A stretch of DNA of 64,000 bases from Massilia polaris (lineage in GTDB: Bacteria; Pseudomonadota; Gammaproteobacteria; Burkholderiales; Burkholderiaceae_D), in NCBI RefSeq assembly GCF_012927275.1, contig NZ_JABBGG010000004.1, forward strand, positions 62,001 to 126,000, in the 5' to 3' direction. The notes beneath the pieces were generated by a model. It did not search any database. It saw only the letters and a program-made list of their open reading frames with translations, and was not told where the DNA came from. Positions 1 through 64,000 of the stretch are shown piece after piece. Both the position numbers and the translations under genes were made by a program. Position 1 is the first letter of the stretch. Each line of letters begins with the position of its first letter.

Positions 1-778
1 GGAACATCTTCATCTGTTCGACCGTCGTGTTCTGCGCTTCGTCGAGGATCACGAAGGCGTGGTTCAGGGTGCGGCCGCGCATGTAGGCCAGCGGCGCGAT
101 TTCGATCACCTGTTTCTCGAACATCTTCTGGGTGCGGTCGAAGCCGAGCAGGTCGTACAGCGCATCGTAAAGCGGGCGCAGGTAAGGGTCGACCTTCTGG
201 GCCAGGTCGCCCGGCAGGAAGCCGAGGCGCTCGCCCGCTTCGACCGCGGGGCGGGTCAGCACGATGCGCTTGACGGCATCGCGTTCGAGCGCATCGACCG
301 CGCAGGCCACCGCGAGATAGGTCTTGCCGGTGCCGGCCGGGCCGACGCCGAAGCTGATGTCATGTTCGAGGATCGCGCGCAGGTACTGGATCTGGTGCGG
401 GGTGCGCCCGCGCAGGTCGGTGCGGCGCGTTTTCAGCACCGGGCTGTTGATCTCGATCTCGGGCAGTTCCTCGGTCGGCTCGGATTCGGGCGCCGAAGCG
501 CGCAGGCCGCTGCGCTGCTCGACCAGGGCCAGCTGCACTTCCTCGATCGGCACCACCTTGTTGGCGACCGCGTAGAACCGTTCGAGGATATCCACAGCGC
601 GCGAGGCATTGGTGCCGCTGACGATGAATTTTTCACCGCGCCGGAAGATGGTGACGTCGAGGGCCGCCGAGATCTGGCGCAGGTTTTCGTCGAGCGGTCC
701 ACACAGGTGGGCCAGCCGGGTGTTGTCGAGCGGCTCGGGAACGAAGTATTCGGGCTGGATGGGGGTCTTGGTTTTCAA
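1..778 (-). CDS. phoH: PhoH family ATPase (YbeZ-like), C-terminus cut by window edge
   Basis: Reverse-strand reading gives about 259 residues before the window edge, so the C-terminus is missing. The P-loop [11 protein letters not shown] and the Walker B-like ILDEAQN near the edge are the PhoH/YbeZ hallmarks; the N-terminal part (residues about 10-85) resembles the KH-like region of the family. PhoH/YbeZ proteins are cytoplasmic ATPases that work with the YbeY endoribonuclease in ribosome maturation and RNA turnover; ybeY would be expected just outside the left edge. No ATG lies in a sensible place, so the start is taken as the TTG at 778 with an AGG about 8 bases upstream; the open frame continues further upstream and the true start could differ. 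Family assignment is firm, the start is not. Confidence 0.85.
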
Positions 779-1379
779 CGGTGCCTGGCGGATGGTGTTC
801 TCTGCGTAAATAGCTGTTTTGACAATGCGCGGGGGCCAGTTTACCGCAAATCCTTTTTCGCGGCCAAAACGACAATCAACCCGCGTGCGCTATTCCGCGT
901 ATTTTCCATCGTGCAATATTTATTTCTTATCAGCTTCAGTTATGCCTTTCCGAATCAAAAGATTAACAAGCATTTGATTGTGTGCGAATTATTTCATTTT
1001 GAAAATCAATGAGTTCCGGCAGTATCGTAACGTTGGGAAGCAAAGTAGTTTATTTCTTGCGTGCGACACAAATCTGATTCATGTGTTGAAATAATTATGT
1101 GACAAGCTTTCCGTGCGTTAGCTTGATTTCAAACAATGACGCTTGTGCGCTGGTCGGATGTACTGTCGGCGTATGAGTCTGATAATTTGTGTGAAATACA
1201 AGTGGTCGGTGGAAGGCGCGTAGCGCAGGGAGCCTACGAACCGGTCACGTGCTTGGACTGATGATCGACTTGTTCTGTTAATCAAGGTGAAGGGCGTTTT
1301 CGGGAACTTCTTTGGGCAAATCATGGTCTTTAGCAAAGTTCGTAACTGAATCATTTCAACCACTCTCACGAGGTAAATC
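779..1379. other. AT-rich intergenic region between divergent phoH and HTH gene
   Basis: About 600 bases without a supportable gene, clearly richer in A and T than the surroundings. Reading frames here are short or are extensions of the phoH antisense frame. It must hold the promoters of two divergent genes, but I see no unambiguous -35/-10 pair. No tRNA-like or transposase sequence was recognised. Confidence 0.6.
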
Positions 1380-1724
1380 ATGGCACACCATGCTTTGGCA
1401 TCACAAGAAAGTTACAACCCCAACCACCTGCTCGATATTCTGCTGGGTAAGATGCAGCTGAAGAACGATGCGGCCTTGTCGCGCATGCTGGAAGTCGCGC
1501 CTCCGGTCATCAGCAAGATTCGCCACCACCGCCTGCCGGTCGGCGCCTCGCTGCTGATCCGTATGCACGAAGTCACCGGCATGAGCATCCGCGACCTGCG
1601 CGACCTGATGGGCGACCGCAGGACCAAGTATCGCCTGTCCGACGCCCAGGGACGTCCAAAGCCAGAAGACAAAGCGGCAGCAGAAGCAGCACAGCAGCAG
1701 ACACCTGGTAATTATGCGCACTGA
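1380..1724 (+). CDS. Small helix-turn-helix (Cro/C1-like) protein
   Basis: A 114-residue protein. Residues about 13-75 look like a degenerate XRE/Cro helix-turn-helix domain: DAALSRMLEVAPPVISKIRHH is the recognisable helix-turn-recognition helix stretch, followed by a helix resembling the usual IRDLRDLMG end of the domain. The last 35 residues are a polar alanine/glutamine-rich tail. The start is well supported by GAGGT seven bases before the ATG. It is a single gene with about 600 bases of AT-rich DNA upstream, suggesting individual regulation. Likely a DNA-binding regulator; its targets cannot be inferred. Proteins of this kind are common as orphan regulators in Burkholderiales. Confidence 0.7.
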   Translation: MAHHALASQESYNPNHLLDILLGKMQLKNDAALSRMLEVAPPVISKIRHHRLPVGASLLIRMHEVTGMSIRDLRDLMGDRRTKYRLSDAQGRPKPEDKAAAEAAQQQTPGNYAH

Positions 1725-1776
1725 CACCGCTGGCGTTACCGCAACAGCAGTCAAGCCTTCGGTGCAAGATGGCAAC

Positions 1777-1801
1777 GGCCCGCCGCACTGTGCGACGGGC
1801 C
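1777..1801. terminator. Hairpin between convergent genes
   Basis: GGCCCG (1777-1782) and CGGGCC (1796-1801) form the outer stem, with a short inner CGCA/TGCG stem. It lies between the convergent HTH gene and HDOD gene and could stop transcription from both sides. There is no clear U-tract, so this is a moderate call. Confidence 0.4.
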
Positions 1802-1849
1802 CCGCCACCGCCTGATACAAGCGCAGCGCCGGCAGGTCCCGCGAAGACC

Positions 1850-2692
1850 TTAGCCCATCAGGACGGAAGAAATCTCTTCAAACTGCAGTTCCGTCTCGCG
1901 GAATACATGCAGGTAGGACTCTTCGTTCAGCCCCAGCGCGGTCCATGCGACCGATGAGACTGCGGGTACGAGCTCATCCTCATCGCGCGCGATATCCAGC
2001 GCATGGACGATTGCGTTCGCCACGTGAACGATCGTGGCCAGGAAGCCCGCGCCGGGCGCCTCGGGATCATGGTGGTGGGCAATGGCCAGCCGCATGGTGT
2101 CGGAAAAGTTCCAGTGTTCGGCCAGGGCAATCCCCGCCGCCACATGATCGACCCCCAATACTTGCTGCTCGGCCTCGAGCAATTCGCAATCGGTTTCTTT
2201 GCGCAATGCGGTCGCCTGCGCGTACAGCTCCGGGAAGCTGGTGACCAGCACCAGCCGTCCGATATCGTGCAGCAGACCGGCGGTGAAGGCGTAATCCTGG
2301 TTGAACTTCATGCGCCGCGCCAGCACGCGGGCGCAGGCCGCGGTCGCGATCGAATGGCGCCAGAACGCCTTGTAGTCGAAGCCCGCGCATTTGCCCTCGG
2401 CGAAGCAGCCGGTCACGGCGGCCGCGATGATCAGGTTGCGGGTGGCCTGGAAACCGAGGAAGGTGATCGCCTGGTTGAGCGTGGTGACCTTGACCTGCAG
2501 GCCGTACACCGGCGAGTTGGCCAGGCGCAGCGTCTTCGCCATCAGCGCCTGGTCGTGCGAAACTTTTTTCGCCAGCACCGAAATGTCGACATCCTCGGCG
2601 TCGATGCTGCTCAGCAGCTCCATGACGACGGCGGGCAATGAGGGAAGGTCGAGCAGGTTCCTGACGACGTCATCGATGACCAGTGCCGTCAT
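1850..2692 (-). CDS. HDOD domain signalling protein
   Basis: A 280-residue protein filled by one HDOD domain (about residues 12-210): LPSLPAVVMELL at the start, the HSIATAACARVLA and AGLLHDIGRLVL stretches in the middle, and HHHDPEAPG later. HDOD proteins are HD-superfamily relatives that usually act as non-catalytic signalling or scaffold modules in two-component and cyclic-di-GMP pathways. Its start codon overlaps the stop of the upstream small gene by four bases (ATGA, 2689-2692), so the two are probably translationally coupled and work together. The partner carries the segment often found N-terminal to HD-GYP domains, suggesting a split two-piece module. Cytoplasmic; no signal peptide or membrane segment. 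Confidence 0.85.
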   Translation of the reverse strand: MTALVIDDVVRNLLDLPSLPAVVMELLSSIDAEDVDISVLAKKVSHDQALMAKTLRLANSPVYGLQVKVTTLNQAITFLGFQATRNLIIAAAVTGCFAEGKCAGFDYKAFWRHSIATAACARVLARRMKFNQDYAFTAGLLHDIGRLVLVTSFPELYAQATALRKETDCELLEAEQQVLGVDHVAAGIALAEHWNFSDTMRLAIAHHHDPEAPGAGFLATIVHVANAIVHALDIARDEDELVPAVSSVAWTALGLNEESYLHVFRETELQFEEISSVLMG

Positions 2693-3027
2693 TCCGCGAT
2701 TCCCCGCTGCATGCGGTAATCCTCGACATAGCGGCGCAGGATGCCGGTCGCCCAGTCGTTCTGGTTGTCGATGTCGTTCTTGCGGAACAGGTGCGCAAGG
2801 CGCTGCTGCACGGCGGCCGGATCCGCTACCGGAGCCTGGACCACCGCGCCCGTCGCCAGCACGGCGACCGCCGCGATGCCATGGCGCGGCATCAGGGCGA
2901 TGGTGGCTGCGGTCAGCACGGCGCCGCGCGGCAGCAGCACATGGCCCTGGTCGTCCAGCAGCTCGTCCGAAAGGATCATTCCCGGCCGGATCTCGGCCAG
3001 GGCAAGGTGCTGGTAGGCAGCGCTCAT
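2689..3027 (-). CDS. Small protein resembling the N-terminal segment of HD-GYP proteins
   Basis: A 112-residue protein starting at the ATG at 3027, with GGAG seven bases upstream. The central stretch (LALAEIRPGMILSDELLDDQ, then LLPRGAVLTAATIALMPRHG) matches the segment that commonly precedes HD-GYP domains in cyclic-di-GMP phosphodiesterases; there is no HD-GYP domain here. The C-terminal third is charged and ends with YVEDYRMQRGIAE. It is the first gene of a two-gene operon, ending in a four-base overlap with the HDOD gene. Family resemblance is by eye; the role (partner or regulator of the HDOD protein) is inference. Confidence 0.65.
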   Translation of the reverse strand: MSAAYQHLALAEIRPGMILSDELLDDQGHVLLPRGAVLTAATIALMPRHGIAAVAVLATGAVVQAPVADPAAVQQRLAHLFRKNDIDNQNDWATGILRRYVEDYRMQRGIAE

Positions 3028-3158
3028 CAATTTCTCCAGGTGAATAATTCGATCTTACCATCGACCGGTGCGGCAACTTGAGGGGGCGTAAATACCACAA
3101 CTCCTTTTGTTGTATTCTCGGCATTTTGCCCGCCCAACCTCCTCTGCAAAGGACCATC

Positions 3159-3770
3159 ATGAAACTGTACTTCAGCCCCGGCGCCTGCTCGCTCTCGCCA
3201 CACATCGTGCTGCGCGAAGCGGGCCTCGATTTCACCACCGAGCAGGTCGACCTGCGCGCCAGGCAAGTTGCCGGCGGCGCCGACTTCCGCCAGGTCAACC
3301 CGAAGGGTTCGGTGCCCGCGCTGATGCTGAAGGATGGCGCCGTGCTGACCGAAGGCCCGGCCATCGTGCAGTTCCTGGCCGACCTGGTTCCCGAAAAGCA
3401 GCTGGTGCCGCTGGCGGGATCGTTCGAACGCTACCGCCTGATGGAATGGCTGAACTACATCGCGACCGAAATGCACAAGGGCTTCGGGCCGCTGTTCAAC
3501 CGCGGCGCCAGTGCGGAAGCGCGCGACCACGCCATCTCCGGCCTGGCCGCGCGTTTCGGCCATGTGGCGCGTTCGCTGGAAGGGCGCGACTACCTGATGG
3601 GCGAGCGCTTCACCGTGGCCGATGCCTACCTGTTCACGGTGCTGAACTGGTGCGGCTTCACCGGCATCGACCTGGCGCCGTGGCCGGCCCTGCAGGCATT
3701 CCAGGCCCGCGTCGCGGCCCGTCCGGCGGTCCGGCAGGCGCTGCGCGCCGAAGGCCTCGCCAAAGATTGA
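3159..3770 (+). CDS. gstA: Glutathione S-transferase GstA
   Basis: A 203-residue beta-class glutathione transferase. The N-terminal thioredoxin-fold begins MKLYFSPGACSLSPHIVLRE, with the cysteine at residue 10 that beta-class enzymes use near the glutathione site, and the cis-proline motif VPAL followed by LTEGPAIVQFLAD. The helical C-terminal domain carries EWLNYIATEMHKGFGPLF and FTVADAYLFTVLNW. Length and sequence match E. coli GstA (201 residues) closely. It conjugates glutathione to electrophiles in the cytoplasm. The ATG at 3159 aligns exactly with the family start; reading upstream gives only non-family sequence. Single gene, followed by a hairpin terminator shared with the convergent PEP-CTERM gene. 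Confidence 0.93.
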   Translation: MKLYFSPGACSLSPHIVLREAGLDFTTEQVDLRARQVAGGADFRQVNPKGSVPALMLKDGAVLTEGPAIVQFLADLVPEKQLVPLAGSFERYRLMEWLNYIATEMHKGFGPLFNRGASAEARDHAISGLAARFGHVARSLEGRDYLMGERFTVADAYLFTVLNWCGFTGIDLAPWPALQAFQARVAARPAVRQALRAEGLAKD

Positions 3771-3777
3771 TAAAACT

Positions 3778-3791
3778 CCCGCGGCTGCGGG
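3778..3791. terminator. Hairpin between gstA and PEP-CTERM gene
   Basis: CCCGC (3778-3782), a GGCT loop and GCGGG (3787-3791) form a compact GC stem between two convergent genes, flanked by short A/T stretches. Probably a bidirectional terminator. Confidence 0.55.
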
Positions 3792-3804
3792 ATCTTGTTG
3801 GCTG

Positions 3805-4074
3805 CTATTCGAATTTTTCGCCGCTGTGCCGGCTGGCTCGCCAGCCGATCAGCACCAGGCCGACCAGCATCATGGCAAACACTTCCGGCTCCGGCATTTC
3901 CGCCAGGTCGCCAGGCTGGGCGACTGCGCCGCGCGCCACCATCAGGTCGGCGCGCGAGGTCAAGCCGGCAATTGGCGCGGCGTGCACTGTGGCGCGCTCA
4001 AATTCAACAAGGGTGGCCTGGGCCGTGCCGGCCAGGCCGGCGGCCAGTACGATGCAAAGGACGAATTGTTTCAC
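3805..4074 (-). CDS. Very small PEP-CTERM sorted protein
   Basis: An 89-residue exported protein. It has a signal peptide (MKQFVLCIVLAAGLAGTAQA, cleavage after about residue 20), a short mature region of about 35 residues, and a C-terminal PEP-CTERM signal: MPEPEVFAMM, a hydrophobic helix (LVGLVLIGW) and a basic tail RASRHSGE. PEP-CTERM proteins are cut and sorted by the EpsH/XrtA exosortase in exopolysaccharide-producing Gram-negatives. The mature segment is unusually short, so almost the whole protein is targeting sequence. Neighbours give no functional hint. Confidence 0.75.
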   Translation of the reverse strand: MKQFVLCIVLAAGLAGTAQATLVEFERATVHAAPIAGLTSRADLMVARGAVAQPGDLAEMPEPEVFAMMLVGLVLIGWRASRHSGEKFE

Positions 4075-4843
4075 GATAATCCCCTCTCCTTATTGATCCC
4101 GGCCTGGCGCGCCGATACACTGGTGCAGTGCAGCGAAAAATCGATCCATCGTGTGCTTTTTGTTCATCGTATTAAACCATGGCGTTCCGGGTTTTTCTAC
4201 GCTGATTCGATTGCGGCGGATGATATGTCGTGAGGCATTGCGAGCGGAATTTATCGCTGTGCGGTGCGGAAAAATTCGTTTTGGTTTATTCTGTTTCCTG
4301 CGTCAATAATCCAAGGCAATAGGCAGCGTCCGACAGGTCAATCGGCCCGCCCAGATGGTCTTCCGTCGCGGAAATTGAGGCGCCAAACAGGCGTTGGAAA
4401 AACGAAAAGAAGTAGGTCATGGCAGATCGTCCATTAACAGTTCGGACGATGATGTATCGACATTGCAAACTCATCAATCGTTGAAACGAACTGTTACGCA
4501 TTTCGCCATTTTTAACGCTTCGCCAACGAAGTTTGCCAGCTTCATAACGCATTCGATTGCTGCCTTGACTACAGATGTTGCGACGCAAAATTTTTTTGTG
4601 AAAACTGTTTGCGTGCGCCTTTTTAATGAAGGTATAGTCTCCATATCCCTCTTGCCTTCAAGAATTAAATTGATGGCAAATAATCACGTCCGGGCCAGAC
4701 TTTCCCGGCAAAACGTGACATGTATAGCGACGTTGATGAACCCATATCGAGCGTTGCTGTCGCGACCGCGCCCTGAATGCGTGCGGTGAACAGAACTTTT
4801 TACGATGTTGCGGTACCTGCGTCCACTATTCACAAAGTAAATC
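4075..4843. other. AT-rich intergenic region upstream of the FtsH-like gene
   Basis: About 770 bases of lower GC content. A possible vegetative promoter for the FtsH-like gene is TTGCGT (4609-4614), 18 bases, TATAGT (4633-4638), which would leave a leader of about 200 bases. One small reverse-strand reading frame (4286-4420) is listed separately. Nothing else was recognised. Confidence 0.4.
4286..4420 (-). CDS. Possible 44-residue small protein
   Basis: Starting at the ATG at 4420 this frame encodes 44 residues: an aromatic, amphipathic N-terminus (MTYFFSFFQRLFG) and an acidic remainder ending SDAAYCLGLLTQETE. The shape, an FxxLF-like start followed by a DHL...DLSD stretch, resembles the small DUF3563 proteins seen in many Burkholderiales, but the match is weak. 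GGA lies about 11 bases upstream of the start. It sits alone in an AT-rich gap. It could equally be a chance frame, so I give it low confidence. Confidence 0.3.
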   Translation of the reverse strand: MTYFFSFFQRLFGASISATEDHLGGPIDLSDAAYCLGLLTQETE

Positions 4844-6808
4844 ATGCCTAACCTCGCCAAACTCCAGATCGTCTTTAAGAATTTCTACGTGCGCATCGGC
4901 GCCGGACTCCTGCTCGCCACGGTCATTGGCCTTGCCATCTACAAGAACGACGTGCCACAAGACACCAGCCCGGTCGTGTACTCGCAGAACATTTCCGAAA
5001 TCACGGGCCTGGCTGCGCAGAAAGGTAATCTCGAGTACCTGATGGTGGCCAAGCCGCTGTCGGAAGCGCCGCGCTACATCTACAAGTTCAAGGACGCGCC
5101 GCAACTGCACGTGGTCAAGGTGCCCAGCACCTCGCACCTGAGCCTGGAGCGCGAAGTGCTGCTCAAAAACGCGATTCCATACGCGATCGCCAGGGATGAC
5201 TACCTCGCGTCGCACAAGGCCGTGCTGCTGGACGAAGGCCAGAATGCCGCGACCGAGGAAGCGCTGGCCTTCCTGAAGCGCCACGCGCTCGACATCGCCA
5301 TCATCCTGCTGCTGATCTACGTGCTGAAGTTCGGCATCCCCGGCATGGGCATGAGCGCCAATGTGCTGACCCCGGACAAGCTCAAGGGCAGCATGGACGA
5401 CCTGATCGGCATGGACGACATCAAGCAGGAAGTGCTGCACCTGGAAGACATGATCCGCAACCGCGCGGAATACAAGTCGCACAACATCGACAAGCCGTTC
5501 AACGTGATGCTGACCGGGCCTGCGGGCACCGGCAAGACCAAGCTGGTCGGCTACCTGGCCAAGCGCCTGAACGTGCCGCTGATCCAGGCATCCGGTTCGG
5601 CGCTGGAATCGGGCTATGTCGGCGGCGGCTCCAAGGCGCTCAATGCGCTCTACCGCAAGGCCTGCAAGCAGGGCAGCTGCATCATCTTCCTTGATGAAGC
5701 GCAAACGCTGTTCACGCCACGCGGCCGTGGTGAAAAGAAATGGGAGGACGACACCGCCAACACGCTGCTCGGCCTGCTCGACGGCGTCAAGAGCGACAAG
5801 GGTGCCGGCGTGATCTGGGTCGTGGCCTCGAACTTCGACGACGCCTCGTCCGACATGGACGAAGCGATGCTGCGCCGCTTCTCGGTCAAGATCAACTTCC
5901 GCCTGCCGAACAAGGGTGAGCGCATCGAGCTGCTGCGCAGCTTCCTGAAACGCAAGAAGGACGGCCTGGTCGACTGGAGCAACCTCGACCTGGACCAGGT
6001 TGCCGAAATGACCGCCAACCTCAGCCCTGCGCTGCTGGAAACCGTGGTCGAGCGCGCCAGCATGATCTCGATCCAGGAAAAGGCGATCATCGACACCGAC
6101 CTGATGTTCCGCGCCTTCGAGCGCTCGACGCTTGGGCTGACCGACCGCGCCACCACCGCGGAAAAAGACAAGCAGCGCGAACGCGTGGCGCTGCACGAAC
6201 TGGGCCACTTCTTCATGCAGATCGACCCGTACCTGCGCGCCGGCATGACGCTGGCCGAAGTAAAGGAAAAATCGCACCTGCTCAAGATCAGCACCGAGTC
6301 GGTATCGAAACTGGGCGCGCTCGGCTATGTGCTGCAGTCGGGCGATGACGTTTCGCTGCGCACGCTGGAAGAACTGGAGCGCGACGTGATCCAGCTGTAC
6401 GGCGGCGTGGCCGCTGAAGAACTGTTCTACGGCGCCCGCGGCATCTCGGTCGGCAGCCAGAACGACATCGAAAAGGCCACCAGGATGCTGAACCTGATGG
6501 TCAACCGCCTGTCGATGTACTCGCGTTCGAAGATCGACTACTCGCAGTTGAAGCAGGAAGGCAGCGACAACCCGACGATCCGCCAGGTTGAAGAAAAATC
6601 GGACGAGCTCTACAGCTACACGCTGGGTGCGATCCGTGACTACAAGGCGGTGATTGAATCGCTGAAAGACACGCTGCTGGAACAATACGTGCTGTCGAAG
6701 GATGTCGTGTTCGCCCTGCTGGAAGAGCGCCGCGAGCTGCTGATGGCGCACATCCACGCCCCGCGCACCGCCGGCCTGAAGCTCTGCACCGAAGGCAGCG
6801 CCGCTTAA
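4844..6808 (+). CDS. Divergent FtsH-like membrane AAA+ zinc metalloprotease
   Basis: A 654-residue relative of FtsH. It has a membrane segment at about residues 17-36, a periplasmic loop of about 110 residues, a second segment at about 148-165, then an AAA+ domain: Walker [10 protein letters not shown] near residue 224, Walker B IIFLDEAQ (FtsH normally has DEID) and DEAMLRRF at the arginine-finger position. The M41 peptidase part carries the zinc motif HELGH (His451, Glu452, His455) and the third-ligand region GSQNDIEKAT, so both activities look intact. It differs from canonical FtsH in the longer periplasmic region, altered Walker B and a C-terminal extension, so it is probably a second paralogue with its own substrates. 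Single gene; a GGGGTC palindrome follows it. Confidence 0.82.
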   Translation: MPNLAKLQIVFKNFYVRIGAGLLLATVIGLAIYKNDVPQDTSPVVYSQNISEITGLAAQKGNLEYLMVAKPLSEAPRYIYKFKDAPQLHVVKVPSTSHLSLEREVLLKNAIPYAIARDDYLASHKAVLLDEGQNAATEEALAFLKRHALDIAIILLLIYVLKFGIPGMGMSANVLTPDKLKGSMDDLIGMDDIKQEVLHLEDMIRNRAEYKSHNIDKPFNVMLTGPAGTGKTKLVGYLAKRLNVPLIQASGSALESGYVGGGSKALNALYRKACKQGSCIIFLDEAQTLFTPRGRGEKKWEDDTANTLLGLLDGVKSDKGAGVIWVVASNFDDASSDMDEAMLRRFSVKINFRLPNKGERIELLRSFLKRKKDGLVDWSNLDLDQVAEMTANLSPALLETVVERASMISIQEKAIIDTDLMFRAFERSTLGLTDRATTAEKDKQRERVALHELGHFFMQIDPYLRAGMTLAEVKEKSHLLKISTESVSKLGALGYVLQSGDDVSLRTLEELERDVIQLYGGVAAEELFYGARGISVGSQNDIEKATRMLNLMVNRLSMYSRSKIDYSQLKQEGSDNPTIRQVEEKSDELYSYTLGAIRDYKAVIESLKDTLLEQYVLSKDVVFALLEERRELLMAHIHAPRTAGLKLCTEGSAA

Positions 6809-6834
6809 ACCGCATCAACTAAGTTGCTTGCTTC

Positions 6835-6872
6835 AAAATCGGGGTCTGTCCCCGGGGACGGACCCCGATTTT
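6835..6872. repeat. 38-bp palindrome of the GGGGTCTGTCCCC family
   Basis: Arms AAAATCGGGGTCTGTCCCC and GGGGACGGACCCCGATTTT pair with a single T/C mismatch, with no loop. It lies between the convergent FtsH-like and Kef genes. The A-run before and T-run after mean its transcript would look like a bidirectional terminator. The same core recurs at 63493-63573, so it is a dispersed repeat and not a one-off terminator. Confidence 0.8.
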
Positions 6873-6906
6873 ATTGCACGATGCTTTCCGCCAAATCCGG
6901 TAGCGA

Positions 6907-8610
6907 TCAGTGCTCGACTGACGCCGTCCTCAAGCCTTCAAGCACATGGCGCGCCATGCTTGCCGCAAGCTCGTTCTCGCCCAGGAACACCTTGCCCAGG
7001 GTTTCTTCGCGCAGCAGCTGCGCTTCTTCTTCGTTATGCGTCCGGATTACGATGCTGATGTCAGGATTGAGCGCGCGCGCCGTCTCGCACATCGCCCGCA
7101 CGTGGAAAGTATCAGGCGTTGCAATGACCAGCGTGCCGGCACGCGCGATGTGCGCCTGGATCAGCACCGCAGGCTCACCCGCGTTCCCCGCCACCGCCGG
7201 AATATTCCGTTTGCGCAGCTGGTCGACCAGCTCTCGGTTCTGCTCGGCCACCACATAGTGCACGCCATGCGCATCGAGCTGCTCGGCAATCTTGCGGCCG
7301 ACCCGGCCGTAGCCGACCAGCACCACCTGCCCGCTCAGCTTGTGCTGCTCGACCGTCATCGGCAGCTCGGCCAGCGGATCGGTCGAGCGTTCCAGTTTCC
7401 GTGCAAGGTGCGACTTGCTGCGCAGCCAGCTTTGCATCGGCGCAATCGCCTTGAACAGCAGCGGATTGAGCGCGATCGAGATGATGGCGCCGGCCAGGAT
7501 CAGGCTCTGTCCTTCCACCGGCAGCAGCCCGAGCGACAGGCCCAACGCCGCCAGGATGAACGAGAATTCGCCGATCTGCGCGAGGCTGGCGGATACCGTC
7601 AGCGCCGTATTGAGCGGATAGCGCAGCGCGAGCACCAGCAGGAACGCGGCCACCGATTTGCCGAACATGATGACGGCCACGACCAGCGCGACCCGGCCCG
7701 GACTTTCGACCAGCACCATCGGATCGAACAGCATGCCCACCGACACGAAGAACAGCACGGCGAACGCGTCGCGCAGCGGCAGCGATTCGTGCGCGGCCCG
7801 GTGGCTCAACTCGGATTCGCGCAGCACCATGCCGGCGAAGAACGCGCCCAGCGCAAACGAGACGCCGAACAGTTCCGACGACCCGTAAGCAATCCCGACC
7901 GCGGTGGCAACCACCGCCAGCGTGAACAGTTCGCGCGAGCCGGTGGCGGCAACGCGCCACAGGAACCACGGAAACAGCTTGCGCCCGATCAGCATCATGA
8001 ACGCGATGAACGCGGCCACCTGGCCCAGCGTGAGGGCGAGCGCTTTCCAGAAATTGTCGTCGCCGCCTGGCGCCGCAGTCCCGCCGAGCGAGCCGGCGAT
8101 CGCCGGCAGCAGCACCAGCATCAGCACGGTGACGAGGTCCTCGACCACCAGCCAGCCGACCGCGATGCGCCCGTTGATGGAGTCGAGTATCCCTTTGTCT
8201 TCGAGCGCCCTCAACAACACGACTGTGCTGGCCACCGACAACGCCAGCCCGAACACGAGCCCGGCGCCGATGCTCCAGCCCCACAGGTACGCCAGCCCCA
8301 TGCCCATCCCGGTCGCCGCGGCGATCTGCAGGATCGCCCCCGGCAGCGCGATCTTTTTTACCTCCAGCAGGTCCTTCAGCGAGAAGTGCAGCCCGACCCC
8401 GAACATCAGCAGCATCACGCCAATTTCAGCCAGTTGGCCCGCCAGCGCCACGTCGGCAACGATGCCGGGTGTGGCCGGCCCGATCGCAATGCCGGCCGCC
8501 AGGTAGCCCACCAGGGCGGGCAATTTGAAGCGCACGGCGATCATGCCGAAGATGAGTCCGAAGCCGAGCGCGGCCGCGATGGTGGTGATCAGGCTGATGT
8601 TGTGGTGCAT
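6907..8610 (-). CDS. ybaL: Kef-type cation:proton antiporter with TrkA-N domain (YbaL)
   Basis: A 567-residue CPA2 antiporter. The first about 385 residues form the Na+/H+ exchanger fold with a dozen hydrophobic segments; the end is a cytoplasmic Rossmann TrkA-N (RCK) domain starting GQVVLVGYGRVGRKIAEQL with a typical GxGxxG nucleotide loop, and with the family's later THNEEEAQLL. It resembles E. coli YbaL/KefB and most likely exchanges K+ for H+ across the inner membrane under control of NAD(H) or glutathione adducts. The ATG at 8610 is chosen because the sequence starts MHHNISLITTIAAALGFGL like the family and has AAGGGA upstream. Single gene; no KefF/KefG ancillary gene nearby. Confidence 0.88.
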   Translation of the reverse strand: MHHNISLITTIAAALGFGLIFGMIAVRFKLPALVGYLAAGIAIGPATPGIVADVALAGQLAEIGVMLLMFGVGLHFSLKDLLEVKKIALPGAILQIAAATGMGMGLAYLWGWSIGAGLVFGLALSVASTVVLLRALEDKGILDSINGRIAVGWLVVEDLVTVLMLVLLPAIAGSLGGTAAPGGDDNFWKALALTLGQVAAFIAFMMLIGRKLFPWFLWRVAATGSRELFTLAVVATAVGIAYGSSELFGVSFALGAFFAGMVLRESELSHRAAHESLPLRDAFAVLFFVSVGMLFDPMVLVESPGRVALVVAVIMFGKSVAAFLLVLALRYPLNTALTVSASLAQIGEFSFILAALGLSLGLLPVEGQSLILAGAIISIALNPLLFKAIAPMQSWLRSKSHLARKLERSTDPLAELPMTVEQHKLSGQVVLVGYGRVGRKIAEQLDAHGVHYVVAEQNRELVDQLRKRNIPAVAGNAGEPAVLIQAHIARAGTLVIATPDTFHVRAMCETARALNPDISIVIRTHNEEEAQLLREETLGKVFLGENELAASMARHVLEGLRTASVEH

Positions 8611-8681
8611 GCAGTCATTCCCTTGTGCGCGTTGCTTGAAGGCCAAGTATAAGCGCCGCCGGGCTGACCGATATTTTTTTG

Positions 8682-9317
8682 CTACGGAACGGTCGCCAGC
8701 GCGGCCAGCGACTTGCGCACCGAGGCCCGCACGAGGTGGAATTCGTCGGCGCGCGCCTGGCGGTCGAGGCGGAACAGCATCAGCCCCTCGACCTGCGCGA
8801 CGATCAGGATCGCGCGCTGCATGGTCTCGTCGTCGCCAATGCCGGGCGCCAGTCCGCGGATCAGGTGGAAGATGGTCTTGCGTTCGCGCGCCATCATCTT
8901 GTCCATCAGCCGCGACGCAAATTCGTTGCGCGAGGCCAGCGCCCAGATTTCGAAGAAGATGGCGTGCGTCACCGGGTCGGTGATCTCGTCGAGGAACATG
9001 TCGACCGTCGACAAAAAACGGTCGATGCGCGATTCGCTCTGCATCGCCGCCGAAATCTCGTCGATCTTGGCCTGGAACACGTCCATCGTGTACAGCAGCA
9101 CCGCTTCGAGCAGCGCATCCTTGCTCTGGTAATAGTGCTGTACATTCGACAGGCTGATGCCGACTTCGCCGGCGACGCGCCGCATCGACATCCCGGCATA
9201 GCCCTCGGCGGCCAGCACGATGCGCGCAGCCTGCAGGATTTCGTGCGCGCGCCCCAGCCCCTTGCCTGTCGTGTTCGACGGCTTGTGCTTGAGTGCGGTG
9301 GCGAGCGAGGCGGGCAT
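8682..9317 (-). CDS. TetR family transcriptional repressor
   Basis: A 211-residue TetR regulator. After a 22-residue polar lead comes the N-terminal helix-turn-helix: RAHEILQAARIVLAAEGYAG, then MRRVAGEVGISLSNVQHYYQ, the family's recognition helix and HYYxSKD turn. The rest is a helical ligand-binding domain. It is divergent from a thiolase/acyl-CoA dehydrogenase/racemase operon, and the 97-base gap holds a strong promoter with a perfect 16-bp palindrome just after the -10 box. It most likely represses that operon, and possibly itself, and is released by an acyl-CoA or related compound. The ligand is inference from context. Confidence 0.88.
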   Translation of the reverse strand: MPASLATALKHKPSNTTGKGLGRAHEILQAARIVLAAEGYAGMSMRRVAGEVGISLSNVQHYYQSKDALLEAVLLYTMDVFQAKIDEISAAMQSESRIDRFLSTVDMFLDEITDPVTHAIFFEIWALASRNEFASRLMDKMMARERKTIFHLIRGLAPGIGDDETMQRAILIVAQVEGLMLFRLDRQARADEFHLVRASVRKSLAALATVP

Positions 9318-9339
9318 GGGCCGGATTATCTCATGCTGC

Positions 9340-9368
9340 TTGGAAAAATAGTACGACTGACCTATAAT
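9340..9368 (+). promoter_or_regulatory. Sigma-70 type promoter of the thiolase operon
   Basis: TTGGAA (9340-9345), exactly 17 bases, then a perfect TATAAT (9363-9368), 46 bases before the thiolase ATG. The clearest vegetative promoter in the window; transcription should begin around 9375, inside or next to the palindrome that follows. Confidence 0.8.
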
Positions 9369-9376
9369 CGTCGCGA

Positions 9377-9392
9377 TAGGTCGCGCGACCTA
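9377..9392. promoter_or_regulatory. Perfect 16-bp palindromic operator
   Basis: TAGGTCGCGCGACCTA is a perfect inverted repeat centred about 16 bases after the -10 box, at or just after the expected start of transcription. Its place between a TetR gene and its divergent operon, blocking the promoter's start site, is typical of TetR-family operators. Binding by the neighbouring regulator is inferred. Confidence 0.7.
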
Positions 9393-9414
9393 ATCCACTA
9401 TTCAGGAGACTTCG

Positions 9415-10599
9415 ATGAGCCGCAACGTTTATGTAACCGGTGTGGGCATGATCCCGTTCGCCAAGCCGGGCGCCAGCGCCCCCTACGACGAGATGGGCGC
9501 GCTCGCCGCCCGCCAGGCGCTTGAAGACGCCGGCCTGGCCTACGACGACATCGAGCAGGCTTACGCCGGCTACGTCTACGGCGACTCGACCAGCGGCCAG
9601 AAGGCCCTGTACAAGGTCGGCATGACCGGCATCCCGGTCGTCAACGTGAACAACAACTGCTCGACTGGATCGACCGCGCTGTTCCTGGCGCGCCAGGCGA
9701 TCGCCAGCGGCGCGGCCGACTGCGTGCTGGTGCTCGGCTTTGAGCAGATGAGCCCCGGCGCATTGGGCTCGGTGTTCAACGACCGCCCAAGCCCGTTCGA
9801 TCCGTTCGATGCGGTCACCGATGAACTGGTCGGCATGCCGGACATCCCGCTGGCGCTGCGCTACTTCGGCGGCGCCGGCCTGTCGCACATGAAAAAGTAC
9901 GGCACCCCGTTCGATGCGTTTGCGAAGATCCGCGCCAAGGCCAGCCGACACGCCGCCAACAATCCGCTGGCGCTGTTTAAGAAAATCGTGACGCCGGAAG
10001 AAGTGCTGGAGTCGCCCGCCATCTGGCCGGGAGTGATGACGCGCCTGATGGCATGCCCGCCTACCTGCGGCGCCGCCGCAGCCGTGCTGGTGTCGGAAGA
10101 CTTCGCGAAAAAGCGCGGCCTGAAAACCGACGTCTACATCGCTGGCCAGGCCATGACCACCGACCGCCCAAGCACCTTCGACTCGCACGACATGATGCGC
10201 GTGGTCGGCTACGACATGAGCCGCGAGGCCGCGCAGAAGGTGTACGCGCAAGCCGGCATCGGTCCCGCCGACCTCGACGTCGTCGAACTGCACGACTGCT
10301 TCGCCCACAACGAGCTGATTACCTACGAGGCGCTGGGCCTCTGTCCTGAAGGCGGCGCCGACAAGTTCATCACTGAAGGCGACAACACCTACGGCGGCAA
10401 GGTCGTCACCAATCCGTCGGGCGGCCTGCTGTCGAAAGGCCATCCGCTCGGCGCAACCGGCCTGGCGCAGTGCTACGAACTGACCCACCAGCTGCGCGGC
10501 AGCGCGGGCGCGCGCCAGGTTGACGGTGCGCGCGTCGCGCTCCAGCACAACCTGGGCCTCGGCGGCGCCTGCGTCGTCACCATGTACCGCGCGGCGTGA
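9415..10599 (+). CDS. SCP-x type thiolase (acetyl-CoA acetyltransferase / lipid-transfer family)
   Basis: A 394-residue thiolase-fold enzyme of the sterol-carrier-protein-x branch. The nucleophilic cysteine is Cys82 in NNNCSTGS; the other catalytic elements are HDCFAHNE and GHPLGATG near the C-terminus. This branch lacks the usual second catalytic cysteine motif of degradative thiolases and often acts on branched or sterol side-chain 3-ketoacyl-CoA. GGAG lies seven bases before the ATG. It is the first gene of an operon with an acyl-CoA dehydrogenase and an alpha-methylacyl-CoA racemase, fitting breakdown of 2-methyl-branched fatty acids or isoprenoids. It stops inside the next gene's GTG start. 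Confidence 0.88.
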   Translation: MSRNVYVTGVGMIPFAKPGASAPYDEMGALAARQALEDAGLAYDDIEQAYAGYVYGDSTSGQKALYKVGMTGIPVVNVNNNCSTGSTALFLARQAIASGAADCVLVLGFEQMSPGALGSVFNDRPSPFDPFDAVTDELVGMPDIPLALRYFGGAGLSHMKKYGTPFDAFAKIRAKASRHAANNPLALFKKIVTPEEVLESPAIWPGVMTRLMACPPTCGAAAAVLVSEDFAKKRGLKTDVYIAGQAMTTDRPSTFDSHDMMRVVGYDMSREAAQKVYAQAGIGPADLDVVELHDCFAHNELITYEALGLCPEGGADKFITEGDNTYGGKVVTNPSGGLLSKGHPLGATGLAQCYELTHQLRGSAGARQVDGARVALQHNLGLGGACVVTMYRAA

Positions 10600-11747
10600 G
10601 CACCATGGAATACACCTCGCCATGGATGAACGCGGAGCTGGAAGGCTTCCGCGATGCCGTACGCCGTTTCGTCGAGACCGAGATCGTGCCGAACCAGGAG
10701 CATTGGCGCAAGCAGCAGCACGTCGATCGCGCCGTCTGGCACAAGGGCGGCGAGATGGGCATCCTGCTGGCCGACATCCCGGAACAGTACGGCGGCTCGG
10801 GCGGCAGCTTCGCGCACCAGTCGGTGGTGTTCGAGGAACTCGGCTACGCGGGCGACATGGCCTTTGGCATCCACGTGCATGCGATCGTCGCGCACTACAT
10901 CCTCAACCAGGGCACTGAAGAACAGAAGCTCAGGTACCTGCCGAAGCTGGCCAGCGGCGAGATGGTCGCGGCCATCGCAATGTCCGAACCGGGCGCCGGC
11001 TCTGACCTGAAAGGCATCCGTACGACAGCCATCGCGGGCGACAGCGGCTACAAGGTCAATGGATCGAAGACCTTCATCTCGAATGGCTACCTGGCCGACC
11101 TGATCCTGGTCGTGGTCAAGACCGATCCGGCAGCGGGCTCCAAGGGCGTGTCGCTGCTGCTGCTCGAGACGAAAAACAATCCGGGCTTCCGCGTCGGCCG
11201 CATCCTCGAAAAAGTAGGGCAGAAGGGCCAGGACACCTGCGAGTTGTTCTTCGACGATGCCCATGTGCCGCTCGGGAACGTGCTGGGCGGCGTCGAAGGC
11301 AAGGGCTTTGCCCAGCTGATGACGGAGCTGCCGTACGAGCGCACCATCCTTGGCGTGGCCGGCGTGGCCGCCATCGAACGCGCGCTGAAGCTGACGCTCG
11401 AACACACCAAAGAGCGCAAGGCCTTCGGCCAGGCGCTGTTCGACATGCAGAACACCCGCTTCGTGCTGGCCGAGATCAAGACCGAGGCGACCATCGCGCG
11501 CATCTTCATCGACCGCTGCATCGACGACATGATCACGGGCCGCATGGACACGGTACAGGCGTCGATGGCGAAGTACTGGATCTCCGACCTGCAATGCAAG
11601 GTCATCGACCAGTGCGTCCAGCTGTTCGGCGGCTACGGCTACATGCTCGAGTATCCGATCGCGCAGATGTACGTGGACGCGCGCGTCCAGCGCATCTACG
11701 GCGGCGCCAATGAGATCATGAAAGAAATCATCGCACGTTCACTGTAG
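10596..11747 (+). CDS. Acyl-CoA dehydrogenase
   Basis: A 383-residue FAD-dependent acyl-CoA dehydrogenase with the usual helical N-domain, beta middle domain (AIAMSEPGAGSDLKGI, the FAD/substrate stretch) and helical C-domain ending FGGYGYMLEYPIAQMYVDAR and YGGANEIMKEI. The catalytic base appears to be Glu248 in LPYERTIL, the position used by isovaleryl- and long-chain dehydrogenases, since the MCAD-type site near the C-terminus is Gly-Gly-Ala. It would make the trans-2-enoyl-CoA in the same catabolic route as the flanking thiolase and racemase. The GTG at 10596 overlaps the upstream stop (GTGA); the ATG at 10605 is the alternative. Neither has a clear ribosome binding site, so coupling is likely. 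Confidence 0.88.
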   Translation: MSTMEYTSPWMNAELEGFRDAVRRFVETEIVPNQEHWRKQQHVDRAVWHKGGEMGILLADIPEQYGGSGGSFAHQSVVFEELGYAGDMAFGIHVHAIVAHYILNQGTEEQKLRYLPKLASGEMVAAIAMSEPGAGSDLKGIRTTAIAGDSGYKVNGSKTFISNGYLADLILVVVKTDPAAGSKGVSLLLLETKNNPGFRVGRILEKVGQKGQDTCELFFDDAHVPLGNVLGGVEGKGFAQLMTELPYERTILGVAGVAAIERALKLTLEHTKERKAFGQALFDMQNTRFVLAEIKTEATIARIFIDRCIDDMITGRMDTVQASMAKYWISDLQCKVIDQCVQLFGGYGYMLEYPIAQMYVDARVQRIYGGANEIMKEIIARSL

Positions 11748-11759
11748 GGAGCACACCGC

Positions 11760-12914
11760 ATGGCTGGACCGCTGGCTGGGGTAAGGGTCGTCGAAATGGT
11801 GGGACTGGGGCCGTGCCCCTTTGCCGCCATGATGTTGGCCGACATGGGCGCCGAAGTGATACGCATCGACCGCAAGGCCGCGCCGGCCGCCGCCAACCCG
11901 TTCCCCATGCTGGGCACGAAGTACGACGTGATGGCGCGCGGACGGCGTTCGCTCGCACTCGACCTGAAAAATCCGGAAGGCATCGAGGTGCTGCTTGGGC
12001 TGATCGACAAGGCCGACGTGCTGCTGGAAGGATTCCGCCCCGGGGTGATGGAGCGACTCGGCGCCGGACCTGAGGTGTGCCACGCGCGCAACCCGAAACT
12101 GGTGTATGGGCGTGTCACCGGCTGGGGCCAGGACGGCCCGCTGTCGCAGGCCGCCGGCCATGACCTGAACTACATCGCCCTGACCGGCATGCTGCGTGCG
12201 ATGGGCCGCGAAGGCGAACCTCCGTCGCCGCCCCTGAACCTGGTAGGCGACTTCGGCGGCGGCGCGATGATGCTGGCCTTCGGTGTTGTCTGCGCGGTGC
12301 TTGAATCGCGCAAGTCCGGAAAAGGGCAGGTGGTCGACGCCGCGATGACCGACGGCGCGGCGCTGCTCGGCGCGATGATGTACGGCTTCCGCGCGCATGG
12401 TTCGTGGGGGCTGAAGCGCGAAGCCAACCTGCTCGATGGCGGCGCGCCGTTCTACGATACCTATGGCTGCGCCGATGGGAAGTTCATCTCCATCGGATCG
12501 ATCGAGCCGCAGTTCTACGCGTTGCTGCTGCGTCTTACCGGCGTGACCGACCGCGCATTCAACACGCAGATGAAGCGCTCGGAATGGCCGTCGCTGAAGA
12601 AAAAATTCGCCGCCATGTTCGGGACGCGCACGCGAGACGCGTGGTGCGAGCTGATGGAGGGAACCGACGTGTGTTTCGCGCCGGTGCTCGACATGGACGA
12701 GGCGCCGCGGCATCCGCACAACCGCGCGCGGCGCACCTTTGTTGAAGTCGATGGCGTGACGCAGCCAGCACCGGCGCCACGTTTCAGCCGCACCGCGCCT
12801 GAACTGGACGTGCCGCCGGCGGCCCCCGGCCAGCATGGGGCCGACATCCTGGCAGACTGGGGATGGCCGCAGGAAGCGATCGCCGGTTTGCGGGAACGCG
12901 GCGCGATCGGCTAA
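11760..12914 (+). CDS. Alpha-methylacyl-CoA racemase (CaiB/BaiF CoA-transferase family)
   Basis: A 384-residue family III CoA-transferase-fold protein. It has the racemase pair His134 (in GHDLNYIA) and Asp164 (in LVGDFGGG), spaced 30 residues apart as in Mycobacterium MCR, where these are the catalytic acid/base residues; true CoA-transferases have a different active-site aspartate. It interconverts the R and S forms of 2-methylacyl-CoA so that the S-specific acyl-CoA dehydrogenase can act, matching its position after that gene, 12 bases downstream. This gene is the best clue that the operon handles methyl-branched chains. The C-terminal 50 residues contain a proline-rich stretch. Racemase rather than transferase activity is likely but inferred from two residues and context. 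Confidence 0.85.
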
Positions 12915-12994
12915 CCAGCGCATCCAAGCGCGTGGCGGCCAGCGGGCAGTTGTGATAAATACTATGTATTACTCAACCAAACCGCGGGGGCTAT

Positions 12995-13333
12995 ATGGAC
13001 GGATTGTTGCGTGCGGGCCCGCTGGGCGCATACGGTGCAGAACAGTTGCTCGACGCCGGGGCGATCCCCGGGCGCGACCTGTTCGTCGTCGCCAAATGCC
13101 TGGTGCCGACCGACGCCTATGTGTTGCAGGGCTGCCTGGTCGCCTCCGGCATTCCCGCCGTGGTGGCGGATGCCAACCATGTGCAGGCCGACCTCCTGAT
13201 GGCGCCCGCGCTGGGCGGCGTGCGCATCCTGGTGCCGGCCGCCCACCTGGAGGATGCCACCCAGGTCCTCGACGCCTTCGAGCGCGGCGTCTATGCGCTG
13301 GAGGATGACGCCGACGTCGGCCAGCCCGAATGA
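12995..13333 (+). CDS. DUF2007 domain protein
   Basis: A 112-residue protein; residues about 32-90 match DUF2007, a small ferredoxin-like fold ('putative prokaryotic signal-transducing protein'), with the typical AYVLQGCLVASGIPAVVADA and LGGVRILVPAAHLEDATQVL stretches. No signal peptide or membrane segment. The ATG at 12995 follows GGGGG at a workable distance. Its stop overlaps the ATG of the DUF445 gene by four bases, so the two are coupled. Biochemical function is unknown. Confidence 0.78.
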   Translation: MDGLLRAGPLGAYGAEQLLDAGAIPGRDLFVVAKCLVPTDAYVLQGCLVASGIPAVVADANHVQADLLMAPALGGVRILVPAAHLEDATQVLDAFERGVYALEDDADVGQPE

Positions 13334-14607
13334 CCAAGGAAATCGAACTGCGCAGGGCGAAGCAGCTGGCGCTGGCCTTCCTGGCCGGCGCCGTGGCGCT
13401 GTTCGTCGTCACGCTGTTCCTGCCGCGCGTGTGGTGGGCCGAGCTGCTGGCCGCGTTTTCCGAGGCGGCGATGGTTGGCGCGCTGGCCGACTGGTTCGCG
13501 GTGGTCGCGCTGTTCCGGCGCGTGCCGATCCCGGTGGTCTCGCGCCACACCGCGATCATCCCGAAGAACAAGGAGAAGATCGCCGACAACCTCGCGCTGT
13601 TCGTGCGCGAGAAATTCCTCGATACCGAGTCGATCGTCGGGCTGGTGCGGCGCCACGATCCTGCTGCGAAAGTAGCGACCTGGCTGGCGCTGCCCGAGCA
13701 TACGGAGCAGCTGGGCAGCTACCTGGTCAAGCTGGCGTCCGGCCTGCTCGACTTCATCGACGACGCGCCGGTGCGCAGCTTTATCAGCCGCGCGATCCGC
13801 TCGGCGATCGGCACGGTCGACCTGTCGCGCACCGCCGGCGTGGTGCTGGAAGCGCTGACGCGTGACGGCCGCCACCAGGCGCTGCTCGACGCCGGCATCG
13901 GCCAGCTCGCCACGGTGATGAGCAGCGAGGAGACCCAGGGCTACATTGCCGACGGCATCGTCAACTGGCTCAAGGATGCGTATCCGTTCACCGAAAAAGT
14001 GCTGCCGTCGGAGTGGTTGGGCCGCAAAGGCGCCGAGGTCGCGGTGGCCACCGCCAACCGCATCATCAACGACATCCACAACGACCCGCAGCACCCGGTG
14101 CGCGTCAACTTCAACCGCTTCACCGCCGAATTCATCGAACGCCTGCAGGCCGATCCCGAGTTTGTCGCGAAGGGCGAGGAAATCAAGCGCCACCTGCTCG
14201 ACGACGAGAGCATGAACGCGTATATCGGCGCGCTGTGGGACGACCTGCGCGAATGGATCCGCAAGGACCTGCACAGCGAAGACTCGGTGCTGCATCGCCG
14301 CGTGGTGGGCGCCGCCGCCTGGGTCGGCAAGGTGCTGCAGGACGATCCGCGCCTGCGCCAGTCGCTCAACGACCACCTCGAAAACGCGGCGCGCGGGGCC
14401 GGCCCGGAGTTCGCCGAATTCCTCACGCGCCATATCGCCGACACCGTCAAGAACTGGGACACCCGCGAGATGTCGGAGCAGGTCGAGCTCAATATCGGCA
14501 AGGACCTGCAATTCATCCGCATCAACGGCACCATCGTGGGCGGGATGATCGGCGTGCTGCTCTACCTGGTGTCGCACCTTGCCGCGCTGGCAGGCGCTGC
14601 GTCGTGA
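13330..14607 (+). CDS. DUF445 family membrane-anchored protein (YjiN-like)
   Basis: A 425-residue DUF445 protein. Membrane segments lie near each end (about residues 12-32, and 405-422, LLYLVSHLAALAG). The family signature follows the first: MVGALADWFAVVALFRR and IPKNKEKIADNLALFVREKF. The long middle is helical and likely cytoplasmic or periplasmic. The family is widespread (E. coli YjiN) and its function is not established. Translation probably couples to the upstream DUF2007 gene through the ATGA overlap at 13330. Confidence 0.85.
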   Translation: MTKEIELRRAKQLALAFLAGAVALFVVTLFLPRVWWAELLAAFSEAAMVGALADWFAVVALFRRVPIPVVSRHTAIIPKNKEKIADNLALFVREKFLDTESIVGLVRRHDPAAKVATWLALPEHTEQLGSYLVKLASGLLDFIDDAPVRSFISRAIRSAIGTVDLSRTAGVVLEALTRDGRHQALLDAGIGQLATVMSSEETQGYIADGIVNWLKDAYPFTEKVLPSEWLGRKGAEVAVATANRIINDIHNDPQHPVRVNFNRFTAEFIERLQADPEFVAKGEEIKRHLLDDESMNAYIGALWDDLREWIRKDLHSEDSVLHRRVVGAAAWVGKVLQDDPRLRQSLNDHLENAARGAGPEFAEFLTRHIADTVKNWDTREMSEQVELNIGKDLQFIRINGTIVGGMIGVLLYLVSHLAALAGAAS

Positions 14608-14704
14608 TGCGGCACGCCTGTACCAGGTAGGCGAAAGGGACTACGCCGTCGAGTCCGCTGATATACTCCTGCCATTGAATCTCCGGCAGGCCAACATCGC
14701 ATCC

Positions 14705-15748
14705 ATGATTTCCGAACAATCCGACACCGACCACCTGCCGCGCCGGCGCCAGGCCATGCGCGCCGCGCTGGCTGCCGCGCTGCCGCTGGCCTTGCCGTCG
14801 CTGGCGCATGGGCGCGCGCCGGCGCCACTGGTGGTCGGCGGCCTGCCGGTGACCTGCAACCTGACCTTGCCGGTCACCTGTATGGCGAAGGCCGCTTCGC
14901 TCAGGCAGGGCGGCGGCCAGCCGGTCGGCTTCGAGTATTCAAAATACAGCGGCTGGGCGGAGATCAAGGAATCGCTGATGACCGGCCGGATCCAGGCCGC
15001 GTACATGCTGGCGCCGCTGGTCATGGACCTGGTCGACCACCGTATTCCGCTCAAGGTCGTCTCGCTCGGCCATCGCTCCGGCGCGGTGATCATGGTGCAT
15101 ACAAATTCGGCCTACCGCAAATTCAGCGACCTGCGCGGCAAGCTGATCGCGATCCCGAGCCGCTTCGCGGTCGACTACCTGTTCCTGCGCAAAATGCTGG
15201 CGAGCGCGGGGATGACGGCGAAGGACGTCGAGATCATCGAAATGCCGCCGCCCGACATGCCGGCGGCGCTGTACACCCGCACCATCGACGCGTACTGCAC
15301 CGGCGAGCCGTTCGGCGCCGCGGCCCAGCGCGCCGGCTACGCGCGGCCGCTGGCGATGACGCGCGACCAGTGGCGCAACTACATCTGCTGCGTGCTGACC
15401 GTGCGCGAGGACCTGATCCGCGACCACCGGCCGCTGGTGCAGGACCTGGTGAACCACGTGCAGGCGGCCGGCAGATGGCTCGACGCCGGCGCCGCCAACC
15501 GCGAGAAGGCGGTGCAGATCGCCGCCGGGCGCAGTTTCTTCAACCAGAATCCGAAGATTTTGCGTTTCGTGATGGACAATCCGGAAGACCGCGTCACCTA
15601 CGGCGACCTGCGCATGCTGCGCGCCGAGTTCGACGACCTGATGAAGCTGTCGCTCGAAGCGCGTACGCTGAAGCGCCCGATCGCCTTTGAGCGCTACGTC
15701 GACGAGAGCTTCGTGAAAAACCTGAAACCTGTCGCCATTCCGCTCTGA
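14705..15748 (+). CDS. ABC transporter substrate-binding protein, NrtA/SsuA-like, with paired cysteines
   Basis: A 347-residue exported binding protein of the nitrate/sulfonate/bicarbonate class. The signal region is unusual: a polar start, PRRRQAMRAALAAALPLALP, then cleavage near AHG. The mature protein starts with two closely spaced cysteines in VTCNLTLPVTCMAK, and later has AYCTGEPFGAAAQRAG, close to the CVGEPW motif of NrtA. The ATG at 14705 is chosen because it immediately precedes this signal region; the frame is open further upstream. The next genes are SCO, a cupredoxin-like protein, a permease and an ATPase, making a five-gene operon. Ligand unknown; the two cysteines and copper-handling neighbours suggest a metal or metal-complex role, which is inference. 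Confidence 0.78.
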   Translation: MISEQSDTDHLPRRRQAMRAALAAALPLALPSLAHGRAPAPLVVGGLPVTCNLTLPVTCMAKAASLRQGGGQPVGFEYSKYSGWAEIKESLMTGRIQAAYMLAPLVMDLVDHRIPLKVVSLGHRSGAVIMVHTNSAYRKFSDLRGKLIAIPSRFAVDYLFLRKMLASAGMTAKDVEIIEMPPPDMPAALYTRTIDAYCTGEPFGAAAQRAGYARPLAMTRDQWRNYICCVLTVREDLIRDHRPLVQDLVNHVQAAGRWLDAGAANREKAVQIAAGRSFFNQNPKILRFVMDNPEDRVTYGDLRMLRAEFDDLMKLSLEARTLKRPIAFERYVDESFVKNLKPVAIPL

Positions 15749-15757
15749 GTCCTGACC

Positions 15758-16342
15758 ATGTTCAAATCCATCCTTGTCCTCGCTGCCTGCCTGCTGTGCG
15801 CCGCCGCCGGCGCCGCGCCGATTGCCGGCCTCAAGTCCGGCCTGTTCGAACCGCCCCGCGTGGCACCGGTGATCGGCCTGCAGGGCAGCGACGGCAGCGC
15901 GTTCGACCTTGCCAAATACCGCGGCAAGGTGGTCGTGCTGGAGTTTGGCTACACCCACTGCACCGAGGTCTGCCCGGTCTCGCTGTACGCGCTGGCGCAG
16001 GCGCGCAAGCTGCTTGGCGCCGACGCGGCCAACTTGCAGGTGGTGTTCATCACGGTCGATACGGAGCGCGACAGCGTCGCCCGCCTGCATGATTACCTGG
16101 CCCAGTTCGACCCTGGATTCGTCGGCGTCACTGGCAGCGCCGGCCAGGTCGATGCGGTACTCAAGGCCTACGGTATCGTGGCTGCCAAACGGATGATGGG
16201 AGGGAGCAAAACCGACTATATGATGTCCCACTCGTCCTACCTGTATTTCGTCGACACGCGCGGCATGCTGCGCGCGATGATGCCGTTCGGCCGCCCGGCC
16301 GCCGAGATCGCGCATGACGTCCAACTGCTGTTGCGTAACTAG
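15758..16342 (+). CDS. SCO1/SenC family protein
   Basis: A 194-residue exported thioredoxin-fold protein. A signal peptide (first about 20 residues) precedes the SCO domain, which carries the copper-binding CTEVC motif (Cys68, Cys72) in GYTHCTEVCPVSL and the distal histidine His158 in MSHSSYLYFVD. SCO proteins deliver copper to, or reduce, the CuA site of cytochrome oxidase in the periplasm, and some act as thiol-disulfide reductases. Its place inside an ABC transporter operon and not next to cytochrome oxidase genes is unusual. It starts 10 bases after the binding-protein gene and ends directly against the next start codon. Confidence 0.88.
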   Translation: MFKSILVLAACLLCAAAGAAPIAGLKSGLFEPPRVAPVIGLQGSDGSAFDLAKYRGKVVVLEFGYTHCTEVCPVSLYALAQARKLLGADAANLQVVFITVDTERDSVARLHDYLAQFDPGFVGVTGSAGQVDAVLKAYGIVAAKRMMGGSKTDYMMSHSSYLYFVDTRGMLRAMMPFGRPAAEIAHDVQLLLRN

Positions 16343-16798
16343 ATGGCGATGATGCGCAGCTTGCGGCGCCATCCAGCCGCATGGTCATTGGCCGCGTGCC
16401 TGGCGCTGGCGCTGGCGTGGGCCGCGCTGGCGCCGCCGCATGCCGCCACGCGCGACCGGCTGTTCGAGATTCCGAAGGGTACCTGGGAGCGCCGCATGGC
16501 CGGCGACAAGGTCGAGATCCTGCCGTCGGTGGTGAAGCTGACGCTGGGTGTGCAGGACGTACTATTGCTGCGCAACAGCGACACGGTGCCGCAGCAGTTC
16601 GGCCCGGTGCTGATCATGCCCGGCCAGGATTTCCGGCTGCCGTTCGACCAGGTGTCCGAGAACCAGTTCGCCTGCACCGCGCATTCCAGCGGGCAGATGA
16701 CGGTGTCGGTGTTGGCCTTGCCCGATCGCGGCTGGGATCGGCTGAAGTGGCGGCTTGCCACGCTGCGCCATTTTTTAATAGAGCAGTCACCCGGATAG
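16343..16798 (+). CDS. Cupredoxin-like periplasmic protein with an incomplete type-1 copper site
   Basis: A 151-residue protein with an N-terminal membrane anchor or signal (about residues 11-32) and one short beta-rich domain. Near the end of that domain it has CTAHSSGQM (Cys111, His114, Met119), exactly the Cys-x2-His-x4-Met loop of plastocyanin/pseudoazurin-type copper sites. The first histidine ligand, expected in an N-x-D-x-x-x-H stretch, is missing: here RNSDTVPQQFG has glutamine instead. It may bind copper with Gln as ligand, as stellacyanin does axially, or bind Cu(I) differently. The start codon abuts the SCO stop, so it is surely in the same operon. Cupredoxin is my reading; no closer family was recognised. 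Confidence 0.65.
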   Translation: MAMMRSLRRHPAAWSLAACLALALAWAALAPPHAATRDRLFEIPKGTWERRMAGDKVEILPSVVKLTLGVQDVLLLRNSDTVPQQFGPVLIMPGQDFRLPFDQVSENQFACTAHSSGQMTVSVLALPDRGWDRLKWRLATLRHFLIEQSPG

Positions 16799-16805
16799 GC
16801 CGCTA

Positions 16806-17564
16806 GTGGAAAAACTGAAACAGATATTACCCCCGGTCGCGCTGATCGCCACCGTGCTCGCCGCGTGGTGGATCATCGTGGTGCAAAGCGAAAGCGTGAT
16901 TTTCCCGACGCCGCTGCAAGTGCTCGCCGGCACCATGGAACTGGTTGACGACGGCACGCTGTGGACGCACATCGGCAACTCGCTGTTCCGGGTTGGCTGC
17001 GGCTTCCTGGTGGCGGTGATGGTGGCCGTGCCGATGGGTCTGTGGATGGGGCGTATCGACGGCGTGTTCCGCACATTCAACCCGATTTTCCAGATCCTGC
17101 GGCCGATCTCGCCGATCGCGTGGATCCCGCTGTCGATCCTGTGGTTCGGCGTCGGCAACGTGTCGCCGATTTTCCTGATCTTCATCGCCTCGGTATTTCC
17201 GCTGATCGTGCAGACCGCCGCCGGCGTGCACACGATCGAGCGGCGCTACCTCGATGCGGCCGAGAACTTCGGCGTCTCGCGCGCCATGCTGTTTCGCCGT
17301 GTCGTCATGCCGGCGGTGCTGCCGGAGGTGGTGACGGGCATGCGCATCACGCTCGGCGTCGCCTGGCTGGTGGTGGTGGCCGCCGAAATGATCGCGCCGC
17401 GCTCCGGCCTCGGTTACCTGATCATCGACTCGCGCAATGCCGGCAACCGCTACGACCTGGTGATCGCCGGCATGATCATCATCGGCCTGATCGGCCTTCT
17501 GCTGGACGGCGCCATGCGGCTGCTCGAAGGACTCAACTCGGTAAGGTGGCGTTATGGCCGATAA
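16806..17564 (+). CDS. ABC transporter permease, SsuC/NrtB type
   Basis: A 252-residue inner-membrane permease with about six membrane helices. The coupling-loop (EAA) region reads YLDAAENFGVSRAMLFRRVVMPAVLP, followed by the class-specific VTGMRITLGVAWLVVVAAEM and GLGYLI, typical of nitrate/sulfonate/taurine permeases. The start is a GTG at 16806, eight bases after the cupredoxin-like gene, with no better ATG. Its 3' end overlaps the ATPase gene by 11 bases. It should form the channel for the substrate carried by the binding protein at 14705. Confidence 0.88.
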   Translation: MEKLKQILPPVALIATVLAAWWIIVVQSESVIFPTPLQVLAGTMELVDDGTLWTHIGNSLFRVGCGFLVAVMVAVPMGLWMGRIDGVFRTFNPIFQILRPISPIAWIPLSILWFGVGNVSPIFLIFIASVFPLIVQTAAGVHTIERRYLDAAENFGVSRAMLFRRVVMPAVLPEVVTGMRITLGVAWLVVVAAEMIAPRSGLGYLIIDSRNAGNRYDLVIAGMIIIGLIGLLLDGAMRLLEGLNSVRWRYGR

Positions 17565-18294
17565 GATCGCCGTCAACGGCGTCAAGAAAAGTTTCGTATC
17601 CGGCAAGCAGTCGCTGCCGGTGGTCGGCGGCGTCTCGTTAAGCGTGGCGGACGGCGAGTTCGTCGCCATCGTCGGGCCGTCCGGCTGCGGCAAGTCGACC
17701 TTGATGAAGATTGTGTCGGGCTTCGAGCGGGCCGACCAGGGTGAGGTGCTGATCGACGGCGTGCCGCTGCTGCGGCCGAACGCGAAAGGCATCGTCATCT
17801 CGCAGCATGGATCGGTGTTCCCGTGGCTGACCGTGCAGGAAAACCTGATGTTCGGCCTGAACGGCGACGGCCACGGCGACAAGGCGGCGCTGGCCGATCA
17901 CTACGCCGCGATGGTGGGGTTGAAAGGGTTTGAGAACAGCTATCCGCGCGAACTGTCCGGCGGCATGCTCAAGCGCGTCGAGATCGCCCGCGCGCTGGTG
18001 GTCAAGCCCGAGATCCTGTACATGGATGAGCCGTTCTCGGCGCTCGACGCGCTGATGAACCTGCGCATGCGCACCGAGCTGCTGCGCATCCTGCAGGAAG
18101 AGCGCCACACCGTGCTGCTGATTACCCACGATGTCGAGGAAGCGCTGTACCTGGCCGACCGCATCATCGTGCTGTCGCCGCGCCCGACCGTTATCCAGGC
18201 CAGCTTCGCGGTGCCGCAGCCGCACCCGCGCAAATTGTCCAGCCCGGAGTTGCAGGTGCTCAAGGATGCGATCCTGGCTGAGCTGGGACTGTAA
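17554..18294 (+). CDS. ABC transporter ATP-binding protein, SsuB/NrtD type
   Basis: A 246-residue ATPase subunit with Walker A GPSGCGKST, Q-loop (VISQHGSVFPWLT), signature LSGGMLKRVEIARAL, Walker B EILYMDEPFSALDA and switch histidine ITHDVEEAL. It drives the import system encoded just upstream, overlapping the permease gene by 11 bases, and ends the operon before a strong hairpin terminator. The last 66 codons (from 18099) are duplicated in decayed form at 22712-22909, beyond the Hachiman island. The signature has Met-Leu where LSGGMQQR is common, but nothing suggests loss of function. Confidence 0.9.
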   Translation: MADKIAVNGVKKSFVSGKQSLPVVGGVSLSVADGEFVAIVGPSGCGKSTLMKIVSGFERADQGEVLIDGVPLLRPNAKGIVISQHGSVFPWLTVQENLMFGLNGDGHGDKAALADHYAAMVGLKGFENSYPRELSGGMLKRVEIARALVVKPEILYMDEPFSALDALMNLRMRTELLRILQEERHTVLLITHDVEEALYLADRIIVLSPRPTVIQASFAVPQPHPRKLSSPELQVLKDAILAELGL

Positions 18295-18296
18295 CG
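18099..18296. repeat. Intact copy of a 198-bp direct repeat flanking the defense island
   Basis: This stretch, the 3' end of the ABC ATPase gene through its stop codon, aligns without gaps to 22712-22909 at a constant offset of 4613 bases. By eye I count 18 mismatches in 198 positions (about 91% identity). The two copies lie in the same orientation on either side of the AT-rich hamAB-DUF3223 segment. Confidence 0.85.
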
Positions 18297-18313
18297 GTTT
18301 CCGGCCTAGAAAC

Positions 18314-18339
18314 AATAAAGGCCCGAGGCGGCCTTTATT
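18314..18339 (+). terminator. Terminator of the SBP-SCO-cupredoxin-ABC operon
   Basis: AATAAAGGCC (18314-18323), a 6-base loop and GGCCTTTATT (18330-18339) form a perfect 10-bp stem 20 bases after the ATPase stop. The A/T base of the stem makes it work as an intrinsic terminator. Confidence 0.8.
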
Positions 18340-18714
18340 GCGTGTTGTTATGCACGGCGAACAGGTCTAACGGCCGGCAGTGCGCTCGCCCGACAAGATC
18401 GTCCTTTCGCGATGACTCGACCATGCGCTTTCAAAGCGCAGCAAATCGTGATCGAAATAGCGATTAGGACGATCCAGGAAAGCCGTATGCGCAATTTCGC
18501 ATTACCGCTGCTCAGGACCTCGCCAACGCTCTCGAGTGTGCAGCACAAGTCAATGCTCGGAATCTCTGACTAGCCCCCGTCGGGCAGCAAATTCGCTAGG
18601 AGCAATGAACTCCTATGCGCGCAGCATATGAGTGCCTTAGGCATACAAAATTCACAAAACTATATATTTCCCACGTAATATGTGAAAAACTATTGCGCAT
18701 GGGCATCGATCGTT
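18340..18714. other. Gap between the ABC operon and the Hachiman genes
   Basis: GC content falls through this stretch. No gene was recognised. Close to hamA is a TTCACA (18651-18656) ... TGTGAA (18681-18686) inverted repeat bracketing an AT-rich ACTATATATT stretch that may hold the hamA -10 region; this could be promoter plus operator. No integrase, transposase end or tRNA fragment was seen. Confidence 0.4.
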
Positions 18715-18768
18715 ATGAAGAAAATTTTAGAAAAACTTGGCGGACGACTAACTGAAGGCAGCTTATGA
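18715..18768 (+). CDS. Possible 17-residue leader peptide overlapping hamA
   Basis: A short frame, MKKILEKLGGRLTEGSL, ends in TGA that overlaps the hamA ATG (ATGA, 18765-18768). The sequence is a plausible amphipathic basic peptide and the overlap is the kind used for translational coupling, but there is no evident ribosome binding site before its ATG, so it may be chance. The hamA ribosome binding site (GAAGG) lies inside it. Confidence 0.25.
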   Translation: MKKILEKLGGRLTEGSL

Positions 18769-19670
18769 ATCTGGATGATTTTCTTACGGTCAATGAAAAA
18801 CATTACCGTGAGTGTGTAGACGTTGTGGAAAAAGACTTTGTCGCCAAAAACTTGAACGGCAAGGTCCGTTATCATCATTTGAAGTTCAATGGTAATGGCG
18901 TTCCAATGGTTGAGGCACTTGCGGAAGTACTTTATGACTACATAATAGATTATTGTTTGTCCGCGAAAAGTAGAACCTCTCCCCTCACCACCGTTCAGTC
19001 AACGCGCTTAACGAAGGAAGCCCGAAAACTATTTAGGCGGCCAATCGTTACCGAAGACGATCCAGATGAAACAGGCGAGGCTGGTGAAGCGTTACTGTTT
19101 TTTTTAATTGAATCAGTCTTGAAAGCGCCGCAAATGGTCGCAAAGATGGAATTGAAAACCAATCATAAAGATGAAGTGAAAGGGTCCGACGGCATACATG
19201 CTGGATGGAGCGAAAGCGAAAAAATAGTAGACTTCTATTTCGGAGAATCAAAATTATACAAAGATGTAAATTCTGCAATTTCTGCTGTCATAAAAAGTGT
19301 AAATAGTTTTCATGATAACGAAATGTACAAGCACGAATTAATTATGGTGACGAAGTATTTTAAATACGCAAATGAGAAAATTCAAGAAGAAATTTCTGAA
19401 TTGATCCAACGTGGGGAGCCCGGTCCAAACGCCAGACTTAACCATGCTTGTCTCGTGGGATACGACTGGAAAAAATACGGCGACCTCAGCAAAGAAAAGC
19501 TACATGAGGACTTCATCTCGTGCTTGATGTTGGACGCTGAGAAGATTGTCTCAAGCTTGGACAGCAAATTTGAGAAATTCGAAAAGAAACATCTCCGCTT
19601 TGAATTCTTCTTTCTGCCCTTCCCCTCAGTTACTGATTTCCGAAATTCTTTCAACGCGGCTCTAAGTTAA
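18765..19670 (+). CDS. hamA: HamA: DUF1837 nuclease of a Hachiman anti-phage system
   Basis: A 301-residue DUF1837 protein. The core has GEAGEALLFFLIESVL (residues about 104-118), KMELKTNHKDEVKGSDGIHA with Asp142, and DFYFGESKLY with Glu161 and Lys163; together these look like the E/D...D-G-x-H...E-x-K active site of a PD-(D/E)xK nuclease. DUF1837 directly followed by a large helicase is the published definition of Hachiman, in which the HamAB complex degrades DNA after the helicase senses damaged or phage DNA. hamB begins one base after its stop. Codon use and base composition are AT-rich, unlike all neighbours, indicating transfer. GAAGG seven bases before the ATG supports the start. Confidence 0.88.
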   Translation: MNLDDFLTVNEKHYRECVDVVEKDFVAKNLNGKVRYHHLKFNGNGVPMVEALAEVLYDYIIDYCLSAKSRTSPLTTVQSTRLTKEARKLFRRPIVTEDDPDETGEAGEALLFFLIESVLKAPQMVAKMELKTNHKDEVKGSDGIHAGWSESEKIVDFYFGESKLYKDVNSAISAVIKSVNSFHDNEMYKHELIMVTKYFKYANEKIQEEISELIQRGEPGPNARLNHACLVGYDWKKYGDLSKEKLHEDFISCLMLDAEKIVSSLDSKFEKFEKKHLRFEFFFLPFPSVTDFRNSFNAALS

Positions 19671-19671
19671 A

Positions 19672-22188
19672 ATGGAAAATTTGTCACATGGGTTTGCAGC
19701 CGCTTATGAGAAGCTTTTACGGGCAAGCGCAACTATCTACTTGCGTACCGATCAGTATGATTCTTGCAGACTTTCAAAGTCTGAACTCTCAACTCTAATC
19801 AGTTCTGCTTCTATCGCATCATTATCTAGCGCGCCAAAGCTACAATCTTTATCGTATGAGATATGTAGTCGGATTATCGAGCTTCATGGGGAAAATGATC
19901 CTGCGATAGTTATGAGCGCCGATATGATCTTGTCGAGAATTGGAAATTTTCCAGGGCGACAGCTGCTTCGTGAAAAATTCCACGCATCAAGCGATTCGAT
20001 TATTCCGATTCCTTTAGCCATGGAGCGATTGGTCCGTGAAATAGAGAACAGTATCAGTGTAAACGTAACACTTACAGATTTTCAATATAAGCTTTACGAA
20101 GATCTAAAAACTAATAAGTCGCTAAGTGTCTCTGCGCCGACCTCAGCAGGGAAATCGTTTGTCTTGAATCTCGATTTAACGCGGCGACTCCGATCTGCGG
20201 CCGGACAATGCATTATATATGTGGTGCCGACGCGTGCCTTGGTTGCTGAGGTCACTGGACGTATTCGTGCCACGTTGCGTAGCGAGAACATGCTTGATGT
20301 AATTGTGCGAACTGCGCCTTTTCCTGTTGTGAATATCGAGAAATTCAACGGTGTTGTATTTGTGCTTACACAGGAGAGACTGCTGAGTCTGTTATCTGCA
20401 TCAAAAGCGAAAACGCCAATTTCGCTTTTGATTGTTGATGAGGCGCATGAGTTGCAAAAAGGGAAACGGGGGATTTTACTGCAAAACTCTATCGATTTGG
20501 CACTTGCTCAATCACCACAAGCTGACGTGTTCTTCGCTAGCCCCCTAATTAAAAATCCTGAATATTTTCTTCACGTTTTTGCAAGGGCAAATAGCGGCAA
20601 TTCGTTTACCGAAGAAATATCTCCAGTTTCTCAGAATATTATATTAGTCTCGCCGGTATCGGGAAAGCCGAAGCAAGTAGAAATTTCGATTTCAGTCCAA
20701 GACACGAATGTTCGTGTGGGTAGGGCAGAACTTGAATTTAGGTTTCGCGATTCGGTTTCCCAACAAAAAGCGAAATTTGCGGCGTCGATCTGTAGAGATG
20801 GGGAATCTGTAATTATCTTCGCGAGTAGTGCTTCGGATGCCGAAAAATCCGCCGTGTGTCTTGCTGCGAATTTAAATAATTTTGAAGCATCTGACGAAAT
20901 ACTAGATTTTGTGAAATTTTTGAGATCAGAAATTCACCCAGATTATGTTTTGATAGAATCGTTATTGAAAGGTGTTGGATTTCATTACGGAAATATGCCG
21001 TCCATTGTTCGAACAGGCGTCGAGAGATTCTTTAAAAACGGTCAGATAAGATACCTTTGCTGTACAAGCACCTTGCTCCAAGGGGTAAATCTACCAGCAA
21101 AGCATATTGTTATTCACGACCCGCATCTTGGTCAAGACCCAATGATGCGCCCAGACTTTAGAAATCTCGCAGGGCGTGCCGGTCGCTTGCTGAAAGAATT
21201 TCATGGCAACATTTGGTGTATTCGACCGCAGGAGTGGGATGTTAAATCTTTTGCGGGCGAAAATTTACAGGAAATTACAAGCGCTATGAGTAGCGTTATG
21301 ACCGACGGTGGCACGATCATTCAAGCGATAACAAATGCGGCGACGGAAGATATAGATAAAGATTTAGCGGATGCGGCATATAGTAGGTTGTATCATGAGT
21401 TACGCGAAAACAGTGATTCTCATGCAAAGATTATTGAGCTTTATTCAACCCCAGAAAATATTAAGGTTCTTGAAGAAAACATCAAGAGTCTAAAAGCTCT
21501 GCCCATTACAATACCGGGTGTTATCTTGGACTCGCATCGATCTTTGCGGCCTGATCTTTTGCAGATTTTATACGAAAAAATCCAAGCTGTGCCTAGAATG
21601 GATGAATTGATATTAATAAATCCTCACGAATCCGGTGGAAAGTTGCGTATGACAAAAGCGATTTCTATGATTCATGATGCATTTAATATAAATATGACGG
21701 AATTGCAAAATAGGTGGATTTGTAATCTGGCTCATGACTGGGTCTGGGGTAAACCGATCGGCGAAATTATAAAGTTCAGAGTGGACTTTGTTCAATCGCG
21801 GGATCGTGACGTCTCAGTTTCACAAGTTATCAGGGATTTACTCCAGGCAATCGAGAAAGAAATTCGCTATAGCTTGGTAAAATATTTTGGTGCATATGAA
21901 GATCTATTGAAGCTTGCTTTAGAGAATTTAGGTGACAAGCAAAAGGCTTCTTCCGTTTCACCCTATCACGTCTACTTGGAATTCGGATCTTCAAATTCAG
22001 TTACTTTAGGTTTGATGGCACTCGGACTTTCTAGATTTACGGCCATTAAGCTCACGTCCGTGATCAACTGGGGTGAGGCGAAGGAGCCGGAGGAACTTCT
22101 CGCCAAAATTCGGCGTTTGCGAACTAGTTCCCTTGGGCTGCCGAAGGTATGTCAATTAGAAGTCAATGAGATACTTGGTATCGATTGA
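19672..22188 (+). CDS. hamB: HamB: DExH helicase of a Hachiman anti-phage system
   Basis: An 838-residue superfamily 2 helicase. Motif I is SAPTSAGKSF (Walker A around residue 160), motif Ia VVPTRALVAEV, motif II VDEAHEL (DEAH at 256-259); the second RecA domain has LCCTSTLLQGVNLPAKHIVI and NLAGRAGRLLKEFHG (motif VI, near residue 495). This Ski2-like arrangement, a helical N-terminal region of about 130 residues, and a long C-terminal region match HamB. It is the sensing and translocating subunit that holds and releases the HamA nuclease. It starts one base after hamA, so the two are co-translated. Motifs are intact, suggesting a working system. AT-rich throughout. Confidence 0.87.
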   Translation: MENLSHGFAAAYEKLLRASATIYLRTDQYDSCRLSKSELSTLISSASIASLSSAPKLQSLSYEICSRIIELHGENDPAIVMSADMILSRIGNFPGRQLLREKFHASSDSIIPIPLAMERLVREIENSISVNVTLTDFQYKLYEDLKTNKSLSVSAPTSAGKSFVLNLDLTRRLRSAAGQCIIYVVPTRALVAEVTGRIRATLRSENMLDVIVRTAPFPVVNIEKFNGVVFVLTQERLLSLLSASKAKTPISLLIVDEAHELQKGKRGILLQNSIDLALAQSPQADVFFASPLIKNPEYFLHVFARANSGNSFTEEISPVSQNIILVSPVSGKPKQVEISISVQDTNVRVGRAELEFRFRDSVSQQKAKFAASICRDGESVIIFASSASDAEKSAVCLAANLNNFEASDEILDFVKFLRSEIHPDYVLIESLLKGVGFHYGNMPSIVRTGVERFFKNGQIRYLCCTSTLLQGVNLPAKHIVIHDPHLGQDPMMRPDFRNLAGRAGRLLKEFHGNIWCIRPQEWDVKSFAGENLQEITSAMSSVMTDGGTIIQAITNAATEDIDKDLADAAYSRLYHELRENSDSHAKIIELYSTPENIKVLEENIKSLKALPITIPGVILDSHRSLRPDLLQILYEKIQAVPRMDELILINPHESGGKLRMTKAISMIHDAFNINMTELQNRWICNLAHDWVWGKPIGEIIKFRVDFVQSRDRDVSVSQVIRDLLQAIEKEIRYSLVKYFGAYEDLLKLALENLGDKQKASSVSPYHVYLEFGSSNSVTLGLMALGLSRFTAIKLTSVINWGEAKEPEELLAKIRRLRTSSLGLPKVCQLEVNEILGID

Positions 22189-22219
22189 ATTTTGTTTGTG
22201 CATGCAGAACTATAAAATT

Positions 22220-22552
22220 ATGACAAGAGCAATAGAGTTAAATAATGGCCGTTTCTGGAGAACCTTTGGTGAGGTCGCTAAACACTTCAGTGACATGCTC
22301 AGTCGCTACTCGCCTGGTGATGAGGTAACGGATTCCAAAGATCACGAGGACCTTTGTGCGCTTTTGAGCAGATATGATTCGATTTTAGACCGTGATCGGC
22401 CGTCAAAAATCGGATGCGGAATAAAATATTTCACAAAAGAACATAATACTGACTTCAGCTGGTCATCAACCGGGTTTTGGGTACATCGGAATGATGGGTC
22501 GAGTTGTGACTTCAGTCTCAAAAAAGCATTAGGACCTCTTCCGGAAAAATAG
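22220..22552 (+). CDS. DUF3223 domain protein, third gene of the Hachiman cluster
   Basis: A 110-residue protein made almost entirely of a DUF3223 domain: IELNNGRFWRTFGEVAKHFS at the start, then SDMLSRYSPGDEVTD, a DLCALLSRYDSI stretch, PSKIGCGIKYF and TGFWVHRNDGSSCDFS, in the order seen in this family. DUF3223 is found alone in bacteria and, in plants, as the DeCL-like C-terminal domain of Pol IV/V largest subunits; no bacterial function is established. It shares strand and AT-rich composition with hamAB. In-frame starts at 22166 (inside the hamB end) and 22202 also exist; 22220 is chosen because it matches the domain start. An accessory role in the defense system is inference. Confidence 0.72.
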   Translation: MTRAIELNNGRFWRTFGEVAKHFSDMLSRYSPGDEVTDSKDHEDLCALLSRYDSILDRDRPSKIGCGIKYFTKEHNTDFSWSSTGFWVHRNDGSSCDFSLKKALGPLPEK

Positions 22553-22711
22553 CGCTCGTGTTGCGCCCGTGGAAATTTTTGTGACGCTGGCAGAATCTGT
22601 TATTTGAAGTTGTGGAATTCCACCTTATCTAGATAGTCGGCATACTCTTGAATTATGATCATTCGCTTTTGCAAAAACGCTGCGCTGTTGTAGACATCCC
22701 GGTAGGTTCTT

Positions 22712-22909
22712 AGAGCGCCACACCGTGTTGTTGATTACCCACAATGTCGAGTAAGCGCTGTACTTGGCCGACCGCATCATCGTGCTGTCGCCGCGCCCGA
22801 CTGTCATCCAGGCGAGCTTCGCGGTGCCGCAGCCGCACCCGCGCAAATTGTCCAGTCGGGAGATGCAGGTGCTGTAGGATGCCATTCTGGATGAGCTTGG
22901 GCTGTAACG
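22712..22909 (+). pseudogene. Decayed 3' fragment of the ABC ATPase gene (second copy of the direct repeat)
   Basis: Aligned without gaps to 18099-18296, the end of the ABC ATP-binding gene. In the reading frame of the intact gene this copy has two premature stops (TAA near 22755, TAG near 22875) and no start or Walker motifs, so it is a remnant. Substitutions are scattered, with several in the last third. It lies on the island's far side in the same direction as the intact gene. It may be the tail of a lost paralogous ABC operon, or a by-product of how the island was inserted. Confidence 0.85.
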
Positions 22910-23348
22910 CGAAAAGACTGGCTCAGCATGGATTGACACGGGGCCGCCTGAACTTGCGCGGGAAGTCGTTTCCGACACTGCCGGGAAGGGCGAATCAAGC
23001 CTTACGCCAGTGCTCAAGATTTTCTGCTGAGGAAGGGGCCGAATCGCCTTTTCTCTGTTGCCTCGCGTCAAGAACTGGCAGGTTGCATCGTAAAAACTTC
23101 GTCGGCGAGGCCAGCCTTGCGCTGCGATTGCACGCAGTATTACAAATGCTTTCGAATGAAACGTTTATCACCTTTCGCGTGCGCGCCTCAGCAAGTAGTC
23201 TAATGGACTCGGCACTAGCCAGGACAGCTTGGCGGCGTCCGCGGACCCGTTGCGTCCCTCGCTATCGCTCCGCCCTATTTGTAGGCGTTGAGGCAACTTG
23301 CGGGACGGCTCGCCTGGACGAGCACAATTCCATCAAAAGGAGTCTCCC
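22910..23348. other. Gap between the pseudogene fragment and the second ftsZ
   Basis: About 440 bases with GC content back to the chromosomal level. No gene recognised on either strand; short frames look like chance. It probably contains the promoter of the ftsZ paralogue, but I cannot place one with confidence. Confidence 0.4.
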
Positions 23349-24557
23349 TTGTTCGACCTGAAAAATACCCAACCCGAGACGGTAATCAAAGTAATCGGCG
23401 TCGGTGGTGCCGGCGGCAACGCCGTCAACCATATGGCGACCTCCGGACTGGCCGACATCGAATTTATCTGCGCTAATACGGACGCGCAGGCGCTGTCGAA
23501 TACCCGTACCGACAAGCGAATCCAGCTCGGTGAGAGCGGCCTGGGCGCCGGCAGCGACCCGGTTGTGGGCCGCGAAAGCGCGATTCGCGAACGCAGCGTC
23601 ATTGCCGACGCGCTCAAGGGCGCGCACATGGTGTTCCTTACCGCGGGCATGGGCGGCGGCACCGGCACCGGCGCCGCTCCCGTGGTCGCCGAAGTGGCGC
23701 GCGAGATGGGCATCCTGACGGTCGGCGTAGTGTCGAAGCCCTTCGAATTCGAAGGCGCGCGGCGCATGCGCGTGGCCGAAGAGGGCATCGCGATGCTGGC
23801 GAAAAGCGTCGACTCGCTCGTCATCGTCCTCAATAGCCGCCTCGAGGAAGTGCTGGGCGACGATATCACGCAAAAGCAAGCGTTCGCCGCTGCCGACGAG
23901 GTGTTGAGCAAGGCGGTTTCCGGCATCGCGGAGATCATCGCCGTGCCCGGTATGATCAACGTCGACTTCGAGGACGTCCGCACGGTGATGCGCCAGACCG
24001 GCACGGCGATGATGGGCTCGGCCCAACACTCCGGCGACGACCGCGCCGTCAGGGCGGCCGAAGAGGCAATCTCCTGTCCGCTGCTCGATGGCTCAAACCT
24101 GCATGCCGCGCGAGGACTGCTGGTCAACATCGCGGCATCGGAGGAAACGCTGAAACTGCGCGAAACCAAGCTGGTGATGAACGTGATCTGCGCGCAGACC
24201 AGCGACGAGGCCATCATCAAATTCGGCGCGGTCTTCGACGATACGCTGGGCGACGCCATGCGTGTGACCGTTGTCGCCACCGGCTTGAACCGGCCCGGCA
24301 CCGTCTCAACCGGCTCGGCGCAATCGCCGATGTCGCGCTCGGCGCCAGCTGGCTCGCCAAACCAGCTTCGCGGCGGCGGGCTGCGGGAGACGCAAGCGCA
24401 GTCCGTCCGGCGCCAGACCGCTTTCCAGGCGGCCGTCCAGGCGGCATCGGCCCAGCAGGCGCTGCGGGCGGGGATGACACCGCGCCAGCCTGCCTCGAAC
24501 GCCAGCGAGGATGCCCACCGGGTGCTGACGGCGGACACGAGAGGGCAGGGGGCGTGA
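23349..24557 (+). CDS. FtsZ paralogue lacking the canonical C-terminal peptide
   Basis: A 402-residue tubulin-family GTPase. The FtsZ core is intact: VIKVIGVGGAGGNAVNHM, CANTDAQALS, the tubulin signature GGGTGTGAAPVVAEVA, and the T7-loop region NVDFEDVRTVM with its catalytic aspartates. The start is a TTG at 23349 (Leu-Phe-Asp-Leu, matching the MFxL start of FtsZ), supported by AAAAGGAG at 23336-23343. The tail after about residue 320 is Ala/Gln/Arg-rich and ends DTRGQGA, without the D-x-P-x-F-L-R type peptide that binds FtsA and ZipA. It is not in a dcw cluster, so it is almost surely a second copy beside the main ftsZ. Such a paralogue could co-assemble with or modulate FtsZ; its role is unknown. 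Confidence 0.87.
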   Translation: MFDLKNTQPETVIKVIGVGGAGGNAVNHMATSGLADIEFICANTDAQALSNTRTDKRIQLGESGLGAGSDPVVGRESAIRERSVIADALKGAHMVFLTAGMGGGTGTGAAPVVAEVAREMGILTVGVVSKPFEFEGARRMRVAEEGIAMLAKSVDSLVIVLNSRLEEVLGDDITQKQAFAAADEVLSKAVSGIAEIIAVPGMINVDFEDVRTVMRQTGTAMMGSAQHSGDDRAVRAAEEAISCPLLDGSNLHAARGLLVNIAASEETLKLRETKLVMNVICAQTSDEAIIKFGAVFDDTLGDAMRVTVVATGLNRPGTVSTGSAQSPMSRSAPAGSPNQLRGGGLRETQAQSVRRQTAFQAAVQAASAQQALRAGMTPRQPASNASEDAHRVLTADTRGQGA

Positions 24558-24674
24558 GGGCTTGTGCCGACGCGCGGAAACGCTCGGCCTGCCAACTGGC
24601 AGGCCTGAGTGCCGTGAGCGGCGAATCTGGCGCTGGCGATCGTTAATAGCTAACGAAAGAATCGCCAAACAAAA

Positions 24675-24702
24675 AAGGCCTGACTCTTGCGAGACAGGCC
24701 TT
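24675..24702. terminator. Bidirectional terminator between ftsZ paralogue and tRNA
   Basis: AAGGCCTG (24675-24682) and CAGGCCTT (24695-24702) form an 8-bp stem, extended inside by CTC/GAG around a short loop, with A-runs upstream. It lies downstream of the ftsZ-like gene on the plus strand and just downstream of the tRNA on the minus strand, so it can serve both. Confidence 0.75.
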
Positions 24703-24715
24703 GATTGCGTGTTCT

Positions 24716-24792
24716 TGGTGGTGATAGGTGGACTTGAACCACCGACCCCAGCATTATGAATGCTGTGCTCTAACCAACTGAGCTATATCACC
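24716..24792 (-). tRNA. tRNA-Met (CAT anticodon)
   Basis: The reverse strand folds as a complete 77-nt tRNA with encoded CCA. The acceptor stem is GGTGATA/TATCACC, the D-arm contains AGCTCAGTTGGTTAGAGC, the anticodon stem-loop CAGCA-TTCATAA-TGCTG places CAT as anticodon, and the T-arm has GGTTCAAGTCC. Elongator tRNA-Met is the most likely identity; a tRNA-Ile with lysidine-modified CAT cannot be fully excluded by eye. It is a single tRNA gene, not duplicated nearby. Confidence 0.93.
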
Positions 24793-24927
24793 CGACAGCC
24801 GAGCATTATCCAGACTTTCGTCCGGCCTGTCAAGGTTATGCCAAAAATCTGCATTGCGACCTGACTGCTGCGTTCCTGACGAGTGTTCCGTCCGGTCCGT
24901 TGGCCAGGTCGTTATTCTAGCAGATTA

Positions 24928-25701
24928 TTACTTGCTCTTGCGGCGGCGTGCGGCGCCCATGCCCAGCATCGCGAGGCCGAGCAGGGCCAGCGAACCCGGT
25001 TCCGGTATTGCATTGATGCTCAGGTTATCGACGGTGAGGACCTGGCCTTTGAGGTTGGCGGTACGGAAACCGATCGAGTCGAACGAGTACAGGCCGGACG
25101 CGCCTTTGGACAGCAGGTCAGGCGTGGTGAGCGAGTTCATTTCGTAGGCGGTCGGGTTGAGCCAGACGGCGAAGCGGTCATAGCTGCTGCCTTCCTGCGA
25201 CTTATACAGGTGGCCGTACATGCGATAGCTCTGGCCGGCGACGAGGTCGCTGTCGGTGACGAACGGGCCGCTGGAGCCGGCCGTGCGGGCGAACATATCG
25301 TTGGTGCAGGCGCCGCTGGCGTTGTCGCAATTCGACTTCAAGCCCATGTTCGGGCCGCCGATGGACGAACCGAACCACAAGCCGAGGAACACGTTGGTGC
25401 CGAGGGTGCCGGTGTACTGGAAAGTGAAGTCGACAATAACATCCGAAGACATTGCTTTATTCAGTTTGCGGGTCGCCGCGACGTTGGCGTCTTTGCGGAA
25501 CTCAAGCTTGCCATTGTTCACGACCGGCGCGTTGGCGCCAGTGAGACCGGATTGCCATGCGCCGTTCCATCCCTGGCCGCCAGCTTGATTGATGATCGTG
25601 CCATTCGTGCCGAACGAATCGGCTGCGGTAACGACAGTGGCGGAAGCGAAGCCGCAGGTGGCGATCAGGGATGCCGCGAGGGCCATTGAAAGAGATTTCA
25701 T
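24928..25701 (-). CDS. PEP-CTERM sorting domain protein
   Basis: A 257-residue exported protein with a signal peptide (MKSLSMALAASLIATCGFASA), a beta-rich Gly/Asn/Ser-rich body of about 205 residues with one pair of cysteines in NCDNASGACTND, and a classic C-terminal sorting signal: IPEPGSLALLGLAMLGMG followed by the basic tail AARRRKSK. It should be processed by the exosortase XrtA/EpsH and released or anchored with the exopolysaccharide. The body looks like a concanavalin-like or PEP-CTERM-specific sandwich, without recognisable catalytic residues. AGGAA about nine bases upstream supports the start. Single gene preceded by an AT-rich 180-base gap. Confidence 0.88.
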   Translation of the reverse strand: MKSLSMALAASLIATCGFASATVVTAADSFGTNGTIINQAGGQGWNGAWQSGLTGANAPVVNNGKLEFRKDANVAATRKLNKAMSSDVIVDFTFQYTGTLGTNVFLGLWFGSSIGGPNMGLKSNCDNASGACTNDMFARTAGSSGPFVTDSDLVAGQSYRMYGHLYKSQEGSSYDRFAVWLNPTAYEMNSLTTPDLLSKGASGLYSFDSIGFRTANLKGQVLTVDNLSINAIPEPGSLALLGLAMLGMGAARRRKSK

Positions 25702-25882
25702 TGGAACTATTTTCCTAAATTAAATAAAATTTATCAATAAGCAATAAGCGTGCCAAAAAGAAAATAGTGTTGATATTCAGGCAGTTGACAATATAGACCC
25801 GTGGCGGAGCAGCGCCACTGTAAAGTTTTTCGACATCTGGATGGGAGGCGGACGCGAGCGTGTCCGCCGGGAGAAAACGAAA

Positions 25883-26830
25883 TCAGGCCCGCGGACGGGT
25901 TGCCAGGACCGCGTGCAGGATGTCGGTGGCGACGTTCGGGCTGAGGCAATCGATGACGACACGAGCCGGCATCGAACGCAACCAGGTCAGCTGGCGCTTG
26001 GCGAGCTGCCGAGTCGCGATAATGCCGGTTTCGCGCAGTTCTGGGCGGCTGATGCGGCCGTCGAGATAATCCCAGGCCTGGCGGTAGCCGACGCAACGCA
26101 TCGAGGGCAGCGTGGGATCCAGGTCGCCGCGCGCGCGCAGGTGCGCCACTTCGGCCACCAGGCCCTCGTCATCGCGCTGGCCCAGCATCTGGTCGAAACG
26201 GGTGGCGATACGCGCGTGCAGGACCGCGCGGTCGGACGGCTCCAGCGCAAACGACAGCAGGTCGAACGGCAGCTCCGTCTTTTCGCGTTTGGCCAGCAGC
26301 TCGGACATCGGCCTGCCGCTCAGTTCAATGATCTCCAGCGCGCGGTTGATGCGCTGGGCGTCGTTGGGCGCGAGCCGGTCCGCGGTCGGCGGGTCGAGCG
26401 CGCGCAGCTTGTCGTGCATCGCGGGCCAGCCGATGCGGGCCGCTTCCAGCTCGATCCTCGCGCGGACCTCGGCATCGGCAGTCGGAAGGTCGTCGAGGCC
26501 GTCGGTGAGGCCTTTAAAGTACATCATCGTGCCGCCAACCAGCAGCGGAAGCTTGCCGCGCGCGCTGATGTCGGCCACCAGCCGGATCGTATCGTCGCGG
26601 AACTGGGCGACCGAATAGGCCTCGGTCGGGTCGATGATGTCGATCAGGTGGTGCGGCACGCTCGCCAGTTCGTCGGCCGTTGGCTTGGCGGTGCCGACAT
26701 CCATCCCGCGATAGACCAGTGCGGAATCGACCGAGATGATCTCGGCTGGTATCTCACGCGCGATCGCCAGCGCCGCCGCCGTCTTGCCGGATGCGGTGGG
26801 GCCCATGATGGCGACTGCCAGCGGCTTCAT
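25883..26830 (-). CDS. miaA: tRNA dimethylallyltransferase MiaA
   Basis: A 315-residue MiaA. The P-loop is [17 protein letters not shown], then [18 protein letters not shown] (substrate-binding Asp and Ser), [18 protein letters not shown] and [12 protein letters not shown]. It adds dimethylallyl to adenosine-37 of tRNAs reading UNN codons, in the cytoplasm. The ATG at 26830 overlaps the stop of the MFS gene (ATGA), and the family start [16 protein letters not shown] confirms it. It is the last gene of the mutL-MFS-miaA operon; mutL-miaA linkage is well known in proteobacteria. Confidence 0.95.
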
Positions 26831-28047
26831 GGCGCCTCCTTGTGCTCGACCAGCCGCACCGACGCGAAGATGCAGACGCCGAGTGCGCACGCGGTTGCGG
26901 CCAGCGGGAACAGGGTGCCGTCGAAGGTCGCACCGACGATGGTGCCGACGCCGAACGCGGCCAGCATGACGATCGCTCCCATCAGGCCAGCTGCGGTGCC
27001 GGCCTGCTGCGGGAATGGTGTCACGGAGCCCGATTGCGACACAGGGAAGTTAAGTCCGTGCGCGCCCATCGTCAGGAACATCGCAACGACCACCACCGAC
27101 CAGTGCGCGAACCCGAGCGCGACTGCGCCGAGGAACAGCGCGCCGGCCGCCAGCGACATCGTGCTGCCGATGCGCAGCGTGGCCGATGGGCCGAAGCGCG
27201 GCAGCAGGCGGCGGCACACGATGGTGCCGCACAGGTAGCCGGACACGCCGAACGCGAAGCAGTAGCCGAACAACTGGGTCGGCACGCCCAGTACGCGGAT
27301 CAGCACCAGCGACGAGCCGGAGATGAAGGCGAAGATCGAGCCATACGACAGCGCGCCAGGCAGCACGTGCGCCCAGAATGCGCGCGAGCCGAGCACGTGG
27401 CGGTAGTTCGCCATCAGGCCGCGCAGTTCGGTCGCGCGCGGATTCTTGTGCACGTTCGTTTCTGGCAGCCGCATGATGACGGCGCCGAGCACGATGGCCG
27501 ACAGGATCGACAGTGCGACGAATGCCGCGCGCCAGCCGAACGCCACTTGCAGGTAGGAGCCGAGGATAGGGCCGGTCAGCGGCGCCAGCGACAGCCAGCT
27601 GCTGGCGCGCGCGATGACCCTTGCGCTGTCGGCGGGAGCATAGGCGTCGCGCACGATCGCGCGGGCGATGATGATGGCGGAGCAGCAGCCGAGCGCCTGC
27701 ATGAAGCGCGCTGCCACCAGCACCTGGATGGTCTGCGCAGAAGCGCACAGCAGGCTGGCCGCGACGTAGAGCGCGAGACCCCACATCAGCACCGGACGGC
27801 GCCCGTAGCGGTCCGACAGCGGGCCGATGATCAGCTGCGCGCCGCCGAAGCCGATGACGAATACCGACAGCGTCAGCTGCACCGTGGAGGCAGGCACGCC
27901 GAAGACGGTGGCCAGGTTTGGCAGCGAGGCGAGGTACAGGTCCGTCGACAGCGGCTGCAGCATCATGAAGCCGATGATCAGCAGCAGGATCGGGGCGTGG
28001 CCGTACTCGGCGAGGGGGCGCGGTGCCGCGCTATGGTCCGACATCAT
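26827..28047 (-). CDS. Bcr/CflA family drug-resistance MFS transporter
   Basis: A 406-residue major facilitator with twelve predicted helices. The signature [13 protein letters not shown] in the loop after helix 2 and [16 protein letters not shown] at the start match the Bcr/CflA subfamily (14-type drug:proton antiporters such as Bcr). It would export drugs or small molecules with proton influx at the inner membrane. It sits between mutL and miaA with four-base overlaps on both sides, so it is transcribed with them. The ATG at 28047 is followed by a second ATG; either fits. An efflux pump inside mutL-miaA is a lineage-specific insertion rather than a functional partner, as far as can be judged. 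Confidence 0.9.
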
Positions 28048-29912
28048 TGGCCGCGCAGGAAAAGCTTGTCGAGCGCGGAGATTTCGAGCTGTACCCAGGT
28101 CGGACGGCCGTGGTTGCACTGGTCGGCGCGTTCGGTGCTTTCCATCTGGCGCAGCAGCGCGTTCATCTCGGGCACGGTAAGGATGCGGTTGGCGCGCACC
28201 GCCGTGTGGCAGGCGAGGGTGCCGAGCAGTTCATTGCGGCGTTCGATCAGCACGCGCGAGCCGCCAAATTCGCGGACGTCGCGCAGCACGTCGCGCGCCA
28301 GCGTCTGGGCGTCGGCATTCTTCAGCAGCACAGGCACCGAGCGCACGGCCAGCGTGGTTGGCGACAGCGCGCCGATGTCGAAGCCAAGCTTGCGCAGCGT
28401 GTCCTGGTTCTCCTGCGCGGTTCCCACTTCGACCGCATCGGCGAAGAAGGTGACCGGAATCAGCAGCGCCTGCACCTGCATCTCCTGGCCGTCAACCTGT
28501 GCGTCGAGCGCGGTCTTGAGTTGTTCGTACAGGATGCGTTCGTGGGCAGCGTGCATATCGATCAGCACGAGGCCTTTGGTGTTCTGCGCCAGGATGTAGA
28601 TGCCGTGCAGCTGGGCCAGTGCGAAGCCGAGCGGGTATTCGTCGTTCGACATCGCCTGCGCCGACACCACCGGTTGCGGCATCTGGGTGATGGTTTGCGG
28701 CGCGGACGATGCGAACAGGGCGCCGTAGCTGTCGGCGGTTTGGGCGACGCCTGGCGTATCCCAGCGGCTGCCGGCGGGGTAGGGCGACGGCGAGAAGGTC
28801 GACATCTGCGCGCCGAACGAGGTCTGTTCGTGCTCGCGCCGCCATGTCGACGTGCCGCCGCCGATATCGCCGGCAGTCAGCGGGGCAGGGACGCTGCCGA
28901 ACGAGGTGGCGGAAGTTTGCGCCAGTGCGCGCTGCACCGCATGGAACACGAACTGGTGCACCGCGCGGCTGTCGCGGAAGCGCACTTCGATCTTGGACGG
29001 GTGGACGTTGACATCGACCAGAGCCGGGTCGAGGTCGAGCGCCAGCACGTACGACGGGAAGCGGTCGCCGTGCAGCACGTCCTGGTAGGCCGCGCGTACC
29101 GCGTGCACCAGCAGCTTGTCGCGCACGTAGCGGCCGTTCACATAGAAGAACTGGCCGTCGGCGCGCGCTTTCGAGGCGGTCGGCAGGCCCGCGTAGCCGT
29201 GAATGCGCAAGGGGCCGGCGGATTCGTCGATCGGCAAGCGCGCTGCGGCGAAGTCGTTGCCGAGGATATGGGCGCTGCGCCTGGCCATCTCGCACACGTT
29301 CCACTGGTCGATCGTGCGGCCGTTGTGCGACAGGGTGAACGACACGTCGGGCCGTGCCAGCGCGATGCGGCGCACGACTTCGGCGCAGTGGCCGTACTCG
29401 GTCTGCTCCGACTTCAGGAACTTGCGCCGTGCGGGCGTGTTGAAGTACAGGTCCTGCACGTCGATGGTGGTGCCGAGCGCGCCGGACGATGGGGCGACGG
29501 CGCCGAGGTGCGAGCCGACGATCTCCCACGCATGCGCGGCGTCGGCCGTGCGCGACGTGACGCTGACGGCGGCGACGGCGGCGATCGACGCCAGCGCCTC
29601 GCCGCGGAAGCCCAGCGTGTTGACGTTTTCGAGGTCGTGCAGCGACGAGATCTTGGACGTGGCGTGGCGCGCCAGCGCGAGCGGCAGCTGCTCGGGCGGT
29701 ATGCCGCGGCCGTTGTCGGTGATGGCGATGCGTTTGACGCCGCCTTCCTCCAGGCGCACGGTGATCTGGGTCGAGCCGGCGTCGAGTGCGTTCTCGAGCA
29801 GCTCCTTGACCACCGCGGACGGTCGCTCAACCACCTCGCCGGCGGCGATTTGGGAGATCAACTGGTCGGGGAGGGCCTGGATGGGGCGGTGTGCGGGAAT
29901 CGGGGCGTTCAT
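28044..29912 (-). CDS. mutL: DNA mismatch repair protein MutL
   Basis: A 622-residue MutL. The N-terminal GHKL ATPase is intact: LISQIAAGEVVERPSAVVKE, LDAGSTQITV, TDNGRGIPPEQLP, and TLGFRGEALASIAAVA. Then a low-complexity linker (about residues 340-430) and the C-terminal dimerisation domain. MutL links MutS mismatch recognition to strand incision. A DQHAxxE-type endonuclease motif reads here as DMHAAHERILYEQLK, the region that in nicking MutLs is DQHAAHERxxYE, so endonuclease activity is possible but uncertain. The start MNAPIPAHRPIQAL is the only ATG near the conserved core. TATAAT lies just seven bases before the ATG on this strand, with no Shine-Dalgarno between. Confidence 0.95.
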   Translation of the reverse strand: MNAPIPAHRPIQALPDQLISQIAAGEVVERPSAVVKELLENALDAGSTQITVRLEEGGVKRIAITDNGRGIPPEQLPLALARHATSKISSLHDLENVNTLGFRGEALASIAAVAAVSVTSRTADAAHAWEIVGSHLGAVAPSSGALGTTIDVQDLYFNTPARRKFLKSEQTEYGHCAEVVRRIALARPDVSFTLSHNGRTIDQWNVCEMARRSAHILGNDFAAARLPIDESAGPLRIHGYAGLPTASKARADGQFFYVNGRYVRDKLLVHAVRAAYQDVLHGDRFPSYVLALDLDPALVDVNVHPSKIEVRFRDSRAVHQFVFHAVQRALAQTSATSFGSVPAPLTAGDIGGGTSTWRREHEQTSFGAQMSTFSPSPYPAGSRWDTPGVAQTADSYGALFASSAPQTITQMPQPVVSAQAMSNDEYPLGFALAQLHGIYILAQNTKGLVLIDMHAAHERILYEQLKTALDAQVDGQEMQVQALLIPVTFFADAVEVGTAQENQDTLRKLGFDIGALSPTTLAVRSVPVLLKNADAQTLARDVLRDVREFGGSRVLIERRNELLGTLACHTAVRANRILTVPEMNALLRQMESTERADQCNHGRPTWVQLEISALDKLFLRGQ

Positions 29913-29930
29913 CGGGAAGATTATAGCTTG

Positions 29931-30054
29931 CGCGTGGGGGTCTGCGCGTGGGGGTCAGGTCTGGCATTCGGACACGGGCTGGGCTGTAGCGCACGCGCTA
30001 CAGCCCAGCCCGTGTCCGAATGCCAGACCTGACCCCCACGCGGACCCCCACGCG
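29931..30054. repeat. 124-bp near-perfect palindrome between ppi gene and mutL
   Basis: Inner arms 29945-29992 and 29995-30042 are perfectly complementary over 48 bp around a 2-base centre (AC). Outer arms 29931-29942 and 30043-30054 add 12 more perfect pairs, separated only by a 2-base bulge on the left. It begins 18 bases upstream of the mutL start codon and ends two bases before the cyclophilin stop codon. GGGGGTC occurs at the base of each arm pair, echoing the GGGGTC repeats elsewhere in the window. Confidence 0.9.
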
Positions 30055-30056
30055 AT

Positions 30057-30986
30057 TTACTTCACCTCGCGCACCGGGATCGGCACGTTGCACAGCTCGA
30101 CGTGGCCGGCTGCGACCTTGGTCCACGGGCCGCCGCGGTTGCGCTGGGCTTCTACCACTGCCTTATAAGTAGCGGTTTCAGTACGCATCACTTCAAACTT
30201 GCTGCGCTCCGCCTCCGGCACGTCGGCGGCGACCTTGAACGCGCCGATCGGCACGTTCAGTTCCGGCTTGTCGTAAAACCCCATCGCGCCGGCGCCGCGC
30301 GGGAGCGAGGCCAGCAGCGGCATGCCCGACACCACGCGGCCGACCACCGTGATATTCCGGTCGAGGTGGCGCGGCGCGTGCCCGGTGACGGCGTATAGCG
30401 ACGAGCCGCCGCCGCTGTCGGCATCGGTGTCGCGCCCGACCCCGACCATGCCGTAGCAGTGCGCCAGCCAGGCCTGCCCGGTCTTCGGATCGCGCGCCGA
30501 AGGGAAGCCGTTCGAGTGACCGACCTGCGGCGCATAGCCGTCGACGTCCGGCAGGCGCGTGAAGTGTTTGACGTTCTTCATCGGCGCCGTGAATTCGGCC
30601 TTCAGGGTCGCCTTGGCGGTCTTGAACGGACGCGGGTTCTTCTCGTCCGGGTCGCCCCACTGCGCCACCCAGTTGTCCTGCGAGCGGATCACGGCCAGGC
30701 CGTCGAAGTAATTGTCGCGCGCCAGCGCCTTGATGTTGGCGACGTGGTTGGGCGCGAAATCGGGCGCCAGTTCGATCACGACGCGGCCGCCCGGCAGGTC
30801 CATGTAGACCGTGTTGTCCGGTTCGAGCTGGCGCCAGTCCGATGGCTTCGATGCCTTGACCAGGTCGCCAACGGTCGGCTTTTCGGCCAGCGGCTTGGCG
30901 GCGTGGGCCGCCGGCAGTGTCAAAAAGGCCACGGCCGCGGCGCCGGCCAGCAGCCGTGCCTTGTTGTTCGGGTCAATCACGTGCAT
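30057..30986 (-). CDS. Periplasmic peptidyl-prolyl cis-trans isomerase, cyclophilin type
   Basis: A 309-residue exported cyclophilin. A signal peptide (about residues 1-29, cleaved after AHA) is followed by a spacer and a cyclophilin-fold domain recognisable from [51 protein letters not shown] and later [15 protein letters not shown]. It has a longer insertion than minimal PpiA ([17 protein letters not shown] and [20 protein letters not shown]). It would assist folding of periplasmic proteins. GGAGACAAGGG before the ATG supports the start. Upstream of mutL on the same strand but separated from it by the 124-bp palindrome. Confidence 0.88.
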
Positions 30987-31175
30987 CCCTTGTCTCCTGT
31001 CGGATGTTATTTTTTTCGCCGCCCCTTGAGGCCAGCGCGTGCCGATTGTAATCTGGAATATGGACGACTAGGAAACTTCTGAGCCAGCTCAAGATTCTCC
31101 CGCAGTTGTTGGCATTTGGCCGGATTACGGGAAGCCGAGTGATGGTATGATGCGGCGCTACCTTTTAGGAAATTT

Positions 31176-31820
31176 ATGGACCTGATGCAGTTTCTCGACA
31201 TGATCCTCCATGTCGATAAAACCCTCGGCATGCTGCTCGCCGAGTACGGAATTTATGTTTACGCCGTCCTGTTCGCCATCGTCTTTTGCGAAACCGGGCT
31301 GGTTGTCCTGTTCTTCTTTCCTGGCGATACCCTGTTGTTCATTGCCGGCGCGTTCTGCGCCACCGGCGAGATGAACTACTGGCTGCTGATGGCGTTGCTG
31401 ATCACCGCCGCCGTCACGGGCAACACGCTGAACTACTGGATAGGCGAGAAGGTGGGCCAGCGCGTGTTCACCCACGATTACCGGTGGATCAACAAGGATG
31501 CGCTGCACAAGACGCACGACTTCTTCGAAAAGCACGGCGGCAAGACGATCATCCTGGCGCGCTTCGTGCCGGTGGTGCGTACCTTCGCGCCTTTCGTCGC
31601 CGGAGTGTCGGACATGACGCACACGCGCTTCCAGTTCTACAACTTCACCGGCGCCACGCTGTGGGTGGTCAGCCTGGTCACCGCCGGTTATCTGTTCGGT
31701 AACATCCCTGTCATCCGCGACAACCTGACCGCCATCGTGCTGGTCGGCGTCGGTGCTGCCATTGTCCCGCTCGCCCTCGGCGGCCTGTACAAGTTCGGCC
31801 GCAAAATGATGAGCCGTTGA
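31176..31820 (+). CDS. DedA family membrane protein
   Basis: A 214-residue DedA/VTT protein. It has the family's FCETGLVVLFFFPGDTLLFIAG in the first membrane region, GNTLNYWIGEKVGQRVF, and the conserved FFEKHGGKTIILARFVPVVRTFAPFVAGVSDM with the essential acidic and arginine residues. DedA proteins act in inner-membrane lipid (undecaprenyl phosphate) flipping and proton-motive homeostasis. AGGA eight bases upstream supports the ATG. The closest E. coli relatives in length and layout are YqjA and YghB. The single gene is followed by the carbonic anhydrase. Confidence 0.9.
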   Translation: MDLMQFLDMILHVDKTLGMLLAEYGIYVYAVLFAIVFCETGLVVLFFFPGDTLLFIAGAFCATGEMNYWLLMALLITAAVTGNTLNYWIGEKVGQRVFTHDYRWINKDALHKTHDFFEKHGGKTIILARFVPVVRTFAPFVAGVSDMTHTRFQFYNFTGATLWVVSLVTAGYLFGNIPVIRDNLTAIVLVGVGAAIVPLALGGLYKFGRKMMSR

Positions 31821-31932
31821 GGTATCGAAACGACACCGCGCGATTTTAATCGCGTGGTTGTTGCCCCTCGGACTCAAGTTTCCTGCGGTATGCGCCGATA
31901 AACCAGAATGTAAGCCTACTTTCTGGATTCTC

Positions 31933-32997
31933 ATGCGTAACCTGATCATCCTCTCCGCCTGCTGCTTCGTCATTGCGACAGCCGGCGCGAAGGATCCCCC
32001 AGCCAGTCCTGCCGGAGCGTCGGCCGCAGCAACGCCTGCGGCGACCAAGCCGGCGGCGGCTGCACCTGCGCCCGCGCCGGCGGCTTCGAAGGCCGTCGCC
32101 CCGGCGCCTGCCAAGCCCGCCGCGCGTCCGCTGAGCGCCGCCGAGCAGCGCGTCATCGAAGAGCAGGCCGAGCTCGACCTGCAGGCCCGCATTGCCGCCC
32201 GCATCGCCGAGATGCGCGCCAACCAGCAGCAGCGCGCCGCCGCAGCCGCCAAGGCGCGCAAGGTCACCGAAACGAAAAAGAAGAAGGACGTCGTGGCCGT
32301 CAAACCGCCGCCTCCTGCCAACAGCACCCATTGGGCGTACGACGGCGAGTTCGGCCCGGCCAACTGGAGCAAGATCAATTCCAAATGGAGCCAGTGCGGC
32401 ACCGGCGGCCGCCAGTCGCCGATCGACATCCGCGACGGCATGAAGGTCGAGCTGGAAAAGCTCGCCTTCGATTACAAGCCTTCCTCGTTCAGCGTGATCG
32501 ACAACGGCCACACGATCCAGGTGAACGTCGCCGGCGGTAATTACCTGACCGTGCAGAACCGCTCGTACGAACTGGTGCAGTTCCACTTCCACCGTCCGTC
32601 GGAAGAGCGCATCAACGGCAAGAGCTTCGAGATGGTGGTGCACCTGGTGCACCGCGATGTCGAGGGCAAGCTGGCGGTGCTGGCGGTGCTGCTCGAACGC
32701 GGCGCGGCGCACAGCATGATCCAGACCGTGTGGAATAACCTTCCGCTGGAAAAGCACGACACCGTGCAGCCGTCGGTGGTGCTCGATGTGGCCGAGGTGC
32801 TGCCGGAGCGGGGCGACTACTACACGTATATGGGATCGATGACCACGCCGCCGTGCACCGAAGGCGTGCTGTGGCTGGTGATGAAGCAGCCGATGCAGGC
32901 GTCGCCGCAGCAGATGGCCGTCTTCAGCCGCCTGTACCCGTTCAATGCACGTCCGGTGCAGGCGAATTCGGGGCGGGTGATCAAGGAATCGAACTAA
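31933..32997 (+). CDS. Alpha-carbonic anhydrase with Ala/Pro-rich N-terminal extension
   Basis: A 354-residue exported enzyme. A signal peptide (about residues 1-19) is followed by about 45 residues rich in Ala and Pro, then a charged helical stretch (EQAELDLQARIAARIAEMRA) and a KKKKDVVAVKPPPP linker, before the carbonic anhydrase domain (from WAYDGEFGPANWSKI). Zinc ligands are the two histidines in QFHFHRPSEE and the one in MVVHLVHRD; TTPPCTEGVLW is the substrate-site stretch. It hydrates CO2 in the periplasm. The ATG at 31933 starts the signal peptide; an in-frame upstream extension has no signal. The long linker may span the cell envelope or bind other proteins. Confidence 0.9.
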   Translation: MRNLIILSACCFVIATAGAKDPPASPAGASAAATPAATKPAAAAPAPAPAASKAVAPAPAKPAARPLSAAEQRVIEEQAELDLQARIAARIAEMRANQQQRAAAAAKARKVTETKKKKDVVAVKPPPPANSTHWAYDGEFGPANWSKINSKWSQCGTGGRQSPIDIRDGMKVELEKLAFDYKPSSFSVIDNGHTIQVNVAGGNYLTVQNRSYELVQFHFHRPSEERINGKSFEMVVHLVHRDVEGKLAVLAVLLERGAAHSMIQTVWNNLPLEKHDTVQPSVVLDVAEVLPERGDYYTYMGSMTTPPCTEGVLWLVMKQPMQASPQQMAVFSRLYPFNARPVQANSGRVIKESN

Positions 32998-33042
32998 GCA
33001 CGTCGTTCACGCGGGGCCGCCGAGGCCTGCGCGGGAATGACG

Positions 33043-33837
33043 TTAGCCGGCGATTACTTTGATTTGATGGCGGCCGGTCCAGGCACCGCTGGCTTCCAGG
33101 CCCACAGGCTCGATCAACGCAGGCTCGATGCACACGAAGTGCTGGTATTCGTCGCCTTCCATATCCGCCAGCGCCGCCGAGTCGGCAGCGCCCGGGTTCC
33201 ATACCACGGCATCCCGAAATCCCTGCTGCTCCAGCCGCAGCGCACCCATCCCCGACCTCAGCACGACCGCGTTGGCAATGCCAAAGTGGATATGGTCGTA
33301 TTTGTCGGAGACCAGCATTTCGCCGTCCTGCACGCCATCGATGCCGACATTCGCCAGCCGGTCGACCATAAAGTAGGTGTGCAGCGCGCTCGCGAAGGGG
33401 AATGCTTCGGCGCCGCTGTTACGGACCTCGAGCGAGAACCGCAGTTCATCCGCTAACACTTCCACCCGCAAGGTCAGCGCGAACGCGTACGGCCACTCCG
33501 CGGCGTGGGCCGGCGCGAGGTCCGCTTCAGCAAGCCTGAATTCCGCAAAGCCGTCGCCGCTGTCGCCAAGCCGCCACGTGCTGACGCGCGCAAAGCCGTG
33601 CCGCATGCCGTTGCCGCGCGCCGCAAACTGGGGGAAGATCACCGGCACGCCGCCGCGGATCGGGCGGCTGCCGTCCAGCGACGACTTCGCGCTGCAGAAG
33701 ATGCGCTCCTGCCCATCCGCCGTTATCCATGACACAAGGTGCGCGCCGTACAGCGTGACGATCGCCGCCGCGCCGCCGGGGCCTTCGATCCGCACTGCCG
33801 GCAGTGCGCCATATTCGATCATCGAAATTGCCGTCAT
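33043..33837 (-). CDS. D-hexose-6-phosphate mutarotase (YeaD family)
   Basis: A 264-residue aldose-1-epimerase-like protein. YeaD-type features are YGAHLVSW, SRPIRGGVPVIFPQFAARGNG (the arginine pair binding phosphate), HGFARVSTWRL, ALHTYFMV with its histidine and VVWNPG...ALADMEGDEYQHFVCIE containing the catalytic glutamate. It interconverts alpha and beta glucose-6-phosphate in the cytoplasm. Same strand as amiC, 13 bases downstream, so it may be the distal gene of the tsaE-amiC unit. The start is the ATG at 33837; an internal ATG six codons later is possible. Confidence 0.88.
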   Translation of the reverse strand: MTAISMIEYGALPAVRIEGPGGAAAIVTLYGAHLVSWITADGQERIFCSAKSSLDGSRPIRGGVPVIFPQFAARGNGMRHGFARVSTWRLGDSGDGFAEFRLAEADLAPAHAAEWPYAFALTLRVEVLADELRFSLEVRNSGAEAFPFASALHTYFMVDRLANVGIDGVQDGEMLVSDKYDHIHFGIANAVVLRSGMGALRLEQQGFRDAVVWNPGAADSAALADMEGDEYQHFVCIEPALIEPVGLEASGAWTGRHQIKVIAG

Positions 33838-33850
33838 GCGTGCGCTCCCT

Positions 33851-35194
33851 TTAGGTGATCCGGCTCTTTGCCATCGGCGGATTTTTCGCGAAGTAGTTCT
33901 TGATGCCCTTCATGATCGCCGACGCGATCTGGTCCTGGTAGCCGTTGTCGCGCAGCTTGGCTTCTTCTTCAGGATTCGAGATGAATGCGGTTTCGATCAG
34001 GATCGATGGAATGTCCGGCGCCTTCAGCACCGCAAAACCGGCCTGTTCGACCGAGGCCTTATGGAGGCGCGCGAAGCCGCCGATTTCGCTCAGCACCGCC
34101 TTGGCAAGCTTCATGCTGTCATTGATCTGCGCCGTCGTCGACAGGTCCAGCAGCACGCTCGCCAGCTGGCGGTCGTGGGTCTTCATGTTGATGCCGCCGA
34201 TCGAGTCGGCCAGGTTTTCCTTGTTGGCCAGCCAGCGCGCGGCGCTCGACGTCGCGCCTTTTTCAGACAGCACGAACACCGACGAGCCGCGCGCGCTCGG
34301 CTTCATGAACGCGTCCGCGTGGATCGAGACGAACAGGTCGGCCTGCACCTTGCGCGCCTTTTCCACGCGGGTGCCGAGCGGGACGAAGTAGTCGCCGTCG
34401 CGCGTCAGCATCACGCGCATGTTCGGCTGTTCTTCGATTTTGAATTTGAGCCGCTTGGCGATCGCCAGCACGATGTCTTTCTCGCGCGTGCCGGCCGCGC
34501 CGATGGCGCCCGGGTCTTCGCCGCCATGTCCCGGGTCGAGTGCGACGGTGACCATGCGCACCACCTGCGGCTTCTCCACTTTGGGCTGTACCGGTTTGAC
34601 GGGCGCGACGACTTCCGGCGTCACCACCGCCATCGCGGGCATTTCGGATTTCTGTTTCGCCAGTGGATCGGGCGCGGGGCCCGCCAGTTCAGGCCTGCCG
34701 GCGGGCGCGAGGTCGTCGCGCATCCATTCGCCTTTTTCGATCATCTGCGCGATCGGGTCGACCGGCGCCACCGGGTACAGGTCGAAGATCAGGCGGTGCT
34801 TGTAGGCGCCTACCGGCTCCAGCGTGAATACCTGCGGCTTGACCTGTTCCTTGAGGTCGAACACCAGCCGCACCACGTTGGGCCGGTTCTGGCCAACGCG
34901 CACCTGCCGTATGTATGGGTCTTCCGATTCGATTTTCGCGACCAGGCTTTTCAGGGTCGGGTTCAGGTCCAGCCCCTCGATGTCGACCACCAGGCGCTCC
35001 GGATCGGGGACGATGAAGTGGGTCGCCTTCAGGTTGCTGTCGTTTTCCAGCGTGACGCGGGTGTAGTCGGCGGCGGGCCATACCCGCACCGCCAGGATCT
35101 GCGCGGCCGCGGCGGGAAGCGGCGACAGCACCGACAGCAGCAGGGTGCCGCCGGCCTTGAGGATCGTACGTCGGTTGATCGGTTTGGCGGTCAC
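33851..35194 (-). CDS. amiC: N-acetylmuramoyl-L-alanine amidase AmiC
   Basis: About 447 residues. A twin-arginine signal (INRRTILKAGGTLLLSVLSP) is followed by an AMIN domain (about residues 40-145), a proline/valine-rich linker, and an Amidase_3 domain with VTVALDPGHGGEDPGAIG (first zinc histidine), Glu in the RTRE/REKDIVLAIAKRL stretch, and SIHADAFM. It splits septal peptidoglycan for daughter-cell separation and is exported folded by Tat, as AmiC is in E. coli. The GTG at 35194 makes a GTGA overlap with the tsaE stop; the ATG at 35227 would add 11 residues and overlap tsaE by 37 bases. tsaE-amiC linkage is conserved. Confidence 0.92.
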   Translation of the reverse strand: MTAKPINRRTILKAGGTLLLSVLSPLPAAAAQILAVRVWPAADYTRVTLENDSNLKATHFIVPDPERLVVDIEGLDLNPTLKSLVAKIESEDPYIRQVRVGQNRPNVVRLVFDLKEQVKPQVFTLEPVGAYKHRLIFDLYPVAPVDPIAQMIEKGEWMRDDLAPAGRPELAGPAPDPLAKQKSEMPAMAVVTPEVVAPVKPVQPKVEKPQVVRMVTVALDPGHGGEDPGAIGAAGTREKDIVLAIAKRLKFKIEEQPNMRVMLTRDGDYFVPLGTRVEKARKVQADLFVSIHADAFMKPSARGSSVFVLSEKGATSSAARWLANKENLADSIGGINMKTHDRQLASVLLDLSTTAQINDSMKLAKAVLSEIGGFARLHKASVEQAGFAVLKAPDIPSILIETAFISNPEEEAKLRDNGYQDQIASAIMKGIKNYFAKNPPMAKSRIT

Positions 35195-35676
35195 GGGGAG
35201 CGGGGGAGTTCGAGGCGGTCGAGGCATAGCAGGCCCAAGGGGGACAACGCTTGCAATTCTACATCACGACCTTGCCCAGAAACACTAAGTGATACATTCA
35301 GGTCGGGCGGCGGCAACACCGGCTCGGCCTTCTCCGGCCACTCGACGATACAGATGTTTTGACCATTGAACTCTTCGCGAAATCCGGCGTCGAGGAATTC
35401 TTCCGGACTCGACATGCGGTACAGGTCGAAATGGATCACGTTGACGGTGGCGTCGCCCAGCATGATGCGGTACGGTTCCGACAGCGTGTAGGTCGGGCTG
35501 CGCACCGGGCCGACGTGGCCGGCCGCATGCAGCAGGGCGCGCGTCAGTGCGGTCTTGCCGGCGCCGAGGTCGCCATGCAGGTGGATCACCAGGCCGGGCT
35601 CGATGGCGCGCGCGAGCGCGGCGCCCAGCGCGGCAGTGGCTGATTCGTCGGGGAGATGGGTCGTCAAATGCTGCAT
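35191..35676 (-). CDS. tsaE: tRNA threonylcarbamoyladenosine biosynthesis ATPase TsaE
   Basis: A 161-residue TsaE (YjeE). P-loop HLHGDLGAGKTALTRALLHA, then VRSPTYTLSEPY and HFDLYRMSSPEEFLDAGF, all family signatures; IVEWPEKAEPVLP follows. With TsaB, TsaC and TsaD (tsaD is at 57935-58975 in this window) it makes t6A at position 37 of ANN-decoding tRNAs. It is the first gene of a unit with amiC and overlaps it. It is divergent from queG, another tRNA-modification gene, across 63 bases. Confidence 0.93.
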   Translation of the reverse strand: MQHLTTHLPDESATAALGAALARAIEPGLVIHLHGDLGAGKTALTRALLHAAGHVGPVRSPTYTLSEPYRIMLGDATVNVIHFDLYRMSSPEEFLDAGFREEFNGQNICIVEWPEKAEPVLPPPDLNVSLSVSGQGRDVELQALSPLGLLCLDRLELPRSP

Positions 35677-35739
35677 CGAATAGAATGTGAGGTTAAGTCC
35701 TGCCTGATTCCGGCAGGCGCTATTTTAATCCTGCCGAGC

Positions 35740-36825
35740 ATGCAACACTCAGAACCCGACCTGCAGCAACTTGCGCGCGCCATCAAAGAGTGGGGCGCGG
35801 AACTTGGATTTGCCGATGTACGTATCGCCGACGTCGACCTGTCGCACGCGGAAGCGGGCTTGCAGGCCTGGCTCGACGAGGGCCGCCATGGCGAGATGGA
35901 TTATATGGCAAGCCATGGCATGAAGCGCGCACGGCCGGCTGAGCTGGTGCCCGGCACGGTGCGGGCGATCTGCGCGCGCATGGATTACCTGCCGCAAGCG
36001 ACCCCTGATAACTGGCGCGAAGCCGAAACCGCGCGCCTGCGCGACCCGCACACTGCCGTCATCTCGATGTATGCACGGGGACGCGACTATCACAAGGTAA
36101 TCCGCAGCCGCCTGCAGCAGCTGGCCGACCGGGTCACCGCGGCGATCGGCGACTACGGCTACCGCGTGTTTGCCGACTCGGCGCCGGTGATGGAACTGCC
36201 GCTGGCCGAAAAGGCCGGCCTCGGCTGGCGCGGCAAGCACACCCTGATGCTGAACCGCGAGGCCGGGTCGATGTACTTCCTCGGCGAGATACTGGTCGAC
36301 CTGCCGCTGCCGGTCGATGCGCCCGCCAGCGCCCATTGCGGCCAGTGCCAGGCCTGCATCGACGTGTGCCCGACCGGCGCCATCCTCGCGCCCGGCCGGC
36401 TCGATGCGCGGCGCTGCATTTCCTACCTGACCATCGAACTCAAGAGCAGCATTCCGGAAGAGCTCAGGCCGCTGATCGGCAACCGCGTCTACGGCTGCGA
36501 CGACTGCCAGACGGTGTGCCCGTGGAACAAGTTCGCCCAACGCGCCTCCGTGCCGGACTTCGATGAGCGCAACGGCCTCGGCAGTGCCAGCATGGTCGAG
36601 CTGTTCGCCTGGACCGAAGAGGAATTCAAGCGCCGCCTCGAAGGCAGCCCGATCCGGCGCATCGGCCATGAGCGCTGGCTGCGCAACCTCGCGGTCGGGC
36701 TGGGCAACGCCGCCGCCGCCGCGCGCGGCGACGCCGCCATCGTGGCCGCCTTGCGGGCACGCGCGGATCATCCGTCGGAAATGGTGCGCGAACATGTGGC
36801 GTGGGCGCTGGCGCGCCACGCCTGA
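35740..36825 (+). CDS. queG: Epoxyqueuosine reductase QueG
   Basis: A 361-residue QueG. The N-terminal cobalamin-binding part contains YMASHGMKRARPAELVPGTVRAI; the C-terminal part has two 4Fe-4S clusters: CGQCQACIDVCPTGAI and CDDCQTVCPWNKF. HEAT-like repeats finish the protein. It performs the last step of queuosine synthesis in tRNA, reducing epoxyqueuosine. The ATG at 35740 begins MQHSEPDLQQLARAIKEWG, fitting the family; the frame is open 28 codons further upstream. A CCTGCC/GGCAGG hairpin (35699-35717) lies in the leader. Confidence 0.94.
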   Translation: MQHSEPDLQQLARAIKEWGAELGFADVRIADVDLSHAEAGLQAWLDEGRHGEMDYMASHGMKRARPAELVPGTVRAICARMDYLPQATPDNWREAETARLRDPHTAVISMYARGRDYHKVIRSRLQQLADRVTAAIGDYGYRVFADSAPVMELPLAEKAGLGWRGKHTLMLNREAGSMYFLGEILVDLPLPVDAPASAHCGQCQACIDVCPTGAILAPGRLDARRCISYLTIELKSSIPEELRPLIGNRVYGCDDCQTVCPWNKFAQRASVPDFDERNGLGSASMVELFAWTEEEFKRRLEGSPIRRIGHERWLRNLAVGLGNAAAAARGDAAIVAALRARADHPSEMVREHVAWALARHA

Positions 36826-36827
36826 GG

Positions 36828-37214
36828 TCAGATGCGCTTCAGGCGCAGGGCGGACCAGTCGCTGTCCATCGAAATCATCGCGACACCGGTGACGCCGTTT
36901 TCGCCGGCGTACGCGTTAATGCTGTCGCGGTTGATGTCGGTGGCTTTCGACGCCGTCTGCTTCAGATAGGCAATCCACAGCGAACCTTTTTCGCCGAGGC
37001 GGGCGAGCGCATCGGGCAGGAATTTCTCCAGCTGCTCACGGTTAAGTGCGAACAGCAGCACGACGTCGGCCGGGGCGTCGCCTTCCACAACGAGGGACTG
37101 CGGCAGCTGCTCGACGACCCTTGGATGGGCGGCGCCGTTAAGGATCGCCAGCGACTTGGCGTTCTTTAAATACATCTTGTCCGCAATAGTTTTTTCACTC
37201 ATCTGAATAGCCAT
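36828..37214 (-). CDS. Uncharacterised protein resembling DUF3052
   Basis: A 128-residue cytoplasmic protein. LALNREQLEKFLPDALARL-like sequence (here FALNREQLEKFLPDALARL), LWIAYLKQTASKATDINRD and a C-terminal SDWSALRLKRI resemble the small DUF3052 proteins, which share the LWxxYPK...TDxNRD...WSALR pattern. No catalytic residues are obvious. It is convergent with queG, three bases away. An in-frame ATG at 37202 would shorten it by four residues. Function unknown. Confidence 0.6.
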   Translation of the reverse strand: MAIQMSEKTIADKMYLKNAKSLAILNGAAHPRVVEQLPQSLVVEGDAPADVVLLFALNREQLEKFLPDALARLGEKGSLWIAYLKQTASKATDINRDSINAYAGENGVTGVAMISMDSDWSALRLKRI

Positions 37215-37303
37215 TTCTGGTTGTCATGTATCGCGGACACATGGTCCCGAGTCCGCTTCAACGATGGTATCAGCAAACCGGCAGCGCACGATTCGGGGCG
37301 TTC

Positions 37304-37726
37304 TCACGCTGGCTGCAGCAGGTTGGATGGGCCGCCTTTGCGTGCGCGCACCCGCTCCCATGCATGGTCGTGGTAGGGCAGCACAAGGACGTTGATGACG
37401 GGCTCGAGCAGTGCGGCCAGGCCGCCCAGTGCGAGCGAGCCGGATGCGGCATACATCACGCCGAATGCGACGCCGGTGTGCAGGGCGGTCTGGCTCAGCT
37501 TTTCCGCGAGCCGGGCGAGCATGGCATTGCTTTTGAGCCTGGCGATGCTGCCGCGCAGGCGCTTCCAGGCGCGCTCGTGCAGCGGGAGCAGGGCGACGTT
37601 GACTAGCGGTTCGAGCAGCGCCGCAACGCCACCGAGCGCCGCCGAGCCGGTCATTGCCCAGGTGACGCCAAAAGCAATGCTCATGTGCGTGACGACCTGG
37701 CTTAACGTTTTCGCTGCTGTGACCAT
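37304..37726 (-). CDS. Tandem DUF2061 membrane protein
   Basis: A 140-residue protein made of two similar halves. VVTHMSIAFGVTWAMTGSAALGGVAALLEPLVNVALLPLHERAW (about residues 11-54) and a second copy (about residues 82-124, HTGVAFGVMYAASGSLALGG then ALLEPVINVLVLPYHDHAW) each match one DUF2061 unit with two short hydrophobic helices and a closing histidine-x-x-W. It is likely an inner-membrane protein of unknown function. The duplication inside one gene is clear from sequence. The start is the ATG at 37726, just after GGTTCATC; a weak ribosome site. Single gene. Confidence 0.75.
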   Translation of the reverse strand: MVTAAKTLSQVVTHMSIAFGVTWAMTGSAALGGVAALLEPLVNVALLPLHERAWKRLRGSIARLKSNAMLARLAEKLSQTALHTGVAFGVMYAASGSLALGGLAALLEPVINVLVLPYHDHAWERVRARKGGPSNLLQPA

Positions 37727-37943
37727 GATGAACCTTCCTCAACCGTTGTTAAGGAAGATGATAATCGTTCGCATTTGCCTCGACCAGTTGAATCATTCTC
37801 TTGATGTGATAGCGCTGGACTATTCCTACAGGAAAAAGCAGGTGAACGCAGGCGCGTCATCGGCGCTCTTCACCGACTGATGCCCCGAATCGATCGAGGC
37901 GGCTTCGAAGCCGCGCAGCTCGTTCATGGCGGGGTCAGCACCT

Positions 37944-38552
37944 TCAGAGTCCGGTTGTTTTCAAGCAGACATCCGGGTAGGCCGGGTAACCCTCTACTTC
38001 AGTCAGGAAGCCGCGTTGTACATAGTCTGGAATTTTGGAGAATTCACCGACGACGCGGGCGCGAAAGTCGTCATGCTCGTTCCAGCGCGCCGTTGGCATC
38101 CCAAAGTAGTTGACCGGGGAAGCGTATACCTTCACCTCGGGCCAGTGCCGTTTCATCGTCATTAAGTAACGCCGGGTCGAGCACACCTTGCCGATGACCA
38201 GGACTGTCTTTATCGACGCCAGGTCCATGACCTCGGCGATTCTCTTGCGCCCGAGGATCACGTTTTCGCCAGTATTGGTCGCAACTGTCTCGAGTATCAG
38301 GCTGGAGGCGGGCATGCCCATCGCTATCAGCCGTTCAGCGATGACTTCCGCCTCCGACCTTTGTTCGCCAGGCGTTGTTCCGCCGGAGATCAGCAGTTTG
38401 CCGAACATTCGCGCTTGCCACAGCGAATAGGCGGTCGAACAGAATTCGTCGACGCCATGCCGGGTGCCAAACATAAATCCAATATCCGATGGCGCCGGCA
38501 CGACGTCCGGCATCATGTATTCCGAGATCAGGCGCAGCGTATCTAGTGACAT
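37944..38552 (-). CDS. YdcF family (DUF218) protein
   Basis: A 202-residue protein with the DUF218/YdcF core: IGFMFGTRHG, LISGGTTPGEQRSEAEVIAERLI, the conserved TNTGENVILGRKRI, and VLVIGKVCSTRRYLMTMKRHWP. The family has a Rossmann-like fold, and E. coli YdcF binds S-adenosylmethionine; some members act in cell-envelope processes. There is no signal peptide, so it is cytoplasmic like YdcF. It stands alone between the DUF2061 gene and the dctR regulator. Biological role unclear. Confidence 0.82.
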   Translation of the reverse strand: MSLDTLRLISEYMMPDVVPAPSDIGFMFGTRHGVDEFCSTAYSLWQARMFGKLLISGGTTPGEQRSEAEVIAERLIAMGMPASSLILETVATNTGENVILGRKRIAEVMDLASIKTVLVIGKVCSTRRYLMTMKRHWPEVKVYASPVNYFGMPTARWNEHDDFRARVVGEFSKIPDYVQRGFLTEVEGYPAYPDVCLKTTGL

Positions 38553-38585
38553 AGTGTGAGGTGGGAAAGACAGGGTTTGTCGGTA

Positions 38586-39170
38586 CTACTTGAGCAAGCC
38601 CGCCAGCTCTACCGCTGTCTTGACCTGCATCTTCTCGAAGATATTTGCCCGGTGCACTTCGACAGTGCGCATGCTGATGCCGAGCTCGTCAGCGACGACT
38701 TTGTTCATTTTTCCAGCGAGAATTTTTTCCAGCACTTCGCGTTCGCGTGCCGACAGCGCCGCCAGCCGCGCCTGTACCTGCGCCGCCGCGCCCGCGTTGC
38801 GCGACGCTCCCAGCGCCTCCTGCACGCGGTCCATCAGCTGGTTGTCGTTGAACGGTTTCTCGACGAAATCGAAGGCGCCGCGCTTCAGGCTGTCGACCGC
38901 CATCGGCACGTCGCCGTGCCCGGTCAGGAAAATCACCGGCATGCGCGCCGTCAGTCCGCGCGCCCCAAGCTGGTCGAACACCGCCACGCCGTTCATGTCG
39001 GGCATGCGCACATCGAGCAGCACGCAGTCGCCTTCCGGCGCAAAGCGCGCGCCCGCGTTGTCGAGAAAGGCCTGCGCCGTCGCATAGCCGCATGCCTCGA
39101 TGCCGCGCGAGCGGGCAAGCCAGGCGAGCGAGTCGCGGATCACGTCTTCGTCGTCGACGATGTGCAGCAT
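38586..39170 (-). CDS. dctR: Response regulator, FixJ/DctR type
   Basis: A 194-residue two-domain regulator. The receiver domain starts MLHIVDDEDVIRDSLAWLA with the acidic pair, has the phosphorylated aspartate in VLLDVRMPDMNGV, Thr in FLTGHGDVPMAV and Lys in FVEKPFND. The LuxR-type helix-turn-helix follows: LSAREREVLEKILAGKMNKVVADELGISMRTVEVHRANIFEKM. GGAGACC precedes the ATG. It is 39 bases downstream of the sensor kinase gene, so they form one operon, and the divergent dctP gene points to C4-dicarboxylate sensing as in Rhodobacter DctS/DctR. Confidence 0.88.
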   Translation of the reverse strand: MLHIVDDEDVIRDSLAWLARSRGIEACGYATAQAFLDNAGARFAPEGDCVLLDVRMPDMNGVAVFDQLGARGLTARMPVIFLTGHGDVPMAVDSLKRGAFDFVEKPFNDNQLMDRVQEALGASRNAGAAAQVQARLAALSAREREVLEKILAGKMNKVVADELGISMRTVEVHRANIFEKMQVKTAVELAGLLK

Positions 39171-39209
39171 GGAGGTCTCCGTATAGTTTAGTGTGCCACT
39201 GGCAGCATC

Positions 39210-41177
39210 TTAGGCCACGCCCGGCTCGGCCGGCAACGAGAACGTAAATACCGTGCCGCCGCCCGGGTTGGGGCGGTGGTTCAGCGTCCCGCCATGGAAT
39301 TCGATCGCGCTGCGGCAGATTGACAGTCCCATGCCCATGCCTTCGGCCTTGGTCGAGAAGAACGGCGAGAACAGGCACGCATCGACGTCGTCGTCGATGC
39401 CGTGGCCATTGTCGATCACCGATACTTCGACCCGCCCGTTTGCAGCATGAGCTTCGATGCGCAGGATGCGCAGTTCAGGCGCGATGTCCTGCATCGCCTC
39501 GACGCCGTTGCGGGTGAGGTTCAGCAGCACCTGCTCGAGCATCATGCGGTCCGCGCGCACCGGCGGCAGCGATGCCTCTGCCTGCACCTGGATCGCCACG
39601 TAGAACCGGCGCGCCTGCAGTTCCATCAGGCCGCGCACGCCGTCGATCACGGAGGGTATCTCGATCAGCTGCCGGTCCGGATCGCGCTTCTTGACGAATT
39701 GGTGCACGCTGCGGATGATCTGCCCGGCGCGCTGCGCCTGCAGGCCGGCCTGTTCCAGCGCGGGGCGCAGCGTGTCGGCGTCGACCGGCTTGCCGCCTTC
39801 GCCGGAGAGCATGTTCAGCGCGCCCGAGGTGTAGCTGGAAATCGCCGCCAGCGGCTGGTTAAGCTCGTGCGCCAGCATCGACGAGATCTCGCCCATGGTT
39901 GCCAGGCGCGAGCTGGCCTGCAGCTTTTCCTGCTGCTGGCGATTCAGTTCTTCGGCGTGCTTGCGCTCCGAGATGTCGAGGATCGATCCCATCCAGCCGG
40001 TGTGCTGGCCGTCGGTGCCGATCAGCGGCGCTTCGAAAATCAGCACTGGAATGCGCTGCCCGTCAGAACGCTGGAACACCGTTTCGAACTGCGGCGTCAC
40101 GTGCCCCGACATTACTTCTGCAAGGCGCTGCTGGTACTCGCCCATCGCTTCAGGCGCCCAGTACTGCATCGGCGGTGCACGCCCGATCAGCTCCTCTTCG
40201 GGCAGGCCAACCATGCGGCAGAACGCCGGATTCACGTAGGTGATGCGGCCTTCCAGGTCGCGCGCGCGCAGGCCTGTGATCATCGAGTTCTCCATCGCGG
40301 TGCGGAACGCCATCTGCTGGCGCAGCGCGCCTTCGGCGGCCATCCTGCGCGTCACGTCGCGCCACAGCGCCGCAAGGCTGGCCAGCAGGCCAAGCGCCAG
40401 CACGACCACCGAGCCGACCAGAAGGTTGGGCAGCAGGCGCGGGGCCGCCTTGACGCTGTTCGTGGCCAGCAGCAGTTCGGCGCCGTTCAGGTCGAGCGGG
40501 CGGTTGTGGGTGTACACGCCGCGGCCAGGACCGGCCGACTCGCGCCGCGCCACCACCTTGTCGTCGGCGTCGAGCAGCGCGACCGCGTTGTCCTGGGCGA
40601 ACCACCACGGCACCGTCTCGTCGAGCAGCGCGTCGAGGTCGTAGCTGACCACCAGGCTGCCGGCGTTGAAGCCGTCGCGCATCAGGGGCAAGTGGTAATC
40701 CATCTGGGCGCCGCGCCCGCCGATACTTGCGGGCCGGCTGTAACGGCCGTTGCCGGTCTGGCGCGCCAGCAGGGCCGCCTCGCGCGAGTCTTCGGTGGTG
40801 GCGCTTGGCGTGCCAGACGATGCGCGCACCTGGCCGGCGTCGTCCAGCCAGACGATCCGTGTCAGTTCGCGCGCCACTTTGCGCATCTGGTCGATGCGCG
40901 CCTGGACCGCCGCCGGCTCGATGCTGCCGGCCGCGATTTCCACGGCCAGGTTTTCCGCGCTCTCGGCATTCCGGTCAAGTTCGAAACGGACCGCCTGTTC
41001 GACCCACAGCGTGTCGGCAATCAGCTGCTCCTGCCGCTCGTTGCTCTCCATCTGGCGCGCCTGCAACGGAAGCCACAGCAGGACGGCGAGGAACAGCAGC
41101 ACCAGCGTGACCGGTAGTATCCAGCGCAGCGGACCGGCGAGCTGGATCGGGCGGGGACGGGTATGCGGTGTATTCAT
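39210..41177 (-). CDS. dctS: Sensor histidine kinase, DctS type
   Basis: A 655-residue inner-membrane kinase. Membrane segments at about residues 18-37 and 252-271 flank a periplasmic sensing domain; a PAS domain follows (about 290-405, NSMITGLRARDLEGRITYVNPAFCRMVG), then the phosphoacceptor helix MGEISSMLAHELNQPLAAISSY with the histidine, and an HATPase with NLTRNGVEAM, IDNGHGID and GMGMGLSICRSAIE. Layout matches DctS/TodS-like kinases sensing C4-dicarboxylates. It is upstream of dctR on the same strand and divergent from dctP; the gap between holds an inverted repeat. Confidence 0.9.
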   Translation of the reverse strand: MNTPHTRPRPIQLAGPLRWILPVTLVLLFLAVLLWLPLQARQMESNERQEQLIADTLWVEQAVRFELDRNAESAENLAVEIAAGSIEPAAVQARIDQMRKVARELTRIVWLDDAGQVRASSGTPSATTEDSREAALLARQTGNGRYSRPASIGGRGAQMDYHLPLMRDGFNAGSLVVSYDLDALLDETVPWWFAQDNAVALLDADDKVVARRESAGPGRGVYTHNRPLDLNGAELLLATNSVKAAPRLLPNLLVGSVVVLALGLLASLAALWRDVTRRMAAEGALRQQMAFRTAMENSMITGLRARDLEGRITYVNPAFCRMVGLPEEELIGRAPPMQYWAPEAMGEYQQRLAEVMSGHVTPQFETVFQRSDGQRIPVLIFEAPLIGTDGQHTGWMGSILDISERKHAEELNRQQQEKLQASSRLATMGEISSMLAHELNQPLAAISSYTSGALNMLSGEGGKPVDADTLRPALEQAGLQAQRAGQIIRSVHQFVKKRDPDRQLIEIPSVIDGVRGLMELQARRFYVAIQVQAEASLPPVRADRMMLEQVLLNLTRNGVEAMQDIAPELRILRIEAHAANGRVEVSVIDNGHGIDDDVDACLFSPFFSTKAEGMGMGLSICRSAIEFHGGTLNHRPNPGGGTVFTFSLPAEPGVA

Positions 41178-41206
41178 GCCGGATGTATGGGGGCGTCAGG
41201 TTGCGG

Positions 41207-41230
41207 GCTATTGTGGTTTTTCATAATAGC
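41207..41230. promoter_or_regulatory. Inverted repeat between dctS and dctP, possible DctR operator
   Basis: GCTATTGTG (41207-41215) and CATAATAGC (41222-41230) are complementary but for one position, with a 6-base centre. The 123-base divergent gap makes this a reasonable DctR-binding site. No binding data; inference from position. Confidence 0.4.
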
Positions 41231-41300
41231 AGTGCAGAATGGGGGAAGGGCGGCAGACCCAGGTTAAAAATAGCGGATTTCACATCCTCGAGGAGACAAG

Positions 41301-42284
41301 ATGCAGCTTAAAGCCATTCTGGCGGTGCTGGCCACGGTGGCCAGCTTTGGCGCCTGGGCCCAGGCGCCTATCGTCATCAAGTTCAGCCACGTCGTCGCGC
41401 CCGATACGCCGAAAGGGCAGGCCGCCGAACGCTTCCAGGCGCTGGCGGCAAAATACAGCAAGGGCCGCGTGAAGGTCGAGGTGTACCCGGAAAGCCAGCT
41501 GTACAAGGACAAGGAAGAACTCGAGGCGCTGCAGCTTGGCGCGGTGCAGATGCTGGCGCCGTCGCTGGCCAAATTCGGCCCGCTCGGCGTCAAGGAGTTC
41601 GAAGCGTTCGACCTGCCGTACCTCTTCCCGTCCAAGGCGGCGCTGTACCGGGTGACCGAGGGGCCGATCGGCAAGTCGCTGCTCAAGAAGCTCGAACCGA
41701 AAGGGATCACCGGGCTGGCTTACTGGGACAATGGCTTCAAGGTCATGTCGGCCAATAAGCCGCTGCGCGTGCCGGCCGATTTCCGCGGCCTGAAGATGCG
41801 CATCCAGTCGTCCAAGGTGCTCGATGCGCAGATGCGCGCGCTGGGCGCCTACCCGCAGGTGCTGGCGTTCTCCGAGGTGTATCAGGCTTTGAAAATCGGC
41901 GTGGCGGACGGCACCGAGAACCCGCCGTCCAACATGTTCACCCAGAAGATGCACGAGGTGCAGAAGCACGTGACGCTGTCGAACCACGGCTACCTTGGCT
42001 ATGCGGTCATCGTGAACAAGAAGTTCTGGGAGGGGCTGCCGGCCGACGTGCGGCGCTCGCTGGAGCTGGCGATGCGCGAAGCGACCGTCTATGAAAAGCA
42101 GATCTCGCAGCGCGATAACGACCTGGCGATGGAAGCGATCCGGCGCGCGGGAACGACGGTCGTCTATAGCCTGACCCCGCAGGAACAAGCCGCGTGGCGC
42201 AAGGCGCTGTTGCCGGTGCATAAGCAAATGGAAAACCGGATCGGTAAAGAGCTGATCGAGGCCATCACAAAGGCGGCGAAATAG
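41301..42284 (+). CDS. dctP: TRAP transporter substrate-binding protein DctP
   Basis: A 327-residue periplasmic binding protein. The signal peptide (MQLKAILAVLATVASFGAWA) is followed by a DctP domain: IKFSHVVAPDTPKGQAAERF, VEVYPESQLYKDKEELEAL, MRIQSSKVLDAQMRALGAYP with the carboxylate-binding arginine, and FSEVYQALKIGVADGTENPPSN. It would bind a C4-dicarboxylate or similar organic acid. GAGGAGAC before the ATG is a strong ribosome site. The dctQ and dctM membrane genes that normally follow are absent; next on this strand is ogt. The membrane part must lie elsewhere, or this protein serves as a sensor for DctS. Confidence 0.92.
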   Translation: MQLKAILAVLATVASFGAWAQAPIVIKFSHVVAPDTPKGQAAERFQALAAKYSKGRVKVEVYPESQLYKDKEELEALQLGAVQMLAPSLAKFGPLGVKEFEAFDLPYLFPSKAALYRVTEGPIGKSLLKKLEPKGITGLAYWDNGFKVMSANKPLRVPADFRGLKMRIQSSKVLDAQMRALGAYPQVLAFSEVYQALKIGVADGTENPPSNMFTQKMHEVQKHVTLSNHGYLGYAVIVNKKFWEGLPADVRRSLELAMREATVYEKQISQRDNDLAMEAIRRAGTTVVYSLTPQEQAAWRKALLPVHKQMENRIGKELIEAITKAAK

Positions 42285-42585
42285 CTTCGTTTACGTCTAA
42301 AATAAAGTTTCCGAAAGTGTACAAAAAGCCACAACCTGAAAATCCAGATAGGCTATGATTGCCTCCGACGTTGCCCGTCAGTGGATTGCACGGCACACAA
42401 GGATTCGGTTTGGGGAGTAGTAGATAAAAGCACGGTAGTTCATACCGGAGATATATCGAGGAGACGCGCGTTTTACAGAATGCCGTTGGCATGACCGACA
42501 GCCGGAAACGTGACCAAATTTGAAACGCACCCTGCGGGGTGCGTTTTTTTTCGCCTGTGCCCTGGCGCTGCGGTAAACTGCGGGC
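42285..42585. other. Gap between dctP and ogt with an isolated terminator
   Basis: About 300 bases, AT-richer than average, without a convincing protein gene. It ends with a strong intrinsic terminator (listed separately) about 240 bases after the dctP stop. The stretch could be a long dctP 3' untranslated region or carry a small RNA of up to about 200 nt; TATGAT near 42353 is a possible -10 box. No known RNA family was recognised. Confidence 0.35.
42524..42550 (+). terminator. Strong intrinsic terminator upstream of ogt
   Basis: AACGCACCC (42524-42532), loop TGCG, GGGTGCGTT (42537-42545), followed by a run of Ts. A textbook rho-independent terminator reading on the plus strand. Confidence 0.9.
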
Positions 42586-43110
42586 ATGAAACCACAGCAA
42601 GGCAGTGAAATCTTCAGCGCCATCGTTGCCGCTCCGTTTGGCGCGATCGGCATCCGCACCGACGCGGGCGTGATCCGCGAACTGGTCTACTTGCCGCCGC
42701 ACTTCCACGAGAAGGACGCGACCGACGCGCTGGCCGACCAGGCCACCGCGCAGGTGCAGCGCTACCTGGCCGATCCCGATTACCAGTTCAGCCTGCCCCT
42801 GATCGCGGCCGGCAGCGTGTTCCAGCAAAAGGTATGGGGCGCCATCTCTCAGATTCCGCGCGGCACGGTGCGCACCTACGGGTACATTGCCAAGCACATC
42901 GGTTCGGCCCCGCGCGCAGTCGGCCAGGCCTGCGGCGCCAACTGGTTCCCGCTGATTATCCCTTGCCACCGCGTCACCGCGGCTGGCGGCCTGGGCGGCT
43001 TCTCCAACCACGACGACGAAAACGGCTTCCACCTGAGCGTCAAGCGCTGGCTGCTCCGCCACGAAGGCGTTACTGATTCTCCATGGCAACAGCAAGCAAT
43101 CTGGCCCTGA
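42586..43110 (+). CDS. ogt: Methylated-DNA--protein-cysteine methyltransferase Ogt
   Basis: A 174-residue O6-alkylguanine transferase. The active-site motif is PLIIPCHRVTAAGGLGGFS, and the helix-turn-helix region FQQKVWGAISQIPRGTVRTYGYIA precedes it, followed by the RAVGQACGANW stretch that flips the base. It repairs O6-methylguanine by transferring the alkyl group to its own cysteine. Its last 28 bases overlap the xerD start, a linkage common in betaproteobacteria. The ATG at 42586 follows a weak ribosome site; the family start is consistent. Confidence 0.93.
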   Translation: MKPQQGSEIFSAIVAAPFGAIGIRTDAGVIRELVYLPPHFHEKDATDALADQATAQVQRYLADPDYQFSLPLIAAGSVFQQKVWGAISQIPRGTVRTYGYIAKHIGSAPRAVGQACGANWFPLIIPCHRVTAAGGLGGFSNHDDENGFHLSVKRWLLRHEGVTDSPWQQQAIWP

Positions 43111-43988
43111 TCGACGAGTTCTGCGACAACCTCTGGCTGGAACAGGGGCTGGCGAAGAATTCGCTCGATGCTTACCGGCGCGACATGCGCCTGTTCGCGC
43201 GCTGGCTTGAAGTGAAGCGTCCGGGCAACGACTCGCTGTACACAGTCGAGCCGCACGACCTCGCCGCCTACTTCGCCGACCGCCACGCCGAGTCGAAGCC
43301 CAGTTCTGCCAACCGGCGCTTGTCCGTGCTCAAACGTTTTTACCAGCTGGCGCTGCGCAACAAGCAGGTGAGCAGCGATCCCTGCCTGCACATGGCCTCG
43401 GCGAAGCAGCCGAGCCGCTTCGTCCACACGCTCAGCGAAGCGCAAGTGGAAGCCTTGCTGGCCGCGCCCGATGTCAACACGCCGCTCGGACTGCGCGAGC
43501 GCACCATGCTGGAGCTGATGTACGCCAGCGGGCTGCGGGTGTCGGAACTGGTGGCGCTCAGGATGGTCGAACTGAGCCTGAACGACGGCGTGCTGCGTGT
43601 CACCGGCAAGGGCAGCAAGACGCGGCTGGTGCCGTTCGGGCAGGAAGCGCGCCGCTGGGTCGAGCGCTATGTCAGCGAGGCGCGCGGCGTGATCCTCGAC
43701 GGCCAGGTCGACGACGCGCTGTTCGTGACCGCGCGCGGCGGGCCGATGACGCGCCAGATGTTCTGGATACTGATCAAGAAACATGCGGCCCGGGCCGGCA
43801 TCACGGCGCCGCTGTCGCCGCACACCTTGCGCCACGCCTTCGCCACCCACCTGCTCAATCACGGCGCCGACCTGCGCGTGGTGCAGCTGCTGCTTGGCCA
43901 CTCGGATATTTCCACAACGCAAATCTATACCCATGTCGCACGGGAACGCCTGAAACACCTTCACGCACAGCATCATCCACGTGGTTAA
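43083..43988 (+). CDS. xerD: Site-specific tyrosine recombinase XerD
   Basis: A 301-residue tyrosine recombinase with an N-terminal SAM-like core-binding domain (IDEFCDNLWLEQGLAKNSLDAYRRDM...) and a catalytic domain: Arg in YASGLRVSELVALR, Lys in TGKGSKTRLVPF, then HTLRHAFATHLLNHGADLR, LLGHSDISTTQIYTH with the tyrosine nucleophile. The size and gene context fit XerD, which with XerC resolves chromosome dimers at dif. Housekeeping, not a mobile-element integrase. Overlaps ogt by 28 bases. Confidence 0.92.
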   Translation: MATASNLALIDEFCDNLWLEQGLAKNSLDAYRRDMRLFARWLEVKRPGNDSLYTVEPHDLAAYFADRHAESKPSSANRRLSVLKRFYQLALRNKQVSSDPCLHMASAKQPSRFVHTLSEAQVEALLAAPDVNTPLGLRERTMLELMYASGLRVSELVALRMVELSLNDGVLRVTGKGSKTRLVPFGQEARRWVERYVSEARGVILDGQVDDALFVTARGGPMTRQMFWILIKKHAARAGITAPLSPHTLRHAFATHLLNHGADLRVVQLLLGHSDISTTQIYTHVARERLKHLHAQHHPRG

Positions 43989-44067
43989 TTCAAATGCCTT
44001 TCGCATAACTGCGTCATAATGGTAACGGGGGGCAGGTTTTCTATCCCATTAACCTGAGAGGTGACGC

Positions 44068-44238
44068 ATGGCTAAGACCAATTTCTCGTATGAGAAACGG
44101 CAGCGAGAGTTAGAGAAGAAGAAAAAGGCCGAAGAAAAGGCCCGGAAAAAAGCAGAAGCAAAGCTCAGGGGGGAGCCTGAGGTCGCCGAGGAAGGCGACG
44201 CGCCCGAGGAAACGCAGGAAGAGCAGGGCCAGGCTTAA
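44068..44238 (+). CDS. Small lysine-rich conserved protein (56 residues)
   Basis: A 56-residue protein: MAKTNFSYEKRQRELEKKKK leads into a Lys/Glu/Ala-rich helix up to about residue 33 and an acidic tail (EVAEEGDAPEETQEEQGQA). The charge separation, very basic first half and very acidic second half, is striking. GAGAGGTG stands eight bases before the ATG, and codon use is typical of the genome, so I consider it real. Similar MAKxNFSYEKRQxELEKKKK proteins are common in Burkholderiales as uncharacterised proteins, sometimes linked to nucleic-acid binding by composition only. A bidirectional terminator follows. Confidence 0.72.
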   Translation: MAKTNFSYEKRQRELEKKKKAEEKARKKAEAKLRGEPEVAEEGDAPEETQEEQGQA

Positions 44239-44245
44239 CAGATTT

Positions 44246-44276
44246 ACGCCGTTCCCGCCAATGGCGGCAACGGCGT
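44246..44276. terminator. Bidirectional hairpin terminator
   Basis: ACGCCGTTCCCGCC (44246-44259), loop AAT, GGCGGCAACGGCGT (44263-44276): 13 of 14 positions pair. It lies between the small lysine-rich gene (plus) and the RND pump gene (minus), which converge. Confidence 0.8.
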
Positions 44277-44282
44277 TGCGGA

Positions 44283-47200
44283 TCATGCAGCTTCAGCGAG
44301 AGCGGTTTCTTCCGCCGCGCGATCCGGCGCACCCTTGAACCAGCGCGCCGCTTTCTTGCCGAGGTTATCCAGGTAGGTGTACGCCACCGGCACCACCACC
44401 AGGGTCAACAGCGTCGACGTAATCACCCCGCCAATCACCGCACGCCCCATCGGCGCTTGCGATTCGCCGCCGTCGCCCATGCCGATCGCCATCGGCAGCA
44501 TCCCGAAAATCATCGCCAGCGTGGTCATCAGGATCGGGCGCAGCCGCACCTGGCCTGCGTCGAGGATCGCGTCATGCTGGCTCTTGCCGTTGCGCTGGCC
44601 GTGGTTGGTGAAGTCGACCAGCAAAATCGCGTTCTTCGTCACCAGCCCCATCAGCATCACGATACCGATCACCGAGAAGATGTTCAGCGTGCTGCCCGTG
44701 ACCAGCAGCGCAATCAGCACGCCGATCATCGACAGCGGCAGCGACGACATGATCGCGATCGGCTGCAGGAAGCTGCCGAACTGCGAGGCCAGCACCAGGT
44801 AGATGAAGATGATCGCGATGCCAAGCGCCTTGGCTGCGCCGCCCAGCGTCTCGGCCATCTGCTCGGCTTCGCCGCCGACGTCGAAGCGCACCCCTTCCGG
44901 CAGCTCGATGCCGTCCATCGCCTTCTTCACTTCGCTGTTGACGTCGCCGTTAGGGCGGCCTTCAATCGCGGCGTACACCGCCACCCGGCGCTCCAGCGCC
45001 TGGCGCTTGAGAACCTGCGGGCTGGTCGAAGGAACGAACTCCACCACCTGGCGCAGCGGCACCATGATCGGGTTGCCGTCCGCGTCCTTCTTGCTCGATG
45101 CGAGCGACAGGTCGGCCAGGTCGGAGACCTTCTGGCGGCCCGATTTCGGCAGCTGCACGTTGACGTCGTAGTTCTGGCCGTCCGGCGCGAGCCAGCGGCT
45201 GATCTGGTCGCCCGCGACGAACGGACGCAGCGCCGCACCGATCTGCTGGGTCGACAGGCCAAGGTCGCTGGCCAGCTCGTTGTTGATCTTGATGATGGTG
45301 GCCGGGTTCGCGCCTTCCTGGCTGTATTCGATATCGACCACGCCTTTAATCTTGCGCATCTTGTCCATCAGGCGCTGGGCCGCCGCATCGAGCTTGGCTT
45401 CGTCCTGGCCCAGGATCGCGATGAAGATCGGCTTCTGGCCGACCGACATCGTGATGCCGGCAATCGGCTGCAGGCGGGCGCGGATCAGCTGCTCGAGTTC
45501 CTTCTGCGAGCGCCGTTCGGTTTTCTTCACGTCGGTCAGTTTCAGGTTGACCTGGGCGGTGTTGCGGCCGTCCCAGGTGCCGACGGTGGTGATCACCTTG
45601 TCGATTTCCTTGAACTCGCCCAGTGCGGTTTCGACCTGCTGGACCTTGGCGTTGGTGTAGTCGAGGCTGGAGCCGACCGGGGTCTTGAAGCGCAGCTGGA
45701 TGTAGCCGTTGTCGGTTTCCGGGAACATCTCGCCGCCGACCATCGGCATCAGGGCCAGGCTGCCGATGAACAGGGCCAGCGCCAGGGCCAGCGTCGCTTT
45801 GCGCCAGCGCAGCGCCAGCTCCAGCACGCGGCCGTACCAGACGTGCACGCGGGTGATGCCTTGTTCGACTTTCTCCATCAGGTGGCCAAGCCACGGCACA
45901 TACCTGAAGCGGTTCTTGACCGGGTCGCGCCAGACCGACGACAGCATCGGGTCGAGCGTGAACGAGACGAACAGCGACACCAGCACCGCCACCGCGACGG
46001 TAATGCCGAACTGGAGGAAGAAGCGGCCGATGATGCCGTCCATGAAGGCGACCGGCACGAATACGGCGACAATCGCGAACGTCGTGGCCATCACGGCCAG
46101 GCCGATCTCGTTGGTGCCGTCGTTGGCGGCGTCGACATGGTTTTTGCCCATGTCGTGGTGGCGCACGATGTTTTCGCGCACCACGATGGCGTCGTCGATC
46201 AGCAGCCCGATGCACAGCGACAGCGCCATCAGCGTCAGGAAGTTGAGCGTGAAGCCGAAGTATTTCATCGCGATGAAACTGGCCATCACCGAGATCGGCA
46301 GGGTCAGGCCGGTGATGACGGTGCTGCGCCACGAGTGCAGGAACAGGAACACGATCAGCATCGTCAGGATCGCGCCTTCCATGATGGTGCGCTTGACGTT
46401 ATCGAGCTGGCTCTGGACCCGCTGCGACTGGTCTTCGAGGATGCCCAGCTTGATATCGGCCGGCAGGGTCTTCTGCATCTTCTCGACCGCGAGCTTGATG
46501 CCGGTGCCGACTTCGACCACGTTGGCATCCTGGATCTTGGTCACTTCGAGCGTGATGGCGCGTACGCCGTTGATGCGCGAGATCGACATCTCTTCCTGCT
46601 CGCCGTCGACCACCCCGGCCACCTGTTCGAGGTAGACCGGGCCGCTGGCGCGGCGCGCCACGATGATCTTGTTGAAGCCGCGCGCATCCTTGATCTTGCC
46701 TTCGACCCGCACCAGCCGCTCGGCCGCGCCGTAGCTGATGTTACCGGCCGGCAGGTTGGTGTTGGTGGCCTGGATCGCGCGCAGCACCTCGTCGACGCCG
46801 ACGTTCTGCGCCGCCAGCGCATCCGGCTTGAGGTTGACCAGCACCTGGCGGTTGGTCCGGCCGTTGACGCGTACCTGGCCGACGCCGGCCACGCCCTGCA
46901 GGCGCTTGGTGATGACCTGCTCGGTCAGGGTCGACAGGTCGCGCACGCTGCGGGTGTCCGACATCAGGCTGAGCTCGACGACCGCCTGCTCGTTGTCGCC
47001 TTCGGCACGCACGATGAACGGCTCCTTGGCCTCCTTCGGGAAGGCGGGGCGCACGCGGCCGATCTTGTCGCGCATGTCGATCATCGCCTTGTCCATGTTG
47101 GTGGACAGGTTGAACTCGATCGAGACGCCGGCGCGGCCTTCCCATGAATTGCTGCGGATGGTCTTGACGCCGCTGACGGTGTTGATGGTGTCTTCGAGCT

Positions 47201-47396
47201 GGCGCGTGATGTCGTTCTCGACCTGCTCGGGCGACGCGCCCGGATAGGCCACTTCGACCCACGCGAACGGCAGCGCCACGTTCGGCATCGCTTCGACGCC
47301 GAGGCTGCGGTACGAGAACAGGCCGAGCACGACCAGCGCCACCATCACCATGGTGGCGAAGACAGGATTCCTGATACTGGTTTTAGTGATCCACAT
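44283..47396 (-). CDS. RND efflux permease (HAE1/AcrB-like)
   Basis: A 1037-residue RND transporter. MWITKTSIRNPVFATMVMVALVVLG begins the first membrane helix; GASPEQVENDITRQLED is the class motif; the proton-relay region reads LTLMALSLCIGLLIDDAIVVREN (two aspartates in helix 4), and the C-terminal half repeats the helix set with VTKNAILLVDFTN and MTTLAMIFGMLPMAIGMGDG. Two large periplasmic porter domains are complete. It exports drugs or other hydrophobic compounds with the adaptor encoded three bases upstream. No outer-membrane TolC-like gene is present. It more resembles the MdtB/MdtC-AcrB-like hydrophobe exporters than metal pumps (CzcA). Confidence 0.92.
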   Translation of the reverse strand: MWITKTSIRNPVFATMVMVALVVLGLFSYRSLGVEAMPNVALPFAWVEVAYPGASPEQVENDITRQLEDTINTVSGVKTIRSNSWEGRAGVSIEFNLSTNMDKAMIDMRDKIGRVRPAFPKEAKEPFIVRAEGDNEQAVVELSLMSDTRSVRDLSTLTEQVITKRLQGVAGVGQVRVNGRTNRQVLVNLKPDALAAQNVGVDEVLRAIQATNTNLPAGNISYGAAERLVRVEGKIKDARGFNKIIVARRASGPVYLEQVAGVVDGEQEEMSISRINGVRAITLEVTKIQDANVVEVGTGIKLAVEKMQKTLPADIKLGILEDQSQRVQSQLDNVKRTIMEGAILTMLIVFLFLHSWRSTVITGLTLPISVMASFIAMKYFGFTLNFLTLMALSLCIGLLIDDAIVVRENIVRHHDMGKNHVDAANDGTNEIGLAVMATTFAIVAVFVPVAFMDGIIGRFFLQFGITVAVAVLVSLFVSFTLDPMLSSVWRDPVKNRFRYVPWLGHLMEKVEQGITRVHVWYGRVLELALRWRKATLALALALFIGSLALMPMVGGEMFPETDNGYIQLRFKTPVGSSLDYTNAKVQQVETALGEFKEIDKVITTVGTWDGRNTAQVNLKLTDVKKTERRSQKELEQLIRARLQPIAGITMSVGQKPIFIAILGQDEAKLDAAAQRLMDKMRKIKGVVDIEYSQEGANPATIIKINNELASDLGLSTQQIGAALRPFVAGDQISRWLAPDGQNYDVNVQLPKSGRQKVSDLADLSLASSKKDADGNPIMVPLRQVVEFVPSTSPQVLKRQALERRVAVYAAIEGRPNGDVNSEVKKAMDGIELPEGVRFDVGGEAEQMAETLGGAAKALGIAIIFIYLVLASQFGSFLQPIAIMSSLPLSMIGVLIALLVTGSTLNIFSVIGIVMLMGLVTKNAILLVDFTNHGQRNGKSQHDAILDAGQVRLRPILMTTLAMIFGMLPMAIGMGDGGESQAPMGRAVIGGVITSTLLTLVVVPVAYTYLDNLGKKAARWFKGAPDRAAEETALAEAA

Positions 47397-47399
47397 GGC

Positions 47400-48629
47400 T
47401 TAGCCCTTCGCGCCGGCAGCGGCGACCAGCGCGGCCTTGGCGGCGGGGGCGTCGACCTTCACTTTGCTGCCCGGCTTGACGCCATCGAGCTTCGCCACCA
47501 GCACGCGGGCGCCGGCTGACAGGCCTCCTGTGACTTCGGCCATGCCGTCGTCTTCATTGCGCAGGCCCAGCGTGACAGGCTTCGACACGACCGTGCCGCT
47601 TTCAACGACGTAGACGACGTCGCGGTTGTTCTCCTTGCGCAGCGCCGCCAGCGGCAGCAGCGGCGAAGGCGCCGACTTGGTGGTGGTCAGGCTGCCCTTG
47701 GCGAACATGCCGCCGCGCAGGGCGGCGTCCGCGTTGGCCACGCTGATATACACCATCATCGAGCGCGACCCTGCCTCGGTGGTCGGGTTGATGCGCGCGA
47801 CCTTGCCGATGAAGCTGCGGCCTTCGTAGCCGTCGACCTTGAAGGCGACGTCCTGGCCAACCTTGACGCGCGGGATGTCGGACGCGGGCACCTGCGCTTC
47901 CAGGGTCAGCTGGCGCAGGTCGACGATCGAGAACACCGGCATGTCGGGCGAAAGCTTCTCGCCCGGCTGCACATGGCGCTTGCTGATCACGCCGGACATC
48001 GGGGCGACGATCACGGTGTCGTTGAGCGCGTTGCGGGCGAGGTCAAGCTGGGCCTGGGCCGCCTTGACGCTGGCGCGCGCCAGCGCCACCGCGTTGGAGG
48101 TCGAATCGTAGGAGTTCTGCGAGATGAAGCTCTGCTTGAGCAGCGCCTGGCTGTTGGTGCTGTTCTTGGCCGCGAGGTCGAGGCGTGCGCTGGCTTCGTC
48201 CAGCATCGCCTGCTGCTGCGCGACGCGGGCGCGCTGGTCGGCCTGGTCGAGCCGCGCCAGCACCTGGCCCTTGGCCACGCTGGTTCCTTCCTCGATGGTG
48301 GCGCCGGTCACCACGCCCGACACCTTGGACTTGACGGTCGCCTGCGCCAGCGGCGTCAGCGAGCCTGACAGCGGCAGGTTGATGCGCAGCTCGCCCTGGG
48401 CGATGCTGGCCACGTCGCGCGGCGACAGCTCGTAGACGTCCACTTTCGGCTCGCCGTTTCCCTCGGCCTTGGCCGCAGGCGGCGCGGCGGCCGGCTTGGG
48501 CGGCTGCATCGCATACCAGCCGGCGCCGCCAATGGCGAGCGCGGCAATGGCGATCGCAGGTGCGCGCCAGCGCTTCCGGCTGACAGTTTTAATCGAGGGG
48601 GCGGCCGGAGGCAGGTTTTCGAGTTTCAT
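47400..48629 (-). CDS. RND efflux periplasmic adaptor (membrane fusion protein)
   Basis: A 409-residue adaptor. An N-terminal membrane anchor (about residues 25-45) is followed by the lipoyl/barrel-sandwich parts (SGSLTPLAQATVKSKVSGVVTGATIEEGTSVAKGQVLARLD), a short coiled-coil hairpin (about 125-205), APMSGVISKRHVQPGEKL, a beta-barrel and a membrane-proximal domain. It connects the inner-membrane RND pump to an outer-membrane channel. It is first in the operon, ending three bases before the permease start. The N-terminus (PPAAPSIKTVSRKRWRAPAI) lacks a lipobox, so anchoring is by helix. Upstream is the divergent GGDEF-EAL gene. Confidence 0.9.
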   Translation of the reverse strand: MKLENLPPAAPSIKTVSRKRWRAPAIAIAALAIGGAGWYAMQPPKPAAAPPAAKAEGNGEPKVDVYELSPRDVASIAQGELRINLPLSGSLTPLAQATVKSKVSGVVTGATIEEGTSVAKGQVLARLDQADQRARVAQQQAMLDEASARLDLAAKNSTNSQALLKQSFISQNSYDSTSNAVALARASVKAAQAQLDLARNALNDTVIVAPMSGVISKRHVQPGEKLSPDMPVFSIVDLRQLTLEAQVPASDIPRVKVGQDVAFKVDGYEGRSFIGKVARINPTTEAGSRSMMVYISVANADAALRGGMFAKGSLTTTKSAPSPLLPLAALRKENNRDVVYVVESGTVVSKPVTLGLRNEDDGMAEVTGGLSAGARVLVAKLDGVKPGSKVKVDAPAAKAALVAAAGAKG

Positions 48630-48951
48630 GTTCGTTCTTCTTGTATGTTCGGTTGAACGGCAGCGGGTCGCGCATGTGCTCCGTCATGGAAACCAGGATG
48701 GAGCTCCACGCGCATGTTGACACTCTAGGAAAGCCGGCCCCGTCGCGCCAACGAAATGCGACAGGAAGCGGTTTCGGTCCGCTGAAATGCAAAAAGGCGG
48801 GACGAAACGCTGGCGCCCGCCGCTTTAATGGGAACTGGAAAGTGCAAGGGCGGACCCTTTGCGTGTGCGCAAGCGGATGGCGATTACCGTGGCCCAAAAT
48901 GGCCTTCGACCTGCGCGTCGAGCGCGCTCACCGCTCAATAAAGGATGCACC
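48630..48951. other. Divergent gap between RND operon and GGDEF-EAL gene
   Basis: About 320 bases. It contains a GGCGGG/CCCGCC hairpin near 48797-48824 and probably promoters for both flanking genes, but no confident -35/-10 pair. The frame is open from 48859, yet no ribosome site supports a start upstream of 48952. Nothing else recognised. Confidence 0.4.
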
Positions 48952-50934
48952 GTGACTGTCAGCCTGAAGGCATCGTTTCAGCGGTTCGCGCTCACTGGCG
49001 AAGCGATGGTACTGCTGGAAAACAATGTCGTCGTGGATGCCAATCCGGCAGCGCTGCAGCTGTTCCATTGCAGGGTGAAGGAACAGCTGGTCGGACGCAG
49101 CTTGCCCGACGTCGCACCACCGGCGCTGGCCGGCGTTGCCGGCCATTACGAGTGGCACTGCAAGCTTCCCGACGGCAGCGGATTCTGGGGCGAAGTGCAG
49201 CTGACGCCGCTGCTGCTCGACCATGCGCAGATGGCCTACGCCACGATCCGGGATATCACCCGGCGCAAGGCTTCCGAGCGCAACCTGGCGATGGCCGCGC
49301 AAGTGTTCGAGAACTGCCGCGACGCCATCGTGGTGCTGGACCGCACTTACAAGGTCATTTCCGTCAACCAGGCGTTTTCCGACCTGTTGGGCTACGAACC
49401 CGGGGCCGTGGTGGGGCGCGAGGCGCCAAGCCTGCGTTCCGGGGTGCACGACGAGGAGTTCTACGAAGAAATATGGGAGTATGTGTCGAAGCACGGCCAT
49501 TGGGAAGGTGAAATCTGGAGCCGCCGCAGCGATGGCCAGGAATTCCCCTGCTGGGTGGCGCTGACGGCGATCCGCAGCGGCGATGACGCGCTGGCGGACT
49601 ATATGGCGATCCTGTCCGACATTACCGACCGCAAGCGGGTGGAGGAGCAGAACCGCCACCTTGCCGAGCATGACTTCCTGACCGACCTGCCCAACCGGGT
49701 GCTGCTGCTGGACCGGCTGCGGCAGGCGCTGGCCGCGGCGCGGCGCCAGCACACCAGGGTGGCGGTCATGTTCATTGACCTCAACCGCTTCAAGGCCATC
49801 AACGACGGCTTCGGCCACCAGGCCGGCGACCACGTGCTCAAGGAGATGGCGGCGCGGCTGATGCGCTGCGTGCGCGGCGTCGACACGGTCAGCCGCCACG
49901 GCGGCGACGAGTTCGTGGTCATCCTGGCCGACATCGGCGGCGTCGACCAGGCCGCCCACGTGGCCCAGACCGTGATGCATTCGATTGTCCAGCCGCTTAC
50001 CGTGGCCGGGCACGAGCTGAACGTCAGCGTATCGATCGGCATCAGCATCTATCCGGGCGATGGCGGCGACATCGACACGCTGATGCAGCACGCCGACGTG
50101 GCCATGTACCACGCCAAGCAGGACGGACGCAACGCGTTCCGTTTCTTCAGCCCGGAAATGAACGCCCACGTGGTGCAGCGCGTGCAGATGGAGAACAACC
50201 TGCGCCAGGCGCTCGCCAACAATGAGTTCGTCATTGAATACCAGCCCGAAGTCAGCGTCCAAACGGGACTGGTGGTCGGCGCGGAAGCGCTGCTGCGCTG
50301 GCGCCACCCCGACCGCGGGCTGCTCGGCCCCGGCGAGTTCCTGCCGGTCGCCGAAGGCAGCGGGCTGATCGTGCCGATCGGCGAATGGGTGCTGCAAAAG
50401 GCCTGCGAACAGGCCAGGCGCTGGCGCGACGCGGGCCGCCCGGTATTCGTCGCGGTCAACCTGTCGAGCGCCCAGTTCTTCCACGACAACCTGGTGGCCT
50501 GTGTCGACGAGTCGCTGGCGCGCACCGGGCTCGACGCGCGCTACCTCGACCTCGAGATCACCGAAGACGTCATCATGAGCGCCGACGACGCCACGATGGA
50601 CGCCGTCATCGCGCTGGGCCAGCGCGGCGTGCAGCTGACCATCGACGATTTCGGCACCGGCTGCTCCAACCTGTCATTCCTGCGCCGGGTGCCGCTGTCG
50701 AAACTGAAGATCGACGGGACCCTGGTCGGCGAGATCCTGCGCGACCCGCACGATGGCGGCATCATCCCGGCCATCATCGCGGTGGCGCGCGGGCTGAAGC
50801 TGCGCGTGATCGCCGAAGGAGTCGAGAGCGCGGAACAGCTGCGCTTTTTGCGCGAGCATGGATGCGACGACTACCAGGGCTACTACGCCGGCGCGGCCTC
50901 AACCGATCCGGACCTCACACGCCAGCATCGATAA
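48952..50934 (+). CDS. PAS-GGDEF-EAL cyclic-di-GMP signalling protein
   Basis: A 660-residue protein with no membrane segment. Two PAS domains (about residues 15-115 and 120-240) are followed by a GGDEF domain with HDFLTDLPNR and the intact active site SRHGGDEFVVIL, then an EAL domain with GAEALLRWRHPDRG, NLSSAQFF, LEITEDVIM and IDDFGTGCSNLSFLRRVPLSKLKID. Both motifs are intact, so it may make and break cyclic-di-GMP, switching with the PAS signal. The GTG at 48952 has AAGGA seven bases upstream. It is divergent from the RND operon and convergent with the nuclease-like gene. The signal is unknown. Confidence 0.9.
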   Translation: MTVSLKASFQRFALTGEAMVLLENNVVVDANPAALQLFHCRVKEQLVGRSLPDVAPPALAGVAGHYEWHCKLPDGSGFWGEVQLTPLLLDHAQMAYATIRDITRRKASERNLAMAAQVFENCRDAIVVLDRTYKVISVNQAFSDLLGYEPGAVVGREAPSLRSGVHDEEFYEEIWEYVSKHGHWEGEIWSRRSDGQEFPCWVALTAIRSGDDALADYMAILSDITDRKRVEEQNRHLAEHDFLTDLPNRVLLLDRLRQALAAARRQHTRVAVMFIDLNRFKAINDGFGHQAGDHVLKEMAARLMRCVRGVDTVSRHGGDEFVVILADIGGVDQAAHVAQTVMHSIVQPLTVAGHELNVSVSIGISIYPGDGGDIDTLMQHADVAMYHAKQDGRNAFRFFSPEMNAHVVQRVQMENNLRQALANNEFVIEYQPEVSVQTGLVVGAEALLRWRHPDRGLLGPGEFLPVAEGSGLIVPIGEWVLQKACEQARRWRDAGRPVFVAVNLSSAQFFHDNLVACVDESLARTGLDARYLDLEITEDVIMSADDATMDAVIALGQRGVQLTIDDFGTGCSNLSFLRRVPLSKLKIDGTLVGEILRDPHDGGIIPAIIAVARGLKLRVIAEGVESAEQLRFLREHGCDDYQGYYAGAASTDPDLTRQHR

Positions 50935-51889
50935 GCCCGTGGGTCTCGTCGAACAGGCGAATCCGCGCCAGCACCTGGCCATGGTCGGAGGCTTCGGGCA
51001 AGGCCAGCACCAGGTGGTCGTTCAGGTAGTTCACTTCGAGCACTTCGCCGATCGCATTGGGCAGCGCGCCGTTGAAGTCTTCCGACAGCAGGATGTGGTC
51101 GATGGTGCTGTAGTGGCCTTCATGCATGCAGCTGAAACCGACATGGCGCATGCGGTCCTGGCTGCGCTGCAGGTCGTAGGCGTCGAACATGCGGTCGCCC
51201 AGCGGGCCGCCGATGCCCTGCACAATCCCGGTGGTGACCGAATCGGTCACATCGTTGAAGTCGCCGAGCACGATGCGCGGGCGCTTGTTGGCTTTCGCCA
51301 GGTTACTCAGCATGACGCGCAGGCCGACCGCCTCGGTGCCGCGCCGCACCAGCGAGCGCAGGCAGGCCATGGCATACACCTGGGCGTCCTCGCCGGTGTC
51401 GCCGTTGCGGTAGTCCGGCCGGCGCGACTTGAGATGGACCACGACGACATCCACGATGCAGTCCGGCGACACGGCGACCGGGACGTGGATGACCGCACGC
51501 GTGAAGCGGTCGGCGTCGCGGCTGCCGGCGGGCAGGGCGACCCCGGGCGGGAACAGCAGGTGCGGGGTGGCGGGGCCGGCCAGCGGCAGGCGCGATACCA
51601 TCGCGACGCTCGGGGTCAGGCGCGGCGCGGCCGGATCGGGATCGAAGCCGATGTGGTGCGCATCGCGGTACTTGCGGGTACGCGCCAGCGCCTCGCGCAG
51701 CGCGCCTTGCGAGAAGATCTCCTGGAAGCCGATGACGTCGGCATCCAGCAGGTCGATCTGGCGCGCGGTCCAGGCGATTTTGGCCTCGTACTCCTCGGGC
51801 GTCGAGGGCAGCAGGTTGTCATACAAACGCGCACCAGGCGGGGCGAGATTGAAAACATTGAAGGTGGCAAAGCGAATCTCTTGCTGCAT
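50915..51889 (-). CDS. Endonuclease/exonuclease/phosphatase family protein
   Basis: A 324-residue protein of the DNase I-like fold: IRFATFNVFNL, VIGFQEIF (metal-binding Glu), a central VVVVHLKSRRPD, IVLGDFNDVTDS and ASDHGQV near the C-terminus, with the catalytic His-Asp pairs in place. No signal peptide. Substrate could be DNA, phosphoester or phosphoinositide-like; it cannot be told by motif. The ATG at 51889 follows GGAG by seven bases. It overlaps the 3' end of the GGDEF-EAL gene (convergent) by 20 bases. A second family member is at 57004-57846. Confidence 0.82.
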   Translation of the reverse strand: MQQEIRFATFNVFNLAPPGARLYDNLLPSTPEEYEAKIAWTARQIDLLDADVIGFQEIFSQGALREALARTRKYRDAHHIGFDPDPAAPRLTPSVAMVSRLPLAGPATPHLLFPPGVALPAGSRDADRFTRAVIHVPVAVSPDCIVDVVVVHLKSRRPDYRNGDTGEDAQVYAMACLRSLVRRGTEAVGLRVMLSNLAKANKRPRIVLGDFNDVTDSVTTGIVQGIGGPLGDRMFDAYDLQRSQDRMRHVGFSCMHEGHYSTIDHILLSEDFNGALPNAIGEVLEVNYLNDHLVLALPEASDHGQVLARIRLFDETHGLIDAGV

Positions 51890-51925
51890 AATAAGACTCC
51901 TCAATGAACCTTTAGCGTAACACGC

Positions 51926-52411
51926 ATGGCCCGCAAAGAGCATATTTCAGAAACACAGGCGACCCAGTTCCTGCGCAAGCAGCAGGTTGCGTTCACCGAG
52001 CACCCGTATGAATATGAGGAGCATGGCGGCACCGCGGTGTCGTCGCGCGAACTCGGCGTGCCCGAACATGACGTGGTCAAGACGCTGGTGATGCAGGACG
52101 AAACGGCGCGCCCGCTGATCGTGCTGATGCACGGCGACTGCAAGGTCTCGACCAAGAACCTGGCGCGCGCGATTCATTGCAAGTCGGTCGAACCGTGCAA
52201 GCCCGAGGTCGCGCAGCGCCATACCGGCTACATGGTCGGCGGCACCTCGCCGTTCGGCACCAGGAAGGCGCTGCCGGTGTATGTCGAGGAGAGCATCCTG
52301 GCGCTGGAAAAGATCTATATCAATGGCGGCAGGCGCGGCTATCTGGTCGGCATCGATCCCCGGGTGGTGGTTGCGCTGCTGGGAGCAAAACCGGTCCAGT
52401 GTGCCTTGTAA
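51926..52411 (+). CDS. ybaK: Cys-tRNA(Pro) deacylase YbaK
   Basis: A 161-residue YbaK/EbsC-type editing protein: AFTEHPYEYEEHGG, DVVKTLVMQDE, MHGDCKVSTKNLARAI with the lysine that YbaK uses, and TGYMVGGTSPFGTRKALPVYVEE, the family's GGxSPxGxKK/RK loop. It clears cysteine mischarged on tRNA-Pro. Single gene with divergent neighbour; plsY follows 59 bases downstream and may be co-transcribed. The ATG is the only plausible start. Confidence 0.92.
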   Translation: MARKEHISETQATQFLRKQQVAFTEHPYEYEEHGGTAVSSRELGVPEHDVVKTLVMQDETARPLIVLMHGDCKVSTKNLARAIHCKSVEPCKPEVAQRHTGYMVGGTSPFGTRKALPVYVEESILALEKIYINGGRRGYLVGIDPRVVVALLGAKPVQCAL

Positions 52412-52470
52412 GAACGACTGTATATAATCACGCCCGGCCTTGAAGCCGGGACTATAAAACGAGAGACACC

Positions 52471-53103
52471 ATGAATACAGTTTTGTTTGTTATCGCCGCC
52501 TACCTGATCGGCTCCATTTCGTTTGCCGTCGTGGTGAGCCGCGTCCTCGGCCTGTCCGACCCGCGCACCTATGGCTCGGGAAACCCGGGCGCCACCAACG
52601 TGCTCAGGAGCGGCAACAAGAAAGCGGCCATCGCGACCCTCATCGGCGACGCGGCCAAGGGCTGGTTCGCAGTCTGGCTGGCGCTGCGCCTGGCTGACCG
52701 CTTCGGCATCGACGACACCGGCATCGCACTGGTGGCGCTGGCCGTCTTCATCGGTCACCTGTGGCCGGTGTTCTTCCGCTTCGTCGGCGGTAAAGGTGTC
52801 GCAACCGCGCTGGGTGTGCTGGTGGGGATCAACGTTTGGCTGGGCCTGGCGACGCTGGCGACCTGGCTGATCGTGGCATATGCCTTCCGCTACTCGTCGC
52901 TGGCGGCGCTGATCGCCGCGGTGTTCGCGCCCTTCTACTACGGCTTGCTGTTTGGCGCCGATGAAATCCTGTTCGCCGTGGCCGTCATGAGCGCGTTGCT
53001 GCTGTATCGTCACAGCAAGAACATTTCGAATCTGCTGGCTGGCAAGGAAAGCCGCATCGGCAGCAAGTCTGGCGCTGCGAAGGCCTCGGCAAAGAAGAAG
53101 TAA
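52471..53103 (+). CDS. plsY: Acyl-phosphate glycerol-3-phosphate acyltransferase PlsY
   Basis: A 210-residue membrane acyltransferase with about five helices. Family motifs are present: [37 protein letters not shown] (motif 1), [36 protein letters not shown] (motif 2) and the later [19 protein letters not shown]. It begins phospholipid synthesis with acyl-phosphate from PlsX. The C-terminal 20 residues are lysine-rich, longer than usual. GAGAGACACC precedes the ATG. Confidence 0.94.
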
Positions 53104-53176
53104 TAACGAGGTAATGCGCGCACGGTCGATTGCCCTTATGCCAGAATGGAAGTAATTCCACGAAAGGCGGTGCAGT

Positions 53177-53824
53177 GTGAGCAAGCAGATCAGAATCGAT
53201 TTCGTGTCCGACATCTCGTGCCCATGGTGCGTGATCGGGCTCAAGTCACTCGAACAGGCGCTGGACCGCGCGAAAGATGCGGTCGGCGCCGAGATTCATT
53301 TCCAGCCCTTCGAGCTGAACCCGGCGATGGCGCCGGGCGGGCAGGACATCGGCGAGCACCTCGCTGAAAAATATGGCGCGACCGAAGAGCAGGGCGCCAA
53401 GACCCGCGAGATGATCCGTTCCCGAGCGGCCGAGCTGGGCTTCGACTTCAACATGGAAGCGCGCAGCCGCATCTATAACACCTTCGACGCACATCGCTTG
53501 CTGCATTGGGCTGATACGCAGGGGCGCGGGCACGCGCTGAAGATGGCGCTGTTCGAGGCTTACTTCACCAAGGGTGAAAATCCGGGCGACCACGGCGTGC
53601 TGGTGCGGGTGGCGGGGGAGGTGGGCCTCGACAGTGCGGAAGCGGCGAGCGTACTTGCTTCCGACACCTACAGTGCTGAAGTGCGCGAGCGCGAGCGCTA
53701 CTACCAGCGTGCCGGTATCAACTCGGTGCCCGCAGTCATCATCAATGAACGCCACCTGATCTCAGGCGGGCAGCCTCCGGAAGTTTTCGAGCAGGCCTTG
53801 CGGACGATCGCAGCGCAATCGTGA
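53177..53824 (+). CDS. DsbA family oxidoreductase, FrnE-like
   Basis: A 215-residue cytoplasmic DsbA-fold protein with the redox motif SDISCPWCVIG (CPWC at about residues 15-18), LNPAMAPGG, AHRLLHWADTQGRGHALKMALFEAYF and the cis-proline region INSVPAVIINERHLISGGQPPE. No signal peptide, as expected for FrnE-type 2-hydroxychromene-2-carboxylate isomerase-like proteins. It likely reduces or isomerises disulfides, perhaps under oxidative stress. The start is GTG at 53177, six bases after AAAGGCGG. A GGGCGGAA/TTCCGCCC hairpin follows the stop. Confidence 0.88.
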   Translation: MSKQIRIDFVSDISCPWCVIGLKSLEQALDRAKDAVGAEIHFQPFELNPAMAPGGQDIGEHLAEKYGATEEQGAKTREMIRSRAAELGFDFNMEARSRIYNTFDAHRLLHWADTQGRGHALKMALFEAYFTKGENPGDHGVLVRVAGEVGLDSAEAASVLASDTYSAEVRERERYYQRAGINSVPAVIINERHLISGGQPPEVFEQALRTIAAQS

Positions 53825-53829
53825 TCGCA

Positions 53830-53860
53830 GGGCGGAAAAGACCGCAGGCCTATTCCGCCC
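53830..53860 (+). terminator. Hairpin after the FrnE-like gene
   Basis: GGGCGGAA (53830-53837) and TTCCGCCC (53853-53860) pair perfectly over 8 bp around a 15-base loop, a few bases after the stop codon. No U-tract follows, so it is a weak intrinsic terminator or a 3' stabiliser. Confidence 0.45.
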
Positions 53861-53990
53861 GACGTTGAAGATGGCGGTCCGGTTAGGCCCCGCGCACTTT
53901 GGCCACCTCTTTTGGTGCACCGCACAAAAGCGGTGCCACAAAAATGAGCAGATTCTCCCCTTTCCCTCCTCATCTCCCGGTGCTTGCCGC

Positions 53991-54006
53991 TGGCACGCCC
54001 CTTGCT
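53991..54006 (+). promoter_or_regulatory. Sigma-54 promoter of the nitrate transporter operon
   Basis: TGGCAC-GCCCC-TTGCT matches the -24/-12 consensus (TGGCAC, five bases, TTGCA/T) at every key position. It puts the start of transcription near 54017 and the first gene's ATG about 28 bases later. An inverted repeat (GCACCGC, loop ACAAAA, GCGGTGC; 53917-53936) lies about 60-75 bases upstream, a place where an enhancer-binding protein such as NtrC might act, though it is not a standard NtrC site. Confidence 0.85.
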
Positions 54007-54044
54007 CAGGTAGTGGTAACAACCACGCCACTGCCAACGAGGGA

Positions 54045-55286
54045 ATGATGACGACCGATAGCAAAACCAACCTGATCCGCCGCGGCATCATCAAGGCGGG
54101 CGCCGCCGCTTCCTTGACCGGCCTCGCCACCGGCGGCGCCTGGGCTGCCGGCTCCGACAAGCCCGAACTGGACGAGGTCAAGGTCGGCTTCATCCCGCTG
54201 ACCGATTGCGCTTCCATCGTGATGGCGTCGGTTTTTGGCTTCGACAAGAAGTACGGCATCAAGATCATTCCGAGCAAGGAGTCGTCCTGGGCCAGCGTGC
54301 GCGACAAGCTCGTCAACGGCGAGCTGGACGCGGCCCACGTGTTGTACGGCCTGATCTACGGCGTACAGACGGGCGCAGGCGGCGCCAAAAAGGACATGGC
54401 AGTGCTGATGAACCTGAACCACAACGGCCAGGCCATCACCTTGTCGAAGAAAGTCGCAGACAAGGGCGGCGTTGACGGCCCGGCGCTCGCCAAGCTGATG
54501 CAGACAGACAAGCGCGAATACACGTTCGCGCAAACCTTCCCGACCGGCACCCACGCGATGTGGCTGTATTACTGGCTGGCCACCTACGGCATCAATCCGA
54601 TGAAGGATGCGCGCGCCATCACGGTGCCGCCGCCGCAAATGGTCGCCAACATGCGGGTCGGGAACATGGATGGCTTCTGCGTGGGCGAGCCATGGAACCA
54701 CCGCGCCATTGTCGATGGCGTCGGCATCACCGCCGCGACCACCCAGGACATCTGGAAAGACCACCCGGAAAAGACGCTCGGCACCACGCTGGAGTGGGTC
54801 AAGAAGCATCCCAACACGGCGCGCGCGCTGGTTGCCGCGATCCTCGACGCCAGCAGATGGATCGACGCCTCGCTGTCGAACAAGACAAAGATGGCGTCGA
54901 CCATCGCCGACAAGTCGTACGTCAACACCTCGGTCGACGTGATCAACCAGCGCATCCTCGGGCGCTACCAGAACGGCCTCGGCAAAACCTGGGACGACCC
55001 GAACCACATGAAGTTCTTCAACGACGGCAGCGTGAACTTCCCCTACCTGTCGGACGGAATGTGGTTCATGACCCAGCACAAGCGCTGGGGCCTGCTCAAG
55101 GCCGAGCCGGATTACCTGGCCGTCGCCAGCAGCGTCAACCAGGTCGGCATCTACAAGGAAGCCGCGTCGATGGCCAAGGTGAGCGTGCCGAAATCGCCGT
55201 TGCGCACCGTCAAGATGATCGACGGCACCGTCTGGGACGGCAAGAATCCGGCAGCCTATGCCAGCTCTTTCAAGATCAAAGCCTGA
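54045..55286 (+). CDS. nrtA: Nitrate/bicarbonate-type ABC substrate-binding protein (NrtA/CmpA family)
   Basis: A 413-residue binding protein. A twin-arginine signal (LIRRGIIKAGAAASLTG, cleavage after AWA) precedes the NrtA domain: VKVGFIPLTDCASIVMA, FGFDKKYGIKIIPSKESSWASVRDKLVNGELDAAHVLYG, TFPTGTHAMWLYYWLATYGI and DGFCVGEPWNHRAIVDG, all close to NrtA/CmpA. Nitrate is the likely ligand, given the sigma-54 promoter; bicarbonate or cyanate types are alternatives. Two adjacent ATGs follow GAGGGA; the first is used. No nasA/nirBD genes are in the window. The operon continues with permease and ATPase. Confidence 0.88.
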   Translation: MMTTDSKTNLIRRGIIKAGAAASLTGLATGGAWAAGSDKPELDEVKVGFIPLTDCASIVMASVFGFDKKYGIKIIPSKESSWASVRDKLVNGELDAAHVLYGLIYGVQTGAGGAKKDMAVLMNLNHNGQAITLSKKVADKGGVDGPALAKLMQTDKREYTFAQTFPTGTHAMWLYYWLATYGINPMKDARAITVPPPQMVANMRVGNMDGFCVGEPWNHRAIVDGVGITAATTQDIWKDHPEKTLGTTLEWVKKHPNTARALVAAILDASRWIDASLSNKTKMASTIADKSYVNTSVDVINQRILGRYQNGLGKTWDDPNHMKFFNDGSVNFPYLSDGMWFMTQHKRWGLLKAEPDYLAVASSVNQVGIYKEAASMAKVSVPKSPLRTVKMIDGTVWDGKNPAAYASSFKIKA

Positions 55287-55301
55287 CGCAAGGAGAGAAC
55301 C

Positions 55302-56195
55302 ATGAGTGCAGTCCTGGAACCGGTTATGCGACCCGTACCCGCCGCGGCCCCCGTCAAACCTTTGCGCAGCGAGCGCCTGGTCCGCCAGGGCTACAAGATC
55401 GCCGGCGGCAAGTCGCGGTCGGCTGGCGTGCTGTCGGCGCTTGTGCCGCCTGCGGTCGGCCTGGCCATGCTGGTGATGATGTGGCAGATACTCGCCTCCA
55501 ACAATACGGCCTTTCCGACACCTGCCGCCACGCTGGATGAAGCGGTCAAGTTATTCTCAGACCCGTTCTACCGGAATGGTCCGAACGACCAGGGGATCGG
55601 CTGGAACATCCTTGCCTCGCTGAAGCGTGTCGCACTGGGCTTCGGCCTGGCCGCGGCGGTCGGCATTCCGCTTGGCTTCATGATCGGCCGCTTCAGGTTC
55701 ATGGGCGGCATGTTCAATCCCATCATCAGCCTGCTCAAGCCGGTGTCGCCGCTGGCGTGGCTGCCAATCGGCCTGCTGGTATTCAAGTCCGCCGATCCGG
55801 CCGCGATCTGGTCGATCTTCATCTGCTCGATCTGGCCGATGATCGTCAACACCGCCGTCGGCGTGCAGCGCGTGCCGCAGGACTACATGAACGTGGCGCG
55901 GGTGCTCAACCTGTCGGAGTGGAAGATCTTCACCAAAATCCTGCTGCCATCGGTGCTGCCTTACATGCTGACCGGCGTGCGCCTGGCGATCGGCACCGCA
56001 TGGCTGGTCATCGTCGCCGCTGAAATGCTGACTGGCGGCGTCGGCATCGGCTTCTGGGTGTGGGACGAATGGAACAACCTGAACGTACCGCACATCATTA
56101 TCGCGATCGTCGTCATCGGCGTGGTCGGGCTGGTGCTGGAACAAATCCTGGTCGCGATCGCAAGGTCGTTCACCTATGAAGAAACGGGGAGCTGA
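55302..56195 (+). CDS. nrtB: Nitrate ABC transporter permease NrtB
   Basis: A 297-residue permease. A polar N-terminal 40 residues precede six helices; the class-specific stretch PTPAATLDEAVKLFSDPFYRNGPNDQGIGWNI is nearly diagnostic of nitrate permeases. The coupling loop is VPQDYMNVARVLNLSEWKIFTKILLPSVLPYM, followed by TGVRLAIGTAWLVIVAAEML and GIGFWVWDEWNNLN. It passes nitrate across the inner membrane. 15 bases after nrtA, with AAGGAGAG before the ATG. Confidence 0.9.
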   Translation: MSAVLEPVMRPVPAAAPVKPLRSERLVRQGYKIAGGKSRSAGVLSALVPPAVGLAMLVMMWQILASNNTAFPTPAATLDEAVKLFSDPFYRNGPNDQGIGWNILASLKRVALGFGLAAAVGIPLGFMIGRFRFMGGMFNPIISLLKPVSPLAWLPIGLLVFKSADPAAIWSIFICSIWPMIVNTAVGVQRVPQDYMNVARVLNLSEWKIFTKILLPSVLPYMLTGVRLAIGTAWLVIVAAEMLTGGVGIGFWVWDEWNNLNVPHIIIAIVVIGVVGLVLEQILVAIARSFTYEETGS

Positions 56196-56196
56196 G

Positions 56197-57003
56197 ATGG
56201 TCGCCAAAAAATTCATCGAAGTGCTGGGCGCGGAAATGGTCTTCGATACGCGCAAGGGTCGCTTCCATGCGCTGCGCAACATTAACCTGACCGTGGCGCA
56301 GGGCGAGTTCGTCACGTTGATCGGCCACTCGGGCTGCGGCAAATCGACTTTGCTCAATTTGCTGGCCGGATTGACCAGGGCCACCGCCGGCGCGCTGATC
56401 TGCGCCGGCCGCGAGATCGACGGTCCGTCGCCGGAACGCGGCGTGGTGTTCCAGAACCATTCGCTGCTACCGTGGCTGAGCTGCTTCGACAACGTCTACC
56501 TCGCGGTCGAACGGGTGTTCGGCGCGCGCGAAGACCGCGACCAGTTACGCGAACGCACCGCCAACGCGCTGGCGATGGTCGGCCTGACCGCTGCCGCCGG
56601 AAAACGGCCGTACGAAATCTCGGGCGGCATGAAGCAGCGCGTCGGCATCGCGCGGGCGTTGTCGATGGAGCCGAAGGTATTGCTGATGGACGAACCGTTC
56701 GGCGCCCTGGACGCGCTGACCCGCGCCCACCTGCAGGACGAACTGCTGCGCATCGTGGCCCAGACCGGTTCGACGGTGGTGATGGTGACGCACGACGTGG
56801 ACGAGGCGGTGCTGCTGTCGGACCGCATCGTCATGATGACAAATGGGCCCGCGGCGACGATCGGCGAGATCGCCGAGGTGCGCTTGCCGCGTCCGCGCGA
56901 CCGGGTGGCGCTGGCGCACGACCCGCTCTACATGGAGTACCGCAAGCAGGTGCTGGAATTCCTGTACCACCGGCAGGCCGTGCCCGCAAAAGCGGCCGCC
57001 TAG
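56197..57003 (+). CDS. Nitrate ABC transporter ATP-binding protein NrtC/D type
   Basis: A 268-residue ATPase with Walker A GHSGCGKST, Q-loop FQNHSLLPWL, signature ISGGMKQRVGIARAL, Walker B VLLMDEPFGALDAL and switch VMVTHDVDEAVLLSDRI. The short NrtD-like form lacks the NrtA-like domain that NrtC adds. The ATG at 56197 follows GGGGAG and comes right after the permease stop; an in-frame ATG at 56176 inside nrtB is less likely. Last gene of the sigma-54 controlled operon, ending exactly against the convergent nuclease-like gene with no terminator between. Confidence 0.9.
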   Translation: MVAKKFIEVLGAEMVFDTRKGRFHALRNINLTVAQGEFVTLIGHSGCGKSTLLNLLAGLTRATAGALICAGREIDGPSPERGVVFQNHSLLPWLSCFDNVYLAVERVFGAREDRDQLRERTANALAMVGLTAAAGKRPYEISGGMKQRVGIARALSMEPKVLLMDEPFGALDALTRAHLQDELLRIVAQTGSTVVMVTHDVDEAVLLSDRIVMMTNGPAATIGEIAEVRLPRPRDRVALAHDPLYMEYRKQVLEFLYHRQAVPAKAAA

Positions 57004-57846
57004 TCAAGTGATGTCGATGACGATCGGCTGGTGGTCCGACGCCGCGGTTTCGGACTGCACCGTCACGTCGTTCAGGCGCGGGACCAGGTCCTCGGTCACG
57101 AAGAAGTAGTCGTAGCATGCCGGCCGCTCGGGCCACTTGAAGCCATGCAGGCCGGCGGTCGGCGCGCGCGCACTGTCCGGATGCGTCTGGCTCCACGCAT
57201 CGACCAGGGGCAGCGCGATGCTGTCGTCGGTCGCCAGCATCGCGGCGTGCTCGGGCGAATCCGGCGTGAAGTTGAAGTCGCCGCAATAGATCGCGCTGCC
57301 CGGGCGGAATCCCAGCTGGAAGGGCGCGTCGAGGCCGGGGGTGGGCTGGTACAGGCGGGCGCGCTCGCACGCTTCCCAATGCAGGTCCTTGATGTGTTTT
57401 ACCTGCGCCATGCGCTGGATCTGCGAATAATATTCGAGGTGGGTGGTCAGCATGCGCAGCTTGCCGCCGGGCGCTTCCACCACGGCTTCGATCAGGCCGC
57501 GCGGCATGCCGGGGTTGGCCGGGTCAGGCGGCCACGGCAGCGAGTGGCGGTGGACTTGCGTGATGCGGTACTTCGACAGCAGCAGGTTGCCGAACTGGCG
57601 CGGCATGTTGTTCTGGTAGATTTCGCTGGTTGGTTCCAGTACAGGCTGGTAACCGCCGAATGCGCCCGCAAGCTGGCGGAACTGGTTGGCGCTTGCATTG
57701 CCTTCCAGTTCAGGATGATTCGCCGCTACTTCTTGCAGGCAGATGATATCGGGATTTAACTTGCGCAGGACATCGATGATCGCATGGATGCGGATCCGGC
57801 TGTCCTTGCCGCAGCCCCAGTGAATATTCCAACTAACAACACGCAT
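57004..57846 (-). CDS. Endonuclease/exonuclease/phosphatase family protein
   Basis: A 280-residue DNase I-fold protein: MRVVSWNIHWG, IICLQEV with the metal-binding Glu, LLTTHLEYYS-like LRMLTTHLEYYS, AIYCGDFNFTPDS and ASDHQPIVIDI at the C-terminus, with all catalytic residues in place. No signal peptide. Substrate unknown. RBS region GGAGG lies six bases before the ATG. It is distinct in sequence from the other family member at 50915-51889. Convergent and abutting with the nitrate transporter operon. Confidence 0.85.
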   Translation of the reverse strand: MRVVSWNIHWGCGKDSRIRIHAIIDVLRKLNPDIICLQEVAANHPELEGNASANQFRQLAGAFGGYQPVLEPTSEIYQNNMPRQFGNLLLSKYRITQVHRHSLPWPPDPANPGMPRGLIEAVVEAPGGKLRMLTTHLEYYSQIQRMAQVKHIKDLHWEACERARLYQPTPGLDAPFQLGFRPGSAIYCGDFNFTPDSPEHAAMLATDDSIALPLVDAWSQTHPDSARAPTAGLHGFKWPERPACYDYFFVTEDLVPRLNDVTVQSETAASDHQPIVIDIT

Positions 57847-57934
57847 ACGGCACCTCCGGAAAAATACGACCGGGGGAGTTTGCCATTTTTTAACGAAATG
57901 CGTGACACCTTATGAGTACGACAATCTTTTGTTT

Positions 57935-58975
57935 CTATGCAGCCTCGATTTCGTCCAGCGGCCAGCGCGGGCGCACGTTGAACGAGTAGTCGCGCTGGGC
58001 CGCGTCCGGGTTGATCTGCAGGCGCATCGCGCCGGCGAAGGCGATCATCGCGCCGTTGTCGGTGCAGAATTCCAGCTCAGGGTAGTAAACGCGGAACTTC
58101 TTTTTCTCGGCCGCCGCATTGAGCGACGCGCGCAGCTGCGAGTTGGCGCCGACCCCGCCGGCGATCACCAGCCGATTCAGGCCGGAATGGCGCATCGCGC
58201 TCACGCACTTCGCGGTCAGCACGTCGACGATGGCATCGACGAAGCCGCGCGCGATGTCGGCCTTGTCCTGGTCGCAAATGTTCGCGATCACTTTTTCTTC
58301 GTGGTTCTTCACGACTGTCAGCACCGCGGTCTTCAGGCCCGAGAAGCTGAAGTTAAAATCCTTCGAATGCAGCATCGGGCGCGGCAGCTTGTAGGCGTCC
58401 GGGTTGCCGAACTCGGCGAGGCGCGAGATGGCGGGGCCGCCGGGATAGCCGAGGCCGAGCAGCTTGGCCGATTTGTCGAAGGCCTCGCCGGCCGCGTCGT
58501 CGAGGGTTTCGCCGAGCAGCGTGTAGCGGCCGACGCCATCGACCCGCATCAGCTGGGTGTGGCCGCCCGACACCAGCAGCGCGATGAACGGGAACTGCGG
58601 CGGATCGCTGGCCAGCAGCGGCGACAGCAGGTGGCCTTCGAGGTGGTGGACGCCCAGCACCGGCTTGTCGAGCGCAAGGCCGAGGCTGCACGCGACGGAG
58701 GAACCGACCAGCAGCGCGCCGGCCAGGCCCGGGCCCTGGGTGTAGGCGATGGCGTCGATGCTGGAGGCGTCGATGCCGGCGCTGGACAGGGTCTGTTCGA
58801 GCAGCGGGATGGCGCGGCGGATGTGGTCGCGGGACGCCAGTTCGGGCACGACGCCGCCGTACTCCTCATGCATCGCAACCTGCGAGTGGAGTGCGTGCGA
58901 CAGCAGGCCGCGTTGCGTGTCGTACAACGCAAGGCCGGTTTCATCGCAGGAGGATTCGACGCCGAGAACGATCAT
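57935..58975 (-). CDS. tsaD: tRNA threonylcarbamoyltransferase TsaD
   Basis: A 346-residue TsaD (Gcp/Kae1). The metal-binding histidines stand in [35 protein letters not shown] starts the protein, [31 protein letters not shown] and [13 protein letters not shown] follow. With TsaE at 35191 and TsaB/TsaC elsewhere it makes t6A in tRNA. The start is unambiguous. rpsU-yqeY-dnaG, the usual neighbours of tsaD, lie 3.6 kb away here, separated by aroG, ybiB and yhiN. Confidence 0.96.
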
Positions 58976-59026
58976 GGGAGTAAGAAAAGAGGTGAGGGCG
59001 ATATTGTAACGGACGCCATGCCGTCG

Positions 59027-59044
59027 TTCCCGCGCACGCGGGAA
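59027..59044. repeat. REP-like TTCCCGC/GCGGGAA hairpin
   Basis: TTCCCGC (59027-59033), loop GCAC, GCGGGAA (59038-59044). The surrounding CGTCGTTCCCGCG...GCGGGAATCC arrangement is a widespread short intergenic repeat in Burkholderiales. A degenerate relative lies at 33001-33042 after the carbonic anhydrase gene. Between convergent-free neighbours tsaD and aroG on the minus strand; may mark a former repeat insertion. Confidence 0.5.
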
Positions 59045-59103
59045 TCCCTGCTTAGCCCGCTATAAAACTCAGCATGGGGTCGCGCTTTCGCAGGACCGAC
59101 GGT

Positions 59104-60162
59104 TTAAGGCCGCTGGAGGAGTTCCTGATGCGCCGCCTTCAGCATCGCCTCAGTCGTTTCCCAATCAATACACCCATCCGTCACCGAGCATCCATACTTC
59201 AGTTCCGACAAATTGCTCGGAATCTTCTGGTTGCCGCCGACGATATTCGATTCGATCATCACGCCGACGATCGACTTGTTGCCGTGCTTGATCTGCTGGA
59301 TCACATCCGACATCACCAGCGGCTGCAGTTCCGGCTTCTTGTAGCTGTTCGCATGCGAGCAGTCGACCACCAGGTTGGCCGGCAGCTTGGCCTTGGCCAG
59401 CGCCTGCTCGGCGATCGCCACCGACACCGAATCGTAGTTCGGGCGTCCGTCGCCGCCGCGCAGCACCACGTGGCCGTAAGCATTGCCGCTGGTACGCACG
59501 ATCGAGACCGTGCCCTGGCTGCTGATGCCGAGGAAGGAGTGCGGGTGCGCCGACGACAAGATCGCGTTGATGGCAATGCTGATGTCGCCATCGGTGCCGT
59601 TCTTGAAGCCCACCGGGGTCGACAGGCCGGACGACATCTCGCGGTGCGTCTGCGATTCCGTGGTGCGCGCGCCGATCGCCGTCCAGGCGATCAGGTCGCC
59701 CAGGTATTGCGGCGAAATCGGGTCGAGCGCTTCGGTCGCGGTCGGCAGGCCGAGTTCGCACACGTCGAGCAGGAATTTACGCGCGTTGCTCATGCCGACG
59801 TCGACGCGGAACGAGTCGTCCATGTCCGGATCGTTGATATAGCCCTTCCAGCCGGTGGTCGTGCGCGGCTTTTCGAAGTACACGCGCATTACCAGCAACA
59901 TGGTGTCGGCCACTTCTTCCTGCAGTTTCTTCAGGCGGCGCGCATAGTCGAGGCCGGCGATCGGGTCGTGGATCGAGCACGGTCCGACCACGACAAACAT
60001 GCGCTTGTCTTTGCGGTCGAGAATGTTGCGCAGCGCTTCGCGGCCGCGCATGACGGTCTGGAAGGCGGCATCGGAGAGCGGCAGCACGGCGTGCAGCTGT
60101 TCGGGCGAGGGCATCAGCGCGAACGAGCTGACGTTACTATTTTCAATATCGGGCGTGATCAT
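59104..60162 (-). CDS. aroG: 3-deoxy-7-phosphoheptulonate synthase (DAHP synthase, AroG type)
   Basis: A 352-residue class I DAHP synthase. GPCSIHDPIAGLDYARRLKKL, MRVYFEKPRTTTGWKGYINDP, ATEALDPISPQYLGDLIAWTAIGARTTESQTHRE and VDCSHANSYKKPELQP carry the metal and substrate residues. It begins aromatic amino-acid synthesis by joining PEP and erythrose-4-phosphate. The ATG at 60162 starts MITPDIENSNVSSFALMPSP, typical of the family; the open frame reaches further upstream without a sensible start. It is divergent from ybiB. Confidence 0.94.
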   Translation of the reverse strand: MITPDIENSNVSSFALMPSPEQLHAVLPLSDAAFQTVMRGREALRNILDRKDKRMFVVVGPCSIHDPIAGLDYARRLKKLQEEVADTMLLVMRVYFEKPRTTTGWKGYINDPDMDDSFRVDVGMSNARKFLLDVCELGLPTATEALDPISPQYLGDLIAWTAIGARTTESQTHREMSSGLSTPVGFKNGTDGDISIAINAILSSAHPHSFLGISSQGTVSIVRTSGNAYGHVVLRGGDGRPNYDSVSVAIAEQALAKAKLPANLVVDCSHANSYKKPELQPLVMSDVIQQIKHGNKSIVGVMIESNIVGGNQKIPSNLSELKYGCSVTDGCIDWETTEAMLKAAHQELLQRP

Positions 60163-60286
60163 CGGTGTCAGCTTTGTTGGGTTGTTCCAGTAGTAACCTG
60201 CAAGTGTAGTACGATTTTCTTTGTGCTGCATTGCAGCAGGCCAAAATCCCCGACCTGTTAAAAACCTCCCGGTGTAAGCTTCATCA

Positions 60287-61246
60287 ATGACGACAAATCT
60301 CGAACCATTCCCAGCCGCACATTTCATCAAGGAAATCGGACGCGGCAAGAAAGGTGCGCGCAGCCTGTCGCGCGACGATGCGTGGGCGCTGTACGGGGCG
60401 ATGCTGGACGGCAGGGTGTCCGACCTGGAGATGGGCGGTATCGTGCTGGCGCTGCGCATCAAGGGTGAGTCGGTCAACGAGATCGCCGGCTTCCTGGACG
60501 CGGCCGAGGCCTCGTTCCAGCTGCTGCCGGTGCCCGCCTGTGAGTACGCGCCGGTCCTGATTCCAAGCTACAACGGTGCGCGCAAGCTGGCCAACCTGAC
60601 GCCCTTGCTGGCGCTGTTGCTCGCGCGCGAAGGCGTGCCGGTGCTGGTGCACGGCGTCAGCACCGATCCCGGCCGCGTGACGAGCGCGGAAATCCTGGCG
60701 GCGATGGGCCTTGCCCCCGCCAGCTCGCCGGCCGACCTCGCCGCGGCGGCCGCGCGCCGCGAACCCTGCTTCATGCCGATCGAAACGCTGGCGCCGAAGA
60801 TGGCGCGGCTGCTGGCGCTGCGCCGCATCCTCGGCGTGCGCAATTCCACCCATACGCTGGTCAAGATACTCCAGCCGTTCGACGGCCCGGCGCTGCGGCT
60901 GGTGTCCTACACCCATCCCGAGTACCTCGAAATGCTGAGCGAATATTTCACCACTGCAGCCCCGGCAGGGCGCGGCGACGCCTTCCTGATGCGCGGGACT
61001 GAAGGCGAAACGGTGGCGAACGCCAACCGCGGCCAGCAGATCGAGTGGTTCCACAACGGCGAGGGCGTGCTGCTGGTGCAGCGCGGCGATCCCACCGACG
61101 AACTGGCGGAGATGCCGTCTGCCCGCGACGCGGCCAGCACCGCCGAATGGATCGCCCAGGCGCTGCGTGGCGAGGTCCCGGTGCCGGAAACGATCCTCGA
61201 GCAGGTCGAACAATGCCTGAAGGTAGCGAAAGCATTGAAGGCCTGA
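60287..61246 (+). CDS. ybiB: YbiB family DNA-binding protein (TrpD-like fold)
   Basis: A 319-residue protein related to anthranilate phosphoribosyltransferase (TrpD) but without its full active site: FIKEIGRGKKGARSLSRDDAWALYGAMLDGRVSDLEMGG in the helical N-domain and LLAREGVPVLVHGVSTDPGRV, LGVRNSTHTLVKIL in the alpha/beta domain. E. coli YbiB is a nucleic-acid-binding TrpD2 protein linked to the SOS response. A tryptophan role is unlikely because the PRPP loop differs and no trp genes are near, although aroG is the divergent neighbour. Confidence 0.85.
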   Translation: MTTNLEPFPAAHFIKEIGRGKKGARSLSRDDAWALYGAMLDGRVSDLEMGGIVLALRIKGESVNEIAGFLDAAEASFQLLPVPACEYAPVLIPSYNGARKLANLTPLLALLLAREGVPVLVHGVSTDPGRVTSAEILAAMGLAPASSPADLAAAAARREPCFMPIETLAPKMARLLALRRILGVRNSTHTLVKILQPFDGPALRLVSYTHPEYLEMLSEYFTTAAPAGRGDAFLMRGTEGETVANANRGQQIEWFHNGEGVLLVQRGDPTDELAEMPSARDAASTAEWIAQALRGEVPVPETILEQVEQCLKVAKALKA

Positions 61247-61298
61247 GCGCCGCCCGGTTTACAATCACTGCTTTTGTAACTCGCGGAAAACGCACCAG

Positions 61299-62513
61299 AT
61301 GGCAAAACAATTCGATGTAGCAGTGATCGGCGCGGGCGCGGCCGGCATGATGTGCGCGGCAGTTGCCGCCCAGCGTGGCAAGCGCGTAGTCCTGATCGAT
61401 CACGCGGCCAAGCTGGCTGAAAAGATCCGCATCTCCGGCGGCGGCCGATGCAATTTCACCAATATTAATGCGGGCCCGGCCAATTTCCTGTCCGAGAACC
61501 CGCACTTCTGCAAAAGCGCGCTGTCGCGCTACACGCCACAGGACTTCCTCGCGCTGGTCAAGAAACACCGCATCGGTCACCACGAGAAGCACCGTGGCCA
61601 GCTGTTCTGCGACGACTCTGCCGAGCAGGTCATCCAGATGCTCAAGGAAGAGTGCGCCGATGGCGGCGTCACCTGGCGCATGCCATGCACAGTCGGCTCG
61701 GTCGAGAACACGCCGGAAGGCTTCCTGCTGGCGACCGACACCGGCGACATCCTGGCCGACAGCCTGGTCATCGCCAGCGGCGGCCTGTCGATCCCGAAAA
61801 TCGGCGCCACCGACTTCGGCTACCGCATCGCGACCCAGTTCGGCCTGAATATCATCGAACCGCGTCCGGGCCTGGTGCCGCTGACCTTCGACGGCCCCAG
61901 CTGGGAGGCGTTCGCGCCCTTGTCGGGCATCGCGCTGGAAGTCGAAGTCGAGACCGGTTCGGGCAAGGGGAAGGGCGCCAGGCGCGGCCACTTCCGCGAA
62001 GACCTGCTGTTCACCCACCGCGGGCTGTCCGGCCCGGCCATCCTGCAGATTTCCAGCTACTGGCAGCCGGGAACGCCGATCGTCCTCAACCTGCTGCCGG
62101 ACATGGATGTGGCCCAGGTGCTGATCGAAGGCAAAGGCACGATCAAGAAGCAGCTCGGCAACGTGCTGTCGCAATGGCTGCCGGTGCGGCTGGCGGAAGG
62201 CTTGCTGGTTGCCAACGGCTTCGAACCGGACGCACGCCTGGCCGACATGCCGGACGCGAAACTGCGCAAGCTGGGTGACGCGATCAACCGCTGGGCGATC
62301 GTTCCCACCGGTTCGGAAGGCTACCGCAAGGCCGAAGTCACGCTGGGCGGGGTCGACACGCGCGAGCTGTCGCAACAATCGATGATGGCCAACAAGGTGC
62401 CCGGCCTGTACTTCATCGGCGAGGCGGTGGATGTCACCGGCTGGCTGGGCGGGTATAATTTCCAATGGGCCTGGGCCTCCGGTGTCGCAGCAGGACAGGC
62501 CGTCGGCGAATGA
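61299..62513 (+). CDS. NAD(P)/FAD-dependent oxidoreductase, YhiN/HI0933 family
   Basis: A 404-residue flavoprotein. FDVAVIGAGAAGMMCAAVAAQRGKRVVLIDHA is the FAD-binding start, KIRISGGGRCNFTN the family signature, and the C-terminus PGLYFIGEAVDVTGWLGGYNFQWAWASG closes the FAD site. Homologues (BaiN) act on bile acids or have unknown substrates; here the reaction is unknown. Start ATG at 61299 follows GCGGAAAACGCACC. It is 52 bases after ybiB and probably co-transcribed. Confidence 0.88.
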   Translation: MAKQFDVAVIGAGAAGMMCAAVAAQRGKRVVLIDHAAKLAEKIRISGGGRCNFTNINAGPANFLSENPHFCKSALSRYTPQDFLALVKKHRIGHHEKHRGQLFCDDSAEQVIQMLKEECADGGVTWRMPCTVGSVENTPEGFLLATDTGDILADSLVIASGGLSIPKIGATDFGYRIATQFGLNIIEPRPGLVPLTFDGPSWEAFAPLSGIALEVEVETGSGKGKGARRGHFREDLLFTHRGLSGPAILQISSYWQPGTPIVLNLLPDMDVAQVLIEGKGTIKKQLGNVLSQWLPVRLAEGLLVANGFEPDARLADMPDAKLRKLGDAINRWAIVPTGSEGYRKAEVTLGGVDTRELSQQSMMANKVPGLYFIGEAVDVTGWLGGYNFQWAWASGVAAGQAVGE

Positions 62514-62622
62514 GGTATTTGGTGTGGCGCTTGCGAAACAGGAAAGCGAAAAGCTTCCCATCAATGTGAAATGCTGCTAGAATCTCGTTCTTCCCTTCTA
62601 AATCTAACGGTTTGATTTTTAC

Positions 62623-62835
62623 ATGACCACTATTCGCCTTAAAGAAAACGAGCCGTTCGAAGTAGCCATGCGCCGCTTCAAGCGCACTATCGAAAAAACT
62701 GGTCTGCTGACCGAACTGCGTGCACGCGAGTTCTACGAAAAGCCAACGGCTGAGCGCAAGCGCAAGCTGGCAGCTGCCGTAAAGCGCCACTACAAGCGCA
62801 TTCGCAGTCAGCAACTGCCAAAGAAGCTGTACTAA
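62623..62835 (+). CDS. rpsU: 30S ribosomal protein S21
   Basis: A 70-residue S21: [20 protein letters not shown], then [38 protein letters not shown] and a basic C-terminus. It sits at the head of the rpsU-yqeY-dnaG (macromolecular synthesis) operon. S21 contacts the anti-Shine-Dalgarno region of 16S rRNA and helps initiation. Length and sequence are standard. A hairpin terminator stands between rpsU and yqeY, which would make rpsU more abundant than the downstream genes. Confidence 0.97.
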
Positions 62836-62906
62836 GATTTCCAATCAAGGCTTATCCGGTGGCTGGCCTCGTGCCGCGCCGGATGAATTGTCTTGATGAG
62901 TCGCAG

Positions 62907-62935
62907 ACCCGCTCCGGTTTACCGCAGCGGGTTTT
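62907..62935 (+). terminator. Terminator/attenuator between rpsU and yqeY
   Basis: ACCCGCT (62907-62913), 12-base loop, AGCGGGT (62926-62932), then TTT. It partly terminates transcripts from the rpsU promoter, as the known E. coli operon does between rpsU and dnaG. Confidence 0.7.
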
Positions 62936-62994
62936 GCTATTTATACCTGGCCAACGTGGCCCGGCCGAAACGGCCGATTCGACGCGAGGATGAC

Positions 62995-63444
62995 ATGAGC
63001 TTAAAAGAACAAATCACCGAAGACATGAAAACGGCAATGCGCGCGAAAGACGCGGGCCGCCTGCAGACCGTTCGCCTCATGATCGCTGAAATCAAGCGCA
63101 AGGAAGTCGACGAGCGCATCGAACTCGACGACGCCCAGACGCTGGCGATCGTCGAAAAGATGATCAAGCAGCGCAAGGACTCGATCAGCCAGTTCGAAGC
63201 GGGCAACCGCCAGGACCTGGCCGACATCGAAAAAGCCGAGCTAGCCATCCTGTCGGCCTACATGCCTGCCGGCCTGTCGGACGAAGAAGTTGCGGCTGAA
63301 GTAGCCGCCGCTGTCACCGCCTCGGGCGCTGCCGGTCCACAAGACATGGGCAAGGTCATGGCGATCGTCAAGCCGAAACTGGCTGGCCGCGCCGACATGA
63401 CGGTGGTATCCGGTCTCGTCAAAAAAGCCCTGAGCGGCGGATAA
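62995..63444 (+). CDS. yqeY: GatB/YqeY domain protein
   Basis: A 149-residue YqeY: MSLKEQITEDMKTAMRAKDAGRLQTVRLMIAEIKRKEVDER, then QRKDSISQFEAGNRQDLADIEKAELAILSAYMPAGLSDEEV and GPQDMGKVMAIVKPKLAGRADMTVVSGLVKKAL. It is related to the tail domain of GatB, the tRNA-binding part of Glu-tRNA amidotransferase; function alone is unclear. The ATG at 62995 is preceded by GAGGAT; an upstream ATG at 62893 lies within the terminator region and is unlikely. It stands between rpsU and dnaG as usual. Confidence 0.92.
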   Translation: MSLKEQITEDMKTAMRAKDAGRLQTVRLMIAEIKRKEVDERIELDDAQTLAIVEKMIKQRKDSISQFEAGNRQDLADIEKAELAILSAYMPAGLSDEEVAAEVAAAVTASGAAGPQDMGKVMAIVKPKLAGRADMTVVSGLVKKALSGG

Positions 63445-63492
63445 TTCCCAAAATCGCGGTCAGGCCACCATTGGAGGAGCATTGCTGGCTCC

Positions 63493-63573
63493 AAAAAAAT
63501 CGGGGTCTGTCCCCGGGGACAGACCCCGGGGACAGACCCCGGGGACAGACCGGGTCACGTTGACCCTGATTTT
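63493..63573. repeat. Expanded GGGGTCTGTCCCC palindrome with 13-bp tandem units
   Basis: The element opens with AAAATCGGGGTCTGTCCCC, identical to the left arm of the 6835-6872 palindrome, and closes with CCCTGATTTT. Between are GGGGACAGACCCC units at 63515-63527 and 63528-63540 and a partial one from 63541, giving a palindrome with nested tandem repeats. It lies in the gap between yqeY and dnaG, inside a housekeeping operon. Confidence 0.8.
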
Positions 63574-63688
63574 GAGATTGGCGCCAAAAAGATCACCCAA
63601 GGAAATCCATGTCGCGTATTGTTTCAGCTCAACACTGTTACTTGCGCGCCGGTATAGTCTGACCTAAGACAAAGACTGTTCATCAAAC

Positions 63689-64000
63689 GTGATTCCACAA
63701 TCGTTCATTACCGACCTGCTCAACCGTGTCGACATCGTCGACGTCGTCGGCCGCTACGTGCAGCTGAAGAAGGGCGGCGCGAATTACCAGGGCCTGTGCC
63801 CCTTCCATAACGAAAAGTCCCCCAGCTTTACCGTCAGTCCAACCAAGCAGTTCTACCATTGCTTCGGCTGCGGCGCCCATGGCACCTCGATCGGCTTCCT
63901 GATCGAGTACTCGGGAATGGGCTTCGTCGACGCGGTTAAGGACCTGGCCCAGAACGTCGGCATGGTCGTGCCCGATGCGGACGACAAGATCCCACCAGCG
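63689..64000 (+). CDS. dnaG: DNA primase DnaG, N-terminus only (cut by window edge)
   Basis: The first 104 codons of DnaG. VIPQSFITDLLNRVDIVDVV begins the protein and the CHC2 zinc-binding domain is complete: CPFHNEKSPSFTVSPTKQFY then HCFGCGAHG, followed by IGFLIEYSGMGFVDAVKDLA. The start is a GTG at 63689; reading from it matches the family exactly (M-I-P-Q-S/x-F-I). DnaG makes RNA primers for replication. It is the third gene of the macromolecular synthesis operon; rpoD is expected beyond the right edge. Confidence 0.95.
   Translation, partial: MIPQSFITDLLNRVDIVDVVGRYVQLKKGGANYQGLCPFHNEKSPSFTVSPTKQFYHCFGCGAHGTSIGFLIEYSGMGFVDAVKDLAQNVGMVVPDADDKIPPA

Follow-up and report, generated by a model that had tools for sequence, protein, structure and literature searches.

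A Hachiman type II system in an AT-rich island of Massilia polaris and the separate ancestry of its HamC

The window analyzed here, a 64,000-nucleotide stretch of the Massilia polaris genome (4.52 Mb in 30 contigs), carries an intact Hachiman type II system, hamABC, in an AT-rich island. Very probably, the island was brought by a tyrosine-integrase element into the 3' end of an ABC-transporter gene, the end of the gene was restored, and most of the integrase was subsequently lost. The original prediction of a complete hamA-hamB system held for the pair, which is intact, but it left unnamed a third gene, hamC, lying within the range it had given. The ancestry of HamC is separate from that of its two partners.

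The hamABC genes and their products

The three genes of the system are the following.

18765-19670, plus strand: hamA, 301 aa, predicted DUF1837 nuclease (PDLC00168, PF08878)
19672-22188, plus strand: hamB, 838 aa, Ski2-like DEAH helicase (PDLC00199, PF00270, PF00271)
22220-22552, plus strand: hamC, 110 aa, DUF3223 alone (PDLC00202, PF11523)

The two adjoining reading frames originally described were found as claimed, with a single base between the hamA stop codon and the hamB ATG, and the motifs GEAGEALL, KGSDGIHA, and GESK were all present in the sequence. HamA matched PF08878 (HamA/DUF1837) at 2.4e-49 (168.7 bits; cut-off, 25) and PADLOC PDLC00168 at 1.7e-119; its best PADLOC model was of the HamA1 type (396.9 bits), while the best HamA2 model reached 312.5. 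Residues 2 to 301 lay wholly inside the HamA profile, with no extra domain. The D-E(X)K motif described for HamA (PMC12278908) is represented by D142, E161, and K163, which are invariant in the 16 aligned HamAs. A regular expression for D-ExK detected the motif in 74 of 80 loci (the best 80 of 162 HamB relatives); it was absent from four, and two had no HamA.

HamB matched the PADLOC HamB2 model PDLC00199 over residues 1 to 835 (E, 0; 1312 bits) and the Pfam domains PF00270 and PF00271 at 2.6e-15 and 5.2e-07, respectively. It touched 13 NCBIfam helicase models without reaching the cut-off of any, the best giving 89.6 bits versus the required 887. The motifs TSAGKS, DEAH, and GRAGR are visible in the alignment, and the HamB2 profile spans, in terms of profile coverage alone, the whole N terminus, where the HamA-binding helical bundle of Hachiman sits. 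The assignment of a DUF1837 protein beside a helicase to Hachiman was thereby borne out by profile matches for both proteins, their motifs are intact, and the proposed roles of a DNA nuclease for HamA and a helicase sensor for HamB are consistent with those given in PMC12278908. Neither outcome named beforehand as refuting the prediction was observed: the first protein does match DUF1837, and the helicase falls with HamBs, by profile and in the HamB trees, and not with unrelated DNA-repair helicases.

The hamC gene starts 31 bases after the hamB stop, the corresponding gap in the nearest relative, Massilia eurypsychrophila JCM 30074 (locus L057), being 32 bases. An alternative in-frame ATG at 22166 would make hamC overlap hamB; the window HamC aligns with its L057 homologue from the first Met, which favors the start at 22220. 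HamC matched the PADLOC HamC2 model PDLC00202 at 1e-35 over 103 of its 245 positions and PF11523 (DUF3223) at 4.2e-12. Because a DUF3223 hamC adjoins hamAB, the PADLOC definition places the locus in Hachiman type II and no longer in plain Hachiman.

We considered a truncated HamC and rejected it, as inspection by eye of the three forward frames of 22550-22720 and of the matching stretch in L057 revealed no lost C-terminal half. Short HamCs of 95 to 118 codons were found in 11 other Hachiman loci, and since they are common and no lost half was seen, the window HamC was taken as a natural short form. Its AlphaFold model (pLDDT, 74; pTM, 0.66) had no match among PDB structures at E ≤ 0.001.

The identities between the window and L057 at the first, second, and third codon positions were 0.75, 0.87, and 0.40 for hamA, 0.63, 0.79, and 0.36 for hamB, and 0.61, 0.69, and 0.44 for hamC. 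The differences thus fall mostly on the third base, the pattern of genes under selection.

Borders and acquisition of the island

The GC content of hamA, hamB, and hamC is 0.41, 0.43, and 0.44, respectively, and the hamABC region turned out to be the lowest-GC 3.9-kb stretch of the whole window (0.421), while 3.9-kb stretches outside the island had a mean of 0.640 (SD, 0.018; minimum, 0.584). The GC3 of the island genes, 0.40 to 0.45 versus 0.83 to 0.89 in three neighboring genes, agrees with this profile and with the far lower GC originally noted. The features at the borders are the following.

17554-18294, plus strand: ABC-transporter ATPase gene (PF00005, 2e-31), frame intact, 3' end used as the insertion site
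18099-18296, plus strand: left repeat copy, 198 bp, the intact 3' end of the ABC gene
18297-18764, no strand assigned: left spacer, 468 bases, GC 0.50, no recognized gene
22603-22710, minus strand: remnant of an integrase-like tail, 36 codons ending in a stop, detected by tblastn
22712-22909, plus strand: right repeat copy, decayed, interrupted by stop codons, and followed by native sequence

The 198-bp direct repeat flanks the island, and its two copies are 91% identical. In G003, a genome of the same genus with the same ABC gene (93% identity), the site is empty: a single gene end leads into the sequence that in the window follows the right copy, positions 22713-22927 of the window corresponding to 6098-6312 of the G003 locus L032 and 23104-24835 to 6360-8045. 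The same order was found in G005, also of the same genus; G010, G015, G006, G007, and G025 align across the ABC region only and neither confirm nor deny an empty site. The AT-rich island was correctly located by the original prediction, but its limits of 18650-22560 were not upheld, as the repeat and the empty site delimit a foreign segment of about 18297-22711. Neither blastn nor tblastn matched the left spacer to any of the loci compared (E 0.01), and no plasmid matched it at E 0.001.

Since the gene end in G003 and G005 joins the sequence found after the right copy, the position of this copy marks it as the native gene end; the left copy, judged in the same way, would have come with the island or would duplicate the native end. 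Base counts alone do not identify the native copy, whereas position does: G003 shares 185 of 198 sites with the left copy and 180 with the right, and at the 18 sites that differ between the copies it agrees with the left in 11 cases, with the right in 6, and with neither in 1, several of the 11 being changes unique to the right copy, as expected from decay. An insertion hotspot at this gene end was also considered and was not supported, as a blastn search at 1e-5 found no second copy of the gene end in any of seven relatives.

The 36-codon remnant matched the integrase of G005 with 52% identity over 27 aa (tblastn in the loci compared; E, 8e-6), while none of 200 shuffled controls gave a match at E ≤ 0.01. 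The G005 protein, which is likewise broken, into two pieces, matches PF00589 at 4.8e-13. Matches to the remnant occurred in 4 of 40 genomes, our own included, and two of them lie near the C terminus of open reading frames of 432 and 444 codons. By these comparisons, the remnant looks like the C-terminal end of a tyrosine integrase.

Three features give good support to horizontal transfer of the island, as first proposed: the gene-end repeat, the integrase remnant, and the site found empty in G003 and G005. They make an integrase element that entered the ABC gene end, and whose integrase is mostly gone, the most likely vehicle. Such a tyrosine-integrase element would have inserted into the 3' end of the gene, presumably restoring it with its own copy, and would later have lost most of the integrase. 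We regard as very improbable the non-mobile alternative, in which the ABC gene end was duplicated in tandem next to an old native AT-rich segment. The repeat is indeed longer than the usual att cores and the island holds no complete integrase, but this alternative has to contend with the empty site in G003 and G005, the GC3 contrast, the integrase-like tail at the right edge, and the surroundings of the nearest HamB found, that of L057 (60% identity), which has an integrase at a distance of about 3.5 kb and an AlpA-like gene nearby.

Distribution and ancestry of HamC

A scan with a HamB alignment yielded 162 confirmed relatives, the best 80 of which were analyzed. HamC accompanied HamB in 9 of these 80 loci, namely, L057, an Undibacterium locus (L058), and seven loci from alphaproteobacteria or an acidobacterium. 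It was not found in the other 71, an absence that makes it dispensable for Hachiman in general; in seven of the 71 the absence means little, because the contig ends less than 600 bases after hamB. Altogether, eight of the 80 contigs hold less than 600 bases 3' of hamB, and one of them, L126, does carry HamC.

Plasmid searches with two HamC queries gave 22 and 27 matching records, and 17 loci were analyzed. Eight consist of hamAB plus HamC, which is long (231 to 246 codons) in six from Rhizobiales plasmids (L175, L176, L178, L179, L180, and L181) and short (95 to 98 codons) in L186 and L187. The other nine hold DUF3223 without hamAB: it lies beside a PDC-M23B helicase in L184, LmuB-like ATPases in L188 (whose annotation reads ABC-three component system) and L189, BREX genes in L185, and another DEAD helicase in L190, while no defense neighbor was recognized in L177, L182, L183 (a putative reading frame), or L191. 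Such defense neighborhoods are a matter of location, not proof of function.

In the genome samples DUF3223 is rare: the HamC2 profile matched in 7 of 369 genomes, including our own and a doubtful match of 36 positions in G156, and the Pfam DUF3223 profile matched in 7 of 398, again including our own. Six phage records out of 50,697 had HamB relatives, each with a coverage below 80%, as did at least 31 viral contigs. One phage record matched HamC (with the L094 HamC as the query), and the HamC alignment matched three viral contigs.

HamB trees of 82 and 63 rows were built by a quick method without bootstrap. On both, the HamC label requires two changes, and the strongly supported branches force two. 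The window, L057, and Undibacterium form a HamB clade (support of 100 and 99) within a mostly gammaproteobacterial group, elsewhere in which no other HamC was found; the second HamC-bearing group lies elsewhere in the tree and is mostly alphaproteobacterial.

The HamC tree (35 rows, 127 columns) gave a different picture, with the window and L057 apart from Undibacterium. The topology tests on it concern a short domain and were set up after inspection of the alignment. Forcing the three HamCs together was 50.6 log units worse (AU p, 0.0003), while the same constraint against only the 15 other Hachiman HamCs had a weaker effect (p, 0.042). These 15 HamCs, those of the second HamB group, do not form one clade among all the DUF3223 rows (AU p, 3e-55); against the window and L057 alone they fall on one side (98/94). 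The row nearest to the window and L057 is the DUF3223 gene without hamAB of the Variovorax plasmid L177 (98/94), whose product is 47% identical to the window HamC. The Undibacterium HamC, encoded on the opposite strand, pairs with a DUF3223 protein found beside a PDC-S06 ATPase (100/97).

Pairwise identities point in the same direction. Between the window and the six rhizobial systems they are 26.0 to 29.4% for HamA, 28.3 to 32.0% for HamB, and 43.1 to 48.6% for HamC; for L186 and L187 the values are 26 to 27, 30 to 31, and 33 to 34%, and for Undibacterium 57, 57, and 23 to 24%. Judged by these sequence comparisons, the history of HamC is not shared with that of HamAB, and because the HamC tree and identities conflict with the kinship of HamAB, Hachiman type II seems to be polyphyletic. 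At its simplest, the count comes to two separate HamC associations plus one further gain or replacement in the clade of the window, although many losses of HamC may be an alternative to repeated gains. A search of the open-licence literature found no printed account of this wider point, which is a weak negative.

It is unlikely, in our estimate, that HamC is a mere hitch-hiker, i.e., a separate DUF3223 gene of defense islands that landed beside hamB and has no role in Hachiman. The opposite orientation in Undibacterium, the DUF3223 genes found alone or beside other systems, the grouping of the Variovorax gene with the window and L057, and the 71 of the best 80 HamB loci in which no DUF3223 was seen would all fit such a history. 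However, HamC is the next gene downstream of hamB in each of the 18 Hachiman loci with HamC that were analyzed (the window, the 9 genome loci, and the 8 plasmid loci), across two separate HamB clades; the hamB-hamC gap is nearly equal in the window and L057, and the codon-position pattern of hamC is that of a selected gene.

Possible role of HamC and relation to known systems

We infer that the window system would be active and would act by abortive infection. By analogy with the published HamAB, HamB would patrol DNA until a free 3' single-stranded end, arising from phage replication or DNA damage, started its ATPase; HamA, once set free, would then degrade the DNA of phage and host alike, killing the infected cell before the phage could spread. 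HamC would modify when or where HamAB is triggered.

The function of HamC is called unknown in PMC8565338, which also identifies PDB 2K0M as a HamC. A profile of 16 long DUF3223 proteins matched 2K0M at 5.7e-29, subunit 1 of plant RNA polymerase (Pol) IV at 5.9e-18, and Pol V at 4.1e-13, while the window HamC alone matched 2K0M at 7.4e-6 and Pol V at just 0.066. By profile comparison, DUF3223 is thus a homologue of DeCL, a domain found in plant RNA polymerases IV and V. Deletion of DeCL from Pol V is reported to abolish detectable transcripts in vivo while in vitro activity is kept (PMC6753486), and DeCL together with the adjacent QS repeats to mediate binding of a 3'-5' exoribonuclease (PMC7714444). 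In a ciliate La protein, DUF3223 is described as required for tRNA-mediated suppression but not for distinguishing pre-tRNA from mature tRNA (PMC9705548). The exoribonuclease result argues for binding of protein no less than of nucleic acid, and the findings on DeCL and La together suggest an adaptor that places an enzyme on a nucleic acid or a partner protein. As HamC consists of the DUF3223 domain alone, it is most likely no nuclease. The reading that we put first, and hold tentatively, is that of an accessory protein which engages nucleic acid and changes when or where HamAB is triggered.

The long DUF3223 proteins carry an extra C-terminal domain with the pattern C-x-x-TG...DHxxP...H, and this raises the idea, which we consider somewhat doubtful, that HamC derives from a second nuclease subunit, a recruited DUF3223-HNH-like enzyme of which the binding domain was kept and the catalytic part lost. 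The DH pair is retained in 12 of 19 long forms and lost from all five Hachiman-linked ones among them, as well as from a sixth, L179; it is missing from 6 of 6 Hachiman-linked long forms versus 3 of 15 others (L046, L190, and L184). The best profile alignment pairs exactly the C-x-x-TG...DHxxP...H stretch with HNH. However, hhalign gave this pairing an E of 0.018 in one comparison (0.53 for a control domain), with a probability of 2.6%, and an E of 0.56 against a contaminated HNH set; the sole HNH-type Pfam match among 16 long members was GH-E in one of them (0.11, under the cut-off), and the block pLDDT in the C-terminal part of the long-form model was about 35 to 59. The HNH-like nature of the second domain is weakly supported by these comparisons. 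All six Hachiman-linked long forms are from Rhizobiales, so the loss of DH may be one event, and by eye no trace of a C-terminal domain follows hamC in the three forward frames of the window or L057. In the viral long form L195, the DUF3223 part models well and matches 2K0M (E, 4.4e-7).

Returning to HamC as an accessory, DUF3223 (DeCL) may, tentatively, be a portable module of bacterial immunity taken up independently by several defense ATPases or helicases, and by Hachiman at least three times, counting replacements.

Several known systems resemble that of the window. L057 has the same gene order (identities of 73% for HamA, 60% for HamB, and 50% for HamC) and has a whole integrase and an AlpA-like regulator in its vicinity, whereas the window island has the integrase-like tail only. 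The Rhizobiales plasmid Hachimans share the hamABC order, and their DUF3223 domains are, at 43 to 49%, the nearest to that of the window among the compared Hachiman HamCs outside Massilia, while their HamA and HamB are only 26 to 32% identical and their HamC has the further C-terminal domain. Hachiman type II was published as a class in 2021 (379 systems, about 3.8% of Hachimans), and the system of Sphingopyxis witflariensis DSM 14551 is reported there to reduce plaquing of at least one phage in Escherichia coli (PMC8565338). That locus (L094) has, like the window, hamA, hamB, and a DUF3223 hamC directly downstream, the HamC being short in both (109 and 110 codons), while its HamB (29% identity) belongs to another clade and its HamC is 31% identical.

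The best solved relative of the window HamB is PDB 9WH1 (7.9e-58 over residues 8 to 792), whose HamB-like chain is labeled "DNA polymerase theta (Helicase domain only)." The HamA profile, too, has its best match among solved structures in 9WH1 (5.3e-20), the HamA-like chain of which, the 528-aa anti-bacteriophage protein A, aligns without the D and E-x-K, as in AbpAB. The PDB chain named HamB, 8vx9_B (1174 aa), matched the window HamB at 2.8e-17 over 141 residues; it presumably belongs to the Hachiman type I system studied for the HamAB mechanism, which we take to be that of E. coli ECOR28. Type I combines, like the window, a DUF1837 D-ExK nuclease with a Ski2-like helicase, and HamC and DUF3223 do not appear in the main text of that paper (PMC12278908). 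AbpAB and HamMAB share the HamA-like and HamB-like cores, but their HamA parts are described as mostly inactive and fused to other effectors (PMC12278908, PMC12799240), whereas the window HamA is unfused and keeps D-ExK. The 301-aa HamA bears neither the N-terminal second endonuclease domain of AbpAB, its site being intact, nor the protease of HamMAB, and where HamMAB has an MBL nuclease gene upstream, the window has the 468-base spacer, in which no gene was recognized, and then the ABC gene.

As a Hachiman the locus is ordinary, a system already known in kind. What it contributes is a type II system whose HamAB clade is distant from that of the system tested in PMC8565338. Type II is perhaps not one lineage, its name grouping systems by an exchangeable part, HamC, whose sequence links it to DeCL of plant Pol IV and Pol V. 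If true, repeated uptake by unrelated defense systems would mean that this small domain has a general function open to experiment, comparable to the nuclease-protease pairs described in PMC12799240.

Sequences in and around the island

18330-18349 and 24697-24716: 20-bp repeat in two copies sharing 90% identity
23298-24557: gene of ~400 codons for an FtsZ family protein (PF00091, PF12327)
24928-25701, minus strand: ORF within a 1.1-kb stretch after tRNA-Met; its tail is PEP-CTERM-like

One copy of the repeat lies inside the left spacer of the Hachiman island, while the other abuts the 3' end of tRNA-Met; the pair may reflect terminator likeness or chance. The FtsZ family protein encoded 3' of the island is possibly a second FtsZ. 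Its gene has a counterpart following the ABC gene in both G003 and G005, the same-genus relatives with an empty site, whereas the regions retrieved for five further relatives gave no alignment to it. A counterpart of the 1.1-kb stretch after tRNA-Met was absent from the G003 alignment.

Another defence-type insertion, in the relative G005

L033 (the fetched G005 stretch), about 4180-12750, + coordinates: ~8.5-kb insert between an ftsZ-like gene and tRNA-Met

Carried on the insert are a tyrosine integrase broken into two parts, a transposase that on visual inspection resembles the IS3 type, and an Avs-like protein of 817 aa combining SIR2_2 and nSTAND_NTPase5. It is a second defence-type insertion, in a neighborhood common with the island of the window.

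Genes related to or accompanying Hachiman elsewhere

L057:3297-4715: protein of 472 aa, encoded upstream of the Massilia eurypsychrophila Hachiman and containing a P-loop-like stretch
L190:1710-5642: DUF3223 gene locus on a linear Streptomyces plasmid

A Pfam search of the 472-aa protein at E 0.001 returned no match; an unrecorded partner and a separate defence gene are both possible identities. At the plasmid locus, the DUF3223 gene comes after a gene annotated as terminal protein and one for a DEAD helicase. Long DUF3223 proteins that keep the DH pair are also encoded on three viral contigs (L193, L194, and L195), those of L193 and L195 matching phrog_28887; these are phage-borne relatives of HamC, the DUF3223 protein of Hachiman type II.
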